From positions 1 to 64,000 of the forward strand of contig NZ_SMYO01000016.1 in the NCBI RefSeq assembly GCF_004358205.1: a stretch of DNA of 64,000 nucleotides, written 5' to 3'. Source of the stretch: Bacillus salipaludis (GTDB taxonomy: Bacteria; Bacillota; Bacilli; Bacillales_B; DSM-18226). Below the pieces are notes generated by a model. The model was not told where the DNA came from and searched no databases. It saw nothing but the letters and a program-made list of their open reading frames with translations. Positions 1 to 64,000 of the stretch are shown piece after piece. The first letter of the stretch is position 1. Every line of letters starts with the position of its first letter. Position numbers and translations under genes: made by a program.

Positions 1-148
1 CCAACAAAAAAACATATGTTCCTTAATCTTTATATACATATTAGACTATCATTTCAACATCTGGTTATAGATTCCAATATGTATTAAAAAAGAGGATATA
101 TGCCATCAAATTGGACAAAGTATTCTCTTCTAAATATAGTCTGTTTAA

Positions 149-913
149 CGTAAGCCGTGGATCAATGGAGGAGCGGTCAACTGGAAGACACAGCGTCCAT
201 ACAGAGGAATTAATACTTTTCTTTTAGAAGCTGGTGAATATGCGACATTTAAGCAAATCCAGGATGCTGGCGGAAAGGTAAAAAAAGGAGAGAAATCACA
301 TATCGTAGTTTTCTGGAAGTGGATTGAAAAAGAAAATGAAGAAAGTCGAGATATCGAAAAAATACCTTACCTTCGGTATTACCGTGTATTTGAAATCAAC
401 AACCAAGTGGAAGGGCTTAAAAGCAAAAAGAAAGAAACAACTTTTGACCATGATCCAATTGAGAAAGCAGAAGAAATTTTTAAAGAATACAACAATTCAC
501 CAGATTATACCTTCTATTCAGGAAGAGCCGTTTATTATCCAACCGTTGATAAAATCAACTGCCCGCCATTAAAGGATTTTCCGAAAGCTGAAGAATTTTA
601 CAGCACATTATTTCATGAAATGATTCACAGTACAGGTCATAAAAGACGATTAGCGCGTCTAGGAGTGACAACGCAAAATGTAGCGTTTGGCGATGAGGTT
701 TATTCGAAAGAAGAGTTGGTGGCAGAAATGGGTGCAGCCATGCTTTGCGGAATAGCTGGAATTGATAACAATACTCTCGAGAATAGCGCTAGTTATATCC
801 AATCATGGCTTCGCTCGTTAAAAGAAGATAGTCGGCTGGTTGTCCAAGCAGCTGCACAAGCACAAAAAGCAGCAGATTATATTTTGGGTATAGAGGAAAT
901 TGAGGAAGGCTAA
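149..913 (+). pseudogene. ArdC-like antirestriction / zincin-like metallopeptidase, 5'-truncated
   Basis: The open frame runs from an in-frame TAA at 146-148 to the stop at 913 without an early start codon. It opens directly with RKPWINGGAVNWK, the block that normally follows about 25 N-terminal residues in the ArdC family. The N-terminal ssDNA-binding-like part (YRGINTFLLEAG, GEKSHIVVFWKW) is followed by the zincin motif HEMIHSTGH near nt 614-640 and a downstream EELVAEMGAAML, giving the usual metal ligands. ArdC proteins travel on conjugative plasmids and protect incoming DNA from restriction. Homology breaks near 147, so the 5' end was lost by deletion or rearrangement rather than a point mutation. 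An internal ATG at 407 would give only the peptidase half. It lies upstream of a zinc-ribbon gene in a plasmid-type arrangement. Confidence 0.75.
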
Positions 914-1016
914 AGAACTGTAATATATAAACTCAAAAGCTCAAAGGACCGGTCGCCTTCCTCTTAAGGAAAGGAGACCATAAATAGATTCATACGATTA
1001 TAGGGAGGTACATGAT

Positions 1017-1543
1017 ATGAAAGACTATGAGGTAATTACTTGTCCATATTGTGGGAGTGAATTGGTTGAGCAGGTAGAACAATATTATTGTGAATTTTGT
1101 CTCATGCGTTTAGATTTGAATCAAGTACAACGCAATCATGAAAGAATTTCTGTTCGAATAAGAGATTTTTGCTAGAAGTTTATCTGGACAAAACTACACC
1201 TGAGCTTATGAGACTTTCAACTTTTGAGTTACTAAGTTTGCTAAAGTACGCCAGAGCTGAAAGAGTATCTCTTTATCATTATTTAAATGTGTTCTATAAA
1301 GCTCGAAAGCTCGGTCAAACAGAGGAATATAAAGAAAACGAGGAAGAAAGCGGGAAAGAATACGAAAAAATCACTCGGAAAATGTTTGTTCTCGAAAATA
1401 TTCTTCGTCAGCGGTTGGGATATGTTCCCCATCGCATCACAGATGACTATTTGGCAAGGTATTTGGAGGAAATGAAGAAAGGCAAGCATAAACCTATGAT
1501 TATACGTCAAAAAAGAAGAGATGAAGTCAAAAGTGGCAGTTGA
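1017..1543 (+). pseudogene. Zinc-ribbon plasmid protein split by a 1-nt frameshift
   Basis: Two overlapping frames sit here. The first (1017-1175, 52 aa) starts at an ATG behind a strong AGGGAGGT site and carries CPYC...CEFC, a zinc ribbon. It ends VRIRDFC-stop. The second (from about 1169 to 1543) reads LLEVYLDKTTPEL and continues a charged helical protein. Adding one T to the run at 1166-1170 would read RDFLLEVYLDK and fuse both into one protein of about 175 aa. I infer a single-base deletion in a homopolymer, either real or a sequencing error. Function is unknown. The position after ardC suggests a plasmid accessory gene. A TTG start at 1169 as a separate gene is the alternative. Confidence 0.6.
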
Positions 1544-1953
1544 ATTTCTAACTCTTTAAAGTAGTTAGCAGGAAAAATCACTTTTTTTTATAACGAAATT
1601 AGAGGAATCAATAAACTTGCAATCAAAAAAGAAATATTAAATATTGGGAATTGTATTAAAAGAACTAAATAAAATGTGTACTCTAAAAGGGAAGTTTTCC
1701 CGGATGTTTTGATGATAGATGTTCCTCAAAAATTTGTTTAAAAAGTTTAGGCAGCGTATGGTAACCGAAGGTCTTCGTGAGCTTCGCCGTCACCCCAACC
1801 CCATCATTACATTTACTTATATATTTTTTTCTTCGAAGTCAGGAATATCGGACGCCATGTTAGATCTGCAAATGCAAATTAGACATCGAATTGGGGTACG
1901 AGTTGAGTGTTTATTCACTGTTAAATCACAAAACTATAATTTCATATGCAAAA
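1544..1953. other. Intergenic stretch without a supportable gene
   Basis: AT-rich spacer between the zinc-ribbon remnant and the convergent germination permease. A 105-residue plus-strand open frame (1719-2036) runs through the downstream terminator and into the permease gene on the other strand, lacks a Shine-Dalgarno site and resembles nothing I recognise, so I do not call it. Confidence 0.4.
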
Positions 1954-1985
1954 CAGCCATTAGCAATATAAATGGCTGCTTTTTC
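1954..1985. terminator. Terminator for the gerAB-like gene
   Basis: Eight-base arms CAGCCATT (1954-1961) and AATGGCTG (1971-1978) with a 9-nt loop are flanked by T-rich sequence on one side and A-rich on the other. It lies immediately past the stop of the minus-strand permease, and could work in both directions. Confidence 0.75.
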
Positions 1986-3096
1986 AATTTATATTTGAAT
2001 TGGATTTTTTCTTCCTATTTCGAAGGAATGCGATAAGTAGTAAGATGCTTGGAATGATAATTTGAAAAGGGAAATCTAAATAGACTGGTTCAAATTTAAG
2101 TCCTTCTTTATTAAACTCAGCATACGTTGATGCAATGGATATAGATGCAAACAAAACAATCATTCCAATTGGAAACACGAGATTTCCCAGTTTTTTATAC
2201 TGAAATAAATCCGCTGTACCTGCTACTGCAACATAAAAATACAGTAATATTTTAAAAAATCCGCCAATGATTAGGTAGAGCATAAAAAGAACATCCAGCC
2301 GCTCAATAAAATTTGCTAGTTCAATTCTTGAAACGGTTGTTAACAACGGAAAGGTTGTGCGGGTATAAAGCTCGGGACCAATGGTTGACATCGTAATAAT
2401 CACGGTAATGGTAATATTAAGCCCGCTTAAAATCATTCCGCCCATACAAGCAAATTTTATTTTCTTCGATGCATTTACAAGTGGGTATATCATCGTGAAA
2501 ACAATTATTTCTCCAAACGGAAATACAAGTGTTTCGTGGAAAAACGTTTTGAATACGGGTTTCCAGCCATTTTCAAGAATAGGCTTAAGAAATTCAAAAT
2601 GGATTAACCCGGAAAAAATAATTAGCAGAAATCCTATTAGGGCCATAAAATATACAATGCCAAAATAAATCTGTCCCACTCTTGCGATTACTTCTAAACC
2701 TTTATGAATGCCATAGATGATGGTCAGAACCATCAATGTATTGATGACAAATAACGGCGTATTTGTATAAACAGTCGTTACCAAAAGTTCCCCAAAATCT
2801 CGTAAAACTCTTGCGGTAAGATAGATAAAATAAGTGATATAGAATAACGCGATGATTTGGCCCGGCCATTTTCCTGCAATTTTTTTTATATAGCTAGTTA
2901 GAATTAATTCTGGATAAAAAAGAAACAAACGATAGTGTATAAAGAAGACGATCAAACCACCTGCTAACCCTAATAAAATGGTAATCCATGCATCTTGTTT
3001 TGCATTTGCTCCTAGACCAAAGAGGATTGAACTACCCATTTCAAATAAAAATACTAGTACGAAAAGCTGGGATGCGCTTATTTTAATCTTTTCCAT
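1984..3096 (-). CDS. GerAB/GerB-family spore germination permease, orphan
   Basis: A 370-residue membrane protein with about ten hydrophobic segments. It starts MEKIKISASQLFVLVFLFEMG, the typical opening of endospore germination permeases of the APC superfamily (GerAB, GerKB, YndE). These inner-membrane proteins form the B subunit of germinant receptors and bind the nutrient germinant. Length fits the family (about 360-370). Normally it sits between a GerA-type and a GerC-type lipoprotein gene. Neither is visible here; plasmid-type remnants lie on both sides. It is therefore an orphan B subunit that would have to pair with A and C subunits encoded elsewhere, or it is non-functional. The frame itself is intact. 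Confidence 0.88.
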   Translation of the reverse strand: MEKIKISASQLFVLVFLFEMGSSILFGLGANAKQDAWITILLGLAGGLIVFFIHYRLFLFYPELILTSYIKKIAGKWPGQIIALFYITYFIYLTARVLRDFGELLVTTVYTNTPLFVINTLMVLTIIYGIHKGLEVIARVGQIYFGIVYFMALIGFLLIIFSGLIHFEFLKPILENGWKPVFKTFFHETLVFPFGEIIVFTMIYPLVNASKKIKFACMGGMILSGLNITITVIITMSTIGPELYTRTTFPLLTTVSRIELANFIERLDVLFMLYLIIGGFFKILLYFYVAVAGTADLFQYKKLGNLVFPIGMIVLFASISIASTYAEFNKEGLKFEPVYLDFPFQIIIPSILLLIAFLRNRKKKSNSNIN

Positions 3097-4052
3097 TTAC
3101 TATATTTCCCCTTTGCATAGGGTTATTTTTGCTTCTCCAAAGTACTTTTTTTCTTTAGTGTACTAATTGTTTCTTGGGCATCCTCTGAATTTCTTTTCAA
3201 CCAAATGATCAATTTTTTAACAACAGCAACATTTATCAAATCGATAGGAATAAAATACTCTCTTCATTTGCAACTTTTTCGTTTCTCTTTAACAAATGAA
3301 TAAAATTAAAAACAATCTCCGCCTAATTTAGAAGGTATCTCAAATATTTTCCCTAATATTGGGTAGAGTGTCAAATATCCACCAAATTATTCAAGTCGCA
3401 TAGAGTATAAACGTTTTAACGTTACAATCCATGTTGAACTCGATTTATTAGTAAAAGAGAATGGTTCTGCTCGCAATTGTGAAATCCTAATGAAGAGAAA
3501 GCCATGGGAAGAAGGAAAGGGGGAAATTGTTATTGATGAAGAATGAAATACTATTGCAAAGGTTGGAGTTTGTGCAAAAAAAGAACAGAGCATTTATAAT
3601 AAAATCCAAAAATAACATTGTTATGAAATAGAACAGGAGTCATTGTTTTTGAATCGGATATAGATAATTCAATACATATAAATATTATGTAATGATCCAT
3701 CTTTAATATTAAGGATTTGAAAAAGGACTAACTAAGTAGATTGAATTTGGGAGCCGACAATTAATTAATCCGTTCGACATCAAAACCGAGTGAGTTTTTG
3801 TAGTGTGGGAGGGTAAAGGAAAGTTCTGACTAAGATTATAAAAATAATTGGAATAATTGTTTGCTTTTCTAAACTGAATGAGAATGAAAAAAACTTCAAA
3901 TATATTTTCAAAATTTGGATTTTTTTATAATTCCCTAGGTTAAAGTAGACCACCAATAATATAAAATATTAATCTAATAATAAATTACAATTTCAATGCA
4001 CCTAGGAAGGGTATGAAAAAAGAAGCGCAATAACAATAAAGAAAATTTATTA
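3097..4052. other. Intergenic debris, about 950 bp
   Basis: No intact gene. A plus-strand stretch near 3400-3616 reads with one internal stop as a short charged polypeptide (VKENGSARNCEILMKRKPWE, then a TGA, then IAKVGVCAKKEQS), which looks like a decayed gene tail that I cannot assign. The rest is AT-rich and featureless to me. Confidence 0.35.
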
Positions 4053-4340
4053 TTACACTTCTGTATCTTCTTTCATTTCTTGAATTTGTCTACTGATACT
4101 TTCTTTATTCTTTTTTATATATTCTGCTAAAATTTTCAATAAATTTTCTGTATCTTTTGTTGGGACACCTTCTTCATTTTCTAAATACTTTTCAAGTAGT
4201 GCTCCTTTTTGAATCAATCTTCTAGTTCTTGACCTTCGATTTTCATTTGAAATTTTAAATTCTAATGCTTTCTTTTTTTGCTCTAGGACTTTAATTTTGT
4301 TCTCAAGTTTATGTATATCTTCCTTTGTCATTTTGAACAC
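4053..4340 (-). CDS. DUF3847-type mobilisation-associated protein
   Basis: A 95-residue charged protein that begins MTKEDIHKLENKIKVLEQKKKAL and contains NENRRSRTRRLIQKGALLEKYLE, the pattern I associate with DUF3847 proteins encoded divergently from MobA/MobL relaxases in Firmicutes elements. The N-terminal half is a predicted coiled coil and the middle is rich in arginine, so DNA or relaxosome binding is plausible but not shown. ATG at 4340 or the internal ATG three codons later (MTKEDIH) could start it. It lies 9 nt downstream of a 62-aa frame on the same strand, probably one transcript. The partner relaxase across the divergent gap is dead, so this gene may no longer have a role. Confidence 0.65.
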   Translation of the reverse strand: MFKMTKEDIHKLENKIKVLEQKKKALEFKISNENRRSRTRRLIQKGALLEKYLENEEGVPTKDTENLLKILAEYIKKNKESISRQIQEMKEDTEV

Positions 4341-4349
4341 CCATGAGAA

Positions 4350-4538
4350 TTAAATTTTAACCTCGTCCTCTTCTTGATTTTCTTTAGATGAAGCAACTTC
4401 TGAATATACCTTTACCTGGTCTTTAAGTAAGTCTATTAATTTTTTGGCTTCACTATACCACTTCGAGGATATGGTGCGTTGGCTCCTTCTTTGAAGAAGC
4501 CAATCTCGTGACGCGTCCAAAAAATTCGCTTCGCTCAT
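4350..4538 (-). CDS. Small hypothetical protein of the mobilisation module
   Basis: A 62-residue frame, N-terminally basic (SRDWLLQRRSQRTISSKWY) with an acidic tail (KENQEEDEVKI). I do not recognise the family. It is transcribed with the DUF3847-type gene and its start lies 30 bp from the start of the divergent relaxase remnant, a spacing typical of mobilisation regions where oriT is located. No certain oriT sequence could be identified in the gap. Confidence 0.5.
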   Translation of the reverse strand: MSEANFLDASRDWLLQRRSQRTISSKWYSEAKKLIDLLKDQVKVYSEVASSKENQEEDEVKI

Positions 4539-4568
4539 GTATTAAAAAGAATGTGGGGTGTAATATCG

Positions 4569-6565
4569 ATGGCTATCTATCATTTCTCAAATCAGATCAT
4601 TTCAAGAAAAAAACAGCAAAATACAATAGCTGCTGCAGCTTACCGTTCTGGTGAAAGATTGATAGATGAAAGAACAAATGAGGAGAAGTTCTATAAAAGA
4701 AAAGTGAAGCCAATCACTCATATTCTTGCGCCACGCCATGCACCTCAATGGGTTTATGATCGCCAAAGACTCTGGAATGAGGTAGAGTTAAAGGAAAAAC
4801 AATAGAATGCTCAACTTGCACGTGAAATAAATGTTGCATTACCAAAAGAGTTATCAAATGATGAACAAGAGAACTTAGCTATTGAATTTTGTAAGGAAGT
4901 TTTTGTAAACGATGGAATGGTAGCTGATTTATCCATCCACCGAGATAATGAGGAAAATCCACATTTTCATGTAATGTTAACGATTCGTCCATTTAATGAA
5001 GATGGGACCTGGGGAAATAAACAGGTGAAAGTAAAAGAAATAATGGAAGGTAAAGAACAAGTTAAAGCATTACATACAACTGATTGGAATACCAAAGAAA
5101 AATTGGTTTATTGGAGAAAACAGTGGGCTCATTATGCAAATCGTTATTTAGAGAAAAATGGTTTTTCTGAGCGAATTACTCACTTGTAAAATAAAGATAG
5201 AGGGATTGAAACACTGCCAACTATCCATGAGGGATTTGTTGCAAGGCAGATGCAAAACAATGGAAAAAATCCGACAGGATTCAAATAAATCAATCAAGGA
5301 AAGAATACAACAAAACTATTATTGAACTCAAAGAAGCGAAGAAAGAAAAACAAAGGAAAGAAAGAGAAATAAAATTTGTTCGTCGCTTTACTCCTATAGA
5401 AAAAAAGCAACTGCGTGAAACAGCGAAAAGCTTAAGAATGTTTGTAAACTATGAAAATATTAACACCAGAAAATTGCAGTTGGAAAAATGGCAGTCCCGT
5501 ATTGAATTTCAAAAGGATACTATTGATAAATATAAAATATTAAATCGAATCGAAAAAGAAACGGATATCTTAAACCAAGATGAATTTATATTAGAAATGG
5601 AGGCCAATCGATTTCTGGATAAATATTATCCAAAATTAAATAAAAGTGAGCTAACAAAAGATCAGAAAATAGAAGTTGTTGATATTACAGTTTCGCAAAA
5701 TAAATTGTTAAGCACTAATGATATTGAAACTGTATATCGTGAATTAGAGAAAAAACAGATTGAAAATGATCTAAATATTTTATTAAATAACCGACCTAAA
5801 TTTGTTTTAGCATTGCAACAGGTAATACAAAATGCGGGGATGAAATTTGAACAATTAAGAGTAAAAAGTGGAATTAATTTTGCTGATCCAGCTTCCATAA
5901 AAAATGCTTCTGATAAAGATTTAAAACAAATGCAATTTTTATTGAAACAAAAGGAAAATATGAACAAATCTCTAGAGTTGATAAATCGACTTTATGATTA
6001 TCAGCTTAGTGAAATGTATCCTAATTGGGATGGGCGAAAATATTTAACCTTAGAAGAAAAAGAATTATTTGTGATGGCAGAAGAGTTTTATGGAAAAAAT
6101 TTAACTCCTAAAGATTTCATTAACCCACCAAGAAAATATTCAAAAGAAGAACAAAAGGAGATTATCACTTATTTGTATTCCATTCAAAACAATAAAATTG
6201 AATCAAATAGTGATGATCCGAACTATCAATTTTTACAAAACAAATATCCTGATTTCCAGTTGCAAAATCAATCTTATAAACAAATGTTTTACAATGAATG
6301 CATGAGATATAGGGATGAAATTGGCCAAGATACAATTGATCAACTTCAACGTATATTTAATGTTCTACCATATAAAAATGTCGAGGAATTACAATCGGAT
6401 AGTCTTAGCAATTCCATACCAAATTCTAAACTCATTTCCTCTAATGGTTTCGACTTCTTTTCGATTCTTGAAAGTGCAATTCGTGAAGCCGATCGAAAAT
6501 GGAGGGAAGACGAATTTGAACAGCGGAACAAGAAAAAGAAAAGACAAAAGGGGATGGATCGTTAG
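4569..6565 (+). pseudogene. MobA/MobL-family relaxase, disrupted by two stops and a frameshift
   Basis: Starts MAIYHFSNQIISRKKQQNTIAAAAYRSGE, the canonical N-terminus of MobA/MobL relaxases, which nick oriT and pilot plasmid DNA. The histidine motif HRDNEENPHFHV appears near nt 4938. The reading is broken by an amber stop at 4803-4805 (KEK-Q-stop-NAQLARE), an ochre stop at 5187-5189 (THL-stop-NKDRG), and a frameshift between about 5200 and 5290. After that, frame 2 continues uninterrupted (SRKEYNKTIIELKEAKKEKQ) to 6565 as the charged C-terminal region. Total length would be about 665 aa, normal for the family. Two of the lesions are single-codon changes, so this is decay in place, not truncation. 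Confidence 0.85.
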
Positions 6566-7254
6566 ACTAACTGTTAGCAAATAACAAAGCTGCATCCTTT
6601 GCAACTGAATATCCGATGAATTAGTCAATGAAAGAATTATATGTACATTAATTTAGGAATTAAAATATTAAACAAATACACAAAAACTAATGGTGCTAGA
6701 ACTTCGTCAATATGATTTTAATTTTAATTCTTGACAGTCTATAATTCTTATTTAGGATATTTACTCATTAATTAAAAACATGGATAGGAAAAGGTGATTC
6801 AAAAGACTATTTTAATTGCTTACACTTCCGCAAATTTTTCTAATAGTAATCATAATTACCTTTTTCTCAGTTCCAAAAATTGATGAATAATTATTTTGTA
6901 TAGTTATGTCAATCACATTTTCTTTTATTTTGTTAATGGCTTAAAGAAAAAGAATGAAATCCGTTGTAATTAAATTTGTATAATACTTGTCAAACAAGTG
7001 GAATTGAAAATGTAATTTGGCTATTTAAAATGTTGCCCATATCATAATTGAAGAAATTAAAAAAGCCAGGAGCTTACCTGGCTTAGGCACAATGGTAATG
7101 AGGTGGAAACATACTGGTTGAAGGTAATTATTTGTATATACAATACTGCATATGAGGAGTTTAGTTTTGGGTATTTGCCTATTTTATAAAAATATGGGCC
7201 TCCAACGGAGCATAATAGACACACTTAATTGATACGTAAATTTACATAATTGAT
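6566..7254. other. Intergenic stretch with one minus-strand hairpin
   Basis: About 690 bp of AT-rich DNA without a plausible gene. The only structure noted is AGCCAGG (7064-7070) pairing with CCTGGCT (7077-7083). Read on the minus strand this stem is followed by a T-run (7055-7063 complement), so it could be a back-up terminator for transcription leaving the exporter gene. Confidence 0.45.
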
Positions 7255-7290
7255 GAAAAAAAGGGGGCCAGTTGCAGGCTCCCTTTTGAA
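7255..7290 (-). terminator. Terminator of the DHA2 exporter gene
   Basis: On the minus strand AAAAGGGAGCC pairs with GGCCCCCTTTT (one mismatch) around a 7-nt loop and runs into a T-tract. It lies a few bases past the exporter stop codon. Confidence 0.7.
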
Positions 7291-7294
7291 AACA

Positions 7295-8728
7295 TTAATG
7301 CATTGAATTCATTGCCGCATGGTTGACGATGACGCGGCGGATAAAGAATGCTAGAACCAGACTGATCAGCGTCACGATCATTGCAAACAAAAACACGTTC
7401 TGTGAGCCGAACGTCATTGCGTTAGCCATCTCGGTCGGTTGGGTTGGAGCAGAGGATACGTGCTTATACTTCTCCATACCGCTCGTTAGGATAATGATTG
7501 CAATAGTTGTTCCTATCGCACCCGCAACCTGCTGCAATGTGTTCATGACTGCCGTACCGTGTGGATAAAGCTCCGGCGGCAGCTGATTCAGGCCGTTCGT
7601 TTGCGCAGGCATCCAGACCATGGAAATGCCGACCATTAATCCGATATGCAAGGCGACAATAAAAGCAATCGAAGATGAAGGAGATATGCTGGAAAGACAC
7701 CATAGCATAATCGCGACGACGACGAGGCCGGAAATAACAAGCCACTTCGGCCCATATTTGTCGAACAAACTCCCCATGCGAGGTGACAGGATGCCGTTAA
7801 GCGCACTACCTGGCAACAACATAAGCCCAGCAGTAAACGCGGATAGTCTCATACCGTTTTGAAGAAACATTGGCAGAATAATCATGCTTGACAGGATTAT
7901 CATCATACAAGACAGTACCATAAGCAGCCCAACGATATACATTGGATACTTAAAAACACCGAGGTCCATCATCGGCTCACGCATAAATATCTGCCTCAAT
8001 GTGAAAAGCACGAGTGCAGCCAGCCCGATTGCGATGGAAGAGACCACGGCCGGGCTGGTCCAGACTTCCGCCCCTTCACCCGCCTTACTAAAGCCAAAGA
8101 CAATGCCGCCAAAGCCGAACGTTGATAATATGACAGAAAGTAGATCAATTCGAGGCTTCGTGACTTCGGTAACATTTTCTAAATACTTCAGCCCTACTAA
8201 AAGCCCTATCACTAAAAACGGCAGAGATAGCCAGAAGATGTAGTGCCATGTTAAATATTCGATTAGAAGACCTGCCACGGTCGGACCAATGGCTGGTGCG
8301 AACATGATCACAAGTCCGACGAAACCCATCGCCGCCCCCCGCTTCTCCGGTGGATATACGACGAGGATCGTATTGAACATAAGTGGAATCAGCAGGCCCA
8401 TGCCGACCGCTTGAAGAACTCGCGCGACCATAAGCATTTCGAAATTGAACGATAAAGCCGCAATCAATGTGCCTACGATGGAGCTAACCAGTGAACCGAT
8501 AAACAATTGCCTGGTTGTAAACCATTGGAGGAGCAACCCAGTCATCGGCATCAAAATGCCGAGAGTAAGCAGGAACCCCGTCGTCAACCACTGTGCGGTA
8601 GCAGCCGAAATTTGGAAGACGACCATTAAATTACTAATCGCAATGTTGAGAGCAGTCTCACTGAACATGCCAACGAAACCGCAGATAAGTAGCGACGCCA
8701 TGATGGCACGCGTATTGTATTGCTTCAT
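7295..8728 (-). CDS. DHA2-family multidrug MFS exporter (LmrB/EmrB type)
   Basis: A 477-residue protein with about 14 hydrophobic segments, the layout of the proton-coupled DHA2 drug exporters. Motif A-like sequences (GLLLQWFTTRQLFIGS), motif B-like LMVARVLQAVGMGLLIPL and the DHA motif C region MFAPAIGPTVAGLL are visible. LmrB of Bacillus (lincomycin/puromycin export) is the closest type I can name, but substrate cannot be read from sequence. Codons and overall composition are clearly richer in G and C than the surrounding DNA, suggesting recent acquisition. It is monocistronic, with a terminator just downstream and no regulator next to it. The start ATG is at 8728; no regulatory site is evident upstream. 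Confidence 0.88.
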   Translation of the reverse strand: MKQYNTRAIMASLLICGFVGMFSETALNIAISNLMVVFQISAATAQWLTTGFLLTLGILMPMTGLLLQWFTTRQLFIGSLVSSIVGTLIAALSFNFEMLMVARVLQAVGMGLLIPLMFNTILVVYPPEKRGAAMGFVGLVIMFAPAIGPTVAGLLIEYLTWHYIFWLSLPFLVIGLLVGLKYLENVTEVTKPRIDLLSVILSTFGFGGIVFGFSKAGEGAEVWTSPAVVSSIAIGLAALVLFTLRQIFMREPMMDLGVFKYPMYIVGLLMVLSCMMIILSSMIILPMFLQNGMRLSAFTAGLMLLPGSALNGILSPRMGSLFDKYGPKWLVISGLVVVAIMLWCLSSISPSSSIAFIVALHIGLMVGISMVWMPAQTNGLNQLPPELYPHGTAVMNTLQQVAGAIGTTIAIIILTSGMEKYKHVSSAPTQPTEMANAMTFGSQNVFLFAMIVTLISLVLAFFIRRVIVNHAAMNSMH

Positions 8729-8889
8729 TTTCTGATTCCACTTCCCTCTGATATCTATTTTTACACTCCTAGATGTGTGTTACCTGTTAAATTTTAGTGT
8801 CCACAATTATCCAAGTCAATAAAAGAAAACTTTAAGGGTAGCTCTTCTTTTTTGAGGAAAATTTTTCTATTGTTCCTGTTTCTTTTATT

Positions 8890-9115
8890 AAAATTCTAAT
8901 TTCAATATGTGTTAAATTCAAATTATTATTATATGTATGCTCGGACAAAATATGATAAAAAATCCAAGTGCCATCACCAAACGGTTAGCAAGGAAGAGGG
9001 ATTAGTCAGGATAATAAAAATAGAAGATAAAAAGTGAAGACTTGAAACAGAGGAAATTTTTAGCCATGCAGAAAACGTTTGGAACGAGGACGTCAGACCG
9101 TAAGGCCAACGCTGA
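8890..9115 (+). repeat. Dispersed repeat family D1, copy 1
   Basis: Shares a long, diverged stretch with 32265-32522 and 60534-60828: it opens with ATTCTAATTTCAATATGTG, then GCTCGGACAAAATATGAT, CCAAACGGTTAGCAAGG and CAGGATAATAAAA, ending near GACCGTAAGGCCAA. This copy contains the longest open stretches: a frame from 8933 (MYARTKYDKKSKCHHQTVSK) that meets a TGA, and a second frame (MQKTFGTRTSDRKANAEES) running to 9227. The block FG-(S/T)-R is also readable in copy 3, hinting that the repeat derives from a protein-coding gene. The 3' part differs from the other two copies. Confidence 0.6.
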
Positions 9116-9265
9116 GGAATCAAATACTAATGTTAATATTAATAATGGGATTAATCCTAGCGTTAAATTCGACAAAATTGAAGATCTAAAGAAAAGCTCC
9201 AGGAGGAAATCCCAAGAAAAAAACTGACGACAGTTATGAAGGGAAATTATTTTAAATGCAAGCTA

Positions 9266-9305
9266 AGCCGGAGAATCTTAGCGTAAGGTAATCCGGCTAT
9301 TTTTT
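9266..9305 (+). terminator. Rho-independent terminator
   Basis: AGCCGGA (9266-9272) pairs with TCCGGCT (9292-9298) and is followed by ATTTTTT. It closes the D1 copy 1 / 9042-9227 open region on the plus strand, which supports past or present transcription there. Confidence 0.7.
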
Positions 9306-9642
9306 GGATAGGATTCAATATTTATCAAAAATTGTACAAAATTTATAAAAAAGTGACGTTTAATGTAATCTCTTCTTTCTTGGACGCTTCCGTAAGCTTA
9401 ATCCATATATTCCTATTTAATAAAGCCTTCTTCCTAAAAGATTTTTATCAATACAACAGATCTTTATAAAAACATGAGTGAAATAGAGAAAAACTTCAAA
9501 ATCATAAGATTGAACACCATGACGTTCGCTTTCATTCGCTTCCATTATCAATAAAGGTCACTTTCATAAGGAATACCGACTTTGTAAAAATATAACAAAA
9601 TGGAGATAATAAAGATGCAACAAAAATATGGAGGTAATTCAA
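9306..9642. other. Intergenic stretch, nothing recognised
   Basis: AT-rich spacer of about 340 bp upstream of the small 46-codon gene. I see no certain promoter, repeat or reading frame. Confidence 0.3.
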
Positions 9643-9783
9643 ATGGTGAAATTATGGAAATATATTGTTGAGTGGTTAGAGGTTCTAGATAAGGCTTATC
9701 AAGTAGCTGAAAAAAAGCGCGAACATACTTTTGTAGAAATGTTAAAAGAAACAGCAGCCAAAATAAATAGAGAAGTGATTTGA
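9643..9783 (+). CDS. Small hypothetical protein, 46 aa
   Basis: ATG preceded by GGAGGTAA at a 6-nt spacing, a strong Shine-Dalgarno site. The product (starts MVKLWKYIVEWLEVLDKAYQ, then a basic helix AEKKREHTF and LKETAAKINREVI) is predicted to be one amphipathic helix with an aromatic N-terminus. No family is recognised. The good ribosome site and clean codons favour a real gene. It stands alone between a terminator and a convergent membrane-protein remnant. Confidence 0.5.
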   Translation: MVKLWKYIVEWLEVLDKAYQVAEKKREHTFVEMLKETAAKINREVI

Positions 9784-9908
9784 TGCATGTGGATTGGAAG
9801 GGATGATCCCCTGTTCGTTTCCAATATGGAGTGAACAGAGGATTTTTTAAGTAACAGCGTTTGATACCCTAAATTTAAATCTTGTTAAGATCTCGGTTGA
9901 CACTTTGT

Positions 9909-10428
9909 TCATTTTAATTTATCAATAGGAACATCAAAATATAGTAAAAGAACAATAATGATTGGTACAGAAAGTGCATATGCCATTAAAGGTTTCTTAT
10001 AGTGCAAAATTAACATCGGAAACATGACACAATTGAATAAAACGGACCACCAAAAATTCCATCCATGATAATATTTAAATAAACCAATTAGGTGATAAGA
10101 TATTTCTATTGCTGAGTTTAACAATACCCAAAAAATAATATAGAAAATTTGTTTTTTTTTTTGTTTCAGGGTAACAGGAAAGAAATAGTAGAACAGTACA
10201 GGTAAATCCTACAAATGTGATTGCAAGGCTATTTAATGTATGAGTTGGCAGGAAGGTATCGAAATCACTATATTCCCATAAAGGATAATTGTAGGTCAAA
10301 ACTTCATATAATAATGCACAAGTAATCTTAAAGAGAATGGTACTTTGGTACTTTTCCCAATTCCTCCAATCCCCCCAACGCCAGACAGCAACAATAAATG
10401 TAAATAACCCAAGGATTTGAATTGATTA
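9909..10428 (-). pseudogene. CBO0543-type membrane protein, frameshifted
   Basis: Minus-strand reading gives WRWGDWRNWEKYQSTILF, then LTYNYPLWEYSDFDTFLP, followed after a long A/T homopolymer (about 10149-10160) in another frame by IFYIIFWVLLNSAIEISYHL and FKYYHGWNFWW. Joined, this is about 170 residues with several membrane segments and the W-rich pattern of the CBO0543 family of Bacillus/Clostridium membrane proteins, whose function is unknown. Two lesions are visible: a frameshift at the homopolymer and no start codon (an in-frame TAA lies just before the first conserved residues). The homopolymer shift could be a sequencing error, the missing start less so. Confidence 0.6.
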
Positions 10429-10493
10429 TCCCTCGTCTTTCCAAATGAATATTTGTCTAGGGTATTATCATTTCCAAATAATTGGGATTAATT

Positions 10494-10690
10494 CTATTCC
10501 GCTAAGCTTTTGACAATTGTTTTTCTTTCCACATAACAAGTAATATCGAGACCAATGACCAAAATGACAGCAGCGAAAAGATAAGGATAGTGAATGTTGA
10601 AGTCAAAAAGTATCCCGCCCATCGCTGATCCGACGATATTGACTAAACTTGTATAAGTTGAATTCATTCAAGCAACAAATTCTTGCTCTT
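10494..10690 (-). pseudogene. MFS transporter C-terminal fragment
   Basis: Minus strand reads LPIKEQEFVA-stop-MNSTYTSLVNIVGSAMGGILF ... HYPYLFAAVILVIGLDITCYVERK before the stop at 10494-10496. This is the last helix pair of a major-facilitator exporter, with one internal stop and no upstream remainder. It is a stump left by deletion. Confidence 0.55.
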
Positions 10691-10706
10691 TAATGGGAAA
10701 TGACAG

Positions 10707-10736
10707 AAAACACCTCCAATTCAAGGAGGTGTTTTT
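10707..10736. terminator. Strong bidirectional terminator
   Basis: AAAACACCTCC (10707-10717) pairs perfectly with GGAGGTGTTTT (from 10725) with T-runs on both strands. It lies 100 bp beyond the ZinT gene and probably ends it. Confidence 0.8.
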
Positions 10737-10837
10737 ATCATACTGAATAGTGAGCGGCTATTTAAATTTTATTTATTTTCCCTCATAGAAAACTAGCCTT
10801 AAGTTTGTCAATTTAAATAACAGTTTTATAAAATTAA

Positions 10838-11578
10838 TTAATGTGCATTCATTTCTTCTGCGATTCCTTCACCGCTTAAATTAGAAAAATAATAGGTTGG
10901 CCAATTGTCTAATTCATTAAAAAGAGTGACATGATCTTCATCTCCAAAATAAATATGGTAATGTTCTGTTTTTGTTGGATAAATACTATGATCACTAAAT
11001 TGAACATATTTTGGTACTCCATCTGCTTCTCTAACTAAATCAAATAAATAACGAATGCCTCTATTTCCAGATTCATAAGTTAAAAATTCGTATCCATGAT
11101 ACTTATATTCTCCTGTTTTTCCTTTTCCATTTTTATAAAACGTTATCGTATTATCTTTTATAACGATTCGTTCAATGTCTGTTTCATACCCAACTTTATA
11201 ATATTCTTTGTACTCTTCAAAGGTTTTATCTTTCTTTGTTTCTGCTTTTTTCTGTAAGACCCCATCTAAAGTTCCATCTAATAAGTATGGGTAGACTGAT
11301 TGCCAATCTCCTTCCCAATCTGATAATTCTCTATCTTCTACTTCATCATCTTCAAATATCCCTGAATATATTTCTTTCTGTTTTTCATCATCGTGAATAT
11401 GGTTATGATTATGGGTATGATCTGTACTTTCTGCAGATTCAGAATTGGAATCAGAAGAAGCAGGCTCTGATTCAGAGGAAGCATTTTCGACAGGTGAATC
11501 CGCTTCTTTTTGACAGCCTGTAAGGATTATACCTAATAAGAAAAACACAATTATTGATTTGATAAATTCTTTTTTCAT
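10838..11578 (-). CDS. ZinT-domain zinc-binding lipoprotein
   Basis: A 246-residue protein with signal peptide and lipobox (LGIILTGC, Cys 22), a Ser/Glu-rich linker, then a histidine-rich stretch (HTHNHNHIHD, around 54-63) and a C-terminal ZinT/YodA domain (from ELSDWEGDWQSVYPYL to the His-rich end, with YVQFSDHSIYPTKTEHYHIYFG and the terminal WPTYYFSN). ZinT proteins bind zinc extracellularly and pass it to ZnuA-type ABC binding proteins; some Gram-positive adhesins fuse both domains, but here ZinT stands alone behind a lipid anchor. Two Zur-type operators lie directly upstream, so induction under zinc starvation is expected. No ABC transporter genes are adjacent. Confidence 0.9.
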   Translation of the reverse strand: MKKEFIKSIIVFFLLGIILTGCQKEADSPVENASSESEPASSDSNSESAESTDHTHNHNHIHDDEKQKEIYSGIFEDDEVEDRELSDWEGDWQSVYPYLLDGTLDGVLQKKAETKKDKTFEEYKEYYKVGYETDIERIVIKDNTITFYKNGKGKTGEYKYHGYEFLTYESGNRGIRYLFDLVREADGVPKYVQFSDHSIYPTKTEHYHIYFGDEDHVTLFNELDNWPTYYFSNLSGEGIAEEMNAH

Positions 11579-11616
11579 AAATAAAATCTCTCCTTTTCCT
11601 TTTTAATAGTCGACAC

Positions 11617-11637
11617 AAATCGTAATGATTACTATTT
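11617..11637. promoter_or_regulatory. Zur box 1
   Basis: AAATCGTAAT-G-ATTACTATTT matches the Bacillus Zur inverted repeat (arms AAATCGTAAT/ATTACGATTT) with a single change in the right arm. It lies 39 bp upstream of the zinT start. Confidence 0.85.
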
Positions 11638-11679
11638 GAATTCTATAAATATAGTATGTTTTAAAATTTCTGTCAATAT

Positions 11680-11700
11680 AAAACGTAATGATTATGATTT
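11680..11700. promoter_or_regulatory. Zur box 2
   Basis: AAAACGTAAT-G-ATTATGATTT is a second near-consensus Zur palindrome, 63 bp from the first (about six helical turns). Two sites suggest tight repression of zinT in zinc-replete cells. Confidence 0.8.
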
Positions 11701-11814
11701 GTTTAATTTAAAGGCTTCAATAATTGTTAAATGAGGACGAAATTATCCCACTAAAAGTCAACATTTGTTGGCTTCAATCTTTCAGAAGAGGGCAAAATTA
11801 GCAGCCAAAGGGGA

Positions 11815-11836
11815 ATTTTGCATCTACATGCAAAAT
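11815..11836. promoter_or_regulatory. Perfect palindrome, candidate activator site for a sigma-54 promoter
   Basis: Nine-base arms ATTTTGCAT and ATGCAAAAT with a CTAC spacer. It lies about 100 bp upstream of the sigma-54 promoter, a usual place for an enhancer-binding activator. It resembles the TGCA-containing upstream sites of RocR-type activators, but this identity is inference. Confidence 0.6.
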
Positions 11837-11924
11837 GAATTATAAAATTAAAAATATTTTTGCACTAAAATAAAAAATTTTTGACAAAGGCAGCTGTTAG
11901 TAAAGGATTTTTTACTAGAAATTT

Positions 11925-11940
11925 TGGCATAAAAATTGCA
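11925..11940 (+). promoter_or_regulatory. Sigma-54 (SigL) promoter
   Basis: TGGCATAAAAATTGCA fits the -24/-12 consensus TGGCAC-N5-TTGCA with one deviation and exact GG-GC spacing. It precedes the amino-acid permease by about 155 bp, so the permease is probably under SigL and an enhancer-binding activator. Confidence 0.75.
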
Positions 11941-12096
11941 TAATAAAATTTTGAATAAGTGCTTTGGTATTCAATTATTATCGGTTGAATTTTCGGAAAA
12001 AACTGAAAGTTAAAAGGACTTATTGGTACTTACTTACGTTAGATTACTGGTTATATTGTAAGTACTAAAAAAATAAAGAGGAGGAGTGATGTGAAA

Positions 12097-13587
12097 ATGG
12101 GATTAAGGGAAGAAAAAGTGATAGTTCCCCAACACTCAGGAAATGAAGAGCCGAAGTTAAATCGCGGTTTGAAAGCCCGGCATTTAACGATGATTTCGAT
12201 TGGTGGAGCGATTGGTACAGGCTTGTTTTTAGGCAGCGGTTCTGCGATTCACGCAGCTGGGCCGGGTGGTGCATTATTTGCCTATGCATTTGTTGGATTG
12301 ATGGTATATTTTGTTATGACGAGCTTAGGAGAACTATCTGCTTTTATGCCAACAAGCGGTGCGTTTAGTACCTATGGAACGAAGTTTGTAGATCCTGCAT
12401 TTGGATTTGCGTTAGGGTGGACATACTGGTTTAACTGGGCCATGACGATTGCAGCGGAATTAACAGCTTCTACCATGATTATGAAATTCTGGTTTCCGAA
12501 TAGTCCATCAATACTATGGAGTTTCTCATTTTTAGCCATTATTTTTCTATTAAACTATTTATCCGTTAAGGGATATGGTGAAGGGGAATATTGGTTTTCC
12601 TTCATTAAAGTTTCCGCCATTGTGATTTTTATCGTCATCGGCTTATTGATGATTTTTGGAATAATGGGTGGAGAAGTCATCGGATTTAAAAACTTTACAG
12701 TTGATAAAGCCCCTTTTAGCGGAGGTTTTCTAGGTACCTTTCTTATTTTCATTGCCGCCGGCTTTTCGTTTCAAGGAACAGAAATTGTCGGTGTTGCTGC
12801 AGGTGAAAGTGAAGATCCAGCGAAAAACATACCAAAAGCCATCAATAGTGTTTTCTGGCGTATCCTCATTTTTTATGTACTAGCCATCTTTGTTGTTGGT
12901 CTTATTATCCCTTATACAAACCCGAATTTACAAAGTGATGATGTAATGGTGAGCCCATTCACACTTGTATTTAAAAAGGCTGGTCTTGCGTTTGCAGCAT
13001 CACTCATGAATGCGGTTATTTTGACTGCGGTCTTGTCTGCAGGTAATTCAAGTCTTTATGCATCCACTCGTATGTTATACGCAATGGCAAAAGAAGGACA
13101 AGCTCCACGCATTTTTGCAAAGCTTAATAAGCGCGGAGTACCGTTCGCGGCCATTATTTTAACGACTGCAATTGGTATGCTTGCTTTCTTATCTTCCATC
13201 TTTGGTGACGGTATTGTTTATGTTTGGTTAATGAATTCGATCGGCATCACCGGTTTTATTTTCTGGTTAGGTATTTCTGTAAGTCACTATCGATTCCGTA
13301 AGGCTTATCTAGCCCAGGGCTATTCGCTCGATCAACTGCCATATCGCGCAAAATTATTCCCATTTGGCCCCATTTTCGCGGTATCTATTTGTTTAATTGT
13401 TACATTAGCCCAAAACTATCAAGCATTCCTTGGCGACAAAATTGATTGGGGCAGTGTCATTGCCGCTTATTTAGGAATACCGCTTTTCCTTCTCTTGTGG
13501 TTTGGATTTAAGTTTATCAAGAAGACAAAGGTAGTTAGACTAGAAGAATGTGAATTTGATTTTAATTTTGAAAAAACACATGATTAA
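12097..13587 (+). CDS. Amino-acid permease (LysP/RocE-type, APC family)
   Basis: About 496 residues with 12 membrane segments. The APC signature is clear: LNRGLKARHLTMISIGGAIG at the N-terminus, GTGLFLGSGSAI in TM1, and FQGTEIVGVAAGESEDPAKN after TM6, typical of the basic/aromatic amino-acid permeases (LysP, RocE, YvsH). I favour a lysine or arginine type; exact substrate is uncertain. A GTG at 12091 is an alternative start; the ATG at 12097 has better spacing (10 nt) to GAGGAGGAG. A sigma-54 promoter and palindromic upstream site imply activation by an amino-acid-responsive enhancer-binding protein, as for the Bacillus roc genes. No lysine riboswitch is visible. It is monocistronic, with a terminator just downstream. 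Confidence 0.88.
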   Translation: MGLREEKVIVPQHSGNEEPKLNRGLKARHLTMISIGGAIGTGLFLGSGSAIHAAGPGGALFAYAFVGLMVYFVMTSLGELSAFMPTSGAFSTYGTKFVDPAFGFALGWTYWFNWAMTIAAELTASTMIMKFWFPNSPSILWSFSFLAIIFLLNYLSVKGYGEGEYWFSFIKVSAIVIFIVIGLLMIFGIMGGEVIGFKNFTVDKAPFSGGFLGTFLIFIAAGFSFQGTEIVGVAAGESEDPAKNIPKAINSVFWRILIFYVLAIFVVGLIIPYTNPNLQSDDVMVSPFTLVFKKAGLAFAASLMNAVILTAVLSAGNSSLYASTRMLYAMAKEGQAPRIFAKLNKRGVPFAAIILTTAIGMLAFLSSIFGDGIVYVWLMNSIGITGFIFWLGISVSHYRFRKAYLAQGYSLDQLPYRAKLFPFGPIFAVSICLIVTLAQNYQAFLGDKIDWGSVIAAYLGIPLFLLLWFGFKFIKKTKVVRLEECEFDFNFEKTHD

Positions 13588-13595
13588 TTAGACTG

Positions 13596-13630
13596 AAAAA
13601 AATGCCCTCGATGTTTGAGAGCATTTTTCT
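13596..13630 (+). terminator. Terminator of the permease gene
   Basis: AATGCCCTC pairs with GAGAGCATT (one mismatch) across a short loop and is followed by a T-run. It lies 10 nt after the stop codon. Confidence 0.75.
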
Positions 13631-13922
13631 TATTTAAAGAATCGATTATTGTTATGTTACCAATCCAACGAGAGTTATGAAAAAACCCGTTTTTTAATGT
13701 TGTATTTTCTAAAAGGACTTTAGTGTCCATGCTTTGAGATAATAACCTTTCCATATCTTCTATTTTGTCTCAACTAGATGTGGCTCACGAATAATTACTT
13801 GTGAAAGGGTTACTTTTCATTTTGAAGGTAGGTATTATATCTGTTAAAATGAACTGCCCCGTAATTGTTACGGGGTGTTTTTATGACCAGGCATTTTTCA
13901 GAAGCGTAACACCAAGTTCAAT
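13631..13922. other. Intergenic debris
   Basis: About 290 bp with no gene. A short CCCCGTAATTGTTACGGGG hairpin with a T-run near 13857-13880 is a terminator-like structure without an upstream gene, probably left from a lost one. Confidence 0.4.
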
Positions 13923-14105
13923 TTCATCACAATAAAGATTACTAAAACCAATTTTAATAATTTAGTTCATGCCAATATTGGCTCTGCGCGGATACTTGAA
14001 AAGAATAGATATGACTTTCATGGAAGATTAAAGGACCACTATTTTATAGAGAATAAGTATTATGATGCATTTCTTTTCGACAAAATTACAAACATGGAAA
14101 CTTAG
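13923..14105 (+). pseudogene. GNAT acetyltransferase C-terminal fragment
   Basis: The frame reads NIGSARILEKNRYDFHGRLKDHYFIENKYYDAFLFDKI to a stop at 14103-14105. This is the last third of a RimJ/RimL-type GNAT acetyltransferase (acetyl-CoA binding NxxSxxxxEK followed by the final strand). No N-terminal domain or start is present, so it is a deletion stump. Confidence 0.6.
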
Positions 14106-14201
14106 CGTTCTTATACAGATAAAATGAAGATCTTTGTTGACCATGATTCAATAAAATATAGTCCGTTGTTATTCAATTAAAAGGCGCGATTGTGGAGTAA
14201 T

Positions 14202-14662
14202 TTAGATAGGAAACGAATAAACTTTTTTACAAAAATTGAAACCTAAATCTAATTTATGAAAAAGAATCCACTTTGATTGTAAGGATAAGCCCTTCTTAAA
14301 AACTATTTTGCAGAAATACCACCAGCGATCGGGTACTTTTCTACAATGGTTGGCCTTTTCTTTATATCCGCACGGAAACATAATAGCTACACCCCCGCAA
14401 ACTTTGAGAGCTGCCCAAACCTGCAAGGGAAGAATTTACAACGTGTAAGTCTCTTGTTGGTCTGGCCATACGTTCAATCTTATAAATCACTAATTTGTCT
14501 CCTGCTCTTAGATATTCCATGGCATTGTTCAGTTCGGGCCTGCCATTATTACCACTTTTCTTTCGTGAAATATCTTAGTGCATCCATACTTTTCTAATTG
14601 TTCAACTTATAAGGAATAATCCTAATCTAAGATACTTACCCTTTGCGTATCCAACAAGTTCA
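14202..14662 (-). pseudogene. Serine recombinase (resolvase/invertase) remnant
   Basis: Minus strand reads VGYAK, a shift, VSILD-stop-DYSL-stop-VEQLEKYGCTKIFHERK, then GNNGRPELNNAMEYLRAGDKLVIYKIERMARPTRDLHVVN. This is the catalytic domain of a Tn3/Hin-type serine recombinase (normally YARVSTxDQxxxxQxxxLxxxGC...DxLvvxkxDRLaRst). At least two stops and two frameshifts are present; the DNA-binding part is not recognisable. It is one of several dead recombinases in the window. Confidence 0.65.
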
Positions 14663-14734
14663 CTCAACTTTGATCATTCCTGTCTAAATGATATATAACT
14701 TTCTGTACATTTTTTATAGACTAACTTTTAGATG

Positions 14735-14960
14735 GAAATCAAAATAGAAAAAAAGCGAAAAAACTGATATTTTCGTAGTATTAAAAAACTTACGAGTTTT
14801 GGAACAAATAATAAAATGTGTTTTTTAACTTTGTTTAGCAATCGAGCCAAATTGTTGAAGAACGTATTTAAGAAAATTAGATATATTATTAAGTAATAGA
14901 ATAGATTGTGAAGTAATTGTATTTAAACGAACTGTCAGTTGAATAAGAACTCATAATTTT
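14735..14960. repeat. Dispersed repeat family D2, copy A
   Basis: Shares with 20082-20270 the blocks AGATGGAAATCAAA, AGAAAAAAAGCGAAA, ACGAGTTTTG, AACTTTGTT, AGCAATCG, TAAGTAAT and CTGTCAGTTGAAT/GTGTCAGTTGAAT in the same order. A shorter, weaker match (TTTTCGTAGT...AAAACTTACAA) lies at 22205-22255. Function unknown; in the second case it precedes a very small hydrophobic ORF. Confidence 0.5.
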
Positions 14961-15152
14961 ATAAAAACAGCCAGATATGAATCTGGCAATTTTTTGAAAA
15001 GAAAAAAGCGAAAAGTTTCTTTTAGATTAAATTTCATGACTTATAGGACGTTTAATCATCTCATTAATTGATACAAGCTGGTTGTTCAATTGTAAATACA
15101 GTGGCAGGAGCAATTCTTAAGCATCCATCGTGCCTTCATAAATTTATATATT

Positions 15153-15935
15153 CTAACCTTTCTCATTGGCATAAAATTCAAATATCTTCTTGTATTTTTC
15201 CCCATACTTATCCAATAGTTCTGCTTCAAAATCTTTCTCAATATGTTGCATGATTAGATCATGGTAAAAAGCTGTTTTGAGCATACCAACTACAGATGGA
15301 TGGTCAGTCTCTAAGGCAGATAGTTTTGTTGAACCTCCAAAGCCTCCTAGTAATGCTGTATGTGAATCGCATAAAATCGAAAAATTCCTTAATTCAGAAA
15401 TGCTCCAATCATCGCTCCTTACGTGAACAAATACGTTCTGAAGCATTGTTTGACACTCACCTATAGTAATGAGTATGACATTGATTCCTCTTTTTTCGGC
15501 TTCAAGCAAGTCCTCTTCAACCCAATGTAAATCTTCTGACCAAATGTCTATAATTATGAAATCTTCAGCATTTGCAATTATTCGATGAATAGTTGTATTA
15601 AGCTGCTTCTCCCCTTGCCAGTTGTAAAAAGACGGAGTAATTCTAGGTGGAGACTTTAATTTATTTACTAAAACTTTTGTAACTTGTTCAAATTCAGCTT
15701 GTAAATGTTTCGCTAAATGCTCGATTGGAACAGTATCGTATCGGACCGGTTCTCCCTCAATGCTGCGACAAGCACCTTTATCTGTTAACGATCGCAGGGC
15801 GGAATAAACATTAGTACGAGAAACTGACACTCTTTTAGCAACCTCATAACCTGATATTCCGGGTTCATCATGAAGTGTTAAATAGCAGCGTGCTTCAAGA
15901 TCAGATAATCCTATTTTTTTTAGCAACTCAATCAT
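15153..15935 (-). CDS. TrmB-family transcriptional regulator
   Basis: A 260-residue protein. Residues 1-70 form a winged helix (LLKKIGLSDLEARCYLTLHDEPGISGYEVAKRVSVSRTNVYSALRSL), the N-terminal pattern of TrmB regulators, and the rest is the phospholipase-D-like effector domain (IIANAEDFIIIDIWSEDLHWVEEDLLEAEKRGINVILI). Such proteins bind a sugar or other small ligand and repress neighbouring genes. It is divergent from the alpha/beta hydrolase-MFS pair. Two 20-bp palindromes in the gap, one just downstream of the hydrolase promoter, are the probable operators. The ligand is unknown. Confidence 0.88.
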   Translation of the reverse strand: MIELLKKIGLSDLEARCYLTLHDEPGISGYEVAKRVSVSRTNVYSALRSLTDKGACRSIEGEPVRYDTVPIEHLAKHLQAEFEQVTKVLVNKLKSPPRITPSFYNWQGEKQLNTTIHRIIANAEDFIIIDIWSEDLHWVEEDLLEAEKRGINVILITIGECQTMLQNVFVHVRSDDWSISELRNFSILCDSHTALLGGFGGSTKLSALETDHPSVVGMLKTAFYHDLIMQHIEKDFEAELLDKYGEKYKKIFEFYANEKG

Positions 15936-16113
15936 ATGAAACCTCCTTTTATCTGTATAAACATAAGTGTTATTTTATGGTGCTACTAATGGATGAATAT
16001 ATTTAAATACTACTAGAATGCAAAAAATAATCAAGATACTTATTTCCATATTTTACACACATGTTTTGAAGTAATTTCTGGCCAAATATTAGAAAATCGT
16101 CGCTTGAAAAATA

Positions 16114-16133
16114 GTGGTATTAAAAAATACTAC
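16114..16133. promoter_or_regulatory. Upstream operator O1 (probable TrmB-family site)
   Basis: GTGGTATT-AAAA-AATACTAC, nearly identical to the site at 16191-16210, lies 18 bp upstream of the -35 box. A further half-site (AATACTACTAG) occurs near 16004. Confidence 0.7.
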
Positions 16134-16150
16134 TTTAATACATAATTACA

Positions 16151-16179
16151 TTGACACTATTCTGAATATTGTTTATAAT
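16151..16179 (+). promoter_or_regulatory. Consensus sigma-A promoter for the hydrolase-MFS genes
   Basis: TTGACA (16151-16156), 17 bp, TATAAT (16174-16179): both hexamers are perfect. A promoter this strong next to an operator implies repression as the control. Confidence 0.85.
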
Positions 16180-16190
16180 CCTTTAAAGAG

Positions 16191-16210
16191 GTAGTATTAT
16201 AAAATACTAC
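16191..16210. promoter_or_regulatory. Downstream operator O2 (probable TrmB-family site)
   Basis: GTAGTATT-ATAA-AATACTAC, a perfect inverted repeat, starts about 11 bp after the -10 box and so covers the likely start of transcription. Its centre is 77 bp from O1, allowing looping. Confidence 0.78.
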
Positions 16211-16320
16211 TCATAAATATCTTATTCCTTATTTTAATTTTTTATAAAAAAAGAAGTGAGGTGAGAAATAATTGTTATAAATTTTACTTTTTAATCACCT
16301 GGAGAAATGGAGGGGTTTAC

Positions 16321-17163
16321 ATGGGGAATACAACTAAGATGGATAATGAAATTACAAAAAAAATGCGAATAGCGTACGCAGAGGATGAGTGGCAGTTTGG
16401 TGATTTACGGATTCCGAAAGGGCCAGGCCCCCATCCTGTTGCAATCGTAATTCACGGTGGATTTTGGAAATCAATTTTTGAATCGGATTTAATGGATGAC
16501 GTTGCTGAGGACCTTACAAATAGTGGATTGGCAACGTGGAATATTGAATATAGAAGGGTAGGGAACGTTGGTGGATCCTATCCTGGTACATTGCAAGATG
16601 TTGCTAGTGCAACAGACTTTTTACGAACAATAGCTGAACAATTTAATTTAGATCTAACGAATGTCATTACGGTGGGGCACTCTGCAGGAGGTCATTTGGC
16701 TCTTTGGTTAGCCGGACGTCATCGCCTTTCAATGGGGAGTATTTTGAAAACGTCTAATGATCCTCTTTTGCTCAAAGGAGTTGTAAGTTTGGGTGGCATC
16801 ATTGACTTAGAGCTTATGAGTAACCTTATACAATACAAACAACGAATGGTAAAAAAGGTGAAAATTGAAAACCCAGTGACTGACCTAGTAGGGGGGACAC
16901 CAAATGAGGTGCCTGAAAGATATCGAGAGGTATCACCGGTCCATCTACTCCCGCTAAATGTACCCCAAGTATTGATTCACGGTGATCTGGATGTAAATGT
17001 CCCATTCAAATTAAGTGCCCTTTATAAAGAACTTGCCGAACAAGCAGGTGACCAAGTAAAGATGATTACACTTTCGAATGTCGAACACTTTGAAATCACT
17101 GACCCAAAGTCACCGGTATGGACTACTATCACTGAGCAGATTAAAGAGTTGATTGGCTCCTGA
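16321..17163 (+). CDS. Alpha/beta hydrolase (esterase/acylase type)
   Basis: About 280 residues. The oxyanion-hole motif HGGFWKS (around 42), nucleophile elbow GHSAGGHLALW (Ser about 120), acid region VLIHGDLDVNVP and catalytic His in NVEHFE are all present, so the enzyme should be active. The layout resembles the BD-FAE/kynurenine-formamidase-like and prenylcysteine-esterase-like hydrolases. Substrate cannot be read. I choose the ATG at 16321 because GGAGGGG lies 5-6 nt before it; a GTG at 16261 would add 20 residues of unlikely sequence. It is first in a probable operon with the MFS carrier, under a perfect sigma-A promoter and TrmB-type operators. Confidence 0.85.
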   Translation: MGNTTKMDNEITKKMRIAYAEDEWQFGDLRIPKGPGPHPVAIVIHGGFWKSIFESDLMDDVAEDLTNSGLATWNIEYRRVGNVGGSYPGTLQDVASATDFLRTIAEQFNLDLTNVITVGHSAGGHLALWLAGRHRLSMGSILKTSNDPLLLKGVVSLGGIIDLELMSNLIQYKQRMVKKVKIENPVTDLVGGTPNEVPERYREVSPVHLLPLNVPQVLIHGDLDVNVPFKLSALYKELAEQAGDQVKMITLSNVEHFEITDPKSPVWTTITEQIKELIGS

Positions 17164-17341
17164 TATAAAACATAAAATCAGCTTCAGTACTGAATGTTTG
17201 TTCGTTTTCTAAATCAAGAAGATGGAAATGTAGTTTACTCGAGCATTGAAGCCCAGGAACAATTGTACAAGCAGAAAAGAATATTCGGTTCCTCATAAAC
17301 AGTTATTCTGTACTAATACATTTTATAAACTTTGGAGAGGA

Positions 17342-18682
17342 ATGATCAAACCAATGTCAAATGCAATGAAAAAAGTATGGGGATATCGATACGTTATTTT
17401 GTTTATCGTTTGGATACTCTATATAATCAATTACTTTGATCGCATGGCTGTTATAACCTTTTTACCGTTCATCCAAAAAGATATGAATTTATCACCAGTA
17501 CAGGTTGGACAAATAGCTTCGATATTCTTTCTTGCCTACTCTGTTGGTCAAGTTGCTTCTGGATTTTTAGCGGATAAATTCGGACCGAAAAAGGTCATGT
17601 ATGTTGCCATTGTCACATTTACTTTAGCATCTTTTTTAACTGGATATGCCGAAACCTTCGGCCAATTTGTTGCTCTTCGAATTGCTTTGGGGCTTGGGGA
17701 AGCACATCATTTCCCTCCTTCGGCTAAAGCGGTAAGTAGCTGGTTTCCATATTCCCAGAGAGGGAAAGCGCTTTCTTTTTTCAATACATCCAATTATGTA
17801 GGGTTAGCGCTTGCGCCGATTATTTTGACTAGTCTCTCTGCCACTTTTTTTAATGACCAGTGGAGACCTGTATTCTTCACATTAGCTATACCTGGTTTAA
17901 TAGGCATCTTGTTACTTTGGGCATTTTTTAAAGATACGCCAAAGGAAATGTATGAAAAAGGTCGATTAAAAATAGAGGAACTTGATTTAATAAATGCGGA
18001 TCAAGGAGCCGTTCTACAAGAATTTCCAAAAGAAAAAGTAAAAAGTAAAATTTTCTTGAAAGACCCTTCTTTCTATGTCATTTGCTTGATTATGTTTTGT
18101 CAAATGGGTATTCTTTGGGGTTTCACCACTTGGCTTAGTACATTCTTAGTCCAGCAGCATGGCTTTAATATCAAGGAAATGGGATTCATAGCCTCATTGC
18201 CTCCTATTATTAGTATCGTCAGTATTCTAATGGGAGGATGGCTGTTGGATAAATTTAATAAAATGAAACCAGTTGCATTAATCGCATATTTAGGATGTAT
18301 TCCTACTCTTTGGATAATTGGTTCTATTGAAAAGGGGAATACTGCTGCCCTGATTACTTTACTTCTTCTCTCTGGGTTTTTCGTTGCTTTTAACTCCGGT
18401 TGTATCACAGCCGTCGTTCAGAAGAGATATCCGAGTTCAGTTGTAGGTAGTGCAACGGGATTAGTTAATGGTTTCGGTCAGTTGGGGGCATTTCTTACTC
18501 CCTTAGTGGCCGGATATCTGGTGACTGTGGGAACCAGCAACAATTATAACTTTTCAAAAGTGTTTATTTATTTCTCTCTTCTTGCTGGCTTGGCAGCTAT
18601 TAGTGCTCTTTTTCTAAAAGAGAAGCCAATCCAAATGAAAGAAATAAATCAGAAGATCGAAGTTCAAAATCATAAAATATAA
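17342..18682 (+). CDS. MFS transporter, ACS (anion:cation symporter) type
   Basis: About 446 residues, 12 membrane segments. INYFDRMAVITFLPFIQKDM at the first helix and the motif GFLADKFGPKKVM between TM2 and TM3 are typical of ACS carriers that take up organic anions such as hexuronates, galactonate or aromatic acids; RIALGLGEAHHFPPSAKAVSSWFP is the family's TM4 block. The start is uncertain: ATG at 17342 is very close to GGAGAGG, ATG at 17354 is 13 nt away, and the frame extends upstream to 17246. Co-transcription with the hydrolase (180 bp upstream, no terminator) suggests that one imports the compound the other cleaves. Confidence 0.85.
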   Translation: MIKPMSNAMKKVWGYRYVILFIVWILYIINYFDRMAVITFLPFIQKDMNLSPVQVGQIASIFFLAYSVGQVASGFLADKFGPKKVMYVAIVTFTLASFLTGYAETFGQFVALRIALGLGEAHHFPPSAKAVSSWFPYSQRGKALSFFNTSNYVGLALAPIILTSLSATFFNDQWRPVFFTLAIPGLIGILLLWAFFKDTPKEMYEKGRLKIEELDLINADQGAVLQEFPKEKVKSKIFLKDPSFYVICLIMFCQMGILWGFTTWLSTFLVQQHGFNIKEMGFIASLPPIISIVSILMGGWLLDKFNKMKPVALIAYLGCIPTLWIIGSIEKGNTAALITLLLLSGFFVAFNSGCITAVVQKRYPSSVVGSATGLVNGFGQLGAFLTPLVAGYLVTVGTSNNYNFSKVFIYFSLLAGLAAISALFLKEKPIQMKEINQKIEVQNHKI

Positions 18683-18776
18683 AGTACATTCCATAGCATG
18701 ATGTTGGGCGGACTTGGGATATAAGTATAGGATTGTTCGGAAGATCGTCATGAAAACAAGCAATTTACTTCGTACC

Positions 18777-18815
18777 AAAATAGGCTATAGCACTTCAGCT
18801 ATAGCCTATTTTGCC
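18777..18815 (+). terminator. Strong terminator after the MFS gene
   Basis: AAAATAGGCTATAG (18777-18790) pairs perfectly with CTATAGCCTATTTT (18799-18812) around an 8-nt loop. It separates the TrmB-controlled genes from the MBL gene. Confidence 0.85.
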
Positions 18816-18838
18816 ATTAATTACTGGGAGGATAAAAA

Positions 18839-19774
18839 ATGAATCGATATGGCATTTATCAAGTGACTATCCCACTACCGTTTTGGAATGGCAATGTTCA
18901 TTGTTACTTAGCACAGCGGGAAGGGAAATGGACAATCATCGACACAGCGATGAACCAAGAAGTAACACGGGAAAGTTGGAAGGCGACGTTTTCTAAACAT
19001 GGTATTAATCCGAAGCATGATGTGGAACGTATCTTGATCACTCATCATCATGCAGACCATTTTGAATACGCAAGAGAATTACAGCAACAGACAGGGGCAG
19101 ATGTTTTTTTGAGCGAGAAAGAACAATCACTTGCTTTGTCAGTTCTAGACAGAGAATCTTTTACAGAATTTTACTTAGCTGCTGGTATGTCTAAGGAATT
19201 AGTCAAGCAATTACAACCGGTCAATAAAATAGATACCAGTTTTCCAAATAATTTATTCACCATAGATACGAATCGACTTTATCCGATTGGAGAGCTTCTA
19301 TTTGAAGCTTTACACATGCCAGGTCATTCGGACGGACACATTTGTTTTTATAACCGAGAAGAACAGCTTCTCCTTTCGGGCGATCATTTGACTAAAGAAG
19401 CGATCCCTTATATTTCATATCATGGTTACGGAGATGAAAATCCATTAAGCAGCTACCTTGCAACATTGAAAAGGATAAAATTAATGAAAATTTCATTGGT
19501 GCTTCCAGGACATGGTCCCATTTTTACTGATGTTCAAGAGCGGATCACTGAGCTTCTACATCACTATGAAGAACGGATAGGTTTTGTACTCGAGCAAATA
19601 ACTGGAGAAATGAATGCATACGAAGTATCACAATCATTATTTCCAGTAGATTCAAGTGTATTTGACCAATGGATTGCGATTGGAGAAACCAATGCCTATT
19701 TACGTTATCTAGCTTCAATAGGTGAAATAAGTGTATATAAAAAAGGGAAACAATTTAAATATGTAAGAATGTAA
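18839..19774 (+). CDS. MBL-fold metallo-hydrolase
   Basis: A 311-residue metallo-beta-lactamase-fold enzyme with the zinc motif THHHADHFEY (near 75), MPGHSDGHICFY (third His), SGDHLTK (bridging Asp) and LPGHGP (last His). The GGAGGATAAAAA site precedes the ATG. A C-terminal winged-helix-like segment (from about 235) places it with YqjP-like MBL hydrolases of Bacillus; the specific thioester, lactone or phosphoester substrate is unknown. A strong terminator separates it from the upstream MFS gene, though read-through could link them. Confidence 0.85.
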   Translation: MNRYGIYQVTIPLPFWNGNVHCYLAQREGKWTIIDTAMNQEVTRESWKATFSKHGINPKHDVERILITHHHADHFEYARELQQQTGADVFLSEKEQSLALSVLDRESFTEFYLAAGMSKELVKQLQPVNKIDTSFPNNLFTIDTNRLYPIGELLFEALHMPGHSDGHICFYNREEQLLLSGDHLTKEAIPYISYHGYGDENPLSSYLATLKRIKLMKISLVLPGHGPIFTDVQERITELLHHYEERIGFVLEQITGEMNAYEVSQSLFPVDSSVFDQWIAIGETNAYLRYLASIGEISVYKKGKQFKYVRM

Positions 19775-19942
19775 AGTTATTTTAGGTTAAAAGTTCAAAA
19801 CTACTCCCTAGAAACACAGGATGAAAGTTCCTTGAAAGTTCCATTTAAATTCGCAATCGGGTGCTAGTTAAAATTTCTCCTCCCAAAAAAATAACCAAAA
19901 TATTTAGTGGTTTATTCATTTCGATTGTAGAATAAGACAAAT

Positions 19943-19986
19943 CAAAAAATCTGATTCCTCAAATATTTAGGGAATCGGATTTTTTA
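19943..19986 (+). terminator. Terminator after the MBL gene
   Basis: AAAAAATCTGATTCC pairs with GGGAATCGGATTTTTT (one G-T wobble) and ends in T residues. Confidence 0.75.
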
Positions 19987-20081
19987 GTTTGAAAATCTTC
20001 TTTGTATTCAAAATTCCGGCATACCCTTCTACACGTTATTTTCGTTGACAAAAAAACGACAAAATAAATGAAAAGTAACAG

Positions 20082-20270
20082 ATGGAAATCAAATTAGAAA
20101 AAAAGCGAAATTTAAAAAACATACGAGTTTTGTAACAAATACTAAATGTGTACATTTTAAACTTTGTTCAGCAATCGGGCCATTTAACAATAAGTAATTG
20201 TGTAAATTTGGAAAATTTGAAATAATTAGTAGTGTCAGTTGAATTAAGTGATTGTTAGAGGATTAGTCTA
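20082..20270. repeat. Dispersed repeat family D2, copy B
   Basis: Ordered matches to 14735-14960 (AGATGGAAATCAAA, AGAAAAAAAGCGAAA, ACGAGTTTTG, AACTTTGTTCAGCAATCGGG, GTGTCAGTTGAAT). It is followed within 50 bp by a short hydrophobic ORF. A faint partial match to its tail (GAAAATT...TTTGAAATAATT) occurs at 21740-21770, upstream of another small membrane ORF. Confidence 0.5.
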
Positions 20271-20310
20271 AAAATGAAAGGGGGAAGAATTAGGAAGCAC
20301 AGATGAATTT

Positions 20311-20373
20311 ATGATTTTATCTCTTAGTATGTTGTATTTTTTGTTGGGCTACTTAGTAAGAAAAGAGAAATAA
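20311..20373 (+). CDS. Tiny hydrophobic peptide ORF (20 aa)
   Basis: MILSLSMLYFLLGYLVRKEK: one membrane-spanning stretch with a basic tail. There is a GGGGGAAG site but its spacing to this ATG is long, so expression is uncertain. I include it because it lies between repeat D2 and the beta-lactamase-like gene. Confidence 0.25.
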   Translation: MILSLSMLYFLLGYLVRKEK

Positions 20374-20456
20374 AAGTTAGAGAGGTTAATAGGATTTAAG
20401 TTGGTGACCAAACCCGAAAAAAACATAATAAAAATGTACGCTAAAGGAGAATGACC

Positions 20457-21305
20457 ATGCGATGGAGAATAATATTGGCATACTTAGTCGTAATAACTTT
20501 TGCGGCTACAATCCTTCTAATTTTCAACAGTAAAAGTTATGCTGAGAAGAACGATGTCATAAAAAAACATAATGTCGTCTACGAAGATCTAAGTTCGTAT
20601 TTTACCGGTTTTAGCGGCACATTCGTGATGTATGATCTCGAGCATAAACAGTATACAATTTACAACAAATCCAAGAGTGAAAAGCGGCTTTCACCCAATT
20701 CCACTTTTAAAGTACCTCATGCTTTGTTTGGATTGCAAACGGGAGTGTTGGAAGATGAAAACACGATGTTTCAATGGGATGGAACCGAATATCCATTTCC
20801 TCAATGGAATCAGGATCAGACTTTGACCCAAGCGATTCAAAATTCGACGATCTGGTATTTCCAAGAAGTGTCTAGCCGGTTGGGGGAAAATCGTGAGCAG
20901 TATTTTTTGCACCGGATCCACTACGGAAATGAGGATATTTCGGGAGGATTGACCCATTTCTGGCTGCAAAGTTCATTAAAAATCTCACCCATAGAGCAAG
21001 TGGATTTCTTAAAACGGTTTTACACCTACCAACTGCCTTTCTTTCACCGAAACATCGATATTGTGAAGAAAATACTCGTATTGGATCAGAAGGATGGCGC
21101 AATGCTGTCTGGAAAAACGGGTACAGGATGGAAGGATGGAGTGATTAACGGGATTCCGGTCAACGGAAATTTCATCGGTTACGTTGAAAAGGACGGAAAC
21201 GCTAATATTTTTGCCACGAATATTGAGGCAGACAATCTGGCGAGCAGCAGCAAGGCAAAGCAAATTACCCTTCAAATTTTGAAGGATAAGAAGATTTTTG
21301 AATGA
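20457..21305 (+). CDS. Class D beta-lactamase-like protein (OXA/BlaR-sensor fold)
   Basis: About 282 residues with an N-terminal signal/anchor segment. The serine penicillin-recogniser motifs are in order: STFK (SxxK, about residue 81), STIWYF (in the place of class D SxV), YGN (HYGNEDIS) and SGKTGTGW (KTG). Spacing and total length fit class D beta-lactamases rather than BlaR1, because no membrane zinc-protease module is present. Class D enzymes are known in Bacillus chromosomes. The STI instead of SxV is shared with sensor-type or weak enzymes, so hydrolytic activity is not assured. Start ATG 20457 is chosen because AAGGAG is 7 nt away; ATG 20451 is only 1 nt away. No regulator is adjacent, but a class A PBP follows 1.9 kb downstream. 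Confidence 0.82.
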   Translation: MRWRIILAYLVVITFAATILLIFNSKSYAEKNDVIKKHNVVYEDLSSYFTGFSGTFVMYDLEHKQYTIYNKSKSEKRLSPNSTFKVPHALFGLQTGVLEDENTMFQWDGTEYPFPQWNQDQTLTQAIQNSTIWYFQEVSSRLGENREQYFLHRIHYGNEDISGGLTHFWLQSSLKISPIEQVDFLKRFYTYQLPFFHRNIDIVKKILVLDQKDGAMLSGKTGTGWKDGVINGIPVNGNFIGYVEKDGNANIFATNIEADNLASSSKAKQITLQILKDKKIFE

Positions 21306-21675
21306 CTTTCACACGGAAATTTCATCATCTAGAGAAGACTATGGGGATCATCAAGATTTATGTCGCCAGAAGTAGTTTGAATTGGATGCTGGATAAATGA
21401 AAGAACTAACGTATTTAATATGGGTGCAATCGCTTTTGGATTGTTGGGTGGAGAACTTGACCGATCAATTTTAAAAAGTTAGATGCAGGTCAAAAGCTTT
21501 ACGAAGTTGCAATGAAAGCAGTTGAAGTAGATAAAAAAGACAGATATTCAACAGTAAGAATTCTTTGTAGCGTGGGAATCAGCATCTAAAAAGTATCTAT
21601 CCTGAACTAAGAGATTGTAAAGAAAAATACTTAAACTAAAATAGTTATCCTGAGCTACTCAGTTATTCCATTATA
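21306..21675. other. Gene debris
   Basis: Short plus-strand stretches (for example LDAGQKLYEVAMKAVEVDKK around 21480-21540) read like a decayed small gene, but stops interrupt all frames and no family can be assigned. Confidence 0.35.
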
Positions 21676-21710
21676 GGGCGCCATTCCTAAATAAGAAGGC
21701 GTCTTTCTTT
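21676..21710 (+). terminator. Terminator
   Basis: GGGCGCC (21676-21682) pairs with GGCGTC (21698-21703, one wobble) followed by TTTCTTT. It may end the beta-lactamase transcript or the debris upstream. Confidence 0.6.
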
Positions 21711-21873
21711 AATGGGCCATATTGTCGGGAATTATAGATTGTGAAAATTGAGAATTTTGAAATAATTGTCCCTGGCTGTAGCAATAAGTTAGGAAGAGGA
21801 ATAATTTACTAAGTGGAATTTTTATAATTTTATTTAAGACTAGAACATCACAATTGGGAATGAGGATGTAAAA

Positions 21874-22050
21874 ATGGTGATAGTTTTATTCTCAATTTTA
21901 TTCATGTTTTTAGGTTTATTTTGTTTGTGGATGTCTATTTTCGGTAAAACAAAGATGTTAATAGGAAGGATATTCTCATTCTTTTTAGGAATATGTATTG
22001 AAATTGTAGCTATTTATTTGTTAGATTTCTATGTGTTTTTTCAGCTTTAG
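21874..22050 (+). CDS. Small two-helix membrane protein (58 aa)
   Basis: MVIVLFSILFMFLGLFCLWM forms a first membrane helix; FFLGICIEIVAIYLLDFYVFF forms the second; a basic loop (GKTKMLIGR) sits between them. GAGG precedes the ATG by 8 nt and a strong terminator follows. This is the profile of small Bacillus membrane proteins without assigned function. Confidence 0.5.
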   Translation: MVIVLFSILFMFLGLFCLWMSIFGKTKMLIGRIFSFFLGICIEIVAIYLLDFYVFFQL

Positions 22051-22107
22051 GAATATATAAACTTTTTAACTATTAAGAATCGGGAGCTAATCCGAAGTAA
22101 TGATAAA

Positions 22108-22147
22108 AGTCCAATATCTCAATTTTATTGAGATATTGGGCTTTTTA
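22108..22147 (+). terminator. Terminator of the small membrane protein gene
   Basis: CCAATATCTCAAT pairs with ATTGAGATATTGG around a TTT loop and is followed by a CTTTTT tract. Confidence 0.85.
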
Positions 22148-22275
22148 TATTTATTTATAGTGCAAAATATCGCTTAAAACAAGCGCAAATTACCTCCTAA
22201 AGTGACAAAAGAAAAAAGCTGCTGTTTTCGTAGTGTACAAAACTTACAACTTTTATATACATAAATTTTTAGCCT

Positions 22276-22620
22276 TTACCCCTTCAGGGGCACTTCTTTT
22301 ACACTACTATCTTCCCTTTGTGTTTCTTCGATACCGATGACAGCATTAACTAAAGAATACTCTTTTTCTATTAGGTATTTGAATATATTGGTACAAAATT
22401 TAGAGTATTTGAAGCTAAAAATAGCCATTCCAATTGTTGATAAGGAAGTCACAATAAGAGTGAAGTGGAAATTAAATATCTACATCATTCTGCTTGGAAC
22501 AAATCCAACCATACACAATACAATCAAATCCAAAAAATCAAAATAAACCTTTACGCTTGTATTCATTTCATCGGTTTCAGAAAAATCATTAAGATAATCC
22601 AGACAAAACATTTCTCTAAA
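22276..22620 (-). pseudogene. Unrecognised membrane-protein remnant
   Basis: Minus strand gives a nearly continuous frame LDYLNDFSETDEMNTSVKVY ... LDLIVLCMVGFVPSRMM, a stop, then FHFTLIVTSLSTIGMAIFSF ... KYLIEKEYSLVNAVIGIEE to 22276. Two hydrophobic segments flank the stop. It looks like a small membrane gene killed by one nonsense codon; I cannot name it. Confidence 0.35.
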
Positions 22621-22930
22621 GGGCTTTTTTATAATGAAAATTGAGCCTTAATAAAAAATTACAATAAAATAATATGAAATTGACTCAAATATGTAAAGAT
22701 ACGGAAAAATTATTTCTACTCATTTTTATGTATAATGTCTATGAAAAACAAAACAAAACTATAAATGCTTGTTTATGAAATAATAATTGTAACTTTCATT
22801 CAGCCGGTTGCATTTGTAGACGTTCATTTCAACTTTAGACCCTCAATAGAGTAGGAGTATAGGGGAGGGTTAGTTTGAAGGATATTGTTATTTGTTCTTC
22901 TTTATAGAAGGATTTAAATGAGAGGAAAGA
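22621..22930. other. Intergenic stretch
   Basis: About 310 bp, AT-rich, no gene recognised. A purine-rich GGGGAGGG near 22863 could be a ribosome site for a lost ORF. Confidence 0.3.
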
Positions 22931-23029
22931 ATGATAGAGCTAGATGTTAAAAAGGAACAGGCTATGCAAGAAACAATAGAAAAGATTGAACAGCGTAAAT
23001 ACCTTATTTCGAAACACGTAAAGGGATGA
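22931..23029 (+). CDS. Small charged peptide ORF (32 aa)
   Basis: MIELDVKKEQAMQETIEKIE followed by QRKYLISKHVKG; AGAGG precedes the ATG by 5 nt. A single charged helix, weakly reminiscent of Fur-regulated basic peptides (FbpA-like), but no Fur box is seen and length is short. Uncertain. Confidence 0.3.
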   Translation: MIELDVKKEQAMQETIEKIEQRKYLISKHVKG

Positions 23030-23179
23030 TTAGATTTTTATTAATTTAATTCGTTATAGACGGATTTTAAATGAAAAGTAATGGACTAAAATCAGTCTCT
23101 CATCAGTCAGAGACAAGTTATTGATAACTGCTTCTTTTTAAATCAACTTTTAGTAACTTACACATAGGAGAGAAGATGA

Positions 23180-25462
23180 ATGTCAGAAGAAACGTATCGT
23201 TCTCGTCACGAACGAAAACAAGCTGTAAAAATAAGACAAAATCAAAAAAAAAGTAATAAAACGCCAAAAATAGCATCCTTGTTGAAAAAAGTGTTAATTT
23301 CCTGTTTGGTGCTGGGATTTGTTTCGTCAGGAGTAGGTGCCATTACCTTCGCTACTATGATTAAAGATGCGCCTAAATTAAATTCTTCAAAACTAGTAGA
23401 TCCACTACCAACAAAATTTTATGATAAAGAAGGGAATTTCATTTATGAATACGGTAAAGAAAATCGAACGAAAATTACGTATACTCAAGTTCCAAAAGTG
23501 TTGGAACACGCATTTATTGCTACCGAAGACGCAAATTTTTATAAAAATGATGGTATAGATTTTAAACGGACCGCTATAGCGATTTTCAAGAATCTAACCG
23601 GGCACTTCGGTTCTCAGGGCGGTAGTACCATAACACAGCAGGTAATTAAAAACTCCTTTTTGTCTCCACAGAAAACCATAAAGCGAAAGGTAAGAGAATG
23701 GTACCTGGCGTATCAATTGGACAAAAAATATTCTAAACAGGATATTTTAACGATGTATTTAAACAAGATCTACCTTGGAGATGGGGCCTATGGAGTGGCC
23801 GCTGCTGCAAAAACCTATTACGGAATTGATGCAAATAATTTAAATAAATTAACGCTTCCGGAGGCTGCCATGCTGGGAGGGCTCCCACAAAGTCCAGCTA
23901 ATTACGATCCGTCTAAACCTGCGAACAGAGAGGCTGCCACCAATCGACGTAATCTTGTGTTAAGCTCCATGCATAAACAGGGCTATATTACAGAGAAACA
24001 AATGAAGGAAGCGATGAAAGTACCCGTAACGGAGGGCCTTGTTCCGAAAACCACTCAACAAGGTATTCCTTATGAAGCATTTTTTGATGCAGCTGTTAAA
24101 GAAGTGGAAGGAAAACTTAAAAGTGTAGACATCAGCACGGATGGATTATCTATTTATACCACTTTAGATCCAAAAGCACAGGATTATGCGGATAAAATGA
24201 TGAACACAAATGATATCATTGCTTATCCTAATTCTAAGTTTCAAGGTTCATTTGTTTTTTTAGATACAAAAACTGGTGAAGTCCGGGCAATAGGGAGCGG
24301 ACGAAATGAATATAAAGGAACATTTCTAGGAAACAACTTTGCAATTGATATAAAACGTCAACCAGGTTCTTCGTTTAAGCCGATTTTTGATTATGGTCCT
24401 GCGATTGAATATTTGAAATGGTCAACTGCTCACCAAATCAATGATCAGCCGACAACGTATACAAATGGTCAATCTATTTCAAATTGGGATAATCAATATC
24501 ACGGGATGTTGTCAATACGGACGGCACTACAATATTCTTATAATATCCCTGCGCTTCATACTCTTCGTGAGGTTGGCATAGATAAGGCAAAGAATTTTGC
24601 AGAAAACCTCGGTATTCCTTTTAATAACAACCAAGTGTACGAATCCTACGCGATTGGAAGTAATACAGTTAATCCTTTAGAAATGGCAGGGGCCTACAGT
24701 GCTTTTGGAAATGAAGGAGTATACAATCAACCGCATTTTGTCCAAAAAGTAGTCTTTCCTGATGGAAAAGTTGTGAGCTTTACGCCACAGCCAAACCGTG
24801 TTATGCATGATTACACAGCCTATATGGTAACAGATATGTTACGTACAGTCGTAAACTCTGGGACTGGAAAAACGGCAAATGTCCCAGGATTGGATGTTGC
24901 TGGAAAAACAGGAACAACCAATTTTGACCATAAGACCAGTGCTCAATTTGGATATCCATCCAACGCAGTAAATGATAGTTGGTTTGCGGGTTATACCCCA
25001 CAATACACGATGGCTGTATGGACTGGGTATGTGAATAACGGTCCAGGCAACTATATGCTTGGAGATACTACCAAAATCTCGCAAATAATGTTTAAGGACA
25101 TGATGCAAGCGTTTGGAACAGATTCAACCAGCTTTAAGCAGCCAAGTGACGTTAATAGAGTGAATAATGAACTGTATGTTAAAGGAGGAAATTCTGACGA
25201 TGCTCCGAACCAGAATAACGAGCATGTTACAAGCTATGATTCAAATTCTCAAGATTGGCAGGAGATGCTGCAGACAATCTCTTCTGCTATTGGAATAAAT
25301 CAAAGCAATATAACTGTATGGTGGTTAGGGAGCGACAAAAGCAACCCAGGCGGCTCAGTTGGGATTGTATCAGCAAAAGGAAATGGCACGCAAAAATATC
25401 GTGTGTATGTCCAATGGGATGGTTCAAGCTATAAAGCAACAAAGGTTGAACCAGCTTCATAA
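23180..25462 (+). CDS. Class A penicillin-binding protein (transglycosylase/transpeptidase)
   Basis: A 760-residue bifunctional peptidoglycan synthase. After a basic cytoplasmic tail and one membrane anchor (about 35-60) comes the GT51 glycosyltransferase (EDANFYKNDGIDF, GGSTITQQVIKN, LNKIYLGDGAYGV), then the transpeptidase with SSFK (active-site Ser, about 405), SYN (SxN) and AGKTGTTN (KTG). A C-terminal tail of about 110 residues is Asn/Ser-rich. It belongs to the PBP1A/PbpF/PbpG group of Bacillus. The start at 23180 is behind GGAGAGAAG; an overlapping ATG at 23176 is in another frame. It is transcribed alone and ends at a hairpin near 25500. A class D beta-lactamase-like gene lies upstream. 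Confidence 0.92.
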   Translation: MSEETYRSRHERKQAVKIRQNQKKSNKTPKIASLLKKVLISCLVLGFVSSGVGAITFATMIKDAPKLNSSKLVDPLPTKFYDKEGNFIYEYGKENRTKITYTQVPKVLEHAFIATEDANFYKNDGIDFKRTAIAIFKNLTGHFGSQGGSTITQQVIKNSFLSPQKTIKRKVREWYLAYQLDKKYSKQDILTMYLNKIYLGDGAYGVAAAAKTYYGIDANNLNKLTLPEAAMLGGLPQSPANYDPSKPANREAATNRRNLVLSSMHKQGYITEKQMKEAMKVPVTEGLVPKTTQQGIPYEAFFDAAVKEVEGKLKSVDISTDGLSIYTTLDPKAQDYADKMMNTNDIIAYPNSKFQGSFVFLDTKTGEVRAIGSGRNEYKGTFLGNNFAIDIKRQPGSSFKPIFDYGPAIEYLKWSTAHQINDQPTTYTNGQSISNWDNQYHGMLSIRTALQYSYNIPALHTLREVGIDKAKNFAENLGIPFNNNQVYESYAIGSNTVNPLEMAGAYSAFGNEGVYNQPHFVQKVVFPDGKVVSFTPQPNRVMHDYTAYMVTDMLRTVVNSGTGKTANVPGLDVAGKTGTTNFDHKTSAQFGYPSNAVNDSWFAGYTPQYTMAVWTGYVNNGPGNYMLGDTTKISQIMFKDMMQAFGTDSTSFKQPSDVNRVNNELYVKGGNSDDAPNQNNEHVTSYDSNSQDWQEMLQTISSAIGINQSNITVWWLGSDKSNPGGSVGIVSAKGNGTQKYRVYVQWDGSSYKATKVEPAS

Positions 25463-25496
25463 AAAGGAAAAGGGGCTGTCCGATAATTTCTAAAAT

Positions 25497-25555
25497 AAAG
25501 CAAGTGAAGAAAAACGGATAGTATTTCTCCATTTGCTTTTGTATTTTTATAATTT
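25497..25555 (+). terminator. Terminator after the PBP gene
   Basis: AAGCAAGTGAAGAAA pairs with TTTCTCCATTTGCTT (wobbles at two positions) and is followed by T-rich sequence. Confidence 0.6.
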
Positions 25556-25599
25556 TTTTCTGAAAGTATCTGGCGGATGCCTGCTACTTTTAGTTTATT

Positions 25600-25823
25600 G
25601 TGGGCTAAAGCACAATTTGAGGGAATTGTTGGGATAACGCTCCACAAGAGTCTTTTTTTGGCCATTTTAAGGATGAGGCATTTATAAACCAGTGTAATTC
25701 TTTAGAAGAACAAAAAAAGAAATAAGGCGTTATATGATCTACTATAACAATTTTAGAGATCAATGGAATTTAAAGAAAATGACCCCTGTTGAATACAGAA
25801 ATTATCTTCTCAATATGGCATAA
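25600..25823 (+). pseudogene. IS3-family (IS150-like) transposase C-terminal remnant
   Basis: Reads APQESFFGHFKDEAFINQCNSLEE, a 1-nt shift in an A-run, then IRRYMIYYNNFRDQWNLKKM and TPVEYRNYLLNMA to a stop at 25821-25823. This is the end of the IS3 OrfB catalytic domain: the final acidic region and the RYMIYYNNxRxQ block. Left part of the IS and both inverted repeats are missing. Confidence 0.75.
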
Positions 25824-25857
25824 CCTTTTTTAAAATGTCCTTTACAATGGGTACACT

Positions 25858-26081
25858 TTAATCATCGAGAGGGGCTTTTTCTAATTCCATTACTAATTCA
25901 GTTATATCTTCTCCACTTGCCTTTACTCGCACTATTCTCCACCAAACGGCATTTCTCTTTTGATCTGTTTCCAAAATAAAAAAGTTACTTCTTCAGGCCG
26001 TTTTCTTCTCAAAGGAAATTCTCCCCTACGCATGACTTTATTTTCATTCGAGATAAAATGAAGCTTAATGGATACATTCAT
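25858..26081 (-). pseudogene. Small plasmid-type hypothetical gene, frameshifted
   Basis: Begins MNVSIKLHFISNENKVMRRG, continues RRKRPEEVTFLFWKQIKREM PFGGE, then after a 1-nt shift WRIVRVKASGEDITELVMEL EKAPLDD. About 75 residues. It overlaps the end of the upstream HTH remnant in ATGA fashion, so the two formed an operon. Function unknown. Confidence 0.45.
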
Positions 26082-26085
26082 TCTG

Positions 26086-26372
26086 GATCAAATCCTATGC
26101 AATTGTTTTTTCTTAGCTTCAAATTCTTCATCTTTGCGCAGTAAGCACACATTTGTTTTACTTCCGATTCTCCCAATGCTCTTTAATCTCCAATTCCTCT
26201 TCAATCATTCTTTTTAACTGTGTTTCATCCACATATTTAGGACCTTTAATTAAAATATTTAAAGCTTCTCGATAGGTATAGTCTGTTTTAAAGGATGGGC
26301 AATTAGAAAGGTTTTCGTACTGTCCACTTTTCCAATGGTTGAACGTGGCACGCCTGTTTGTTTAGAAATAAA
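26086..26372 (-). pseudogene. Helix-turn-helix plasmid protein remnant
   Basis: Minus strand reads ISKQTGVPRSTIGKVDS (a helix-turn-helix), then in another frame NCPSFKTDYTYREALNILIK and YVDETQLKRMIEEELEIKEH, then after another shift SKTNVCLLRKDEEFEAKKKQ LHRI. At least two frameshifts. The N-terminal motif is a resolvase/XRE-like HTH. Lies head to head with a second HTH remnant on the plus strand. Confidence 0.45.
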
Positions 26373-26379
26373 ACAAAGA

Positions 26380-26549
26380 TAAGTAGGACTACAATTAGTA
26401 AAATATCATCCGATAATGATTATGCACCTACACTCCCCACGATTAAAGAGATTATGAAGGCAATTCGTGAAGTGGATCTAGCTGCAAGGGCCGACGATTT
26501 TTTTGATATGAAAACTCCTCCGAAACGAATCAAACATTATTTAAGAATT
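26380..26549 (+). pseudogene. XRE-family HTH regulator remnant
   Basis: Reads KISRTTISKISSDNDYAPTL PTIKEIMKAIREVDLAARAD DFFDM, the recognition helix and C-terminal helices of a phage- or plasmid-type XRE regulator. The N-terminal helices are missing and there is no credible start. Confidence 0.5.
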
Positions 26550-26885
26550 AGCCTTAAGGCTTATATTACAGGCTTAAGCCTGTTAGTCGTATAGATTAGC
26601 CATCATTACAATTCCATCAATTTCTCTTTGTAATTCTTCAAGCTTAACAACAAACCACTCTTTAGGAATTAACACTTTTCCTTATAATTGGCTAAAAAAT
26701 GAGGCCGACCAGGGAGATTTCTCCTTGTGAACTTGGTGACAAGATTTTGAATATAAAACATTAGTAGATTTAAGTTCATCAGGAATTTGAATTCTTTTAG
26801 TTAAGAAATAGCATATAACTATTTTACAAATTTGGTATATTATGGTTAACTAATAGAGTAAAATTATACTTTATGGGGGTAAGTT
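26550..26885. other. Intergenic region upstream of the subtilase
   Basis: Contains a minus-strand scrap (KVLIPKEWFVVKLEELQREI, about 26600-26680) of a plasmid-type protein, then the subtilase promoter region: TTTACA ... TATTAT near 26820-26845 is a plausible but weak sigma-A promoter. Confidence 0.35.
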
Positions 26886-29800
26886 ATGAGAAAGAGAAAG
26901 TTTAGTATTTTCATTGTTTTAGTTCTTTTGTTTACACTTCTGTATAGTCAGAACCCAGTTAAAACGAAAGCAGCAACAGGTAGTTCTTTAAATGAAAAAG
27001 TATTAACAACCACACCAATAGAAGCACAATTTGAACCGTCGGAACAAACGCATTGGTATAAAGTGATGCCCACAAATGAAGATGTTTCTAAGAACACTCA
27101 CTTTCGCATCAAATTGCAGTCAGAGCAGGAGTTAAACATTTCTGTTTATTCTAGCTTAGAAAATGCACTGAACGATAATACATTTGACCGTTATATGGGA
27201 TACACTTATTCAAACGAGCCTGCACAAATTGAATTTCCGCTTGCATGGACGGGACCATATTACATAAAGGTTGAAAATTATAATAGTGGATTAGAAGAAG
27301 GTGAAAGTAAAGAATTTGAGGGCGAAGAGGGACCTGATTCTCCGCCGATTGTTAATCCGGTATATACCATCAGCTATGAAGGGGATACACTCGCACCATC
27401 CGACTCACCTATCGGGGATCAGTGTCCGGCTGAATTAGGTGTTTTAAATAGAGAAAACGGCAAAGGGATTCTTAAAGATTTACGAATGATTCGGGAAACT
27501 CTATTAGCTAATACTGATAAAGGAAGAGAATTCACTTCTTTATATTATAAAACAGCGCCGTTTTTAGGCACAAAAATGATTGTCAATAAAGCACTACGAG
27601 AAGATGTATATAAAAACTTGGTTCAATTGAAAGGTTTATTTGCAGATCTAGCTGAAAACGGGGACCAAAGCTCCTATATCATTAAAACCAATGAACAACA
27701 AGCAATTAACAACTTGTATAAGATTTTACAGGAATCAGTTCCTGGATTTCTGAAAAAACAAATTGAGCAAAAAGCTGCTGAGATAGGTATTTCAAATTTA
27801 ACTAATTCTAGTTTGTCTTCTGTTATTGAAAAACTTGATTTAAAAACTTCCAATGACAAGGAAGAAAACCGTATGATCGTGAAATTAAAGGAAGGAAAAC
27901 CGCTTAGTCAATTCAAAACGAAAGTTAAGGCTTACGGATTAAGATCTATTAATCCATTAAATGTGAAACAAACTAATAATCATAATCTACTAGTTGTCGA
28001 AATGAATAAAACAAATCAATTTAAAATTGCTATTAAACAAATTGCAAACCTTCCAGAGGTTGAATTTGTTGAACCGATTCAGCAATATAAAGCCCTAACA
28101 GCCGATACACAGTACAAATACCAGTGGTCGCTACATGAAAATGAAGGAAATACTGGGCCTGATAAGATCAATAAAGATGCTAATATCCAGTTTGAAAAGC
28201 TACAAAATTTAATAAACGGCCAATTAAAAGATACTGTCGTTGCTGTAGTTGATACAGGTGTTGATCATACACTTGCAGATTTACAGGACAAGGTTCAATC
28301 TGATCAAGGCTATAATTTTATTAATCGGACAAATAATATTATGGATGATAACGGACACGGTACCCATGTGTCTGGAATTATCGCGGCCTCGGCTAATAAT
28401 GGGTATTCAATGGCAGGTATCTCTCCTTCAGCTAAAATCCTGCCGGTAAAAGTTTTGGACTCATCAGGAAGTGGGGATACAGAACAGATTGCTCTCGGTA
28501 TTTTATATGCTGCTGATCATGGGGCAAAAGTGATTAATCTAAGTCTTGGCGGTCCATATAGCCGCACAATTGAATATGCTTTACAATATGCAAACAAAAA
28601 AAATATCACCGTTGTCGCTGCATCCGGCAATGATGGGTTTGAAGAAGTTTCCTATCCAGCCTCTTCAAAATATGTAATCGCTGTAGGTTCAACGAATCGT
28701 CTAAATGTTGTATCAGATTTCTCTAATTACGGGGAGGGGTTGGATCTTGTTGCTCCCGGAAGTGACATACCAAGTCTTGTTCCTAATGGAAATGTGACGT
28801 ATGCAAGTGGTACTTCAATGGCTGCGCCACATGTTTCAGCAGTTGCAAGTTTGCTGCTTTCGCAACAACCGAACTTAACACCATCTGAAATTCAATATTT
28901 ATTGACGAAAACAGCAAATGATATTAGCTTCAATGAACAAGATAATCCGAACGGAGATTTTCCGGGAACCCCGGATCAAGAATATCCGCAACCAACGAAA
29001 GAGGTTGTTCCCGGATATGATCAAGTATCTGGCTGGGGGAATTTGAATGCCTATAGTGCGTTTAGTGCGGTGGCATTAAACGCAAATGTAGACCGTCTAT
29101 TAAACAATCAGACTAAAGTTACCGGAACAGCCATCAATGGATCTACCGTAAAAGTTTTAGATGGAGATACAGAATTAGGCGAAGGTAAAGCAACAGCATC
29201 GGGGACATTTACTGTTAATATTCCAGTTCAAAAATCGGGAAAACTATTGAATGTGATAATAAGTACCAAAGGTGTTGACAACGGGCCGGAAACAACTTTT
29301 AGAATAGCAGTAGAAAAAGCACCTGAAAAGCCAACTGTCCAACCTTTATCAAACATTGATGAGTATCTAACTGGCAACGCAGCCCCCAAATTAACTGTCA
29401 ATATCAAGGATTCTTCTAGAAAAGTCATTAAAACGGGCAATACAGATGATTCTGGGGCGTTTAAAATAAAGATTGACAAGCAAAAGGGAAATACTGTATT
29501 GTATGTAACTGTTTCAGATGACCAGAACAGGGAAAGCAGTGAAGTAAAGGTTACAGTAAAAGATGTCATTCTTCCCAATTCGCCTAAGGTCAAACCAGTT
29601 AGTGATCGGGACGAAGTCATTAAAGGAAGTTCAGAAGCAAATGCCCAAATAACTGCCAAAGTGAATGGGAAAGTAATTGGCACAAGTAAGGCTGATAGAA
29701 CAGGCGCGTTTGAAATCAAAATTAAAAAACAAAAAGCAGGCTATGAAATAGCAATCACTGCAAAAAATGCAGCAGGAAATAGCAGTAAAGAAACAAAGAT

Positions 29801-30320
29801 AAAGGTGATTGATAAAACGCCGCCGGCTACACCAAAAGTGAACGCTGTCGATGATAATAGTACAGTTATAAAAGGAAAAACAGAGGCAAATGCTAATGTT
29901 TCAGCAAAAGTGAATGGGAAAGTAATTGGCACGAGCAAAGCTGATAAAACAGGTGCGTTTAAAATTAAAATTAAAAAACAAAAAGCATACACTATAATAG
30001 CTGTCACTGTAAAGGATGCAACAGGTAATAGTAGTAAAGAAACAAGAATTACAGTGATCGATAAAACGCCACCAGCTACACCTAAAGTAAACGTTGTTAA
30101 TGATAAAAGTACAGCTGTAAGAGGAAAAACAGAAGCAAATGCGACTATTACAATTAAAGTAAACAACAAAACAATTGGAATAGGAAAGGCAAATAAACAC
30201 GGCAATTTTTTTGTGGGAATCAAAAAACAAAAAGCAGGAACTGTGTTAGTTATTAAGGCAAAGGACAAAGCTGGAAATGTAAGTAAAGGCATAAAAACAA
30301 CTGTAAAAAAGTCAAAATAA
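26886..30320 (+). CDS. Secreted S8 subtilisin-like protease with C-terminal Ig-like repeats
   Basis: A 1144-residue exported protease. Signal peptide (1-29), a PPC-like beta domain (about 35-150), an extra helical region with a pro-domain-like part (RMIVKLKEGKPLSQFKTKVK, about 330-400), then the catalytic domain with Asp in VVDTGVDH, His in NGHGTHVSGI and Ser in GTSMAAPHVSAVASLL. From about 735 follow four to five Ig-like modules of about 85 residues, the last three nearly identical (KPTVQ/PKVxxVxD...GKTEANAxVxxKVNGKVIGTSK...). The repeats end in a short basic tail without LPXTG, so it is secreted or wall-associated by charge. GGGGGTAAG precedes the ATG. Repeat identity at DNA level makes copy-number change likely. 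Confidence 0.93.
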   Translation: MRKRKFSIFIVLVLLFTLLYSQNPVKTKAATGSSLNEKVLTTTPIEAQFEPSEQTHWYKVMPTNEDVSKNTHFRIKLQSEQELNISVYSSLENALNDNTFDRYMGYTYSNEPAQIEFPLAWTGPYYIKVENYNSGLEEGESKEFEGEEGPDSPPIVNPVYTISYEGDTLAPSDSPIGDQCPAELGVLNRENGKGILKDLRMIRETLLANTDKGREFTSLYYKTAPFLGTKMIVNKALREDVYKNLVQLKGLFADLAENGDQSSYIIKTNEQQAINNLYKILQESVPGFLKKQIEQKAAEIGISNLTNSSLSSVIEKLDLKTSNDKEENRMIVKLKEGKPLSQFKTKVKAYGLRSINPLNVKQTNNHNLLVVEMNKTNQFKIAIKQIANLPEVEFVEPIQQYKALTADTQYKYQWSLHENEGNTGPDKINKDANIQFEKLQNLINGQLKDTVVAVVDTGVDHTLADLQDKVQSDQGYNFINRTNNIMDDNGHGTHVSGIIAASANNGYSMAGISPSAKILPVKVLDSSGSGDTEQIALGILYAADHGAKVINLSLGGPYSRTIEYALQYANKKNITVVAASGNDGFEEVSYPASSKYVIAVGSTNRLNVVSDFSNYGEGLDLVAPGSDIPSLVPNGNVTYASGTSMAAPHVSAVASLLLSQQPNLTPSEIQYLLTKTANDISFNEQDNPNGDFPGTPDQEYPQPTKEVVPGYDQVSGWGNLNAYSAFSAVALNANVDRLLNNQTKVTGTAINGSTVKVLDGDTELGEGKATASGTFTVNIPVQKSGKLLNVIISTKGVDNGPETTFRIAVEKAPEKPTVQPLSNIDEYLTGNAAPKLTVNIKDSSRKVIKTGNTDDSGAFKIKIDKQKGNTVLYVTVSDDQNRESSEVKVTVKDVILPNSPKVKPVSDRDEVIKGSSEANAQITAKVNGKVIGTSKADRTGAFEIKIKKQKAGYEIAITAKNAAGNSSKETKIKVIDKTPPATPKVNAVDDNSTVIKGKTEANANVSAKVNGKVIGTSKADKTGAFKIKIKKQKAYTIIAVTVKDATGNSSKETRITVIDKTPPATPKVNVVNDKSTAVRGKTEANATITIKVNNKTIGIGKANKHGNFFVGIKKQKAGTVLVIKAKDKAGNVSKGIKTTVKKSK

Positions 30321-30334
30321 TTTTTAGTAGACAG

Positions 30335-30375
30335 AAAAACCTGGAAGGCAAGAAACCATTGCATCCAGGTTTTTT
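30335..30375 (+). terminator. Terminator of the subtilase gene
   Basis: AAAAACCTGGA pairs with TCCAGGTTTTT around an 18-nt loop, followed by more T residues, 15 nt after the stop. Confidence 0.8.
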
Positions 30376-30469
30376 TGTTATTCGGTCAAATACAACCTTA
30401 TTTTTTAAACATCTTTAATGCCATTCAAAACCTGATTAAATAAATTGCTTGTTACATCTTTAGCAGTTT

Positions 30470-30520
30470 TGTTATGGGGGTAATGATTTGTCTTAGCTTA
30501 ATGGGCATGTGGTACCTCTT
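30470..30520 (-). repeat. IS231-like terminal fragment
   Basis: Read on the minus strand this gives GGTACCACATGCCCATTAAG followed by CTAAGACAAATCATTACCCC, closely matching the IS231-type left end at 36138-36185. Only the end of the element is left here. Confidence 0.6.
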
Positions 30521-30654
30521 AAAGAAAATATGTATAGTGAACAGCTTGCGAAAACATTCACTTACGAATACATTGTTTACATGTCTTCAAAACAAGTTTT
30601 TTTACTTCTAAGTTTAGATACGCCCGTATTTACAAAGTTAAGGAGATTCAAAAA

Positions 30655-30704
30655 AAAAAAATCCCAATTTTCTCAGCATTAATATTGAGAAATTGGGATT
30701 TTTC
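30655..30704. terminator. Long hairpin, terminator-like
   Basis: ATCCCAATTTTCTCA pairs with TTGAGAAATTGGGAT, flanked by A-run and T-run, so it can act on both strands. No gene sits directly next to it. Confidence 0.65.
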
Positions 30705-30765
30705 GTTACTCAAGAAAAGAACTCTTTTATTGAATAAGAATTTTCTTCAAATCGAGACGGATTGG

Positions 30766-30915
30766 CATATAACGTTTTCGCATTCACGAACCCGCGAGCC
30801 TTAGAACGAAGTTCTTAAGCACGCAGGGGTGTCGCCTGAATATCTGCTTCTCTGCTTCTTCCCCTGGCGACCAAGGGGCTCGGAGAGTCCCGCAGCGTGA
30901 ATGCTGTGTTATATG
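30766..30915. repeat. 150-bp palindrome-ended repeat (bcr/MITE-like)
   Basis: CATATAAC and GCATTCACG on the left are matched by CGTGAATGC and GTTATATG on the right, separated by a GC-rich core with further self-complementarity (CTTAGAACGAAGTTCTTAAG; CCCCTGGCGACCAAGGGG). Size, GC-rich folded core and end palindromes resemble the bcr-type repeats of Bacillus. Probably a non-autonomous mobile or structured-RNA element. Confidence 0.65.
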
Positions 30916-31020
30916 ACGTACCCGACTTCTTCAAGTTATTTCACACTGCTTTTCTGTTTCAAGTTTTACTTCAGTAATGTATATTTCAGTAAAGGCTTTT
31001 TGTAAAACGTCACTTACTTA

Positions 31021-31140
31021 TTTGTTACCGAGTTGTTCCGCCAAACCGATTAGAAGTCCTTCGCCACGAATGTAGCAGAGCCGATACGAGTCCTCGTACT
31101 GAACCACTTCGCCAACGAGCTGACACCATACTTACCAAAA
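31021..31140 (-). pseudogene. Short unrecognised protein tail
   Basis: Minus strand reads LVGEVVQYEDSYRLCYIRGE GLLIGLAEQLGNK to a stop near 31021. It is GC-richer than its surroundings and ends where the next fragment starts. No family recognised. Confidence 0.35.
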
Positions 31141-31149
31141 CTTTCTGAG

Positions 31150-31500
31150 GTGCAGCTTACCCATAAAGTAAAAGGTCACCTGCGAGAATGGAATTTCACG
31201 AAAACATATGAAGGAGAAGCAGAGTTCCAAAAAATTACGCTGTTTGAAGATGGGGAACAGGTTGCCATCTATTATCTATCCTCTAAAACAGTGACTTTGG
31301 AATTTGCTGGATTTACAGAAGCTTTACTCGTATCTGCGGACAATATGCCCAGCAGTGGCAGACTTTAAAGGAAGCCACAGTTTCAATTGCCATTGAACAA
31401 GATACCTCTATTCCATCTGGGTTATTTTATATTTATTTTCCGACGGAAAAAGCAACAGAATTGCGAATTAGCTTGAATGGTCCATTTTTTGGTGATATGA
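31150..31500 (+). pseudogene. Fragment, possibly of an ATP-binding (GHKL-like) protein
   Basis: Starts MQLTHKVKGHLREWNFTKTY and continues to DNMPSSGRL, then in a shifted frame (ADFKEATVSIAIEQDTSIPS, LFYIYFPTEKATELRISLNG PFFGDMSR). The second part recalls segments of large GHKL-ATPase domain proteins linked to defence or helicases (IYFPTE...LRxxxNxPF), but this is a weak call. A frameshift and missing ends make it a remnant. Confidence 0.35.
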
Positions 31501-31633
31501 GTCGGATACATATGCGACTAGTCTATACCTTTGAATGCTTATTTTTATTTTTAGATTTGTCTCTTTGTGTTTGCATCACCTATATGCAAAAAGGTACTAG
31601 GAAATTAGAAATCCCCTCGAATAGTGGATAACT

Positions 31634-31966
31634 TTAAATTAGGCTTGTAATTTTATGAAGAACAGCGGTTCTATTATTGACATTTAGTTTGTTAAAAATA
31701 TTATTCAAGTGAGACTTTACAGTATTAATACTCAAAAATCATGTTGCTGCAATCTCATTATTGCTATGACCTTTTGAAATTAAATCAACAATTTCTGCTT
31801 CCCTTTTTGATAAACAGTACTCCTTAATGGCCTGATCAATAAAATATCTTTCTTGTTTTTTAGGTTGAATATAAACTCCAAATAATTGTTTATTACTATT
31901 TAACACTTGATTAACTTGTTGGAGGTATTCTATTTTAAACAAATCCAAAGTCATAGCCCAGCTGGT
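31634..31966 (-). pseudogene. LuxR-type response regulator C-terminal remnant
   Basis: Reads YCLSKREAEIVDLISKGHSN NEIAAT, a TGA stop, then FLSINTVKSHLNNIFNKLNV NNRTAVLHKI to the stop at 31634. This is a complete GerE/LuxR helix-turn-helix interrupted by one nonsense codon (at the Leu position). The receiver domain is missing: homology stops near 31966 where unrelated GC-richer DNA begins. Confidence 0.65.
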
Positions 31967-31971
31967 CAAGG

Positions 31972-32219
31972 ACGGAAGATGCGCTGAACCTACGATACCG
32001 CAAGGTGTTTATGCCGAACTCCGTGTGGCAAAGAAAATACGCGATCTCGAGCAGGAAGGGAATAGTGAGCAAGGTGATCCGTATAAGGGTGTTTTTGCCC
32101 GGTTAAAGGAGACTTATCCGAGGATTGAGCAATGTCGCGGAAAACTCGGGAGGATTTGGAGATTTTACCCGATGGGACTTTGTATTGTTAAGAAGAAAGT
32201 CTACCTACTTCATTCCTAA
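31972..32219 (+). other. Unrecognised GC-richer ORF fragment
   Basis: A plus-strand frame reads QLVKDGRCAEPTIPQGVYAE LRVAKKIRDLEQEGNSEQGD and GVFARLKETYPRIEQCRGKL. It has no start signal of its own and joins the LuxR remnant at its left edge. Composition differs from the neighbours. I cannot assign a family. Confidence 0.3.
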
Positions 32220-32264
32220 GTTCTGTTTTTATTCTGTTGGCCCCCTGATTTTCATAAATAAACG

Positions 32265-32522
32265 AAAGAAATTAAAATTTTAATTTCAATATGTGCTAAA
32301 TTCAAAATATAATAATATGTACGCTCGGACAATATATGATAAATAATCCAAGTACTACCACTAAACGGTCAACAGGGAAAGGGTATTAGGCTGGATAATA
32401 TAATATAAGAAAAAAGGTAATGACACGGAATCGAGGAGGGGAGACCGTACGGTCAAGAAAAACAGAAAAGGAATTGTTTCCATATAATTATTATTTAATA
32501 TCGCCCGTGAAAAGGACGGATA
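32265..32522 (+). repeat. Dispersed repeat family D1, copy 2
   Basis: Matches copy 3 (60534-60828) over its whole length apart from an internal deletion of about 40 nt, and copy 1 over its left two thirds. Right end (CGCCCGTGAAAAGGACGGAT) falls inside the coding sequence of the secreted protein at 32520-33185 and supplies a chimeric, unrelated C-terminus for it. Carries a palindromic ACCGTACGGT. Confidence 0.65.
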
Positions 32523-33185
32523 CTCAGCCACTTGATTGTACGTCATACCGATTTGAATTTGATTATATTCAGCTAAAGTAATTCCTTCTCTTTTCCACGG
32601 AGAAAAATATCCATTTAACGCTTCTTTTACATGTTTTTTCCAAATTGTTATGGGTTTTACTTTGTTATATGGAACATACACTCTTGCTGTCTTCGTTTTC
32701 TTAACCCATTTTTTGCCGATTTTCTTATAATCCATGTACTTTATTGAACCTTTATACCATTTAGAATTAACTTTAGTAAGAAGGGTATCTTTTGATATTT
32801 GTATTTTGTAAATTTTTCCTTTACTTGTATGTGCGATAAGGGCGCTAGTAAGACTTGCTTTTGTGTAAACTTGTGTTTTGACAGAAGTTTTATATCCCGA
32901 GGTGCGATCATAATCTACATATTTCACGTCGTAACCGTGAATACTGTTATCATCGTCATAATAATATAAATCAGGTAAATCATATAAATTTCTAGCATAA
33001 ACTGTTTTTCCTCTTGAATCTTGAACATGTAATAATTTACCGTTTGGGCTAAGTGAGAATATAGAGTTTGCTTTAACTGTAATAGTATCAAATGAACTTG
33101 CTTCCGTTTTATTTGCTGTACCAACTCCCAGCAATATTCCTAACGATAATGCCCCAGTAAGGAAGGCCCTGCCGATCTTTACCAA
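32520..33185 (-). pseudogene. Secreted protein with BamE-like end, 3'-truncated by repeat D1
   Basis: Starts at a TTG (33185) 7 nt after GGGGGAGA. Signal peptide (LTGALSLGILLGVGTANKTE), then a Tyr/Asp-rich domain (ARNLYDLPDLYYYDDDNS), SH3-like segments and the opening of a C-terminal DUF3862/BamE-like domain (EYNQIQIGMTYNQVAE). Exactly there the homology stops, and the open frame continues to 32361 through repeat D1 as an unrelated hydrophobic tail. The normal domain would need about 60 more residues. The protein is extracytoplasmic; function unknown, possibly inactive. Confidence 0.65.
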
Positions 33186-33589
33186 ATTAAATCTCCCCCT
33201 GTTTTACTTTCTATCTACTAGATATTATTTTGGATCTTGCGAGATATTAAGTTTGTATTGCATGTAATGAAAATCCAAGCCCAATTATAGCATTATACGG
33301 AATCAAACATGTATATATATAAGATGGTAAAAAATAAACGACTTTTTGGTTTTTAAAGTCGTCTCAGAGGATGATAAATTTACATTTATTGAGCCGATTA
33401 AGTGCCGGGTGAAGTATAGAACCTCATTAAAAATGGACTGCTTCGGCTACCTTCATTTTTTAGCTGGAATTAAATAAAAGCATCTTCCACCCCTTATTAT
33501 CATTTTAAGGACTGATTTTCTTATTCAACAAACGGATTAGGTTAATGGGAGAAGGTTTTTTAGGTGTGATGCAAGGTGATAGCCGGCTT
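33186..33589. other. Intergenic stretch
   Basis: About 400 bp with no gene. A weak hairpin ACGACTTT...AAAGTCGT lies at 33338-33361. Confidence 0.3.
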
Positions 33590-33735
33590 AAGTTTTTGTA
33601 AGATTACCCTTTTGGCTTGCCATCTTTTCGCCTCTAGCTTTTGGCTGCCTTCAGGCCAGCCTTATTCCATTCACGAATGATGTCCCGTTTTAAATTCCGT
33701 AAATACTGATTACATCCTAATCAATGTTTCAACTT
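33590..33735 (-). pseudogene. Serine recombinase fragment
   Basis: Minus strand reads VFTEFKRDIIREWNKAGLKA AKS-stop-RRKDGKP, the FERxLIxERTxAGLxAAxxRGRxGGRP end of the catalytic domain of a Tn3-type resolvase, with one stop. Only about 40 residues remain. Confidence 0.5.
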
Positions 33736-34127
33736 CAGCATGTATCTAACTTATCTATTGCTACAAATTCTCTTTTTTTCCCCGCAGGGGTCAGCAATTT
33801 CGATTTATCGTTTTATGAATCTGGCTAAACGATCTAATTTGTAGACCACAAATAACCTTTTTTGAGGTAGTTGGTAATGGATATAATTCGTATAGGACTT
33901 TAGGTTAGGGTAGGCTGATTTCCCTCTTTTGTAGCGAATTATCTAATCAGCTATTTAAAGAGGTATTTTTAAAAAGTTCTCGAAGTTAAAGGGAGCGACT
34001 AATCTTCGCCTCTTTTTATTTACTTGGACTTTTTTAATACCTTCCCAATCCTCTTTAGAATCTCTCTCATTCCAGGTTAATCCAGGACCCGCTAAACCTA
34101 ACCACCTTATATCCCTGCTGTTTTATA
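33736..34127. other. Intergenic stretch, nothing recognised
   Basis: About 390 bp downstream of the gerB gene. No coding potential or convincing repeat seen. Confidence 0.3.
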
Positions 34128-34175
34128 AAACGGTTTTATGGGCTGAACCGTTCAGTCCGTTTTTTATTTAGTTCT
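34128..34175 (-). terminator. Probable terminator of the gerA/gerB operon
   Basis: On the minus strand ACGGTT pairs with AACCGT across a 10-nt loop, followed by TTATAAAAC. It lies about 80 bp past the gerB stop. Moderate stem only. Confidence 0.4.
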
Positions 34176-34249
34176 TGTTTAAATGGTATTTACCTCCAAT
34201 ACCGGTCATCATAAAAACTGAGAGTAACAGGCAACATAGTATTCCCTTT

Positions 34250-35350
34250 TCAAGTGTTAACCCTCCGACGGTACTTTTCAAATATCCAGCTATAGACCCA
34301 TAAAAAGGGGGGAGCGACATATGCCAATAGAAGCCCTCCTTTCACAATCATTATTTGCCATTTTTCAGATTCATTCCAGGTAGGCTGGTGCCAAAAGATA
34401 ATTCCAATAAAAATTAATAATAAAACGACTACATGGGAGCTATGATCCTGTTTTCCCAGCAATTTACTAGAACAAAATACAGAAAAATATACCCAAGGGA
34501 TCCAGGCTGTGGAAACAACAATCAGATAATGGGCCAATAAAATCATGTCGAAACGTTCCAAAAAGCGAAATTCAATTAATTTAACTAGGTTCAGGACGGG
34601 TTGATTATATTCTAATATCCCCTCGGGGCTAAAATAGGCAAAACAGACCATCGTTGTAAATAAATAAAACAACATCGTTATTGTGTTCGCAATTGCGACT
34701 CCGAGAACAGCATACTGCTTTTTTTTTAAAAAGGGGTACAAGAAGAATGCAACTTCAAATCCCAAAAAGGAAAAAGTAGTGGTCGGCACTGCTGATAATA
34801 CAGGTTTCCACCCTTCTTTCAGTAAAGGAAGAAAGTGCAACCAATTTCCATCTCGAAGAGGTATCAAGAAAAAAAGTGGGATCCACATCACCAAATAAAA
34901 AGATAGTTCGGAGTATCTGCCTAAAATTCGAATCCCGTTTCGGGCAACTAAAAATGTAGGAATCGAAAATAAAAGTAAAATAATGTAATCAGGGGTTTTA
35001 GGCAGGAACCATGACTTGATATACAGGCAGGCATTCACAAGAGTCGAACAAGCGAAAAATGCAAAGTACATCATGTACACCAAGACTACTGCTTTCCCAA
35101 TTATTTTTCCAAATAATCGTATAAGAATTTCGTAAAGGGTGGCACTTGGATATCTTTCCACCGTTTTTACAATTAAAATGTTGGCCATCATGGAAAATAT
35201 CCATCCTATCAGAATAGCTATCCAACCGTCTGTTCCTGCTTTATCCGCAAGTACACGCGGAAGGGATAGAACACCTGTTCCTACCTGCGCTCCATTAATC
35301 AAGAAAATATACTGCATAAGCGTGATTTCATTATAGGCATAATTTTTCAT
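34250..35350 (-). CDS. GerAB/GerB-family spore germination permease
   Basis: A 366-residue membrane protein starting MKNYAYNEITLMQYIFLING AQVGTGVLSLPR, the canonical GerAB opening with the TM1 glycine motif, and ten hydrophobic segments. The frame is intact and has normal length. It lies 44 bp downstream of a truncated gerA in the same orientation, as in tricistronic germinant-receptor operons, but no gerC follows: the next 600 bp contain only a recombinase scrap. The receptor would therefore lack both its A (mostly) and C subunits. It shares only family-level similarity with the orphan at 1984-3096. Confidence 0.88.
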   Translation of the reverse strand: MKNYAYNEITLMQYIFLINGAQVGTGVLSLPRVLADKAGTDGWIAILIGWIFSMMANILIVKTVERYPSATLYEILIRLFGKIIGKAVVLVYMMYFAFFACSTLVNACLYIKSWFLPKTPDYIILLLFSIPTFLVARNGIRILGRYSELSFYLVMWIPLFFLIPLRDGNWLHFLPLLKEGWKPVLSAVPTTTFSFLGFEVAFFLYPFLKKKQYAVLGVAIANTITMLFYLFTTMVCFAYFSPEGILEYNQPVLNLVKLIEFRFLERFDMILLAHYLIVVSTAWIPWVYFSVFCSSKLLGKQDHSSHVVVLLLIFIGIIFWHQPTWNESEKWQIMIVKGGLLLAYVAPPFLWVYSWIFEKYRRRVNT

Positions 35351-35394
35351 TGTCTCACCTTTTAGTACGATTTCAACCCTAGCGAATCAATCGA

Positions 35395-35778
35395 TTAGGC
35401 CCGGTGCCATGAGGGCGTTTTTTCATTGCCTATATGCGGCCATCCTTTTGTTTCTAATCGACAACCTGAAATTTTACCACTTACTAATAGAATGCTATCT
35501 CCACCTAAAATAGCATTTTCGACGTCACCCCACGAATAGATGATTTCGACATCTCCTAATGTGACAGGCAGTTCATTATTAGGGTTGAAGAAGCTCTCCA
35601 TCAAAGGTCTCAAGACGTGAGTATGAATTGTATTTTTATCTGTTGATCCTTTCAAGTACACAAAAGTGGCATCTGTTATTTTAATCCGACGAATGACTAA
35701 ATCAGGTACTTGAGAAAAGGACGATTGAAGTTTCTCGATATTTTGGGATAAATCAGAAGAAAGGACTTCCTTATCCAT
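35395..35778 (-). pseudogene. GerA-family germinant receptor A subunit, N-terminal stump
   Basis: The frame encodes MDKEVLSSDLSQNIEKLQSS then DLVIRRIKITDATFVYLKGSTD and DVENAILGGDSILLVSGKIS GCRLETKGWPHIG, the N-terminal domain of GerA proteins (usually 480-530 residues). It ends after about 127 residues, just past the conserved KGWP, with a short foreign tail. The membrane domain is gone by internal deletion, and gerB follows directly. A terminator is not present between them. Confidence 0.8.
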
Positions 35779-36132
35779 ATTTTTTTCCGAGAGTTAGAAT
35801 TATTGTTTATTTGTTGGCATCGAAAAGAATTCAGATCCTTTAAATGCTTCAGAAAATAAACCATCAACTCCGTCCCTTTCCGTATTTACTCTATATTTTT
35901 TGGTTTTAGTATGGTTTGTTTATAGGGAAAATATTCTATTCCTCTGGCATCATTGATGTTCGTAAAATACGAGCTAGTTTGGACCTTGTAAGTAGGAAAA
36001 AGCAAAAGACAGTCTGAAGGCAAGAATTGTTCGGACAAGCAGGAAGGACAGCAAAGATTTTCCGAATAAAGCAGTGTCGTTTAATACTTAGTTGGAGTGT
36101 ATTTCATTGTGGAACCACAGTGAATTTTCCCT
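35779..36132. other. Upstream region of the gerA/gerB genes
   Basis: About 350 bp with no gene. No clear sigma-G promoter could be picked out by eye for the minus-strand gerA stump. Confidence 0.3.
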
Positions 36133-36137
36133 AATGG

Positions 36138-36400
36138 GGTACCACCACATGCCCATCAAGTTAAGGCAAATCATTATCCCCATAACGAAAAAAACGCAAT
36201 CATTTTTTGTAATAAGATGGAAAGGATGGTGCTTTTTGTGTAGTGAGGTTTTAAATGAACTTATTCTTTTTTCTCAAGAATTACAAAGAATTTTGTCCTC
36301 ACAAGCTATCCAACAGTTGGCCAAAAAAGTAGCGAGTACTTCCTTGACTCAATTATGTTGTTGTTTAGAATCTTCAACGGGTGTCTTGACGATTAGGTGA
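36138..36400 (+). pseudogene. IS231-like (IS4 family) left end with transposase remnant
   Basis: CATGCCCATCAAGTTAAG at 36148 matches the terminal inverted repeat of IS231 elements. It is followed by LILFSQELQRILSSQAIQQL AKK, the N-terminus of the IS231 transposase, fused after an internal deletion to VASTSLTQLCCCLESSTGVL and a frameshift. The DDE part and right end are missing. A second left-end copy lies at 30470-30520 in the opposite orientation. Confidence 0.7.
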
Positions 36401-36525
36401 CCAAAACCCACTAAAAATAAAAGCAGACGAAATCTTTGACGGGAAAATTGAATGTATAGAATAAAATCTTTATTATAGGTTCTGATTCTGGAAAGAATGA
36501 TCATTTTATTTTAGGGGGTTTTTTT

Positions 36526-36980
36526 ATGAAAGAAGTTATATCACTTCCAGCTGGTCAAACACAGGATATTATTAAAAATTATTTGGTACACGCTCATCCT
36601 TATCCAAGACCTTACAAGGAAGCTCAATATATGACATTCCGAAAAATTGGCGGTGTTATGGATACATTATTTAGGTTGAACATGAATTCGTTTTAAAACC
36701 AGAAGACCAGGATATTGAAAAACAAATTAGTTATCTGAGCACTGGAAAAAAAGAACGTTTGCTAGGGTATATTCATGAAAGGAAACATACTTTTGGATTC
36801 GGAGAAAAGGAAGAATATAAATTTTACCTATTAAAAGAAGAAAGGCAATTAAAACAGCTTTCTAAACCTGAAGAGCCAAAACTTCAATCACATACGAATT
36901 ATACATTTGAAGAAATAACAAGTGGGAAAAGATTGATATCCTGGGATTCCCAAAGAAGTAAAAGGATAAAAAGTAATTAA
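36526..36980 (+). pseudogene. Unrecognised gene with a 1-nt frameshift
   Basis: Starts MKEVISLPAGQTQDIIKNYL behind GGGGG, continues HAHPYPRPYKEAQYMTFRKI GGVMDTLFR, and after a single-base deletion near 36675 goes on as VEHEFVLKPEDQDIEKQISY, GYIHERKHTFGFGEKEEYKF YLL to 36980. Joined length is about 150 residues. The clean codons on both sides of the shift argue for a recently broken gene. No family recognised; the position next to a nuclease-like remnant suggests a restriction or defence island, which is inference. Confidence 0.45.
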
Positions 36981-37019
36981 GAAATTTTAAAAAAGGAAAA
37001 AGGAACCAATCTCTTGTTG

Positions 37020-37565
37020 TTTCGAAAAAGCACTTAATGACATAGAAAAGAGGTTCAACCAATTGGTAATGGAAATGGATAATATAGTTACTAGTAAGTT
37101 AAAAGAGTTTGCATTAAATAACGGAAATAAGGTATTTGATAATAAATTTAGTGATATTACTTATAATTCAAGTAACAATAAATTTGATATTATTCTAAAT
37201 GCAGGTAATATTTACGGTATATTTGTTCAACTAGATAATAAATGTAAAAATTTGTTGTAGGATGAAGTTGCTAATAAAACGAAAATTAAAGATATTAATA
37301 GTTTTATTCCTGTTTTTGATAATTGGTATCCTCTGTATTGGGGGAAAGATGTGCAAGGTGCCCAGAGAGTTTCTGCGTATATAAAAGGACATAAAAAGAA
37401 TGGAAATATTAATATGCCTCAATATGATACTTTAAAAAGGTGAAAATTATTTATGGTTCAATCACTGTAGAAAATTATGTTAAGTTCGAAAAGGATATTA
37501 TGAAAAAATATGCTCCGCTATTAGGTACATTCCGTAATGGTAGGATGGTTGTCAAGAAGTATTAA
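37020..37565 (+). pseudogene. GIY-YIG-like nuclease remnant
   Basis: Frame ALNDIEKRFNQLVMEMDNIV then a TAG at 37258-37260, then FIPVFDNWYPLYWGKDVQGA QRVSAYIKGHKKNG, a frameshift near 37440, and KIIYGSITVENYVKFEKDIM KKYAPLLGTFRNGR. YPLYWGKD...R..AYI.GHKK plus the final YxPLLGTxRNG recall GIY-YIG-fold nucleases linked to restriction islands. One stop and one frameshift make it inactive. Confidence 0.45.
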
Positions 37566-37757
37566 TTTTTTCTTACATGCAGCAGTAAGTTGACTTCTAC
37601 TGCTACGTTGTATCCTAAATAATTAAAATTAATATTCTAATATTATTTCGTGTTGACACTTTGTCCTATAAAGAAATTAATAAATAAGGTATTTAATAAT
37701 CGTGTGGACAATTACATGGCTAGCATTATCTTAATTGGCAATAAACCTTGATAAAAC

Positions 37758-37797
37758 GCCGGTGTGGAGGAATTGGTAGACGCGCACGACTCAAAAA
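37758..37797 (+). pseudogene. tRNA-Leu (CAA) 5' half
   Basis: GCCGGTGTGGAGGAATTGG, then the D-loop and anticodon stem and loop (CTCAAAA, anticodon CAA), match the first half of Bacillus tRNA-Leu. The sequence departs from tRNA exactly after the anticodon loop: no second anticodon strand, variable arm or T-arm follows. This looks like one side of a crossover within the anticodon loop, as made by tRNA-targeting tyrosine integrases; an integrase pseudogene lies 150 bp downstream. Confidence 0.75.
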
Positions 37798-37863
37798 AGT
37801 GCCTTTTTCCAAAAAAAATTTGTTAAATCTGGAATACAGAAACCTATAAAACGTAGAATATTA

Positions 37864-37910
37864 AAACGCTCTGCTGTAAATTGCAGAGCGTTTATGGGCA
37901 TTTTTTGTTG
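37864..37910 (+). terminator. Terminator downstream of the tRNA half
   Basis: AAACGCTCTGC pairs perfectly with GCAGAGCGTTT around an 8-nt loop; a T-rich tract follows at 37902. It probably ended transcription of the original tRNA or of the integrated element. Confidence 0.7.
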
Positions 37911-37949
37911 TTTCAACTTATTTTAGGAATAACCAATATCAAATGTTAT

Positions 37950-38708
37950 ATCCGCTTACTTTTACGATTAAATAATCTTCTTACCGGTAAAAATTTATTG
38001 TGTTGCTGCTTTAAATGTTCAGAATCCATTTGAATATATTTTCTAGTCGTCTGAATATCAGCATGGTCCAGGATTTTCTGTTACGTGAATAAATCACCGC
38101 CGTTTAGAATGTAATTTCTTGCAAATGTATGTCTAAATATATGTGGATGTAGTTTGGGTATTTCCAATTTTTTTTTAACCCATTTAATCTTCTCCTAAAG
38201 GCGTCGGCAGTAAAATCATCCCCGTAGGCATTCATAAAGATCCGGCAACCTTCGCTAAAATATTGTTCAGTTTCATCTAAAAGCTGTTTTAACCTTTTGG
38301 ATATTTCCCGGCTAATTGGTATATCTCTATTCTATCTATTTTTTGCAATTGAGGAAGGAACCAAAAGGGTATTCTGATGGAAGTCAACTTGCTCAGCGGT
38401 TAGTGACATTGCTTCATTGATCCGTAACCCCGTGTCTAATAATAGCAACACTAACGTCTTATCTCGCCACTGAGCAAATTGTTTATCATCATATGAATCT
38501 AGTATCATATCAATTTCTTCGTCCGATAGCCCTTGGACTTCTTCATGTGCGTCATCTTTAACCAAAGGAATATTCCTAGATGGATTTTTATTAATGATAT
38601 CTTCCTCAAATAAAAAACGGAAAATTGCTTTTAAATTACGCAAATGAATATTGATGGTATAAACCGATAATCCTTTTTTATTCCTTTCCCGTTGTTCATC
38701 ACCTGATA
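37950..38708 (-). pseudogene. Tyrosine integrase, 3' part (interrupted by Tn)
   Basis: Minus strand from the transposon edge: DEQRERNKKGLSVYTINIHL RNLKAIFRFLFEEDIINKNP (core-binding domain), LDTGLRINEAMSLTAEQVD (the catalytic Arg region), then KNR-stop-NRDIPISREISK (stop at 38336-38338), GCRIFMNAYGDDFTADAFRR RLN, and after frameshifts IPKLHPHIFRHTFARNYILN-like and LDHADIQTTRKYIQMDSEHL sequences that include the HxFRHTF and final Tyr boxes. The N-terminal part continues at 46632. Its own lesions plus the transposon make it dead. Confidence 0.75.
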
Positions 38709-38770
38709 GGGGTCACGTTACCAAAAGTGAAAAATTGTACGTTCAGACACAATTTAGACACATTTTATCC
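38709..38770 (+). repeat. Transposon left inverted repeat
   Basis: Pairs with 46570-46631 over about 62 bp with four mismatches. The first 38 bp correspond to the usual Tn3 terminal repeat; the match then continues with GACACAATTTAGACACATTT, longer than typical for the family. Confidence 0.9.
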
Positions 38771-38894
38771 AGTTACCTGTACGGTAAGACAAGATATAAA
38801 ATACGTAAGATTATAATAAATGATGAAAATATATCTTGGTAGAGCTGGCTAGGCCACGTCTATACGCAACCTGCCAACGATTTTAAGAGGCATT

Positions 38895-39488
38895 TTAGTG
38901 TGTAGATGTAGGTATATTTTCTTTCTGTTTCTTATATTCTCTCCATCGACGATAAAAGGTAGCTTCGCTTATATTGGTGATCTTACAGATCTCTTTTATG
39001 GGTTTATTCGTGGTTTCATGTAATTCGATTGCATGTTTGACACCGTCATGCCTTAAGGTAAACTTCTGTTTCTTCCCTTTGTATGTCCCTTTCCTTTTTG
39101 CAATCGCAATGCCAGCTTGTTGTTTTTCTTTGATCATCGTGCGATCGAGTTCACTAAACGCCGACATAACCGTTAAAATGAATTTTCCTGAAGGAGTTCT
39201 CGTATCAATCCCCAGATTCAATATGACCAAATGAATGCCATGTCCTTCTAACTCTTCAATGAGCTCTAACAACTGCTTTGTATTTCTTCCCAGACGATCC
39301 ATCCTTGTAACAATGAGTGTATCCCCTTTAACTAATCGATTCAGTAGTTGTTGCAATTCCTCTTTCTGATTTTGTACACCTGATACTTTTTCCTGAACAA
39401 TTCGATCTACGTTTGCATTTCGCAATTGTTCAATTTGTGAATCCAAGTTCTGATCAAACGAAGAAACACGCGCATACCCAAAAATCAT
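38895..39488 (-). CDS. tnpR: Serine resolvase of the Tn3-family transposon
   Basis: A 197-residue serine recombinase. IFGYARVSSFDQNLDSQIEQ holds the catalytic serine (RVSS), MDRLGRNTKQLLELI the DRLxR motif, and FSELDRTMIKEKQQAGIAIA KRKG the end of the catalytic domain. A C-terminal helix-turn-helix follows (KPIKEICKITNISEATFYRR W). It resolves transposon cointegrates at res. It starts at ATG 39488, 60 bp from an inverted repeat that is a likely res subsite, and is transcribed away from the cargo. Length and motifs are normal for TnpR. Confidence 0.92.
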   Translation of the reverse strand: MIFGYARVSSFDQNLDSQIEQLRNANVDRIVQEKVSGVQNQKEELQQLLNRLVKGDTLIVTRMDRLGRNTKQLLELIEELEGHGIHLVILNLGIDTRTPSGKFILTVMSAFSELDRTMIKEKQQAGIAIAKRKGTYKGKKQKFTLRHDGVKHAIELHETTNKPIKEICKITNISEATFYRRWREYKKQKENIPTSTH

Positions 39489-39544
39489 AAAATCCCTCCC
39501 AAAAACACGTAATCAAAGACAAGTGTATATGATAGTTAGATTGT

Positions 39545-39610
39545 ACAATAAAATCAACACTTGAGCAATCTATCAATAGAGTATACCCTATTGATAGAAT
39601 AATAGTAATT
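39545..39610. promoter_or_regulatory. Putative res site core
   Basis: TCTATCAATAG and CTATTGATAGA form an 11-bp inverted repeat around AGTATACC, immediately upstream of tnpR. Subsites I-III could not be delimited by eye. Confidence 0.5.
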
Positions 39611-39800
39611 AGTCACTCAGTCCCTTACATGGATCTGCGCAACTATTCGTGTCAAAAGTGCGCAAAATAAAATGTAAAGTTACAAGCTGAAAAAATTGGT
39701 ACGAACCAGCGTAACAGAAACGTTCGTTTTTGTTGCGTAATTTAATAGTAAAGGCTACTTTAAAATGACGAAAAAGATTTGAAATTTAACATGAGTTTCA

Positions 39801-40388
39801 TTAAAGGAAATACTTACTCATGCCATTTTTAAATATAGGCAGGGTCTTAGTCACTAGCTCTTCTGGTGAAATAGGTCTTCCATCCTTATTCCATGTGTAT
39901 GCAGCTCCGTATATACTCCAACTTAGCATAGTAGATAGGGTTGTTACCAATTGTTTATCCTCTAATTCAATGGTATTTTTAGTTCCTTTTAGCATAAGAT
40001 CAGCTATTAGCTTCTGTAACTCTTCTTTAATTTTACTTTCTATAATAGTTCCTAAAGAGTTATAACCTTTAGGACATAGGTCGCTTAACTCTTTATGGTG
40101 ATCACACATGGCTAGAAAAATATTTGCAATGACTTTTTCATTGAATCCCTCGTGATCATTTAGTCTTTTTTTCAATTTGTCTATAAAAGTATTGGTGATT
40201 GTAGAATGTAATAAATCAAATTTATCGTCAAAGTGCGCATAAAATGTAGCGCGGTTAATAGTAGCCTTTTCTGTGATATCACGTACCGTTATATTGTTGA
40301 AATCTTTTTCACTAGCTAACGAAAGAAAAGAGTCTACAATCAATTGTCTTGTACGAAGTATTCTCGGATCTTGTTTTGGCATAATCAA
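39801..40388 (-). CDS. TetR-family regulator of the azoR cargo
   Basis: A 195-residue TetR/AcrR protein: LIVDSFLSLASEKDFNNITV RDITEKATINRATFYAHFDD is the N-terminal helix-turn-helix, followed by a helical ligand domain. It is divergent from the azoreductase gene with a 317-bp gap. Two palindromes with TGTT/AACA arms lie in the gap and are likely operators. By position it should repress itself and azoR until an electrophile or dye binds. The inducer is not readable from sequence. Confidence 0.85.
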   Translation of the reverse strand: MIMPKQDPRILRTRQLIVDSFLSLASEKDFNNITVRDITEKATINRATFYAHFDDKFDLLHSTITNTFIDKLKKRLNDHEGFNEKVIANIFLAMCDHHKELSDLCPKGYNSLGTIIESKIKEELQKLIADLMLKGTKNTIELEDKQLVTTLSTMLSWSIYGAAYTWNKDGRPISPEELVTKTLPIFKNGMSKYFL

Positions 40389-40446
40389 TCTGTTCTTCTC
40401 CTTTTTAGGTACATAATGGTGTTTAAAAGCGACAATGTTAATAGAG

Positions 40447-40464
40447 ATGTTGTGTAAACAACAT
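40447..40464. promoter_or_regulatory. Candidate TetR operator 1
   Basis: ATGTTGT-GTAA-ACAACAT, a perfect inverted repeat, 59 bp upstream of the tetR start. Confidence 0.6.
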
Positions 40465-40517
40465 ATTAGCCATTTTGATGGTTGTTAATAGTTCTTTTTC
40501 ATCTTATCATCAATTAT

Positions 40518-40531
40518 ACAACGCGCGTTGT
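40518..40531. promoter_or_regulatory. Candidate TetR operator 2
   Basis: ACAACGCGCGTTGT is a perfect 14-bp palindrome in the same gap, sharing the ACAAC/GTTGT arms with operator 1. Confidence 0.6.
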
Positions 40532-40574
40532 TTAAATAACACATGTTTTTGTTTGAGGGTGTTGATTCAGCAAA

Positions 40575-40640
40575 AATTGTAGAGATCATTTAGAATCATA
40601 CCGAAAATATTGTTCAGATGAAACGTGTAAATTCTTTTAA
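40575..40640 (+). pseudogene. C-terminal scrap of a second dsbA-like gene
   Basis: Reads HLESYRKYCSDETCKFF-stop, parallel to the end of the intact DsbA protein downstream (LDDYCSDGTCEF-stop). DNA downstream of both stops is also alike (AATGA/GTATTCAAAAAA). This is the footprint of a tandem dsbA duplication around azoR, later mostly deleted. Confidence 0.6.
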
Positions 40641-40704
40641 TGAGTATTCAAAAAATGTTTGGGAATAAAAAACATTCATCAAAATCATAAAGGAGACAAT
40701 TATC

Positions 40705-41325
40705 ATGTCAAAAGTATTATTTGTTAAAGGAACACCTCAAAGTGAGGAGCAATCAAGAAGTACGCAAGTTGCAAGAGCATTTATCAATGAATATAAGGAA
40801 GTAAATCCAACGGATGAAATAATTGAGGTGGATGTCTATTATGCAAATGTGCCATTAATTGATGCTGATTTTTTAACTGGACAAAAGAAGTTAAGAAGTG
40901 GGGAAGCGCTAACAGATGTTGAAGCACAGAAAGTAGAAGCAGTTAATGCATTCACAAAGCAATTTATGGAAGTAGATAAATACATCATTCAGTCTTCAAT
41001 GTGGAATTTAGGAATCCAACCGTTATTAAAAGCCTATTTTGATACAATCATGAGTGCTGGAAAAACGTTTAAATATACACCAGAAGGTCCAGAAGGATTG
41101 ATGAAAGGGAAAAAAGCAATCCATATTCATGGAATGGGAGGGTTTTATTCGCAGGCAATTGGAATGGAGCATTCCGATTCTTACGTGAAAGGTGCGCTAA
41201 AGTTTGTTGGGATTGAAGTGGTTCCAACGATTTTTGTTGAAGGTATTGACTATGATCCAACTAAAGAAGAAGAAATTGTTGCTGCAGCAATTGAAAAGGC
41301 AAAAGCGGTAGCACGAACTTTTTAA
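40705..41325 (+). CDS. azoR: FMN-dependent NADH-azoreductase
   Basis: A 206-residue flavodoxin-fold enzyme. KVLFVKGTPQSEEQSRSTQV at the N-terminus is the FMN phosphate loop, SMWNLGIQPLLKAYFDTIMS AGKTFKY is the highly conserved AzoR central block, and IHGMGGFYS contacts the flavin. These cytosolic enzymes reduce azo dyes and quinones by two-electron transfer and protect against electrophiles. AAGGAGA precedes the ATG. It is divergent from a TetR gene and followed by dsbA, as in Bacillus electrophile-response clusters. A long inverted repeat after the stop (GTGGGATTA ... TAATCCCCTCAC) may be its terminator. Confidence 0.92.
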   Translation: MSKVLFVKGTPQSEEQSRSTQVARAFINEYKEVNPTDEIIEVDVYYANVPLIDADFLTGQKKLRSGEALTDVEAQKVEAVNAFTKQFMEVDKYIIQSSMWNLGIQPLLKAYFDTIMSAGKTFKYTPEGPEGLMKGKKAIHIHGMGGFYSQAIGMEHSDSYVKGALKFVGIEVVPTIFVEGIDYDPTKEEEIVAAAIEKAKAVARTF

Positions 41326-41572
41326 AAAAGAGCATTGGTGGGATTAGTTAAAAAGATTTTTATTAACATAATCCCCTCACAGTAGACTAGTACAAAAAGA
41401 ACGTTAAATTGTACTTAATATTGGAGGGGATTTTTCTATAGAATCAAGAGGACAAAAATTTAAAAACTATTCTTGCTAAGTAATATCAAATTACGTTATA
41501 CAATTAAAACTGTCAAGCGTAATAGGGAATAGATAAAACACATTCATCAAAATAATAAAGGGGGAACATATG

Positions 41573-42286
41573 ATGAAAGTAGAAATTTGGTCTGATTTTG
41601 TTTGCCCGTTTTGTTATATTGGCAAACGTCAATTTGAAATAGGGTTAGAACAGTTTAAACATAAAGAAGAGGTAGAAGTCTTATTTCGTAATTTTCAATT
41701 AGATCCATATGCGAAAAAAAATACAGGAATGGATATCCATCAAGTAGCATCTTCCAAGCATGGTATCCCATATGAAAAAGCAAAAGCAAGAAACAATCAA
41801 TTGAAACAGAAAGCAAAAGAGGTTGGGTTAGATTATCAATTTGATACAATGATTCCTACGAATTCATATGATGCACTTCGTCTTTCTTATTATGCAAAAG
41901 AGAAAGGGAAGATACAGGAGTTTATGGAGCGTATTATGAAAGCTCATCTCACGGATTCACTAGATATCGGTGACCATGCAACACTTGCTCAACTTACAAG
42001 TGAGATAGGTCTTGATGGCAACGAAGCTTTGGATGTTTTAGCAAATGATAAATATAGCGAGAATATTGCAGCTGATAGAGCCGAGGGATCAAAAATTGGG
42101 ATTCAGGGCGTGCCCTTTTTCGTAGTGAATGACAAATATGCCATCTCAGGAGCACAACCTAGCCAAGTATTTTTAGAAATATTACAACGGGTTTGGAAAG
42201 AAGAGTACGCGAATGCTAAGGTTGAAGAGCATAAATTAGAGCCGTCGCTCGATGATTATTGTTCAGATGGAACATGTGAATTTTAA
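41573..42286 (+). CDS. DsbA-family (FrnE-type) thiol oxidoreductase
   Basis: About 237 residues. KVEIWSDFVCPFCYIGKRQF carries the CPFC active site, and GIQGVPFFVVNDKYAISGAQ the cis-Pro loop, both typical of cytosolic FrnE/YwbO-type DsbA proteins. No signal peptide, so it acts inside the cell, probably on thiols damaged by oxidants or diamide-like compounds. An extra C-terminal pair, YCSDGTCEF, adds two cysteines. ATG 41573 fits the GGGGG site better than 41570. The 5' leader (CATTCATCAAAAT.ATAAAGG) is almost the same as that of azoR, so both may be co-regulated. It forms with azoR a detoxification pair. Confidence 0.88.
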   Translation: MKVEIWSDFVCPFCYIGKRQFEIGLEQFKHKEEVEVLFRNFQLDPYAKKNTGMDIHQVASSKHGIPYEKAKARNNQLKQKAKEVGLDYQFDTMIPTNSYDALRLSYYAKEKGKIQEFMERIMKAHLTDSLDIGDHATLAQLTSEIGLDGNEALDVLANDKYSENIAADRAEGSKIGIQGVPFFVVNDKYAISGAQPSQVFLEILQRVWKEEYANAKVEEHKLEPSLDDYCSDGTCEF

Positions 42287-42673
42287 TGAATATTCAAAAA
42301 AAGATACAGAAATCTCAAAAGAATAATATAGTATTTCAAGGCTCCGGTATTGTTGTTCTAAATCTTGAAGTAGTGCCAACATCATTTTGGAATTTTTTAT
42401 CCTATGCAGATTTTAAGAAGGTAATGGACTGTTTTTGAGTCCGCTAAAGACTTTTCAAAAAGGTTTTAGATTTGTTTTGATGGAACTTTGTTTATGGGGA
42501 ATAAGTTTCGGAACTAAAAACTATCGATTTTCGGTACATTTTAAACTAACTAATTTTTAGTTCCAAAACACTTGTATTGAACCTAATCGGTGCCTGTGTT
42601 ATATGACTACATTAAATACCACTTTATAATGAATCGTTTATTTCCAAATAAAAAATCAAAGGGGTTTCGCGAT
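42287..42673. other. Spacer with a short ORF scrap
   Basis: Contains a decayed stretch reading GIVVLNLEVVPTSFWNFLSY ADFKKVMDCF to a stop near 42438 that I cannot assign. A palindromic region (GGAACTAAAAACTATCG ... TTAGTTCC) at 42510-42565 may be a VOC gene regulatory site. Confidence 0.35.
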
Positions 42674-43117
42674 ATGAAAAACACAATTTTTCAAGGCACA
42701 ATAGAGCATTCAGGATTTGTAGTACCCAATATCGAAGTAGCTGTTGAATTCTTCACTAACATTTTGGGTTTTGAAGTCTTGTTCCGGCCAAGACGGATGC
42801 AGTTTGAAGACGATAGTTTAAAAAGGTACTTTGGGGTTCACGATAATTCAGTTGTAGAAGGGGCGGCATTTTTGCAATACGGCGGTAGAAAGATCGAACT
42901 GGTTCAATGGTCGACGCCAGATCAACAGAATGTTCACCTAAAACCCAGTGATATCGGTGTAGCTCATCTAGCTATTACAGTTACCAATTTAGAAGAGGCT
43001 TTGAAATATTTTGCAGAACAGTCTGATGTTAAAGTTAGAGAGCTGAGCCCTCTTGGATTTTTCTATATAACAACTTCATGGGGGATGGAGATTCAAATAA
43101 TGAAACAGAAGTTTTAA
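42674..43117 (+). CDS. VOC-superfamily protein (glyoxalase/dioxygenase-like)
   Basis: A 147-residue protein with two beta-alpha-beta-beta-beta modules. IEHSGFVVPNIEVAVEFFTN ILGFEV starts the first, and VAHLAITVTNLEEALKYFAE the second; His in the first strand (EHSGF), Glu in KIELVQW, His in VAHLAI and Glu in GMEIQI are the expected metal ligands. Members include glyoxalase I, fosfomycin-resistance enzymes and ring-cleaving dioxygenases. Substrate unknown; within this cargo, detoxification of an electrophile is plausible. ATG 42674 lies behind AAAGGGG; an upstream in-frame ATG at 42590 lacks a ribosome site. Confidence 0.8.
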   Translation: MKNTIFQGTIEHSGFVVPNIEVAVEFFTNILGFEVLFRPRRMQFEDDSLKRYFGVHDNSVVEGAAFLQYGGRKIELVQWSTPDQQNVHLKPSDIGVAHLAITVTNLEEALKYFAEQSDVKVRELSPLGFFYITTSWGMEIQIMKQKF

Positions 43118-43208
43118 CTAAAGACCTTCTACTACGTTAAACTTGGGGCAATGGGGGGAAAGAAGACGAATTCCAACCGTCCCTTCTGCTCTTCCAGAAA
43201 GAGTTCCT

Positions 43209-43484
43209 TCATGTAGCCGCCGTCGGCAAAGTTAATTGATCGGAAAAATGCCCATTGAATTCAATAATTATATTAGCTTTAATCTCTTCGGGTCTAATTC
43301 CGAGGAGATTGGCGAGACAAGCTGGATTTACGCAGCGAAAAAGTAAGTTCCAGGAAATTCCGAAATAGAAAAGAAAATAATTACGGTATGACGAATGACG
43401 TAATAACCATTCCTTCATTTCATCAATCTTTTCAAGTGAACGAATTGGCTCTTTTGCTCCAGGCTTTCGCCCTCCTTTCGACAT
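43209..43484 (-). pseudogene. Integrase N-terminal scrap inside the transposon
   Basis: MSKGGRKPGAKEPIRSLEKI DEMKEWLLRHSSYRNYFLFY FGIS matches the N-terminal SAM-like part of small tyrosine recombinases, which usually continue into a GLRISD box. Here it departs into an unrelated sequence (RPEEIKANIIIEFNGHFS). It could be a decayed TnpI-like gene of the transposon or of a previous insertion. Confidence 0.45.
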
Positions 43485-43559
43485 GTCAATAACCTCCTAA
43501 CTTTCTGATGTAAACCATTATATGTAAAACTTAATTACATACATAAGGGGACCATACAT

Positions 43560-46523
43560 ATGGCGAGACAAGAACTTCTTACAGAAGCACAACGAAAAGA
43601 GTTTTATGATGTTCCAGAGTATGTAAGTGATCGCGATGCGATCAGGTACTATACGCTTTCCGATGAAGAATTAAATATTATCTACAAACAGCGTGGTGCT
43701 GCAAATCGATTGGGCTTTGCTATTCAAATTGCTTATTTAAGTTTCCCAGGTCGCTCTTTAACACCTGGAGAGAAAATTCCAGAGTATCTCGTGCGTATTA
43801 TCGCCAATCAGCTTGGGATTGTGCCTTCTGCTATATATAACTATGCACAAGGGCGTGATGTAACACGACGGGAACATCTTAGTAAAATTCGAAAAGAGTT
43901 TCATTTTCGCACTTTCACAATTCGAGAATACAGAGAATTAGCACAATGGCTTCTTCCGACTGCAATGGGAACTGATAAAGGTTATTTACTAGTGAAGGCC
44001 CTTATTATGGAAATGCGCAAGCGAAAGATTATTTTGCCTGCTATATATGCAGTGGAACATTTAGCATGGTCGGTTCGTGAACGGGCACAAAGACGGACAT
44101 TCAAACAACTGGTGCAAGGTCTTTCCCCTCATCAAGAGTGGCAATTGGATAAATTACTGCTTGTGAGTCAATCAGGGAAACAATCTGACTTATCCTGGCT
44201 TCGCCAGCCGCCTGGCGTTGTTTCTATTAAAAACTTTCATGAACTGATGGATCGATTGGAGTATATTCAAAAGCTAGCTCTACCATTAGACAACGGACGG
44301 GAAATACATCAGAATCGATTGTTGCAAATGGCACGTGAAGGCTCACGTTATTCTGCTCAGCATCTCTCCAGGTTTCATACCTTAAAACGACATGCCACCT
44401 TAATGGCATTCCTCATTCACATTTATGCATTTTTGACAGACCAGGGGCTACATATGGGTGAGAAACTAATTGGAAGAATCTTTAATCGTGGAGAGAAAGT
44501 ACATAAGGAAAATTTTCAGAAAGATGGTAAGGCTATTAATGAAAAAGTGCGGCTGTATGCAAAAGTAGGAAAAGCGTTAATTGAAGCAAAAGAAGCGAAT
44601 TTGGATCCATTTGAATCCTTACAATCTATTATTCCGTGGGAGCAATTTATCCAAACCGTGGAACAGGCGGAAACATTATCACGACCAGTAGAGTTTGATT
44701 TTCTAGATCTTTTGGATAATCATTATGGGCAATTGCGTAAATTCGCACCACGGTTACTGAGAACTTATACTTTTAAGGCATCTCATGCGAGTCAATCTCT
44801 CTTTCAAGCTATTGAACTATTACGGGAAGCGAATCGTTCAAAGAAACGGAAAATCCCTGAAATAGCTCCCACAAGTTTTATCAAGCAAAAATGGACTAAA
44901 CATGTATTTAAAGAAGATGGCATTGACCGTCATTATTATGAGTTCAGTGTACTATCAGAGTTATGTAATCATCTTCGGTCTGGCGATATGTGGGTGACAG
45001 GTAGTAAACAATACAAAGACTTCGAAGAGTATCTCTTACCTCCGTCCAAATGGAATGCGGTGAAACAAACAGATGGAATTCCTTTGACCATTCCAACCAA
45101 AGTAGATCAGTATCTACAAGAGCGAATGGAACAGATGGAAGAGCAAATCAAGCAGGTAAGCTATCTCGTGGAAACACAACAGTTACGGGATGCTACGGTA
45201 TATGCAAATAAAATTCAGGTGAAATCCTTAGCAAAGGTGGTTCCGGATGAAGTTAAGGATATAACAAGACTGATTTATGATGTATTGCCACGTATAAAAC
45301 TAACGGAATTACTGATAGAGGTGGATCGTTGGACGGAATTTAGTAAATATTTTGTTCATCTTCATACAGGAGCACAACCAAAAGAGAAGTCTGTGTTATT
45401 TGCGGCCATTATGGCGGATGGAATTAACCTAGGTCTTACCAAAATGGCGGATGCTTGCCCCAATATCTCGTATGCGCAATTGGCTTGGATATCTGATTGG
45501 TATATCCGGGATGATAGCTATAACAAAGCACTTGGGGCCATTGCAAATTTCCATAACAAGCAGCCGTATTCTTCTTACTGGGGAGATGGATCCACCTCCT
45601 CTTCTGACGGTCAATACTTTCGAGCTGGAGGCACCTCAAGTCCACTAGCACAGGTGAATGCAAAGTACGGTCGAGATCCAGGTGTGAGTTTTTATAGTCA
45701 TATCTCAGATCAATATGATCCTTTTTATGTCCAAGTTATTAGTTCCTCTGAAGAAGCACCACATATTATTGACGGTTTGCTTTATCATGAAACAGATTTA
45801 CAGATTGAGGAGCATTATACAGATGCAGCGGGCTTTGTAGATCATGTTTTTGCCATGTGTCATATGCTAGGATTTCGGTTTTCCCCTCGAATTAAAACAG
45901 TGAAGAATAACAATCTTTATACATTTAATCGATCCTTACAAACACCGTTAAATTTTATGATTGGTGGAACCATCCAAGTTAAAAAGATCAAGGAACATTG
46001 GGACGATTTATTACGATTAACAAGTTCTGTCCGGATCGGAACTGTCACAGCTTCTCTTATATTAAAGAAGCTTGCTTCTTACCCTCGTCAAAATGGACTA
46101 TCAGTGGCTTTACGTGAAATGGGACGTATTGAAAGGAGCCTATACACACTGAAATGGATCCAAAGTCCTGAACACCGGAGACGAGTACAAATAGGACTAA
46201 ACAAAGGAGAAGCGAAACATGCGTTGGCCCGTGCTGTATTTTTTAATCAGTTAGGCGAGGTACGAGACCGCTCGTATGAAGATCAGTTACATCGAGCAAG
46301 TGGCCTTCAACTTATTGTTTCAGCTATTGTATCTTGGAACACGGTATACATTGAACGAGCAATCGAAATGTTACGTTCAAAAGGTATGGAGATTCCAGAG
46401 GCATACTTGCAGCACATATCCCCGTTGGGCTGGGAGCATATTACGCTAACGGGAGATTATGTGTGGAACCTAAAACAGGATGGAACTGTTAATCAATTAA
46501 GACCACTACGGGTCAAAAAGTAA
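43560..46523 (+). CDS. tnpA: Tn3-family transposase
   Basis: A 987-residue transposase, the normal length of the Tn4430-type branch. It opens ARQELLTEAQRKEFYDVPEY with the Tn3 N-terminal DNA-binding domain (AAN RLGFAIQIAYLSFPGR), and the catalytic domain contains WGDGSTSSSDGQYF (first Asp, D676 or D683), HYTDAAGFVDHVFAM (second Asp, D755) and NKGEAKHALARAVFFNQ (Glu, about E884). It binds the terminal repeats and makes replicative cointegrates. No stop or frameshift. A hairpin AGCCGGTTCC/GGAATCGGCT lies between its stop and the right end of the element. Confidence 0.95.
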   Translation: MARQELLTEAQRKEFYDVPEYVSDRDAIRYYTLSDEELNIIYKQRGAANRLGFAIQIAYLSFPGRSLTPGEKIPEYLVRIIANQLGIVPSAIYNYAQGRDVTRREHLSKIRKEFHFRTFTIREYRELAQWLLPTAMGTDKGYLLVKALIMEMRKRKIILPAIYAVEHLAWSVRERAQRRTFKQLVQGLSPHQEWQLDKLLLVSQSGKQSDLSWLRQPPGVVSIKNFHELMDRLEYIQKLALPLDNGREIHQNRLLQMAREGSRYSAQHLSRFHTLKRHATLMAFLIHIYAFLTDQGLHMGEKLIGRIFNRGEKVHKENFQKDGKAINEKVRLYAKVGKALIEAKEANLDPFESLQSIIPWEQFIQTVEQAETLSRPVEFDFLDLLDNHYGQLRKFAPRLLRTYTFKASHASQSLFQAIELLREANRSKKRKIPEIAPTSFIKQKWTKHVFKEDGIDRHYYEFSVLSELCNHLRSGDMWVTGSKQYKDFEEYLLPPSKWNAVKQTDGIPLTIPTKVDQYLQERMEQMEEQIKQVSYLVETQQLRDATVYANKIQVKSLAKVVPDEVKDITRLIYDVLPRIKLTELLIEVDRWTEFSKYFVHLHTGAQPKEKSVLFAAIMADGINLGLTKMADACPNISYAQLAWISDWYIRDDSYNKALGAIANFHNKQPYSSYWGDGSTSSSDGQYFRAGGTSSPLAQVNAKYGRDPGVSFYSHISDQYDPFYVQVISSSEEAPHIIDGLLYHETDLQIEEHYTDAAGFVDHVFAMCHMLGFRFSPRIKTVKNNNLYTFNRSLQTPLNFMIGGTIQVKKIKEHWDDLLRLTSSVRIGTVTASLILKKLASYPRQNGLSVALREMGRIERSLYTLKWIQSPEHRRRVQIGLNKGEAKHALARAVFFNQLGEVRDRSYEDQLHRASGLQLIVSAIVSWNTVYIERAIEMLRSKGMEIPEAYLQHISPLGWEHITLTGDYVWNLKQDGTVNQLRPLRVKK

Positions 46524-46569
46524 GAGAATGAACAAAAGCCGGTTCCTTAACCTTAACGTACAGGGAATC

Positions 46570-46631
46570 GGCTAAAATGTGTCTAAATTGTGTCTAAACG
46601 TACAGTTTTTCACTTTTGGTGACGTGACCCC
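46570..46631 (-). repeat. Transposon right inverted repeat
   Basis: Reverse complement of the left repeat with four mismatches in 62 bp; ends in CCCC at 46631, followed by the TGATA duplication. Confidence 0.9.
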
Positions 46632-46930
46632 TGATAAGGTAAACGGTCATTTTTTAGATAGTTAATATAATCCCGTAAAATTGAACTTTTGATTTCATCA
46701 ATGTATTCAATATCTGGATTTAACCAATCCCGGAAATATCGAACTGTATCATAATAACCTTTGATGGTACTGTTCCGTAATCTCTCTGCCTCCTTTGCTT
46801 TAATAAAGATTTCGACAGCGTCATGGAGTGTATATCGGTCATCCGGTGTATGTCTGTCATGACGAATCTGTCGGACCCTCGTTTGATTTTTTTTGTCCTC
46901 TTTGTGCAACAAATGTACGTCACATAAGTA
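46632..46930 (-). pseudogene. Tyrosine integrase, 5' part
   Basis: Reads DDRYTLHDAVEIFIKAKEAE RLRNSTIKGYYDTVRYFRDW LN and EIKSSILRDYINYLKNDRLP Y up to the transposon edge, the N-terminal SAM-like core-binding domain of a tyrosine recombinase whose remainder is at 37950-38708. Removing the transposon and one TGATA does not restore the frame: LPY joins GDEQRER only with one extra base, so the gene was already frameshifted. The start is unclear (frame open to 47008). It is oriented away from the tRNA-Arg half 85-160 bp upstream. Confidence 0.75.
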
Positions 46931-47091
46931 ATTATGCCCTCTATTTTGGTAGATGTGTCCTATAATTACAAAATTTGGTGTCCTACAGTGTGGCGAAAAA
47001 AACAACAAAAAAACGCTGATTCTCCGCTACATCTCAACCATCATAAAACAACGGTTAAATAGCGTTAAATCAGCGTTTTCAGGTTTTTGTA

Positions 47092-47136
47092 CGTCCCGAA
47101 GAGGATTCGAACCTCCGACCTACAGTTTAGAAAACT
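47092..47136 (-). pseudogene. tRNA-Arg (TCT) 3' half
   Basis: Minus strand reads AGTTTTCTAAACTGTAGGTC, the anticodon loop TTTCTAA (anticodon TCT) and stem, followed by the T-arm GGAGGTTCGAATCCTC and acceptor TCGGGACG. No D-arm or 5' acceptor precedes it. It adjoins the integrase pseudogene and is a likely attachment site: integrases of this type carry a tRNA 3' part on the element to rebuild the target. Confidence 0.75.
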
Positions 47137-47239
47137 TTACGATATGTAATCGCAGTGTCAAACGTTATGTCACCGCATTGTCATTCGGATTGATTGACCG
47201 ATAGTGTCAGCGGATTGTCAATACGTGTCGATTATAGAT

Positions 47240-47275
47240 TAGCGTCACCCTAACCAGTGGCGTTTTTTATTAAAT
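47240..47275 (+). terminator. Terminator, plus strand
   Basis: GCGTCAC pairs with GTGGCGT-type arm (one wobble) followed by TTTTTTATT. A mirrored minus-strand hairpin (GCGTCAGTATTGGCGC then T-run, 47278-47306) lies directly beside it, making a back-to-back terminator pair. Confidence 0.6.
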
Positions 47276-47306
47276 TAAAAAAGCGCCAATACTGACGCTA
47301 TTTTAG

Positions 47307-47715
47307 GGATCCGAACATTTTGGCCACTTACAATACACTTTTCCCAATATAATTTATGTAACCGTGTCAAATTCGGTATGGTTAAGTAAGGAAACTTCGC
47401 TTTTATATTAATGCGAAACGCATGTTCGTGATATAATAAACGCGAGAAGGAGCGGTAAATATGTCCGAATTTACTATCGCGAATGCGATCTGCCATTCGA
47501 ATGGTTCGCTTATTTTCTATTTGAAAGGGATAAATTCTATGTTTGTTCCGATAACCAAAAGATGACCCGAACATTTGGCCAATATGCTATGGAAGGATTG
47601 AGGGTCAGTTTCTAAAAAAATTTTTGAAAACGAATACTCTCTCTATTCCATTTTTATGGAGGTTTCCATATGATTGGTGTTATTCGTGTATTTACAACGA
47701 GCGACTCGACCATTC
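47307..47715. other. Region with a 15-16 bp direct repeat
   Basis: CCGAACATTTTGGCCA (47311-47326) and CCGAACATTTGGCCA (47567-47581) flank about 240 bp. A 99-residue minus-strand frame (47275-47574) lies inside but is unlike any family I know and has no ribosome site. Possibly recombination or insertion footprints. Confidence 0.35.
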
Positions 47716-48345
47716 TCAATCAGACCCAGTACCAGCGTTGCTGTAACCAGGGGCAAAGTGGACATAGTTTAAGCACCGCTTGCCCCATTGGTTACAGTTA
47801 GTCTCTTTATTGTTTTGTATCTTACGATACAGAGTTATTCTAGAGATACCAGCTTTATCTGCAGCATCCGTACGATTCATCCTTTGTTCCAAAAGGTACA
47901 AGGTATAATTAACCTTTTACTCATCAGTTTTCGGTCTTCCAGGATGTTTCCCTCGTTTCCTTGCAGCCTGAACCCCTTCCTTTGTACGTTCAGAGGTTAA
48001 ATCTCTTTCAAATTGAGCAATTCCAGCGAAATTGGTAAACAACATTTTTCCATGTGCTGTGGTTGTATCCCGTCATGATTCCTTTAGGCTTTTCAAGTGT
48101 GCTCCTTTTTGAGAAATTAGTTTCCGTGATCTCAATCAGATCTTTTGTAGAACGTGGCAATGGAGTTAGATCTGTTAAACTACCGTATCTTACGGACGAA
48201 GAAACTCTAACATACGATCCAACTCCCGTCGGTTCCGTTTTGTTCAAGTTACTTTTAATGCGATTGCATCCAAATTCTTCAAGTTGAACTTTTGACAATC
48301 TAAATTTTGTTCTTATGTAGAAACACGCATATAGCCAAACTTCAT
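47716..48345 (-). pseudogene. Tn3-type resolvase remnant
   Basis: Starts MKFGYMRVST-stop-EQNLDC with the catalytic serine region, shifts to VQLEEFGCNRIKSN and TGVGS, then gives DLTPLPRSTKDLIEITET, and further on a GRPKTDE-like linker with LYLLEQRMNRTDAADKAGIS RITLYRKIQNNK, the C-terminal helix-turn-helix. At least one stop and three frameshifts over about 200 codons. It is unrelated to the intact tnpR and marks a second, lost Tn3-type element. Confidence 0.7.
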
Positions 48346-48531
48346 ATTCTTTTTTTAACCATAAACGAAAGTTTTTTGTACTTATATACAGATTCTTATG
48401 TATCAAGCGATTCAGTCTTAATGTATAAAGTCTGCGAAATGTTGGCGATACCTCAATTGCAGCAAAAAAATTCAAGGCCGGTGGCAAGGAAGAACTTCTA
48501 AATGCGAGGAATATTTATTTTAATTAGTATA

Positions 48532-48560
48532 TTGCATATTATCAGAAATCTTGTTATATT
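48532..48560 (+). promoter_or_regulatory. Sigma-A promoter of the TetR-hydantoin operon
   Basis: TTGCAT, 17 bp, TATATT. The start of transcription would fall within the palindrome at 48563-48583. Confidence 0.65.
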
Positions 48561-48562
48561 AT

Positions 48563-48583
48563 ACCTAACTAAATTAGTTAGGT
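48563..48583. promoter_or_regulatory. Perfect TetR-type operator
   Basis: Ten-base arms ACCTAACTAA and TTAGTTAGGT around a single A. It covers the likely transcription start and its right end overlaps the AGGTGG ribosome site, so binding blocks both initiation and translation of the tetR gene. Confidence 0.8.
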
Positions 48584-48592
48584 GGAATGTTG

Positions 48593-49177
48593 ATGACGAA
48601 AAATAAAATTAAAGAAGTTGCTTACAGGCATTTAGTTGAGAAGGGGTATGAGCGCACGACCCTTTCTAGCATCGCTAAAGAGGTTGGGATTAAGACCCCG
48701 TCCATTTATGCCTTTTATAAAAGTAAAGAAGATCTATTTATAGCAGTATACAAAGATCTGTTGCAAGATAATCACCGTCACATTAAAAGTTCAATTGACA
48801 ACCTATCAAATGGAACGGTCAAAGAAAAGCTCTATCAAATATTAAAAGCGATATGTGATTATCACTTAAGTGAACCTGAAAAAACGGCAGCCTATATGAA
48901 ATTTACCTTTTTCCTTCCTCCGACTTTGAATGATGAAGTAAGAAAAACGTTTAGTGAGATAGAAGATATGCTTAGTCAGATGCTTAAAGGTATCTTTTCA
49001 GAGGGAATTAGACAGGGAGTGTTAAAAAATCAACCTATTGATGATTTAATTGCCTCCTTTCTATGTTTAATGGACGGGATCTTTTTGGAGTTACTCTATC
49101 ATTCTCAGGAAGAGAAATTTAAAAGACGGGTGGAGCAAACTTGGAGCATTTATTGGAACGGAATTTATAACGATTAA
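48593..49177 (+). CDS. TetR/AcrR-family regulator of the hydantoin-type operon
   Basis: About 194 residues. N-terminal helix-turn-helix KEVAYRHLVEKGYERTTLSS IAKEVGIKTPSIYAFYKSKE, typical TetR, then a helical sensor domain. Start ATG 48593 is 7 nt after AGGTGG; ATG 48587 is too close. Directly upstream sits a perfect 21-bp palindrome, so autoregulation is likely. It precedes the NCS1 permease gene by 77 bp in the same direction with no terminator, so regulator, permease, DUF917 and hydantoinase genes probably form one operon induced by their substrate. Confidence 0.87.
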   Translation: MTKNKIKEVAYRHLVEKGYERTTLSSIAKEVGIKTPSIYAFYKSKEDLFIAVYKDLLQDNHRHIKSSIDNLSNGTVKEKLYQILKAICDYHLSEPEKTAAYMKFTFFLPPTLNDEVRKTFSEIEDMLSQMLKGIFSEGIRQGVLKNQPIDDLIASFLCLMDGIFLELLYHSQEEKFKRRVEQTWSIYWNGIYND

Positions 49178-49254
49178 GAATAAGCAGTAAACTCTGACGA
49201 AAGTAAAAAGTCTTTGGCAAAAACAATTTGATACTATGAAAAGGGGGCTGCTCT

Positions 49255-50589
49255 ATGAAAGAGGAAAAGGTTATTTCAGATTTTGCAAGGGAGGCCGTAC
49301 CAAAGGAATTACGAAGGTCTTGGTTTTCGATGTTTTTCGTATCGTGCGCTATTGGCGTGGATTTATCTTCGGTAATTTTAGGAGCGGAATTAGCAAATGG
49401 AATGCAGTTAAATCAAGCGATCTTATCAGTTTTTATCGGATCGCTTCTTCTTGCCATTTTATGCACGACTTGTGGAATTGTCGGTTCTTACACCAATCTA
49501 TCTACATCAATGATCACAAAGTATGTATTTGGTAAATATGGTGCTAAAGTGTTTTCTCTGATCCTTGGAACATCCTTACTTGGGTGGTTTGGGGTCCAAG
49601 TTGGTTTTTTTGCCACTAACGCACACACGGTTTTACAAGATGCCTTTCACCTATCCATTAATGTTAAGGTCCTTTCTGTAATTGGTGGTTTACTGATGAT
49701 GACTACGGCTATTTTTGGGTACCGGGCTATTGAGAAATTAAGTGTATGGTCTGTACCGCTAATATTAGGATTAATGCTACTTGCCTTATTTTTAACACTG
49801 AAAAGCCACTCATTGCCTGCGAGTGTTCCGAAAGCTGGAGAATTTACATTTGGTAGTGCAATTTCGCTTGTCATCAGTATTTTTATTGTAGGCGCAACGA
49901 CGCAACCTGATATTACCCGCTGGTCAAAAAGCAGGAAGGATGCTATCATTGCCACCTTTTTCGGTATTTTCATAGGGAATAGCATTATGATTGTCCTTGC
50001 CATTTTAATGTTGGAGGCAATGGGGACAAATAATATAATGAAAATTTTTATCACGCTTGGCCTAGCAATTCCGGGAGTACTCGTATTAACACTTGCACAA
50101 TGGACGTCGAATACAACGAATTTATATTCTTCTTCGCTAGGTTTTTCGTTGATTTTTATGAAAGTTCGTAAAGAATTGTTAACGATTATTTTAGGTATCA
50201 TTTCAACGATGCTAGCTGTCCTGGGTATTTACGAACAATTTATTTCATTTTTAGATATTTTGGCGATCGTGATTGCACCGATTGGCGGCATTTATGTAGC
50301 TGAATTCTTTTTAGTTAAAAAAGAGTTCAAGCGTTATGACCAAAAAATGAAAGCGCAACCAGTTGTAACTCGATCGATCATTTCATGGATAGTAGGAATG
50401 CTTATTACATATTTGACATCCGCACAGCCGTTAGGATTATCTTTATTTTCGCTTACTAGTATTTCTTCCCTTGATGGCTTTTTAACCGGGTTCATTGTAC
50501 AAGCAGTGTTAGGAAAACTATTGAAACACAAGGATTCATTTCAACAAGTGAATATCAATACTGGAAAGAGAGAGGAGTTTGGAGAATGA
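49255..50589 (+). CDS. NCS1-family permease (CodB-like)
   Basis: A 444-residue protein with 12 membrane segments. FAREAVPKELRRSWFSMFFV and QPDITRWSKSRKDAIIATF are the NCS1 signatures; this family takes up cytosine, allantoin, hydantoins and other nucleobase-like compounds with a proton or sodium ion. AAGGGGGCTGCTCT precedes the ATG. Its stop overlaps the start of the DUF917 gene (ATGA), so the two are translationally coupled. Together with the hydantoinase it most likely imports a hydantoin- or pyrimidine-like ring compound. Confidence 0.87.
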   Translation: MKEEKVISDFAREAVPKELRRSWFSMFFVSCAIGVDLSSVILGAELANGMQLNQAILSVFIGSLLLAILCTTCGIVGSYTNLSTSMITKYVFGKYGAKVFSLILGTSLLGWFGVQVGFFATNAHTVLQDAFHLSINVKVLSVIGGLLMMTTAIFGYRAIEKLSVWSVPLILGLMLLALFLTLKSHSLPASVPKAGEFTFGSAISLVISIFIVGATTQPDITRWSKSRKDAIIATFFGIFIGNSIMIVLAILMLEAMGTNNIMKIFITLGLAIPGVLVLTLAQWTSNTTNLYSSSLGFSLIFMKVRKELLTIILGIISTMLAVLGIYEQFISFLDILAIVIAPIGGIYVAEFFLVKKEFKRYDQKMKAQPVVTRSIISWIVGMLITYLTSAQPLGLSLFSLTSISSLDGFLTGFIVQAVLGKLLKHKDSFQQVNINTGKREEFGE

Positions 50590-51674
50590 GATATATAGAT
50601 GAACAGACAATTGAAAAAATCGCATTAGGTGCAGCCGTTTTAGGAACAGGTGGCGGCGGAGATCCCTATATTGGGAAATTGATGGCGAAAGAAGCTATTC
50701 GAAAATATGGACCTGTGAAATTAATTTCATTAGATGAATTAGAGGACGATCAATTGGTAGTAACTGTATCTGGGATGGGTGCTCCAACTGTCGTAATTGA
50801 AAAAATACCGTCAGAACATGAAATGACAGCACCATTTGAAACGTTAGAAAAAGTGCTGGAAAGAAAAATCGATGTGGTAATGCCAATTGAAGTAGGGGGA
50901 ATCAACTCTTTATTTCCAATTATCGCAGCTGCTAAAAAAGGTTTACCAATGTTAGATGCGGATGCGATGGGACGTGCGTTTCCAGAAGCTCAAATGGTGA
51001 CCTTCTATTTGGAAGGTTTTGACCCATCACCTGTTACAATGGCAGATGATAAAGGAAACACAGTCGTTTTGTATCCACAAGATGGAATGTGGACAGAACG
51101 ATTATCACGTGCTCTCACGATTGAAATGGGAGGAAGCTCATCTGTTTGCGAGTATAGTCTGTTTGGAAAGGATGTCAAGACATCTGTTATCCCTGATACA
51201 CTTTCTTTGGTTGAACGAATTGGTGAATTTTTGTTAGATAATCAAATGAAAGAACATGTAAGAATCAATAAAATGTTAGAGGAATTAAATGGATATCGTT
51301 TGTTTGAAGGGAAAATTGCGGACATTGAACGGAGGCTTAGTGGAGGCTTTACAATAGGTAGTGCAAAGTTGGATGGTAGTCGTAATGAGCAAGGGAAAAC
51401 ATTTACTATCTATTTTCAAAACGAGTATTTAGTAGCGAAAGAAGGCGAGCATCTATTATGTTCTACACCAGATTTAATTGCTGTATTAGATGTAGAAACC
51501 GGTTTTCCAATTACGACAGAACGTATGAAATATGGTGCACGTGTTGTAGTCGTTGCATTTCCTTGCCATGATAAATGGAGAACTCTAAAAGGAATTGAAA
51601 CAGCAGGACCTCGTTATTTTGGGTACGATTTTGATTATAAACCAGTAGAAGTTCTACGGAAGGAGAGAAGATAA
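50586..51674 (+). CDS. DUF917 (S-methyl-thiohydantoin desulfurase-type) protein
   Basis: A 362-residue protein starting RYIDEQTIEKIALGAAVLGT GGGGDPYIGK, the glycine-rich opening of DUF917, continued by the MPIEVGGINSLFPIIAAAKK GLPMLDADAMGRAFPE block that defines the family. DUF917 is now named S-Me-THD-like, after hydantoin-type substrates, and is regularly found next to hydantoinase/oxoprolinase subunits; its exact reaction here is unknown. It overlaps both neighbours by a few bases, indicating a tight stoichiometric relation to the hydantoinase. Confidence 0.87.
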   Translation: MRYIDEQTIEKIALGAAVLGTGGGGDPYIGKLMAKEAIRKYGPVKLISLDELEDDQLVVTVSGMGAPTVVIEKIPSEHEMTAPFETLEKVLERKIDVVMPIEVGGINSLFPIIAAAKKGLPMLDADAMGRAFPEAQMVTFYLEGFDPSPVTMADDKGNTVVLYPQDGMWTERLSRALTIEMGGSSSVCEYSLFGKDVKTSVIPDTLSLVERIGEFLLDNQMKEHVRINKMLEELNGYRLFEGKIADIERRLSGGFTIGSAKLDGSRNEQGKTFTIYFQNEYLVAKEGEHLLCSTPDLIAVLDVETGFPITTERMKYGARVVVVAFPCHDKWRTLKGIETAGPRYFGYDFDYKPVEVLRKERR

Positions 51675-53233
51675 TGTATCGTTTAGGAGTAGATGTTGGA
51701 GGAACTAATACAGATGCAGCTTTACTAGACGAGTATTTACAAGTCATTCATACGGTTAAAGTACCAACTACAAAAGATGTAGAAAGTGGGATCTTTGAAG
51801 CCATCGCAAAAGTGGTAAAAGAAAGCAGAATAGAGCGTAGTGATATTGGATATGCCATGCTCGGAACAACGCATTGTACGAATGCGGTTGTTGAGCGGAA
51901 GCGTCTAAATAAAGTAGGTGTCATACGGATTGGGAGGCCGGCAACGACTTCTATCCCGCCATTCACCGACTGGCCAAAGGAACTGAGAGAAAAAGTCGAA
52001 GTTGCATCCACGATTATTTCAGGCGGGTACGAGTTTGACGGAAGGTTAATCAGCGAATTAAAAAAAGAAGAAGTCGTTCAATTTTGCAGAGAAATAAAGG
52101 AAACTGTGGAAAGCATTGCGATATCGGGTGTATTTTCCCCAGTCAATAAAGAACAAGAACAAGTCGTTGCAAAATGGGCAAAAGAAGAGCTTGGTGATAT
52201 TCCTGTTTCGCTTTCGCATGAAATTGGCAGCATTGGTTTATTAGAACGCGAAAATGCGACCATTTTAAATGCGGCATTAATGACAACTGGCAAAATGATT
52301 GTGATTGGATTCGCTAAGGCTCTAAAAGAACTCGATATTGAAGCAGAAATGTTCTTCAGTCAAAACGATGGAACGCTCATGAATGAGTCTTATGCTCTTC
52401 GTTATCCTATTTTAACGATGGGATGCGGCCCAACTAACTCGATTCGAGGATCGGCTCATTTATCAGGTTTGCGAGATGCGATGGTACTTGATGTTGGTGG
52501 AACGACAAGTGATATTGGTGTTTTATCAAACGGGTTTCCGAGGCAGTCGTCTTTATCCGTTAATATTGGTGGAGTAAACACAAATTTTCGGATGCCTGAT
52601 ATTTTAGCCATTGCTTTAGGCGGAGGTACACGTATTTGTAAAACAAACGGTAGTTTTACAATTGGACCGGATAGTGTTGGCTATGAAATAACGAAAAAAG
52701 CGATTCTTTTTGGCGGTGAAGAACTTACTACCTCAGATATTGTCACTCGTTTAGGACGTGCATTTGAAGGTCATCAGGAACAAGTCGATTTTCTGTCAAT
52801 GGGCTTCTGTAAGCAAGTATTTGCCAAAATGACAGAGATGCTGGAAGAAGCGATTGATCAGATGAAAACAAGCTCTAAAGATATCCCACTTATTTTATCA
52901 GGTGGTGGAAGTATTATTGTAACTGATTCATTAAAAGGAATATCGAATGTTATTTGCCCTGATCATTATGATGCAGCGAATGCGATTGGCGCAGCTCTTG
53001 GCCATGTGAGTGGAGAAATAGAAAGAATTTATAGTTTGGACCGGATGAGACGAGAAGAAGCGATCGAAGACGCTAAAAGACTTGCTGCTAAAGAAGCAAT
53101 GAGAGCAGGAGCAGATGAAAGCACCGTGTCCATTGTTTCGGTCGAAGATATTCCGCTCGCCTATCTGCCGGGGAACGCGTTATTTATTCGCGTCAAGGCG
53201 GTTGGGGATCTCGTTAGTTACCTCAAAGTGTGA
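51674..53233 (+). CDS. Hydantoinase/oxoprolinase family protein (HyuA type)
   Basis: A 519-residue member of the actin/hexokinase-like ATP-dependent hydantoinase A fold. YRLGVDVGGTNTDAALLDE is the N-terminal phosphate-binding loop, GTTHCTNAVVERKRLNKVGV the conserved hydantoinase N block, and MVLDVGGTTSDIGVLSNGFP the central phosphate loop. It is shorter than stand-alone 5-oxoprolinases and has no HyuB partner; the DUF917 protein takes that place in this type of cluster. The reaction expected is ATP-dependent opening of a cyclic amide or imide. The operon has no obvious terminator within 100 bp. Confidence 0.88.
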   Translation: MYRLGVDVGGTNTDAALLDEYLQVIHTVKVPTTKDVESGIFEAIAKVVKESRIERSDIGYAMLGTTHCTNAVVERKRLNKVGVIRIGRPATTSIPPFTDWPKELREKVEVASTIISGGYEFDGRLISELKKEEVVQFCREIKETVESIAISGVFSPVNKEQEQVVAKWAKEELGDIPVSLSHEIGSIGLLERENATILNAALMTTGKMIVIGFAKALKELDIEAEMFFSQNDGTLMNESYALRYPILTMGCGPTNSIRGSAHLSGLRDAMVLDVGGTTSDIGVLSNGFPRQSSLSVNIGGVNTNFRMPDILAIALGGGTRICKTNGSFTIGPDSVGYEITKKAILFGGEELTTSDIVTRLGRAFEGHQEQVDFLSMGFCKQVFAKMTEMLEEAIDQMKTSSKDIPLILSGGGSIIVTDSLKGISNVICPDHYDAANAIGAALGHVSGEIERIYSLDRMRREEAIEDAKRLAAKEAMRAGADESTVSIVSVEDIPLAYLPGNALFIRVKAVGDLVSYLKV

Positions 53234-53483
53234 TTTATGGGTAGTTAAAATATTATAGTATAACTTGTTGACATTTTTCGCATACCAAACATGTGGATTA
53301 CTGTACATTGATTAAAAGAATTAAAGAGTAAGCAGATGGGTTTTAAGAATCCATAAAAAGTTGATTCATTTGAGTACAATATAATAATCTTACTTCTAGT
53401 CATCGTTCATACGATAGGTGCAGGAGCACATAATTATTTAAAAGTAACGATTGATGTTTTGTAGGGTAAGGAGGAAGAAAAAT
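53234..53483. other. Intergenic stretch upstream of sda
   Basis: No gene. DnaA-box-like TTATCCACA motifs, which control sda in Bacillus subtilis, were looked for; only weak matches such as TGTGGATTA (53292-53300) were seen. Confidence 0.4.
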
Positions 53484-53618
53484 ATGATTGAAAGTATAAA
53501 TAGTCAGTTATTAATTAATACTTACTTGAAAGCCAAAGCATTAAATCTGGATATCCATTTTATTATTTTGTTAGAAAGGGAAATAAGCAGAAGAGATTTG
53601 CATTTTAAAGTTGGGTAA
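53484..53618 (+). CDS. sda: Sda, sporulation histidine-kinase inhibitor
   Basis: A 44-residue protein, MIESINSQLLINTYLKAKAL NLDIHFIILLEREISRRDLH, that follows the pattern of Bacillus Sda: two helices forming a hairpin with L-L-I-x-x-Y-x-K-A-x-x-L-N-L-D-x-x-F-I-x-L-L-x-x-E-I-x-R-R. Sda binds the dimerisation domain of KinA/KinB and blocks phosphorelay entry when DNA replication is disturbed. GGAGG lies 10-14 nt before the ATG. It is monocistronic and followed by a hairpin. In an accessory region it may be an additional copy; whether the core genome has another cannot be seen here. Confidence 0.82.
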   Translation: MIESINSQLLINTYLKAKALNLDIHFIILLEREISRRDLHFKVG

Positions 53619-53697
53619 AAATGATATAAGAAAATATGTGACTTTATTTATTTCAATTCATAAATGATTTTGTTGCAAAAAATTATGAGTATCTTAT

Positions 53698-53732
53698 AAA
53701 GTCCTATTAAGGTTTCATTAATGGGACTTTAC
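53698..53732. terminator. Hairpin after sda
   Basis: AAAGTCCTATTAA pairs with TTAATGGGACTTT (one wobble) around 7 nt; only a short T-run follows. Confidence 0.55.
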
Positions 53733-53739
53733 AGGATTA

Positions 53740-53844
53740 ATGATTGAAAAACTGGCCCAGGCTATTCTCTTTTCTTCAGATGATAAGATTGAAGGGACAA
53801 CTGCATTTTTAGAAAAAAGAAAGCCGCAATATCAAGGAAAATAA
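53740..53844 (+). pseudogene. Enoyl-CoA hydratase/isomerase C-terminal stump
   Basis: MIEKLAQAILFSSDDKIEGT TAFLEKRKPQYQGK is the characteristic last 34 residues of crotonase-family enzymes (SSDDKxEGxxAFLEKRKPxFxGK). Nothing of the catalytic domain remains. Confidence 0.7.
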
Positions 53845-54139
53845 GAGATTTTAACTATGAATTAATAAATAGTAACGTATGCTAAGAAAGTAGGACGGTC
53901 TTTGCAGTGCCATTGGATTTATCGGACAAACTATAGCTCAACAATATACGACTCCAATGCAAGCGCGCGAGGGGGAATACAGGTAATTTACATAGTGGCG
54001 GGGCGTGTATGTTTTCGAGTCTTTGAAATGACTTTAATTTTTTTTTAGCCAATTTGCCTTAGGTGAATCGGCTTTTTAGGTTGTAAATCTAGTCTTTAAC
54101 ACTTTAATAAAATAAAAAACATATTGAAAACTACATTTC
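53845..54139. other. Intergenic debris
   Basis: About 295 bp. A T-run after GCCAATTTGCCTTAGGTGAATCGGC near 54050-54080 looks like a terminator of a lost gene; no coding content recognised. Confidence 0.35.
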
Positions 54140-54445
54140 AATAATGGTATTAACCCTTCCTGAATGACTTGATCAATCTTATCTTTGTCCTGATACGCTA
54201 ATATTGCTTTTCCCCCTGCAATGCAGTAGCAAGAAACTTGTTTACCAACCTTTGTAAATACTCGAAAGGGGCGATTGGGCTATTTTGTGAAGATAAACAA
54301 GCTTGGTTCCTTCTAGAATTCCGATATGTGCAGTTTCGCCAGTTTTTTGTACTAACTTTTGGAGAACAGGGAGGGCTTCTGATGTCCTGGAAACGACCAC
54401 AATCATTTTTTAGATCGTTTAACAAAGCTTGTCGCAAAGTATTTT
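54140..54445 (-). pseudogene. IclR-family regulator remnant
   Basis: Minus strand reads LVQKTGETAHIGILEGTKLV YLHKIAQSPLSS, then after a shift CIAGGKAILAYQDKDKIDQV IQEGL. These are the ligand-binding-domain blocks of IclR regulators (LxxxTGETAHLGxLxGxxxVYxxK...HCTAxGKAxLA). The DNA-binding domain is missing. It lies back to back with scrR. Confidence 0.6.
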
Positions 54446-54494
54446 TTCAAATATGATATAAATACATTAATTGAAGATGAAAGAATGATGCAGG

Positions 54495-55475
54495 ATGAAA
54501 ACAATTTCAGATATTGCAAAAATGGCCGGTGTGGCGAAAAGCACGGTTTCCCGTTATCTGAATGGCGGATCTGTTAGTGATACGACAAAGAAGAAGCTTG
54601 AAAATGTGATTAAGGAGACAGGATATATTCCCAATACGTTCGCTCAAAGCTTAAAGGCAAAGAAACCAAATATTATTGGCACCATTATCCCGCGGCTTGA
54701 TTCCTACGCCACTACGCAAACGCTGATTGGGATTGATGAGGAACTAAGAAAATTAAATCACCAAATGCTTATCTCAAATAGCAGCCAAGACTTGGAACGG
54801 GAAATCGAAAATATTTACGAAATGGCAAGGCAAAAAGTAGCAGGAATCATCTTGCTGGCAACGCAAATAACAAATGCCCATTTGGAGGCATTTGAAAAGG
54901 TGGACATTCCTGTATTGCTGGTTGGCCAAGAGCACAAAGGTGTTTATAGTATTATCCATAATGATTATGATGCTGCCTATGATATGGGGAAATATGTTCT
55001 TGAAAAAGGACACCGGAGAATTGCTTTTCTAGGAGTAACCGAAAAGGATATTGCGGTTGGAGTAAAAAGGAAGGCAGGATTTAAACGGGCCATACAGGAA
55101 GTGGATGGGGTCAATGTCAGATTTTATGAAACAACATTTAAAATTGATGATGCTATAGCAATATCATCAACCATTATTGATGAATTTAAGCCTTCAGTAT
55201 TGGTCTGTGCAACCGATAATATTGCACTAGGTGCGATGAAGGCAGCTTATTTAAAAGGGGTTCGTATTCCAGAAGAGTTATCTATTACAGGATTTGGTGG
55301 ATATGAAATAACCGAAATCATTCATCCAGCTTTAACAACGGCTAAGTTTTATTATCAAGATGCAGGGAGGATGGCTGCTCAAAGTATGATTCAATTAATA
55401 AATTATGAAGAAATAGAGCCATTAATTTTCTCAAAATATAAAATAATTGAGCAAGAAAGCGTTGACAATCTTTAA
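54495..55475 (+). CDS. scrR: LacI-family repressor of the sucrose operon
   Basis: A 326-residue LacI/GalR protein. KTISDIAKMAGVAKSTVSRY LNGGSVSDTTKKKLENVIKE is the N-terminal helix-turn-helix and hinge, followed by a periplasmic-binding-protein-like core (IIGTIIPRLDSYATTQTLIG). It lies directly upstream of scrA-scrB-scrK, in the same direction, and four GGAACCGGTTCC-type sites separate it from scrA; palindromes with a central CG pair are the type recognised by LacI-family proteins. Sucrose-6-phosphate or fructose should be the inducer by analogy with other ScrR. Confidence 0.88.
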   Translation: MKTISDIAKMAGVAKSTVSRYLNGGSVSDTTKKKLENVIKETGYIPNTFAQSLKAKKPNIIGTIIPRLDSYATTQTLIGIDEELRKLNHQMLISNSSQDLEREIENIYEMARQKVAGIILLATQITNAHLEAFEKVDIPVLLVGQEHKGVYSIIHNDYDAAYDMGKYVLEKGHRRIAFLGVTEKDIAVGVKRKAGFKRAIQEVDGVNVRFYETTFKIDDAIAISSTIIDEFKPSVLVCATDNIALGAMKAAYLKGVRIPEELSITGFGGYEITEIIHPALTTAKFYYQDAGRMAAQSMIQLINYEEIEPLIFSKYKIIEQESVDNL

Positions 55476-55496
55476 TGCCATGAAATATAATTTCCT

Positions 55497-55634
55497 AGAA
55501 CCGGTTTCAAAATACGGTTCTTATTTGAAGGTGAAAATGGAACCGGTTCCGCTCGTATTTATATTTTTTTATTAAAGTTTGGAACCGGTTCCGTCCGTGT
55601 GAATATTTTTTTGTGGTTGTTTGGAACCGGTTCC
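55497..55634. promoter_or_regulatory. Four ScrR operators with exact 42-bp periodicity
   Basis: AGAACCGGTTTC at 55497-55508 (two changes), then perfect GGAACCGGTTCC at 55539-55550, 55581-55592 and 55623-55634. Starts are spaced 42, 42 and 42 bp, four helical turns at 10.5 bp, so all sites face the same side of DNA. The second and third 42-bp units are themselves alike, so the array grew by tandem duplication. The last site falls in or near the scrA promoter. Confidence 0.9.
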
Positions 55635-55713
55635 GTATTTTGGGTTTTTATCATGCATTTAAAAGAATTAAATGGGGTTGCAAACTAAAAACTAGAATCA
55701 AAGGAGAATGATC

Positions 55714-57162
55714 ATGAATTACAATGATGTTGCTCAAGAAATCCTGAATGCCCTTGGCGGAAAAGAAAATGTTTCTGCAGCTGCACACTGTGCAACAAGG
55801 CTGCGGCTCGTCTTGCATGACGAAGAAAAAGTGGACAAAGCTAGGTTGGACAACTTGGATATTGTAAAAGGAACCTTTTCAACATCTGGACAATATCAAA
55901 TTATTTTGGGTTCCGGAATTGTAAACGAAGTATATAAGCCATTCATAAAAATGGTCGGAATTTCGGAGATGTCCACAAATGAAGTGAAAAGTGCCAGTAC
56001 CAAGAAAATGAATCCGCTTCAAAAACTGGTTAAATTACTTTCAGACATCTTTGTACCCATTATCCCAGCCATTGTTGCTGGCGGTCTGTTGATGGGGATT
56101 AATAACGTTTTAACAGCAAAAGATTTATTTGTTCATGGGAAATCACTTATTGATGCCAACCCTGGGATTGCGGATTTGGCCGCCATGATTAATACATTTG
56201 CAAATGCCGCATTTGTGTTCTTGCCGGTATTAATCGGTTTTTCTGCCACTAAACGGTTTGGCGGCAATGCCTTTTTAGGGGCCGCTTTAGGGATGATCAT
56301 GGTTCACCCAGATTTATTGAATGCTTACAATTATGGGGCTGCGCAAATTGCGCATAAAGTTCCTGCTTGGCACATCCTTGGATTTACGATAGAAAAAGTG
56401 GGGTATCAAGGAACGGTTTTACCAGTTCTTGCATCTTCATTTATTTTAGCAAAAATTGAAACCTATTTACGGAAAGTGATCCCGTCCGCATTAGATAATC
56501 TTTTAACACCATTACTGTCCATTCTTGTTACAGCCGTATTAACTTTCACATTTGTCGGTCCCATTACACGGACTGCTGGTGACCTTTTTACAAGCGGACT
56601 GGCTTGGTTTTACAATACAACAGGCTTTGTTGGTGGAGGTATTTTTGGTTTATTCTATGCTCCTATTGTTATAACGGGTATGCACCAAAGCTTTATCGCT
56701 GTTGAAACACAATTGCTTTCCAATATTGCAAAAACAGGCGGAACCTTCATTTTTCCTATTGCCGCAATGTCAAATATCGCACAAGGGGCAGCAACCTTGG
56801 CTGTACTGCTGGTAATCAAGGATAAAAAGATGAAAAGCCTAGCCTCTGCATCCGGAATTTCTGCCCTATTAGGGATAACGGAACCAGCCATGTTTGGTGT
56901 GAACTTAAAACTGAAATATCCATTCATTGGGGCCATTGTTGGTTCAGGAATCGCTTCCGCTTTTATTACATTTTTTAAAGTAAAAGCAATTGCATTGGGG
57001 GCTGCCGGTCTGCCAGGTATTATTTCCATTAAACCAAATGCGATTGTTATTTATGTAATTGGTATGGTGATTTCATTTGTGGTTGCATTTTCCTTAACAC
57101 TTATGTTGGCAAAAAGAAACGCCAAGAAGCACCCGGTTGAATTTAAGGAGAAAGCAGCTTAA
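55714..57162 (+). CDS. scrA: PTS sucrose-specific EIIBC component
   Basis: About 482 residues. The N-terminal EIIB domain has AAHCATRLRLVL with the phosphorylated Cys; the EIIC domain (from about 105) has ten hydrophobic segments and the family block GGLLMGINNVLT, ITGMHQSFIAVETQLL and GITEPAMFGVNLKLK. It imports sucrose with phosphorylation to sucrose-6-phosphate; no EIIA domain is fused, so it must borrow a glucose-type EIIA. ATG 55714 is 7 nt after GGAG; ATG 55708 is only 1 nt away. First gene of scrABK, controlled by the four ScrR operators. Confidence 0.92.
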   Translation: MNYNDVAQEILNALGGKENVSAAAHCATRLRLVLHDEEKVDKARLDNLDIVKGTFSTSGQYQIILGSGIVNEVYKPFIKMVGISEMSTNEVKSASTKKMNPLQKLVKLLSDIFVPIIPAIVAGGLLMGINNVLTAKDLFVHGKSLIDANPGIADLAAMINTFANAAFVFLPVLIGFSATKRFGGNAFLGAALGMIMVHPDLLNAYNYGAAQIAHKVPAWHILGFTIEKVGYQGTVLPVLASSFILAKIETYLRKVIPSALDNLLTPLLSILVTAVLTFTFVGPITRTAGDLFTSGLAWFYNTTGFVGGGIFGLFYAPIVITGMHQSFIAVETQLLSNIAKTGGTFIFPIAAMSNIAQGAATLAVLLVIKDKKMKSLASASGISALLGITEPAMFGVNLKLKYPFIGAIVGSGIASAFITFFKVKAIALGAAGLPGIISIKPNAIVIYVIGMVISFVVAFSLTLMLAKRNAKKHPVEFKEKAA

Positions 57163-57227
57163 TAAATGAAGAAGTAAAAGGGGGAATCCAACGATTCTCC
57201 TTTCATTGTTAAAGGGAGATTGACATT

Positions 57228-58700
57228 ATGTTATGGACAAAAGAACAACGTTATCGGCGTATTGAAGATGCCAGTCAGGAGGAAATCCGAAATTTAAAAA
57301 AAGTGGTAAAAAGTTGCCGCTGGCGCCAAAGCTATCACATTCAACCAGAAACGGGTTTATTGAATGATCCCAATGGATTTTCCTATTTTAATGGCGAATA
57401 CCACCTATTTTATCAATGGTTTCCGCTTGGCCCCGTACATGGGTTGAAATATTGGTATCACACGAAATCAAAAGATCTTGTACATTGGGAAAACGCAGGG
57501 ATTGCTATTGAGCCCACAAACCAATATGACAGCCACGGGGTATATTCAGGAAGTGCAATCGAGCATGAGGGCAGACTGTATTTACTCTATACAGGAAATA
57601 CTCGTGATGAGAATTGGGTAAGACACCCCTATCAATGCCTGGCCGTCATGAATGAAAGGGATGAAATTAAAAAGCTGGAAACGCCTGTGATTGCTTCGGT
57701 TCCAAATGGATATACAGACCACTTCCGTGATCCAAAGATATGGAAAGAAGGTAGCTTGTTTCATGCCATTATTGGGGCACAACGCGAAAATGAAACAGGC
57801 TGCGTTGTATTGTACAGTTCCACAGATTTAGTAAACTGGAATTTTAAAGGTGAGATTAATACAAATTTGAAAGAATTCGGCTATATGTGGGAATGTCCGG
57901 ACTATTTAGAACTTGATAATCAGGGTATTCTCATTTTTTGTCCCCAAGGTATTAAGCCGGAAGGGGATCATTTTTACAATATCTATCAATCGGGATATAT
58001 AATGGGTGATAAGATGGATAAAAACAAAATGACAATGGTACATGACGCCTTTCAAGAATTAGACAGAGGTTTTGACTTTTATGCACCGCAAACAATGACG
58101 GGCCCGGACGGACGTCGAATTTTAGTTGGATGGATGGGACTTCCAGATATTGAATATCCAACGGACAAAAACGGGTGGGCACACTGCTTAACAGTGCCAA
58201 GGGAATTATCGATTTGGAATGGCAAGTTGATTCAACAGCCTGTCAAAGAGCTTGAATCCCTACGTAGGAAACGGCAAGATATTAAAGAGGTCCTGGATCA
58301 TGAAACGAAAGTTTTCGATGAATTTTCAGGAACCGCTTTTGAGATGATTTGTAAGTTCGTGAACTTTGATTCATCTGAATTCGGAGTTGAATTTAGGGCA
58401 GGGGAAAAGGAAAAGACCGTTATCAAATATGATGCGATGGAAAAGAAAGTAGTTCTCGACCGAACTTTTTCTGGAGAACCCGTAGCGGAAGAGTATGGAA
58501 CCGTAAGAAAGTGCTATTTGGATGCCCAATCGATAGAATTTCACATGTATGTGGATACATCTTCCGTTGAGATTTTTGTCAATAATGGTGAAGAAGTATT
58601 TACGAGCAGGATTTTTCCGGAAATACAGAGCCAAGAGATTCGCTTTTTTTCGAACGGAAAGACATTATTTCAGGCGACAAAATGGGATTATAAGGGTTAG
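57228..58700 (+). CDS. scrB: Sucrose-6-phosphate hydrolase (GH32)
   Basis: A 490-residue glycoside hydrolase of family 32. The five-bladed propeller has the nucleophile motif LLNDPNG (about residue 46), FRDPKIW (transition-state Asp) and WECPD (acid/base Glu), followed by a C-terminal beta-sandwich. It cleaves sucrose-6-phosphate into glucose-6-phosphate and fructose in the cytoplasm. No signal peptide. A GGGAGA site precedes ATG 57228; scrA ends 65 bp upstream without a terminator, so both are one transcript. Confidence 0.93.
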   Translation: MLWTKEQRYRRIEDASQEEIRNLKKVVKSCRWRQSYHIQPETGLLNDPNGFSYFNGEYHLFYQWFPLGPVHGLKYWYHTKSKDLVHWENAGIAIEPTNQYDSHGVYSGSAIEHEGRLYLLYTGNTRDENWVRHPYQCLAVMNERDEIKKLETPVIASVPNGYTDHFRDPKIWKEGSLFHAIIGAQRENETGCVVLYSSTDLVNWNFKGEINTNLKEFGYMWECPDYLELDNQGILIFCPQGIKPEGDHFYNIYQSGYIMGDKMDKNKMTMVHDAFQELDRGFDFYAPQTMTGPDGRRILVGWMGLPDIEYPTDKNGWAHCLTVPRELSIWNGKLIQQPVKELESLRRKRQDIKEVLDHETKVFDEFSGTAFEMICKFVNFDSSEFGVEFRAGEKEKTVIKYDAMEKKVVLDRTFSGEPVAEEYGTVRKCYLDAQSIEFHMYVDTSSVEIFVNNGEEVFTSRIFPEIQSQEIRFFSNGKTLFQATKWDYKG

Positions 58701-58714
58701 GATAGGTGGAAGTC

Positions 58715-59683
58715 ATGAAAAGCTTATATTCAATTGGTGAGGTTTTAATTGATTTCATTCCTCTTCAAAAAGGAAGAATGCTTAAAGATGTAGTAGAGTT
58801 TGAACGGGCACCAGGAGGGGCTCCAGCCAATGTAGCTGCAACGGTTGCCCGCCTTGGAGGAAAATCCTCGATGATCTCAAAATTAGGCACGGATTCCTTT
58901 GGAGATTTTCTGGTTGAGACGCTGCATCAAGCTGGGGTAAAGACAGATAAAATTTTAAAAACGGATAAAGCCAATACTGCACTGGCATTTGTTTCACTAC
59001 GAAAGGATGGGGAAAGAGATTTTTCTTTTTACCGTAGCCCTTCAGCGGATTTATTAATGAAAGAAGAGGAAATTAACGGAGATTGGTTTACGAGTGGAGA
59101 CATCCTTCATTTTTGTTCAGTTGATTTGGTTGAAAGTCCTATGAAGTATGCACATATAAAAGCAATTAAAGAAGCGAAACAAAACGGTGCACTTATTAGC
59201 TTCGATCCAAATGTTCGGCTTCCGCTCTGGGAGAAGCCGGAAGATTGCAGAGAAACAATATTGAGTTTTATTCCGAAAGCACATCTTATAAAAATTTCTG
59301 ATGAAGAATTATCATTTATTACGAATATTGAAAATGAAGAAGAGGCGATTCGTTCTTTATTCATCGGTGATGTTACAGTTGTTATTTACACAAAAGGTGC
59401 GAAGGGTGCGGAACTTTATCTTAAAAATGATAAATTCACATCGACCGGATATAAGGTTGATGTTCAGGATACAACAGGTGCAGGCGATGCGTTTATTGGC
59501 GGCTTCTTGTACCAGTTGCTTTTAAATGAAGTGACTCCTGTTAATTTGAAGGATACTTGTAAAGTTAAATATCACGAATTTCTTCAATTTGCCAATGCAG
59601 TTGGAGCTCTTACCACGACAGGAAAAGGAGCGATTAGTTCTATTCCTGATAAAGAACAAGTATTAAAGCTAACTCAGGGATAA
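58715..59683 (+). CDS. scrK: Fructokinase (PfkB family)
   Basis: About 322 residues. PfkB signature 1 in ERAPGGAPANVAATVARLGG K and signature 2 in DTTGAGDAFIGGFLYQLL, with the catalytic Asp in GAGD. It phosphorylates the fructose released by ScrB. ATG 58715 follows AGGTGG; the open frame begins earlier at 58706. It starts 14 nt after the scrB stop, completing the scrRABK set. Confidence 0.92.
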   Translation: MKSLYSIGEVLIDFIPLQKGRMLKDVVEFERAPGGAPANVAATVARLGGKSSMISKLGTDSFGDFLVETLHQAGVKTDKILKTDKANTALAFVSLRKDGERDFSFYRSPSADLLMKEEEINGDWFTSGDILHFCSVDLVESPMKYAHIKAIKEAKQNGALISFDPNVRLPLWEKPEDCRETILSFIPKAHLIKISDEELSFITNIENEEEAIRSLFIGDVTVVIYTKGAKGAELYLKNDKFTSTGYKVDVQDTTGAGDAFIGGFLYQLLLNEVTPVNLKDTCKVKYHEFLQFANAVGALTTTGKGAISSIPDKEQVLKLTQG

Positions 59684-59922
59684 TCCCTAATTTTTGGATT
59701 CGATTAAAACTATTTTACGATAACTTTGTAATGAAAATTGTAATTTTGCTGTGATGCCTACTCCAAATCGAAAAGAATTTTATAAACAGTATAAGAACTA
59801 TGTAATAGAAGAAAATGAAAAATTCATTTAGCTTGATCAACAAATGAAACTTAAAGTGAAATATAGGAATAAAACCAAAAAGGGACTCCTAAGAATCCCT
59901 AGTTTTGTGGAATGGGTTAGTT
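59684..59922. other. Spacer with an unidentified short coding remnant
   Basis: A plus-strand stretch reads MPTPNRKEFYKQYKNYVIEE NEKFI, a stop, then LDQQMKLKVKYRNKTKK, perhaps a decayed plasmid gene. Followed by a weak hairpin AGGGA...TCCCT at 59881-59899. Confidence 0.35.
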
Positions 59923-59952
59923 AGAGTGGCTGAGATGTCACTCTTTTTTTCT
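59923..59952 (+). terminator. Terminator
   Basis: AGAGTG pairs with CACTCT across 10 nt and is followed by seven T residues. Likely the end of the scr operon transcript. Confidence 0.7.
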
Positions 59953-60249
59953 GCAGTAAGTTTGCAGTATGCATTCAGTTCTTTAAATGTTATTGTGTAA
60001 TTGTATTATTGTGTTAGATTAATTGTTATTTACTAAAAAAAATTTTTGGAAAAAATGCTAAAAAACTCTCCCCCCATCATTTTTTCGGTTTAATGGAGAT
60101 TGTGAAGCATTGTACTTAAACTATCCTGAAAAATAGTAATGGTGAAAGGGCATTTTGGCAATACGAAACTAAACCCTATAAGATCAATTTTTTTAAAAAG
60201 ATCTGGGTCTCGAGTTTTAGCTATATTTTTTTGACCATAATTACGCTAT

Positions 60250-60400
60250 TGCTTCAACAGTTACTTTACAACCAAGAGTCTCTAATCGTTTGATAGATTG
60301 CTTAATTACGATTTCTTTCTTTCGGCGGTCGAAGTAATACAAAGACATGTTGCTTTTTAGGGCTACTAATGGCGCAGTATAACAGAATGATCAGAACGGA
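60250..60400 (-). pseudogene. Transposase-like C-terminal tail
   Basis: Minus strand reads FCYTAPLVALKSNMSLYYFD RRKKEIVIKQSIKRLETLGC KVTVEAIA to a stop near 60250. The arginine/lysine-rich final helix and CKVTVE strand look like the tail of an IS transposase; the family is not certain. Confidence 0.4.
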
Positions 60401-60450
60401 AAAACGTTTTCTGTTACTCCGTACGTACCGCTTAGGCATTAAATGGCACG

Positions 60451-60520
60451 ATAACGACGGTCTGTACGGCTAACGCCTACATTACGTAGGTTCCTGTTCC
60501 ATTTACGGCAGACCGCCGTA
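60451..60520. repeat. Imperfect inverted repeat
   Basis: ACGACGGTCTG and CAGACCGCCGT flank about 45 bp just left of repeat D1 copy 3. GC-rich compared with its surroundings. Confidence 0.4.
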
Positions 60521-60533
60521 CCAAACAAGACAT

Positions 60534-60828
60534 AAAATTCTAATTTCAATATGTGCTAAATTCACATTATTATTGTATGTACGCTTGGACAAAATTTGAT
60601 TTATAATCCAAGTACCACCACCAAACGGTCAGTAAGGGAGGGGTATCGGCAGGATAATAAAACAGAAGGAAAAATGTAAAAACACGGAACTAAGGTAACT
60701 TTTTAATCAAACAGCGTACGTTTGGATCGAGAAGGGGAGACCGTCGGCCAAGAAAAATAGAAAAAGGAATTGTTTCCTAATAATAATTATTTAAAACCGC
60801 CCGTGAAAAAGTGGATACTTACTTTTTG
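60534..60828 (+). repeat. Dispersed repeat family D1, copy 3
   Basis: Longest and most complete copy, about 295 bp. Shares its left two thirds with copy 1 and its full extent with copy 2, including the right end CGCCCGTGAAAA...GGATAC. Immediately to the right, an integrase frame begins without its own N-terminus, so this copy seems to have landed in or replaced the 5' part of that gene. Confidence 0.65.
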
Positions 60829-61205
60829 GGAAATTTCTTCAGATTAATAAAGAAAAACTGGAAAAGATAAAGCTCTACATCCAAAACTCTAAAAGTATGA
60901 ACACCCAAAGAAGTTACGCGTCGGACTGGAGGCATTTCACAGAGTGGTGTAAGTTGAATGGACAGGATCCGCTTCCGGCATCTGCAAGCACGATCTGTCT
61001 TTATTTATCGGAATTGGCCACAACACATAAATATTCGACTATTAAAAGACGAGTTTCTTCTATTAATATTGCGCATAAATTCAAACATCATCTTCCACCT
61101 TCCAAGGAAGTTGAGGTTCAAGCCCTACTGGAAGGAATTAAAAGAGAGATCGGTATTCGGCAAGAACCAAAAAAGGCATTGTTGCTACAGGTCCTTCCAG
61201 CATAA
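60829..61205 (+). pseudogene. Tyrosine recombinase N-terminal fragment
   Basis: The frame KFLQINKEKLEKIKLYIQNS KSMNTQRSYASDWRHFTEWC and PASASTICLYLSELATTHKY STIKRRVSSINIAHKF is the N-terminal SAM-like domain of a phage-type integrase. It starts abruptly at repeat D1 and ends in KKALLLQVLPA-stop, before the catalytic RHRY domain. An internal ATG (60897) exists but the protein would lack catalysis. Confidence 0.65.
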
Positions 61206-61740
61206 TACAACAAATAAAAAGTATTTATTAGGAACTGAAAGTAAAACTGAGGATCAAATTCTTTTGAAGATACAAGAAAGAATTTATGAAATACGAAAAG
61301 CAATTGCTCTTAATGGAAATGGGGGTACTGGATGGATTAATTGTAAGTAAAGATTTTATCCATTCCGTTCAAGAATCGGATGCTGTGTTGCTACCACAAG
61401 CAGTGAAGGAAAATGTTAATACATTGGAAGAGTACTTAAAGGTGCGATTACCTGAAGAATTTCAAATGTTACAGTCCGAAGTAGAAGGTATTTTAAAAAG
61501 CATTTCAATCGAAGAAATGGAAGACGGTTCCTATGCAACTCCATTTGGTTCTTATCAACACGGAGTCGTAAAATGATATGCCCCGTTTAGAGATTCTGCT
61601 ACTTTTATTGGAAAAGAAGCAAGGAAGAATTACAGAGAAAAATTGGTTGCCGCTTTAGAAGAGGAACTATCCGAGTTAGATAGAGAGAAAGATGAATTAC
61701 AATTAATGTTAGAGAAGAATACAAATTCTACTAAAAAATT
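61206..61740 (+). pseudogene. JetC-like (TIGR02680) SMC ATPase fragment of a Wadjet-type system
   Basis: In one frame: MKYEKQLLLMEMGVLDGLIV then ESDAVLLPQAVKENVNTLEE and GSYATPFGSYQHGVVK-stop-YAPFRDSATFIGKEARKN YREKLVAALEEELSELDREK. The GVLDALIVP-like, G(V/L)xxGxAxxxAxFIGxxARxxYRE blocks are the middle of TIGR02680 SbcC/MukB-like proteins (JetC). Both the N-terminal Walker A and C-terminal parts are missing; a TGA stands at 61574-61576 where W is expected. It is fused in frame to the JetD-like sequence, so a deletion joined them. Confidence 0.6.
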
Positions 61741-62929
61741 AAAAGGTGGACACGTTGTGTTAACAAAGTTAACCCAAGAAGAACAAATCCTTTTGCGTAA
61801 CTGGTTTCAATAAGATTTTTCCGCACAAAAGAGTGCCAAAATTTCTTTAAAAAAATTTGAAAAAAAGTTTGAAGGAACTCGATTTGATGGTGCTATGTTA
61901 TTCGACGTAGTTGAAGGAGTAATTGGCCGGAAACTGGTCTATAAGAAAGAAGAAAAGGATGTAAATGAGCGTCAAAAAAATCACTTTTTTATAGAATTAG
62001 CAAAATCCTATACGTCTGAAGCTACCACTATTCTAACCGCCTCTATTCTTGAAAAACATCCTTTACACGTTGGATTTATTACGGCTTATAACAAAGGTGA
62101 CCTAAATGAAATAGAAAAAGTTTACAAGGGACTTTCTATTTTACCATCGGGGAAACCCATAAGATTACCACTGTTTGCAGAAAAAGTAACCGGTAATCCG
62201 CACGAATTTGATAATGAAGGAAAGATCATTAGTGCTCTACAAATTGTAAGAGAAAAACATTATGGTATAGCTTCTCAAAACAATCCAAATGCAGAATATA
62301 TCAATCAATTGTTGTTTGACTTTGGAATACTAAAAGATGATGTTACCAATTATGTAACCATATTTGGTCTAATAGGAGAAAGAAATGGAGAAGTTCTACG
62401 TTCTTGGAAGGAAACTTTTACTTAAAAATCTGTACGTAATGAGCCTTTAAGAGAAATTGTTAAATTGGATAGGGTATACCCCATACAAAAAGATAATCCC
62501 GTTTTTATTGTTGAGAATTCAGGTGTATTTTCAAGTATTGTGGATGAATTGGAAGATTATTCGATTTCGATTATTTGTACACACGGGCAATTTAAATTGG
62601 CTGCGGTTCAAATTATTAAATTGTTGGTAAAAGAAAATTGCACAGTCTATTATTCGGGAGATTTTGATCCAGAAGGATTATTAATGGCATATTCTTTAAA
62701 ACAGAGATATCCAAACAATATACATTATTGGAGATATTCAGTAGAAGATTATATAAAGACGCTATCGAATATAGAGTTATCACCTGATAGATTGAGAAAG
62801 TTAGATAACATTAAAGATGTTGAATTGGAAGCTACGATTCAACAAATAAGGGAAATTAAAAAAGTTGCTTACCAAGAAAGACAAATAATAGAATTGGTTA
62901 AAGACGTAGCTAACGTACGTAAAGCTTAA
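61741..62929 (+). pseudogene. JetD-like (TIGR02679/DUF2399) Toprim-like protein, two nonsense codons
   Basis: A single reading frame gives KLKGGHVVLTKLTQEEQILL RNWFQ, a TAA at 61811-61813, FSAQKSAKISLKKFEKKFEG through ELAKSYTSEATTILTASILE to SWKETFT, a TAA at 62423-62425, then VYPIQKDNPVFIVENSGVFS and VYYSGDFDPEGLLMAYSLKQ. VENxxxFS and GDFDxxGL are the DUF2399 Toprim-like acidic motifs of the nuclease subunit of Wadjet, which restricts plasmids. About 395 residues, near full length. Apart from the two stops it is well preserved; JetA and JetB are absent. Confidence 0.72.
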
Positions 62930-62942
62930 TTTAGAAACATTT

Positions 62943-62978
62943 AACAGGCTCTATTTTTAGAGTCTGTTTTTTATTTTT
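62943..62978 (+). terminator. Terminator of the jetCD remnant
   Basis: AACAGGCTCT pairs with AGAGTCTGTT (one wobble) followed by TTTTATTTTT. Confidence 0.75.
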
Positions 62979-62987
62979 CATAAAAAC

Positions 62988-63014
62988 AAAAACCCCACTC
63001 ACGGATGAGTAGGG
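62988..63014 (-). terminator. Terminator facing the MFS gene
   Basis: On the minus strand CCCTACTCA pairs with TGAGTGGGG and runs into TTTTTG. It lies about 100 bp beyond the MFS stop. Confidence 0.65.
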
Positions 63015-63110
63015 AATTCCAAAACAGTAAATCAAATGGTAATCAAAGTGTAGCATATAATTAGGGAATCTCCTAATTTTTTTCTAACCTGACCTTTATT
63101 TTGCAATACT

Positions 63111-64000
63111 TTATTTCATATTTACTGCATTCTCTTTTATAACCGTTGATAATTTTCCAGTTGTGACACTTGGTAAAGTCAAGGTGATTAAAAATCCAGC
63201 CAGTAAGAACACCACTAAGATATAGATTCCAGCACTACTGCTACCCGTTGTGGTAATTAACCAACCAACGATGTAGGGCCCTAAGAATCCCCCAAGGTTA
63301 CCTAGACCACCAATAATGCCTCGTGAAGCCCCACATACCTCACCCGTAAACAACATTGGAGGAATTGTCCAAAACACACTAGATGCACTTTGCAAAAACA
63401 CACCACATCCCGTCAAAAACGCGAAGGATAACCAAATATTACTCTTCGTTGCAGTTGCTAGCAAAAAACAAATAGCAAACCCAATGAGCGGAATGGAAAC
63501 GAAGAGTTTTCGGTTTCCACTTTTATCAGATAGGTTTCCGAATATAAATAGACCAATAATAGTTCCAATATAAGGTATAGTTGACAACCAACCAACTCCA
63601 GCAATACCTGAATGTGTTAGTTCCTTAAGTAATGTTGGAAGCCACATGGAAAATCCATAAATACCAACTTGATAACAGAAATAAATACCGATTAGTTTCC
63701 ATATATTTGACATTGAGAAAATTTGCCCAAGAGTTATGTTTTGCTGTTCATGTTTGGCTGTTAGAGCTCTTTCTGCTGCTATTGTATTAACAATATAATC
63801 TCTTTCCTTTTTTGAAAGCCATTTAGCATCTTTAGGAGTTTCACTCATGAATGGTATCCAAACTGCAAGTAGAGCCAACGTAAGTAATCCTTCTACGATA
63901 AATGCATATCTCCAATTGGATATAGAGATAATCCAACCGGAAAGCGGTCCTGTTATAATAGAAGCGACTGCAATATTCATAATAAAGTAGGAATTTGCAC
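63111..64000 (-). CDS. MFS transporter, ACS-type, partial at the window edge
   Basis: The frame continues beyond base 64000 (ANSYFIMNIAVASIITGPLS is readable to the edge), so the N-terminal third is outside. The visible part has eight hydrophobic segments, FVEGLLTLALLAVWIPFMSE TPKDAKWLSKKERDYI (the ACS central loop after TM6), GIYGFSMWLPTLLKE and GASRGIIGGLGNLGGFLGPY IVGW. This is the pattern of anion:cation symporters for organic acids such as hexuronates or galactarate. It is not closely similar to the carrier at 17342-18682. No partner genes are visible within the window. Confidence 0.82.
   Translation of the reverse strand, partial: ANSYFIMNIAVASIITGPLSGWIISISNWRYAFIVEGLLTLALLAVWIPFMSETPKDAKWLSKKERDYIVNTIAAERALTAKHEQQNITLGQIFSMSNIWKLIGIYFCYQVGIYGFSMWLPTLLKELTHSGIAGVGWLSTIPYIGTIIGLFIFGNLSDKSGNRKLFVSIPLIGFAICFLLATATKSNIWLSFAFLTGCGVFLQSASSVFWTIPPMLFTGEVCGASRGIIGGLGNLGGFLGPYIVGWLITTTGSSSAGIYILVVFLLAGFLITLTLPSVTTGKLSTVIKENAVNMK

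Follow-up and report, generated by a model that had tools for sequence, protein, structure and literature searches.

A dispersed three-copy repeat made up of dead rtp loci that appear to retain Ter-like sites oriented as in a fork trap

Copies of the repeat and their descent from rtp

The stretch of DNA that we analyzed (64,000 nt; here called the window) carries three copies of a dispersed repeat, all on the forward strand. The original prediction of such a repeat was borne out: copy-versus-copy blastn gave E values of 9e-38 to 9e-48 (small local database), and the 21-mer TTTCAATATGTGYTAAATTCA, which was taken from the copies themselves, occurred 3 times with up to 3 mismatches, compared to 0.01 times expected from shuffles. 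Over its first 133 nt, the repeat aligns to copy 1 without gaps at 84% and 78% identity. The features are as follows.

8860..9236, + strand: copy 1, dead rtp-Ter cassette carrying a tail version of its own
8893..8921 (core 8896-8920), + strand: putative Ter of copy 1, at the same position relative to the rtp leader as in relatives
8985..9110, + strand: rtp 5' remnant of copy 1 with a 22-nt deletion, from alignment to intact rtp
32271..32522, + strand: copy 2, dead rtp-Ter cassette in which the deletion is larger, from copy-versus-copy alignments and blastn
32277..32305 (core 32280-32304), + strand: putative Ter of copy 2, from the 21-mer search and a core conservation test
32455..32522, + strand: tail of copy 2, common to copy 3 and relative copy L004 and absent from the aligned intact rtp loci
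60531..60819, + strand: copy 3, dead rtp-Ter cassette, from copy-versus-copy alignments and blastn
60537..60565 (core 60540-60564), + strand: putative Ter of copy 3, matching 18/25 consensus positions and the best match of a site matrix in the window
60647..60750, + strand: rtp 5' remnant of copy 3 with a 22-nt deletion, from alignment to intact rtp
60750..60819, + strand: tail of copy 3, common to copy 2 and L004
60827..61205, + strand: 5' part of a tyrosine recombinase gene, starting ~8 nt past copy 3 (PF02899 SAM-like domain, E = 9.3e-5)

Copies 2 and 3 and relative copy L004 all terminate at CGCCCGTGAAAA..GGATACT, and alignment showed that the left ends vary among copies; the defined ends that had been proposed hold for the right end common to copies 2 and 3 but not for the left ends. 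As predicted, no terminal inverted repeats were found on the copies. An Rfam search of the repeat gave 0 matches, copy 3 had no match in plasmid DNA or phage DNA, and the head pattern occurred 0 times in viral contigs. The copy 1 open reading frame (ORF) had no Pfam match; the window copies are remnants and not members of the RTP family (PF02334).

The identity of the repeat came from relatives. The head pattern, searched against 84,980 species genomes, matched six contigs, five of which are from Bacillaceae (G001 to G005; four labeled Bacillus sp. and one Neobacillus cucumis). A Flavobacteriaceae contig (L001) was rejected as a copy, having merely a 45-nt match and a 21-nt match. By DNA search, G003 has the most copies per genome (six match places, making five copies), and 7 of the 61 genomes in the genus of G005 matched, including a match of just 25 nt in G060 that we did not count. 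Pattern matches in G011, G057, and G061 were not cassettes by DNA search and were excluded; negative skew was seen at the two that were examined. The aligned copies have a common head of ~190 nt. In five Neobacillus-type relatives, the DNA of this head continues into rtp, which is intact in four of the five: G001 to G004 have an open frame of ~130 codons with no stops, and in G029 the frame is broken. RTP of G003 scores 148.1 bits (E = 1.7e-43) with PF02334 and also 28.0 bits with PadR, and it matches B. subtilis RTP (1f4k) from end to end (E = 2.2e-33). The intact copies in relatives reach the curated cut-off of the RTP family over the whole domain. Within the genus, RTP exceeds this cut-off in 7/61 genomes; G047 has RTP without a cassette match, and rtp is broken in G029 and G005.

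At the level of sequence, these alignments demonstrate that the repeat copies descend from rtp. The small protein gene proposed as the origin of the repeat is rtp, as judged by the continuing frame in relatives, and the FG-S/T-R block, which had been taken for a coding remnant, consists of rtp codons followed by rtp DNA that is out of frame after the 22-nt deletion. The label of an unassigned repeat falls away, since in relatives the repeat matches a known gene that is conserved and sits in its usual context, the outcome that the prediction had named as counting against it. The original prediction missed that the conserved head resembles a Ter site and that the whole unit is an rtp-Ter cassette.

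Compared with intact rtp, the identical 22 nt are missing from all four dead copies tested (copies 1 and 3 and relative copies L005 and L004), causing a frameshift in rtp; in copy 2, the stretch is gone inside the larger deletion. The tail of copies 2, 3, and L004 is absent from all four intact loci aligned, and copy 1 and L005 have in common a tail version of their own. The nearest relative of copy 1 is L005 (89.1% over 367 nt), and that of copy 3 is L004 (86.3% over 300 nt); copy 1 is 88.9% identical to G004:C11:136562-136186 across the entire 8860-9236, with unlike flanks. Given the shared lesion, the simplest reading is that a single rtp-Ter unit, dead by then, was duplicated into several places before the strains diverged.

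Parts of the window are 90 to 98% identical to G004:C11 in changed order, and the host is probably a close relative of Bacillus sp. UNC438CL73TsuS30 (L005, G004). A relaxase remnant hinted that the window might belong to a large plasmid, but the entry for one of its proteins gives a longest contig of 6,261,405 bases, so the window is probably chromosomal. No RTP was found among the sparse matches listed on a 6.26-Mb contig. The relaxase gene (4454-6565, MobQ type) is apparently split into several frames, is a trace of plasmid DNA, and is 75% identical to Peribacillus plasmids carrying a RepN-like gene and 78% identical to G001:C1. Direct repeats at 14730-14815 and 20080-20146 flank ~5.3 kb that are missing at the matching place in G004:C11. 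A subtilase gene encoding Big_6 domains contains a tandem 249-nt repeat (29615-30112), and 38708-46632 is a probable Tn3-family transposon with 81-nt inverted ends (90% complementary) that carries a resolvase, a TetR-type regulator, a flavodoxin-fold protein, a DsbA-like protein, and a Tn3 transposase.

Two claims about genes beside the copies did not survive. The BamE domain said to be truncated at copy 2 found no support, as searches with ORF 32361-33185 (- strand) at E = 0.001 gave no Pfam match and, among proteins, returned only the ORF itself. The integrase after copy 3 had been described as lacking its N terminus; the N-terminal SAM-like domain is present, and the frame stops short of a catalytic domain, which means that the C terminus has been lost instead. 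This recombinase frame is 86% identical to G001:C1:459497-459126 and 83% identical to G005:C2, where the counterpart lies ~0.8 kb past the dead cassette of that genome. On the other side of copy 3, a second dispersed repeat of ~150 nt (60370-60529) ends within a few bases of the copy; it has 13 more places on G001:C1 and G002:C39 and none on the other contigs compared.

The putative Ter site

A ter site has been described within the rtp promoter (PMC10331603 and PMC13220808). The cassette head lies upstream of rtp in G001 to G004 and G029, so that its putative Ter falls in the promoter region of rtp. In copy 3, the cassette head reads ATTCTAATTTCAATATGTGCTAAATTCAC. Against the B. subtilis Ter consensus KMACTAANWNNWCTATGTACYAAATNTTC (given in PMC3317982), the copy 3 site agrees at 18/25 specified positions, which is within chance for a 64-kb scan, and in a blind scan of the window with this consensus the Ter motif did no better than in random sequence. 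Since random sequence also reaches 18/25, the match alone proves nothing.

Its position adds support, as comparison with other rtp loci indicates. A forward Ter-like site upstream of rtp, defined as at least 19/25 matches located 85 to 325 nt before the conserved KxRAF codons of RTP, was present in 11 of 30 other loci, with two opposed sites in five and forward ones only in six. Matches at L078 (downstream) and L097 (at -457) were not counted among the 11, and 17 of the 30 loci had no site of at least 19/25. A matrix built from 16 of the Ter-like sites at other rtp loci, and thus outside the cassettes, ranked the cassette start at the top in 8 of 13 relative loci and second and fourth in two more. 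At three loci the cassette start fell outside the top five: L063 and L065, which have no Ter cassette, and L057, which has one. Scores at cassette sites were 6 to 15 bits, compared to 23.5 to 37.9 bits at the matrix's own training sites. In the window, the matrix placed copy 3 first, yet below the random mean maximum, and copies 1 and 2 were not among its top 12.

On the Cytobacillus plasmid pN497, a Ter-like site lies 170 nt before rtp and has the ATGTGC core seen in the cassettes; the site contains ACCATGTGCCAAATCTTC, with the same A-to-G change as in the window copies. Conservation of the core beyond that of the leader was modest in a post hoc test (P = 0.008 for copies 1 to 3 and 0.06 for copy 3 versus relative copy K) and gave P = 0.27 on six copies that had not been found by the core pattern.

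Direction of the copies and location of intact rtp

A fork that meets the B half-site first stops, and one that meets the A half-site can proceed (as reviewed in PMC10331603 and PMC13220808). The GC skew of the window is positive, being weak or slightly negative in only 2 of 31 subwindows. We take the right-hand ATGT..AAAT part of the cassette Ter to be its B half; given the positive skew, forks should travel rightward through the window and, at each of the three copies, encounter the A half before the B half.

The same direction was found throughout the dead copies. GC skew in the Ter direction is positive on either side of 8/8 dead copies, which is what a fork trap requires. Among all 15 copies, skew in the Ter direction over 10 kb on each side is positive at 14 (6 of the 7 rtp-bearing copies), and with only the 10 kb upstream considered, it is positive at 15/15; the 15 are not independent cases, as copies 1 to 3 all lie in the window and relative copies I and J share DNA. 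The broken rtp of L015 (G005), which has no Ter, was excluded from the direction count. Around the dead copies, the strand of the Ter direction holds ~72% of the long-ORF length, and a gene-like bias alone would yield 8/8 about 7% of the time. On G002:C39, two cassette copies, one of them dead, point in opposite directions and lie on opposite skew arms.

Intact rtp lies within ~2 kb of a skew flip in three of four cassette genomes (G002, G003, and G004).

G003:C138: intact rtp at 63.7-64.1 kb, flip at ~65 kb
G002:C39: intact rtp at 135.6-136.0 kb, flip at ~136-138 kb
G004:C4: intact rtp at 343.7-344.1 kb, flip at ~345 kb
G001:C1: intact rtp at 352.7 kb, flip near 410 kb, i.e., ~58 kb off

Most intact rtp copies in relatives are thus located at a terminus. 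The dead copies are situated away from skew flips. Two of the four broken long rtp copies are at a flip, namely, copy I (beside copy J) and copy L in G029 (upstream, +0.14; downstream, -0.06); the other two are copy G, at a contig end, and a Ter-less one on G005:C18, and the broken copies on G003:C192 and G005:C18 showed no skew flip. In G003, the next long ORF after rtp is xerS (406 bits, NCBIfam), and in G004 a xerS-like recombinase candidate lies one ORF further from rtp. Topoisomerase IV genes are also close to rtp (ParC of G004, 1164 bits; ParE identified by eye). The rtp loci of G003 and G004 look like chromosome termini. With pN497, which has xerS ~4 kb after rtp, these two loci may represent a terminus module. 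A search with the B. subtilis dif sequence found none in the window and matches in 3/61 genomes, one of which has a cassette, there on another contig.

Two of the contigs look like large Bacillaceae plasmids with rtp near the replication terminus. G001:C1 (585 kb) and G002:C39 (151 kb) each have one skew minimum and one maximum, and no overlap was found between the ends of either contig. At both minima lies a gene for a 372-aa protein with relatives on 18 plasmid records, two of them B. subtilis at ~25% identity, and no family in Pfam or NCBIfam. We infer that it is a RepN-like initiator, the role of RepN being taken from PMC6751061. The distance of rtp from the point opposite this gene is 1.6% (G001:C1) and 2.0% (G002:C39) of the contig. 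The Rep-like protein was considered as the reason for the distribution of the cassettes and rejected: it occurs in 8/61 genomes, with RTP in 3 of these, and is missing in G003 to G005.

RTP relatives occur on 16 plasmid records, and the six that were examined gave mixed results. One was rejected as a mislabeled chromosome piece; two Paenibacillus plasmids with an RTP-like gene had neither Ter nor skew flip at the gene; and one of three Bacillaceae plasmids (50 kb examined in each) had a forward Ter-like site upstream. RTP-like genes are also present in the Brevibacillus phages Jenst and SecTim467 (records KT151955, NC_028805, and KT151957).

Possible origin of the copies and relation to known systems

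The repeat is, on the evidence of its sequence, explained as dead rtp loci that retain Ter-like sites oriented as in a fork trap. We think it probable that the copies are duplicated, decayed rtp loci whose putative Ter sites may still serve in such a trap. Each copy would comprise a Ter in the rtp promoter position, the rtp leader, roughly the first 44 rtp codons, and then an unrelated tail. An already dead unit would have been copied to several places, with the Ter site as the part still potentially useful. RTP encoded by an intact rtp at the terminus would occupy the Ter sites of the dead copies; a fork coming from the origin would reach the weak A half-site first and pass, and a fork that had gone past the terminus would reach the strong B half-site first and stop. 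We infer that RTP would bind these sites, that forks would be arrested, and that this strain presumably continues to produce RTP.

Alternatively, the copies may be fossils only, i.e., products of rtp duplications in a strain that has since lost RTP, with the sites as neutral debris in a rearranging region. RTP exceeds the cut-off in merely 7 of the 61 genus genomes and is broken in G029 and G005, none is among the matches listed on a 6.26-Mb contig, and the region is rearranged relative to G004, all of which fit this reading. Yet the close relative G004 retains an intact rtp at a skew flip, and the direction is uniform at 8/8 dead copies. We regard loss of function as a serious possibility but tend to doubt it.

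A nonautonomous mobile element that captured an rtp fragment and was moved by the enzyme of another element seems unlikely. Such an element would be compatible with five copies bearing the same lesion at different places in three genomes, with a right end common to three copies, and with pieces of tyrosine recombinase genes near copy 3, copy F, and copy D (the last by translation only). The original prediction also favored a mobile element, but the copies lack terminal inverted repeats, their left ends differ, and their direction is nonrandom. The empty-site comparison proposed there could be made at one junction with G004, where the other side is rearranged; it revealed no clean empty site and no target duplication. 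Finally, it is very improbable that the head serves a PadR-like regulator as an ordinary operator and is no fork barrier, as the protein scores 148.1 bits as RTP versus 28.0 bits in PadR and 3/4 intact loci are at a skew flip, although that PadR score and the two Paenibacillus plasmids with RTP-like genes but neither Ter nor skew flip are in its favor.

Returning to decayed rtp loci that may still act in a trap, we tentatively suggest a wider scheme, on which we place rather little confidence. Fork-trap sites might multiply as repeats in this lineage: a dead rtp-Ter unit would be copied, selection would retain the right-pointing copies, and the trap would grow by duplicating its own control locus, with the same unit also marking the terminus of large plasmids opposite the plasmid initiator gene. 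We know of no account, having searched open-licence papers, of how a fork trap acquires scattered sites. In open-licence papers we found neither Ter sites spread on recognizable rtp scars nor rtp near the terminus of large plasmids. The Ter-like sites described here bear the scar of their source gene, so that birth order, direction, and loss are readable from sequence, and the location of rtp near the terminus of apparent large Bacillaceae plasmids bears on the origin of the RTP system.

RTP/Ter itself is already known. Like the B. subtilis trap, the system seen here has a full-length RTP homologue, a Ter-like site in the rtp promoter position, several sites pointing one way per replichore, and a terminus location for most intact rtp copies. 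Unlike that trap, the cassettes have a diverged Ter core (ATGTGCTAAAT), and their extra sites bear rtp scars, which we did not find described for B. subtilis in open-licence papers. The cassettes resemble MITE-like and other nonautonomous repeats in being short, dispersed, and now noncoding and in having a right end common to three copies, but they differ in having no inverted ends or visible target duplication and in having a known replication gene as their source. Tus/ter fork traps, which have been proposed to be domesticated from plasmids (PMC6549158), do the same job with a protein and a site unrelated to RTP/Ter, and the RTP gene, too, is found on both large plasmids and chromosomes.
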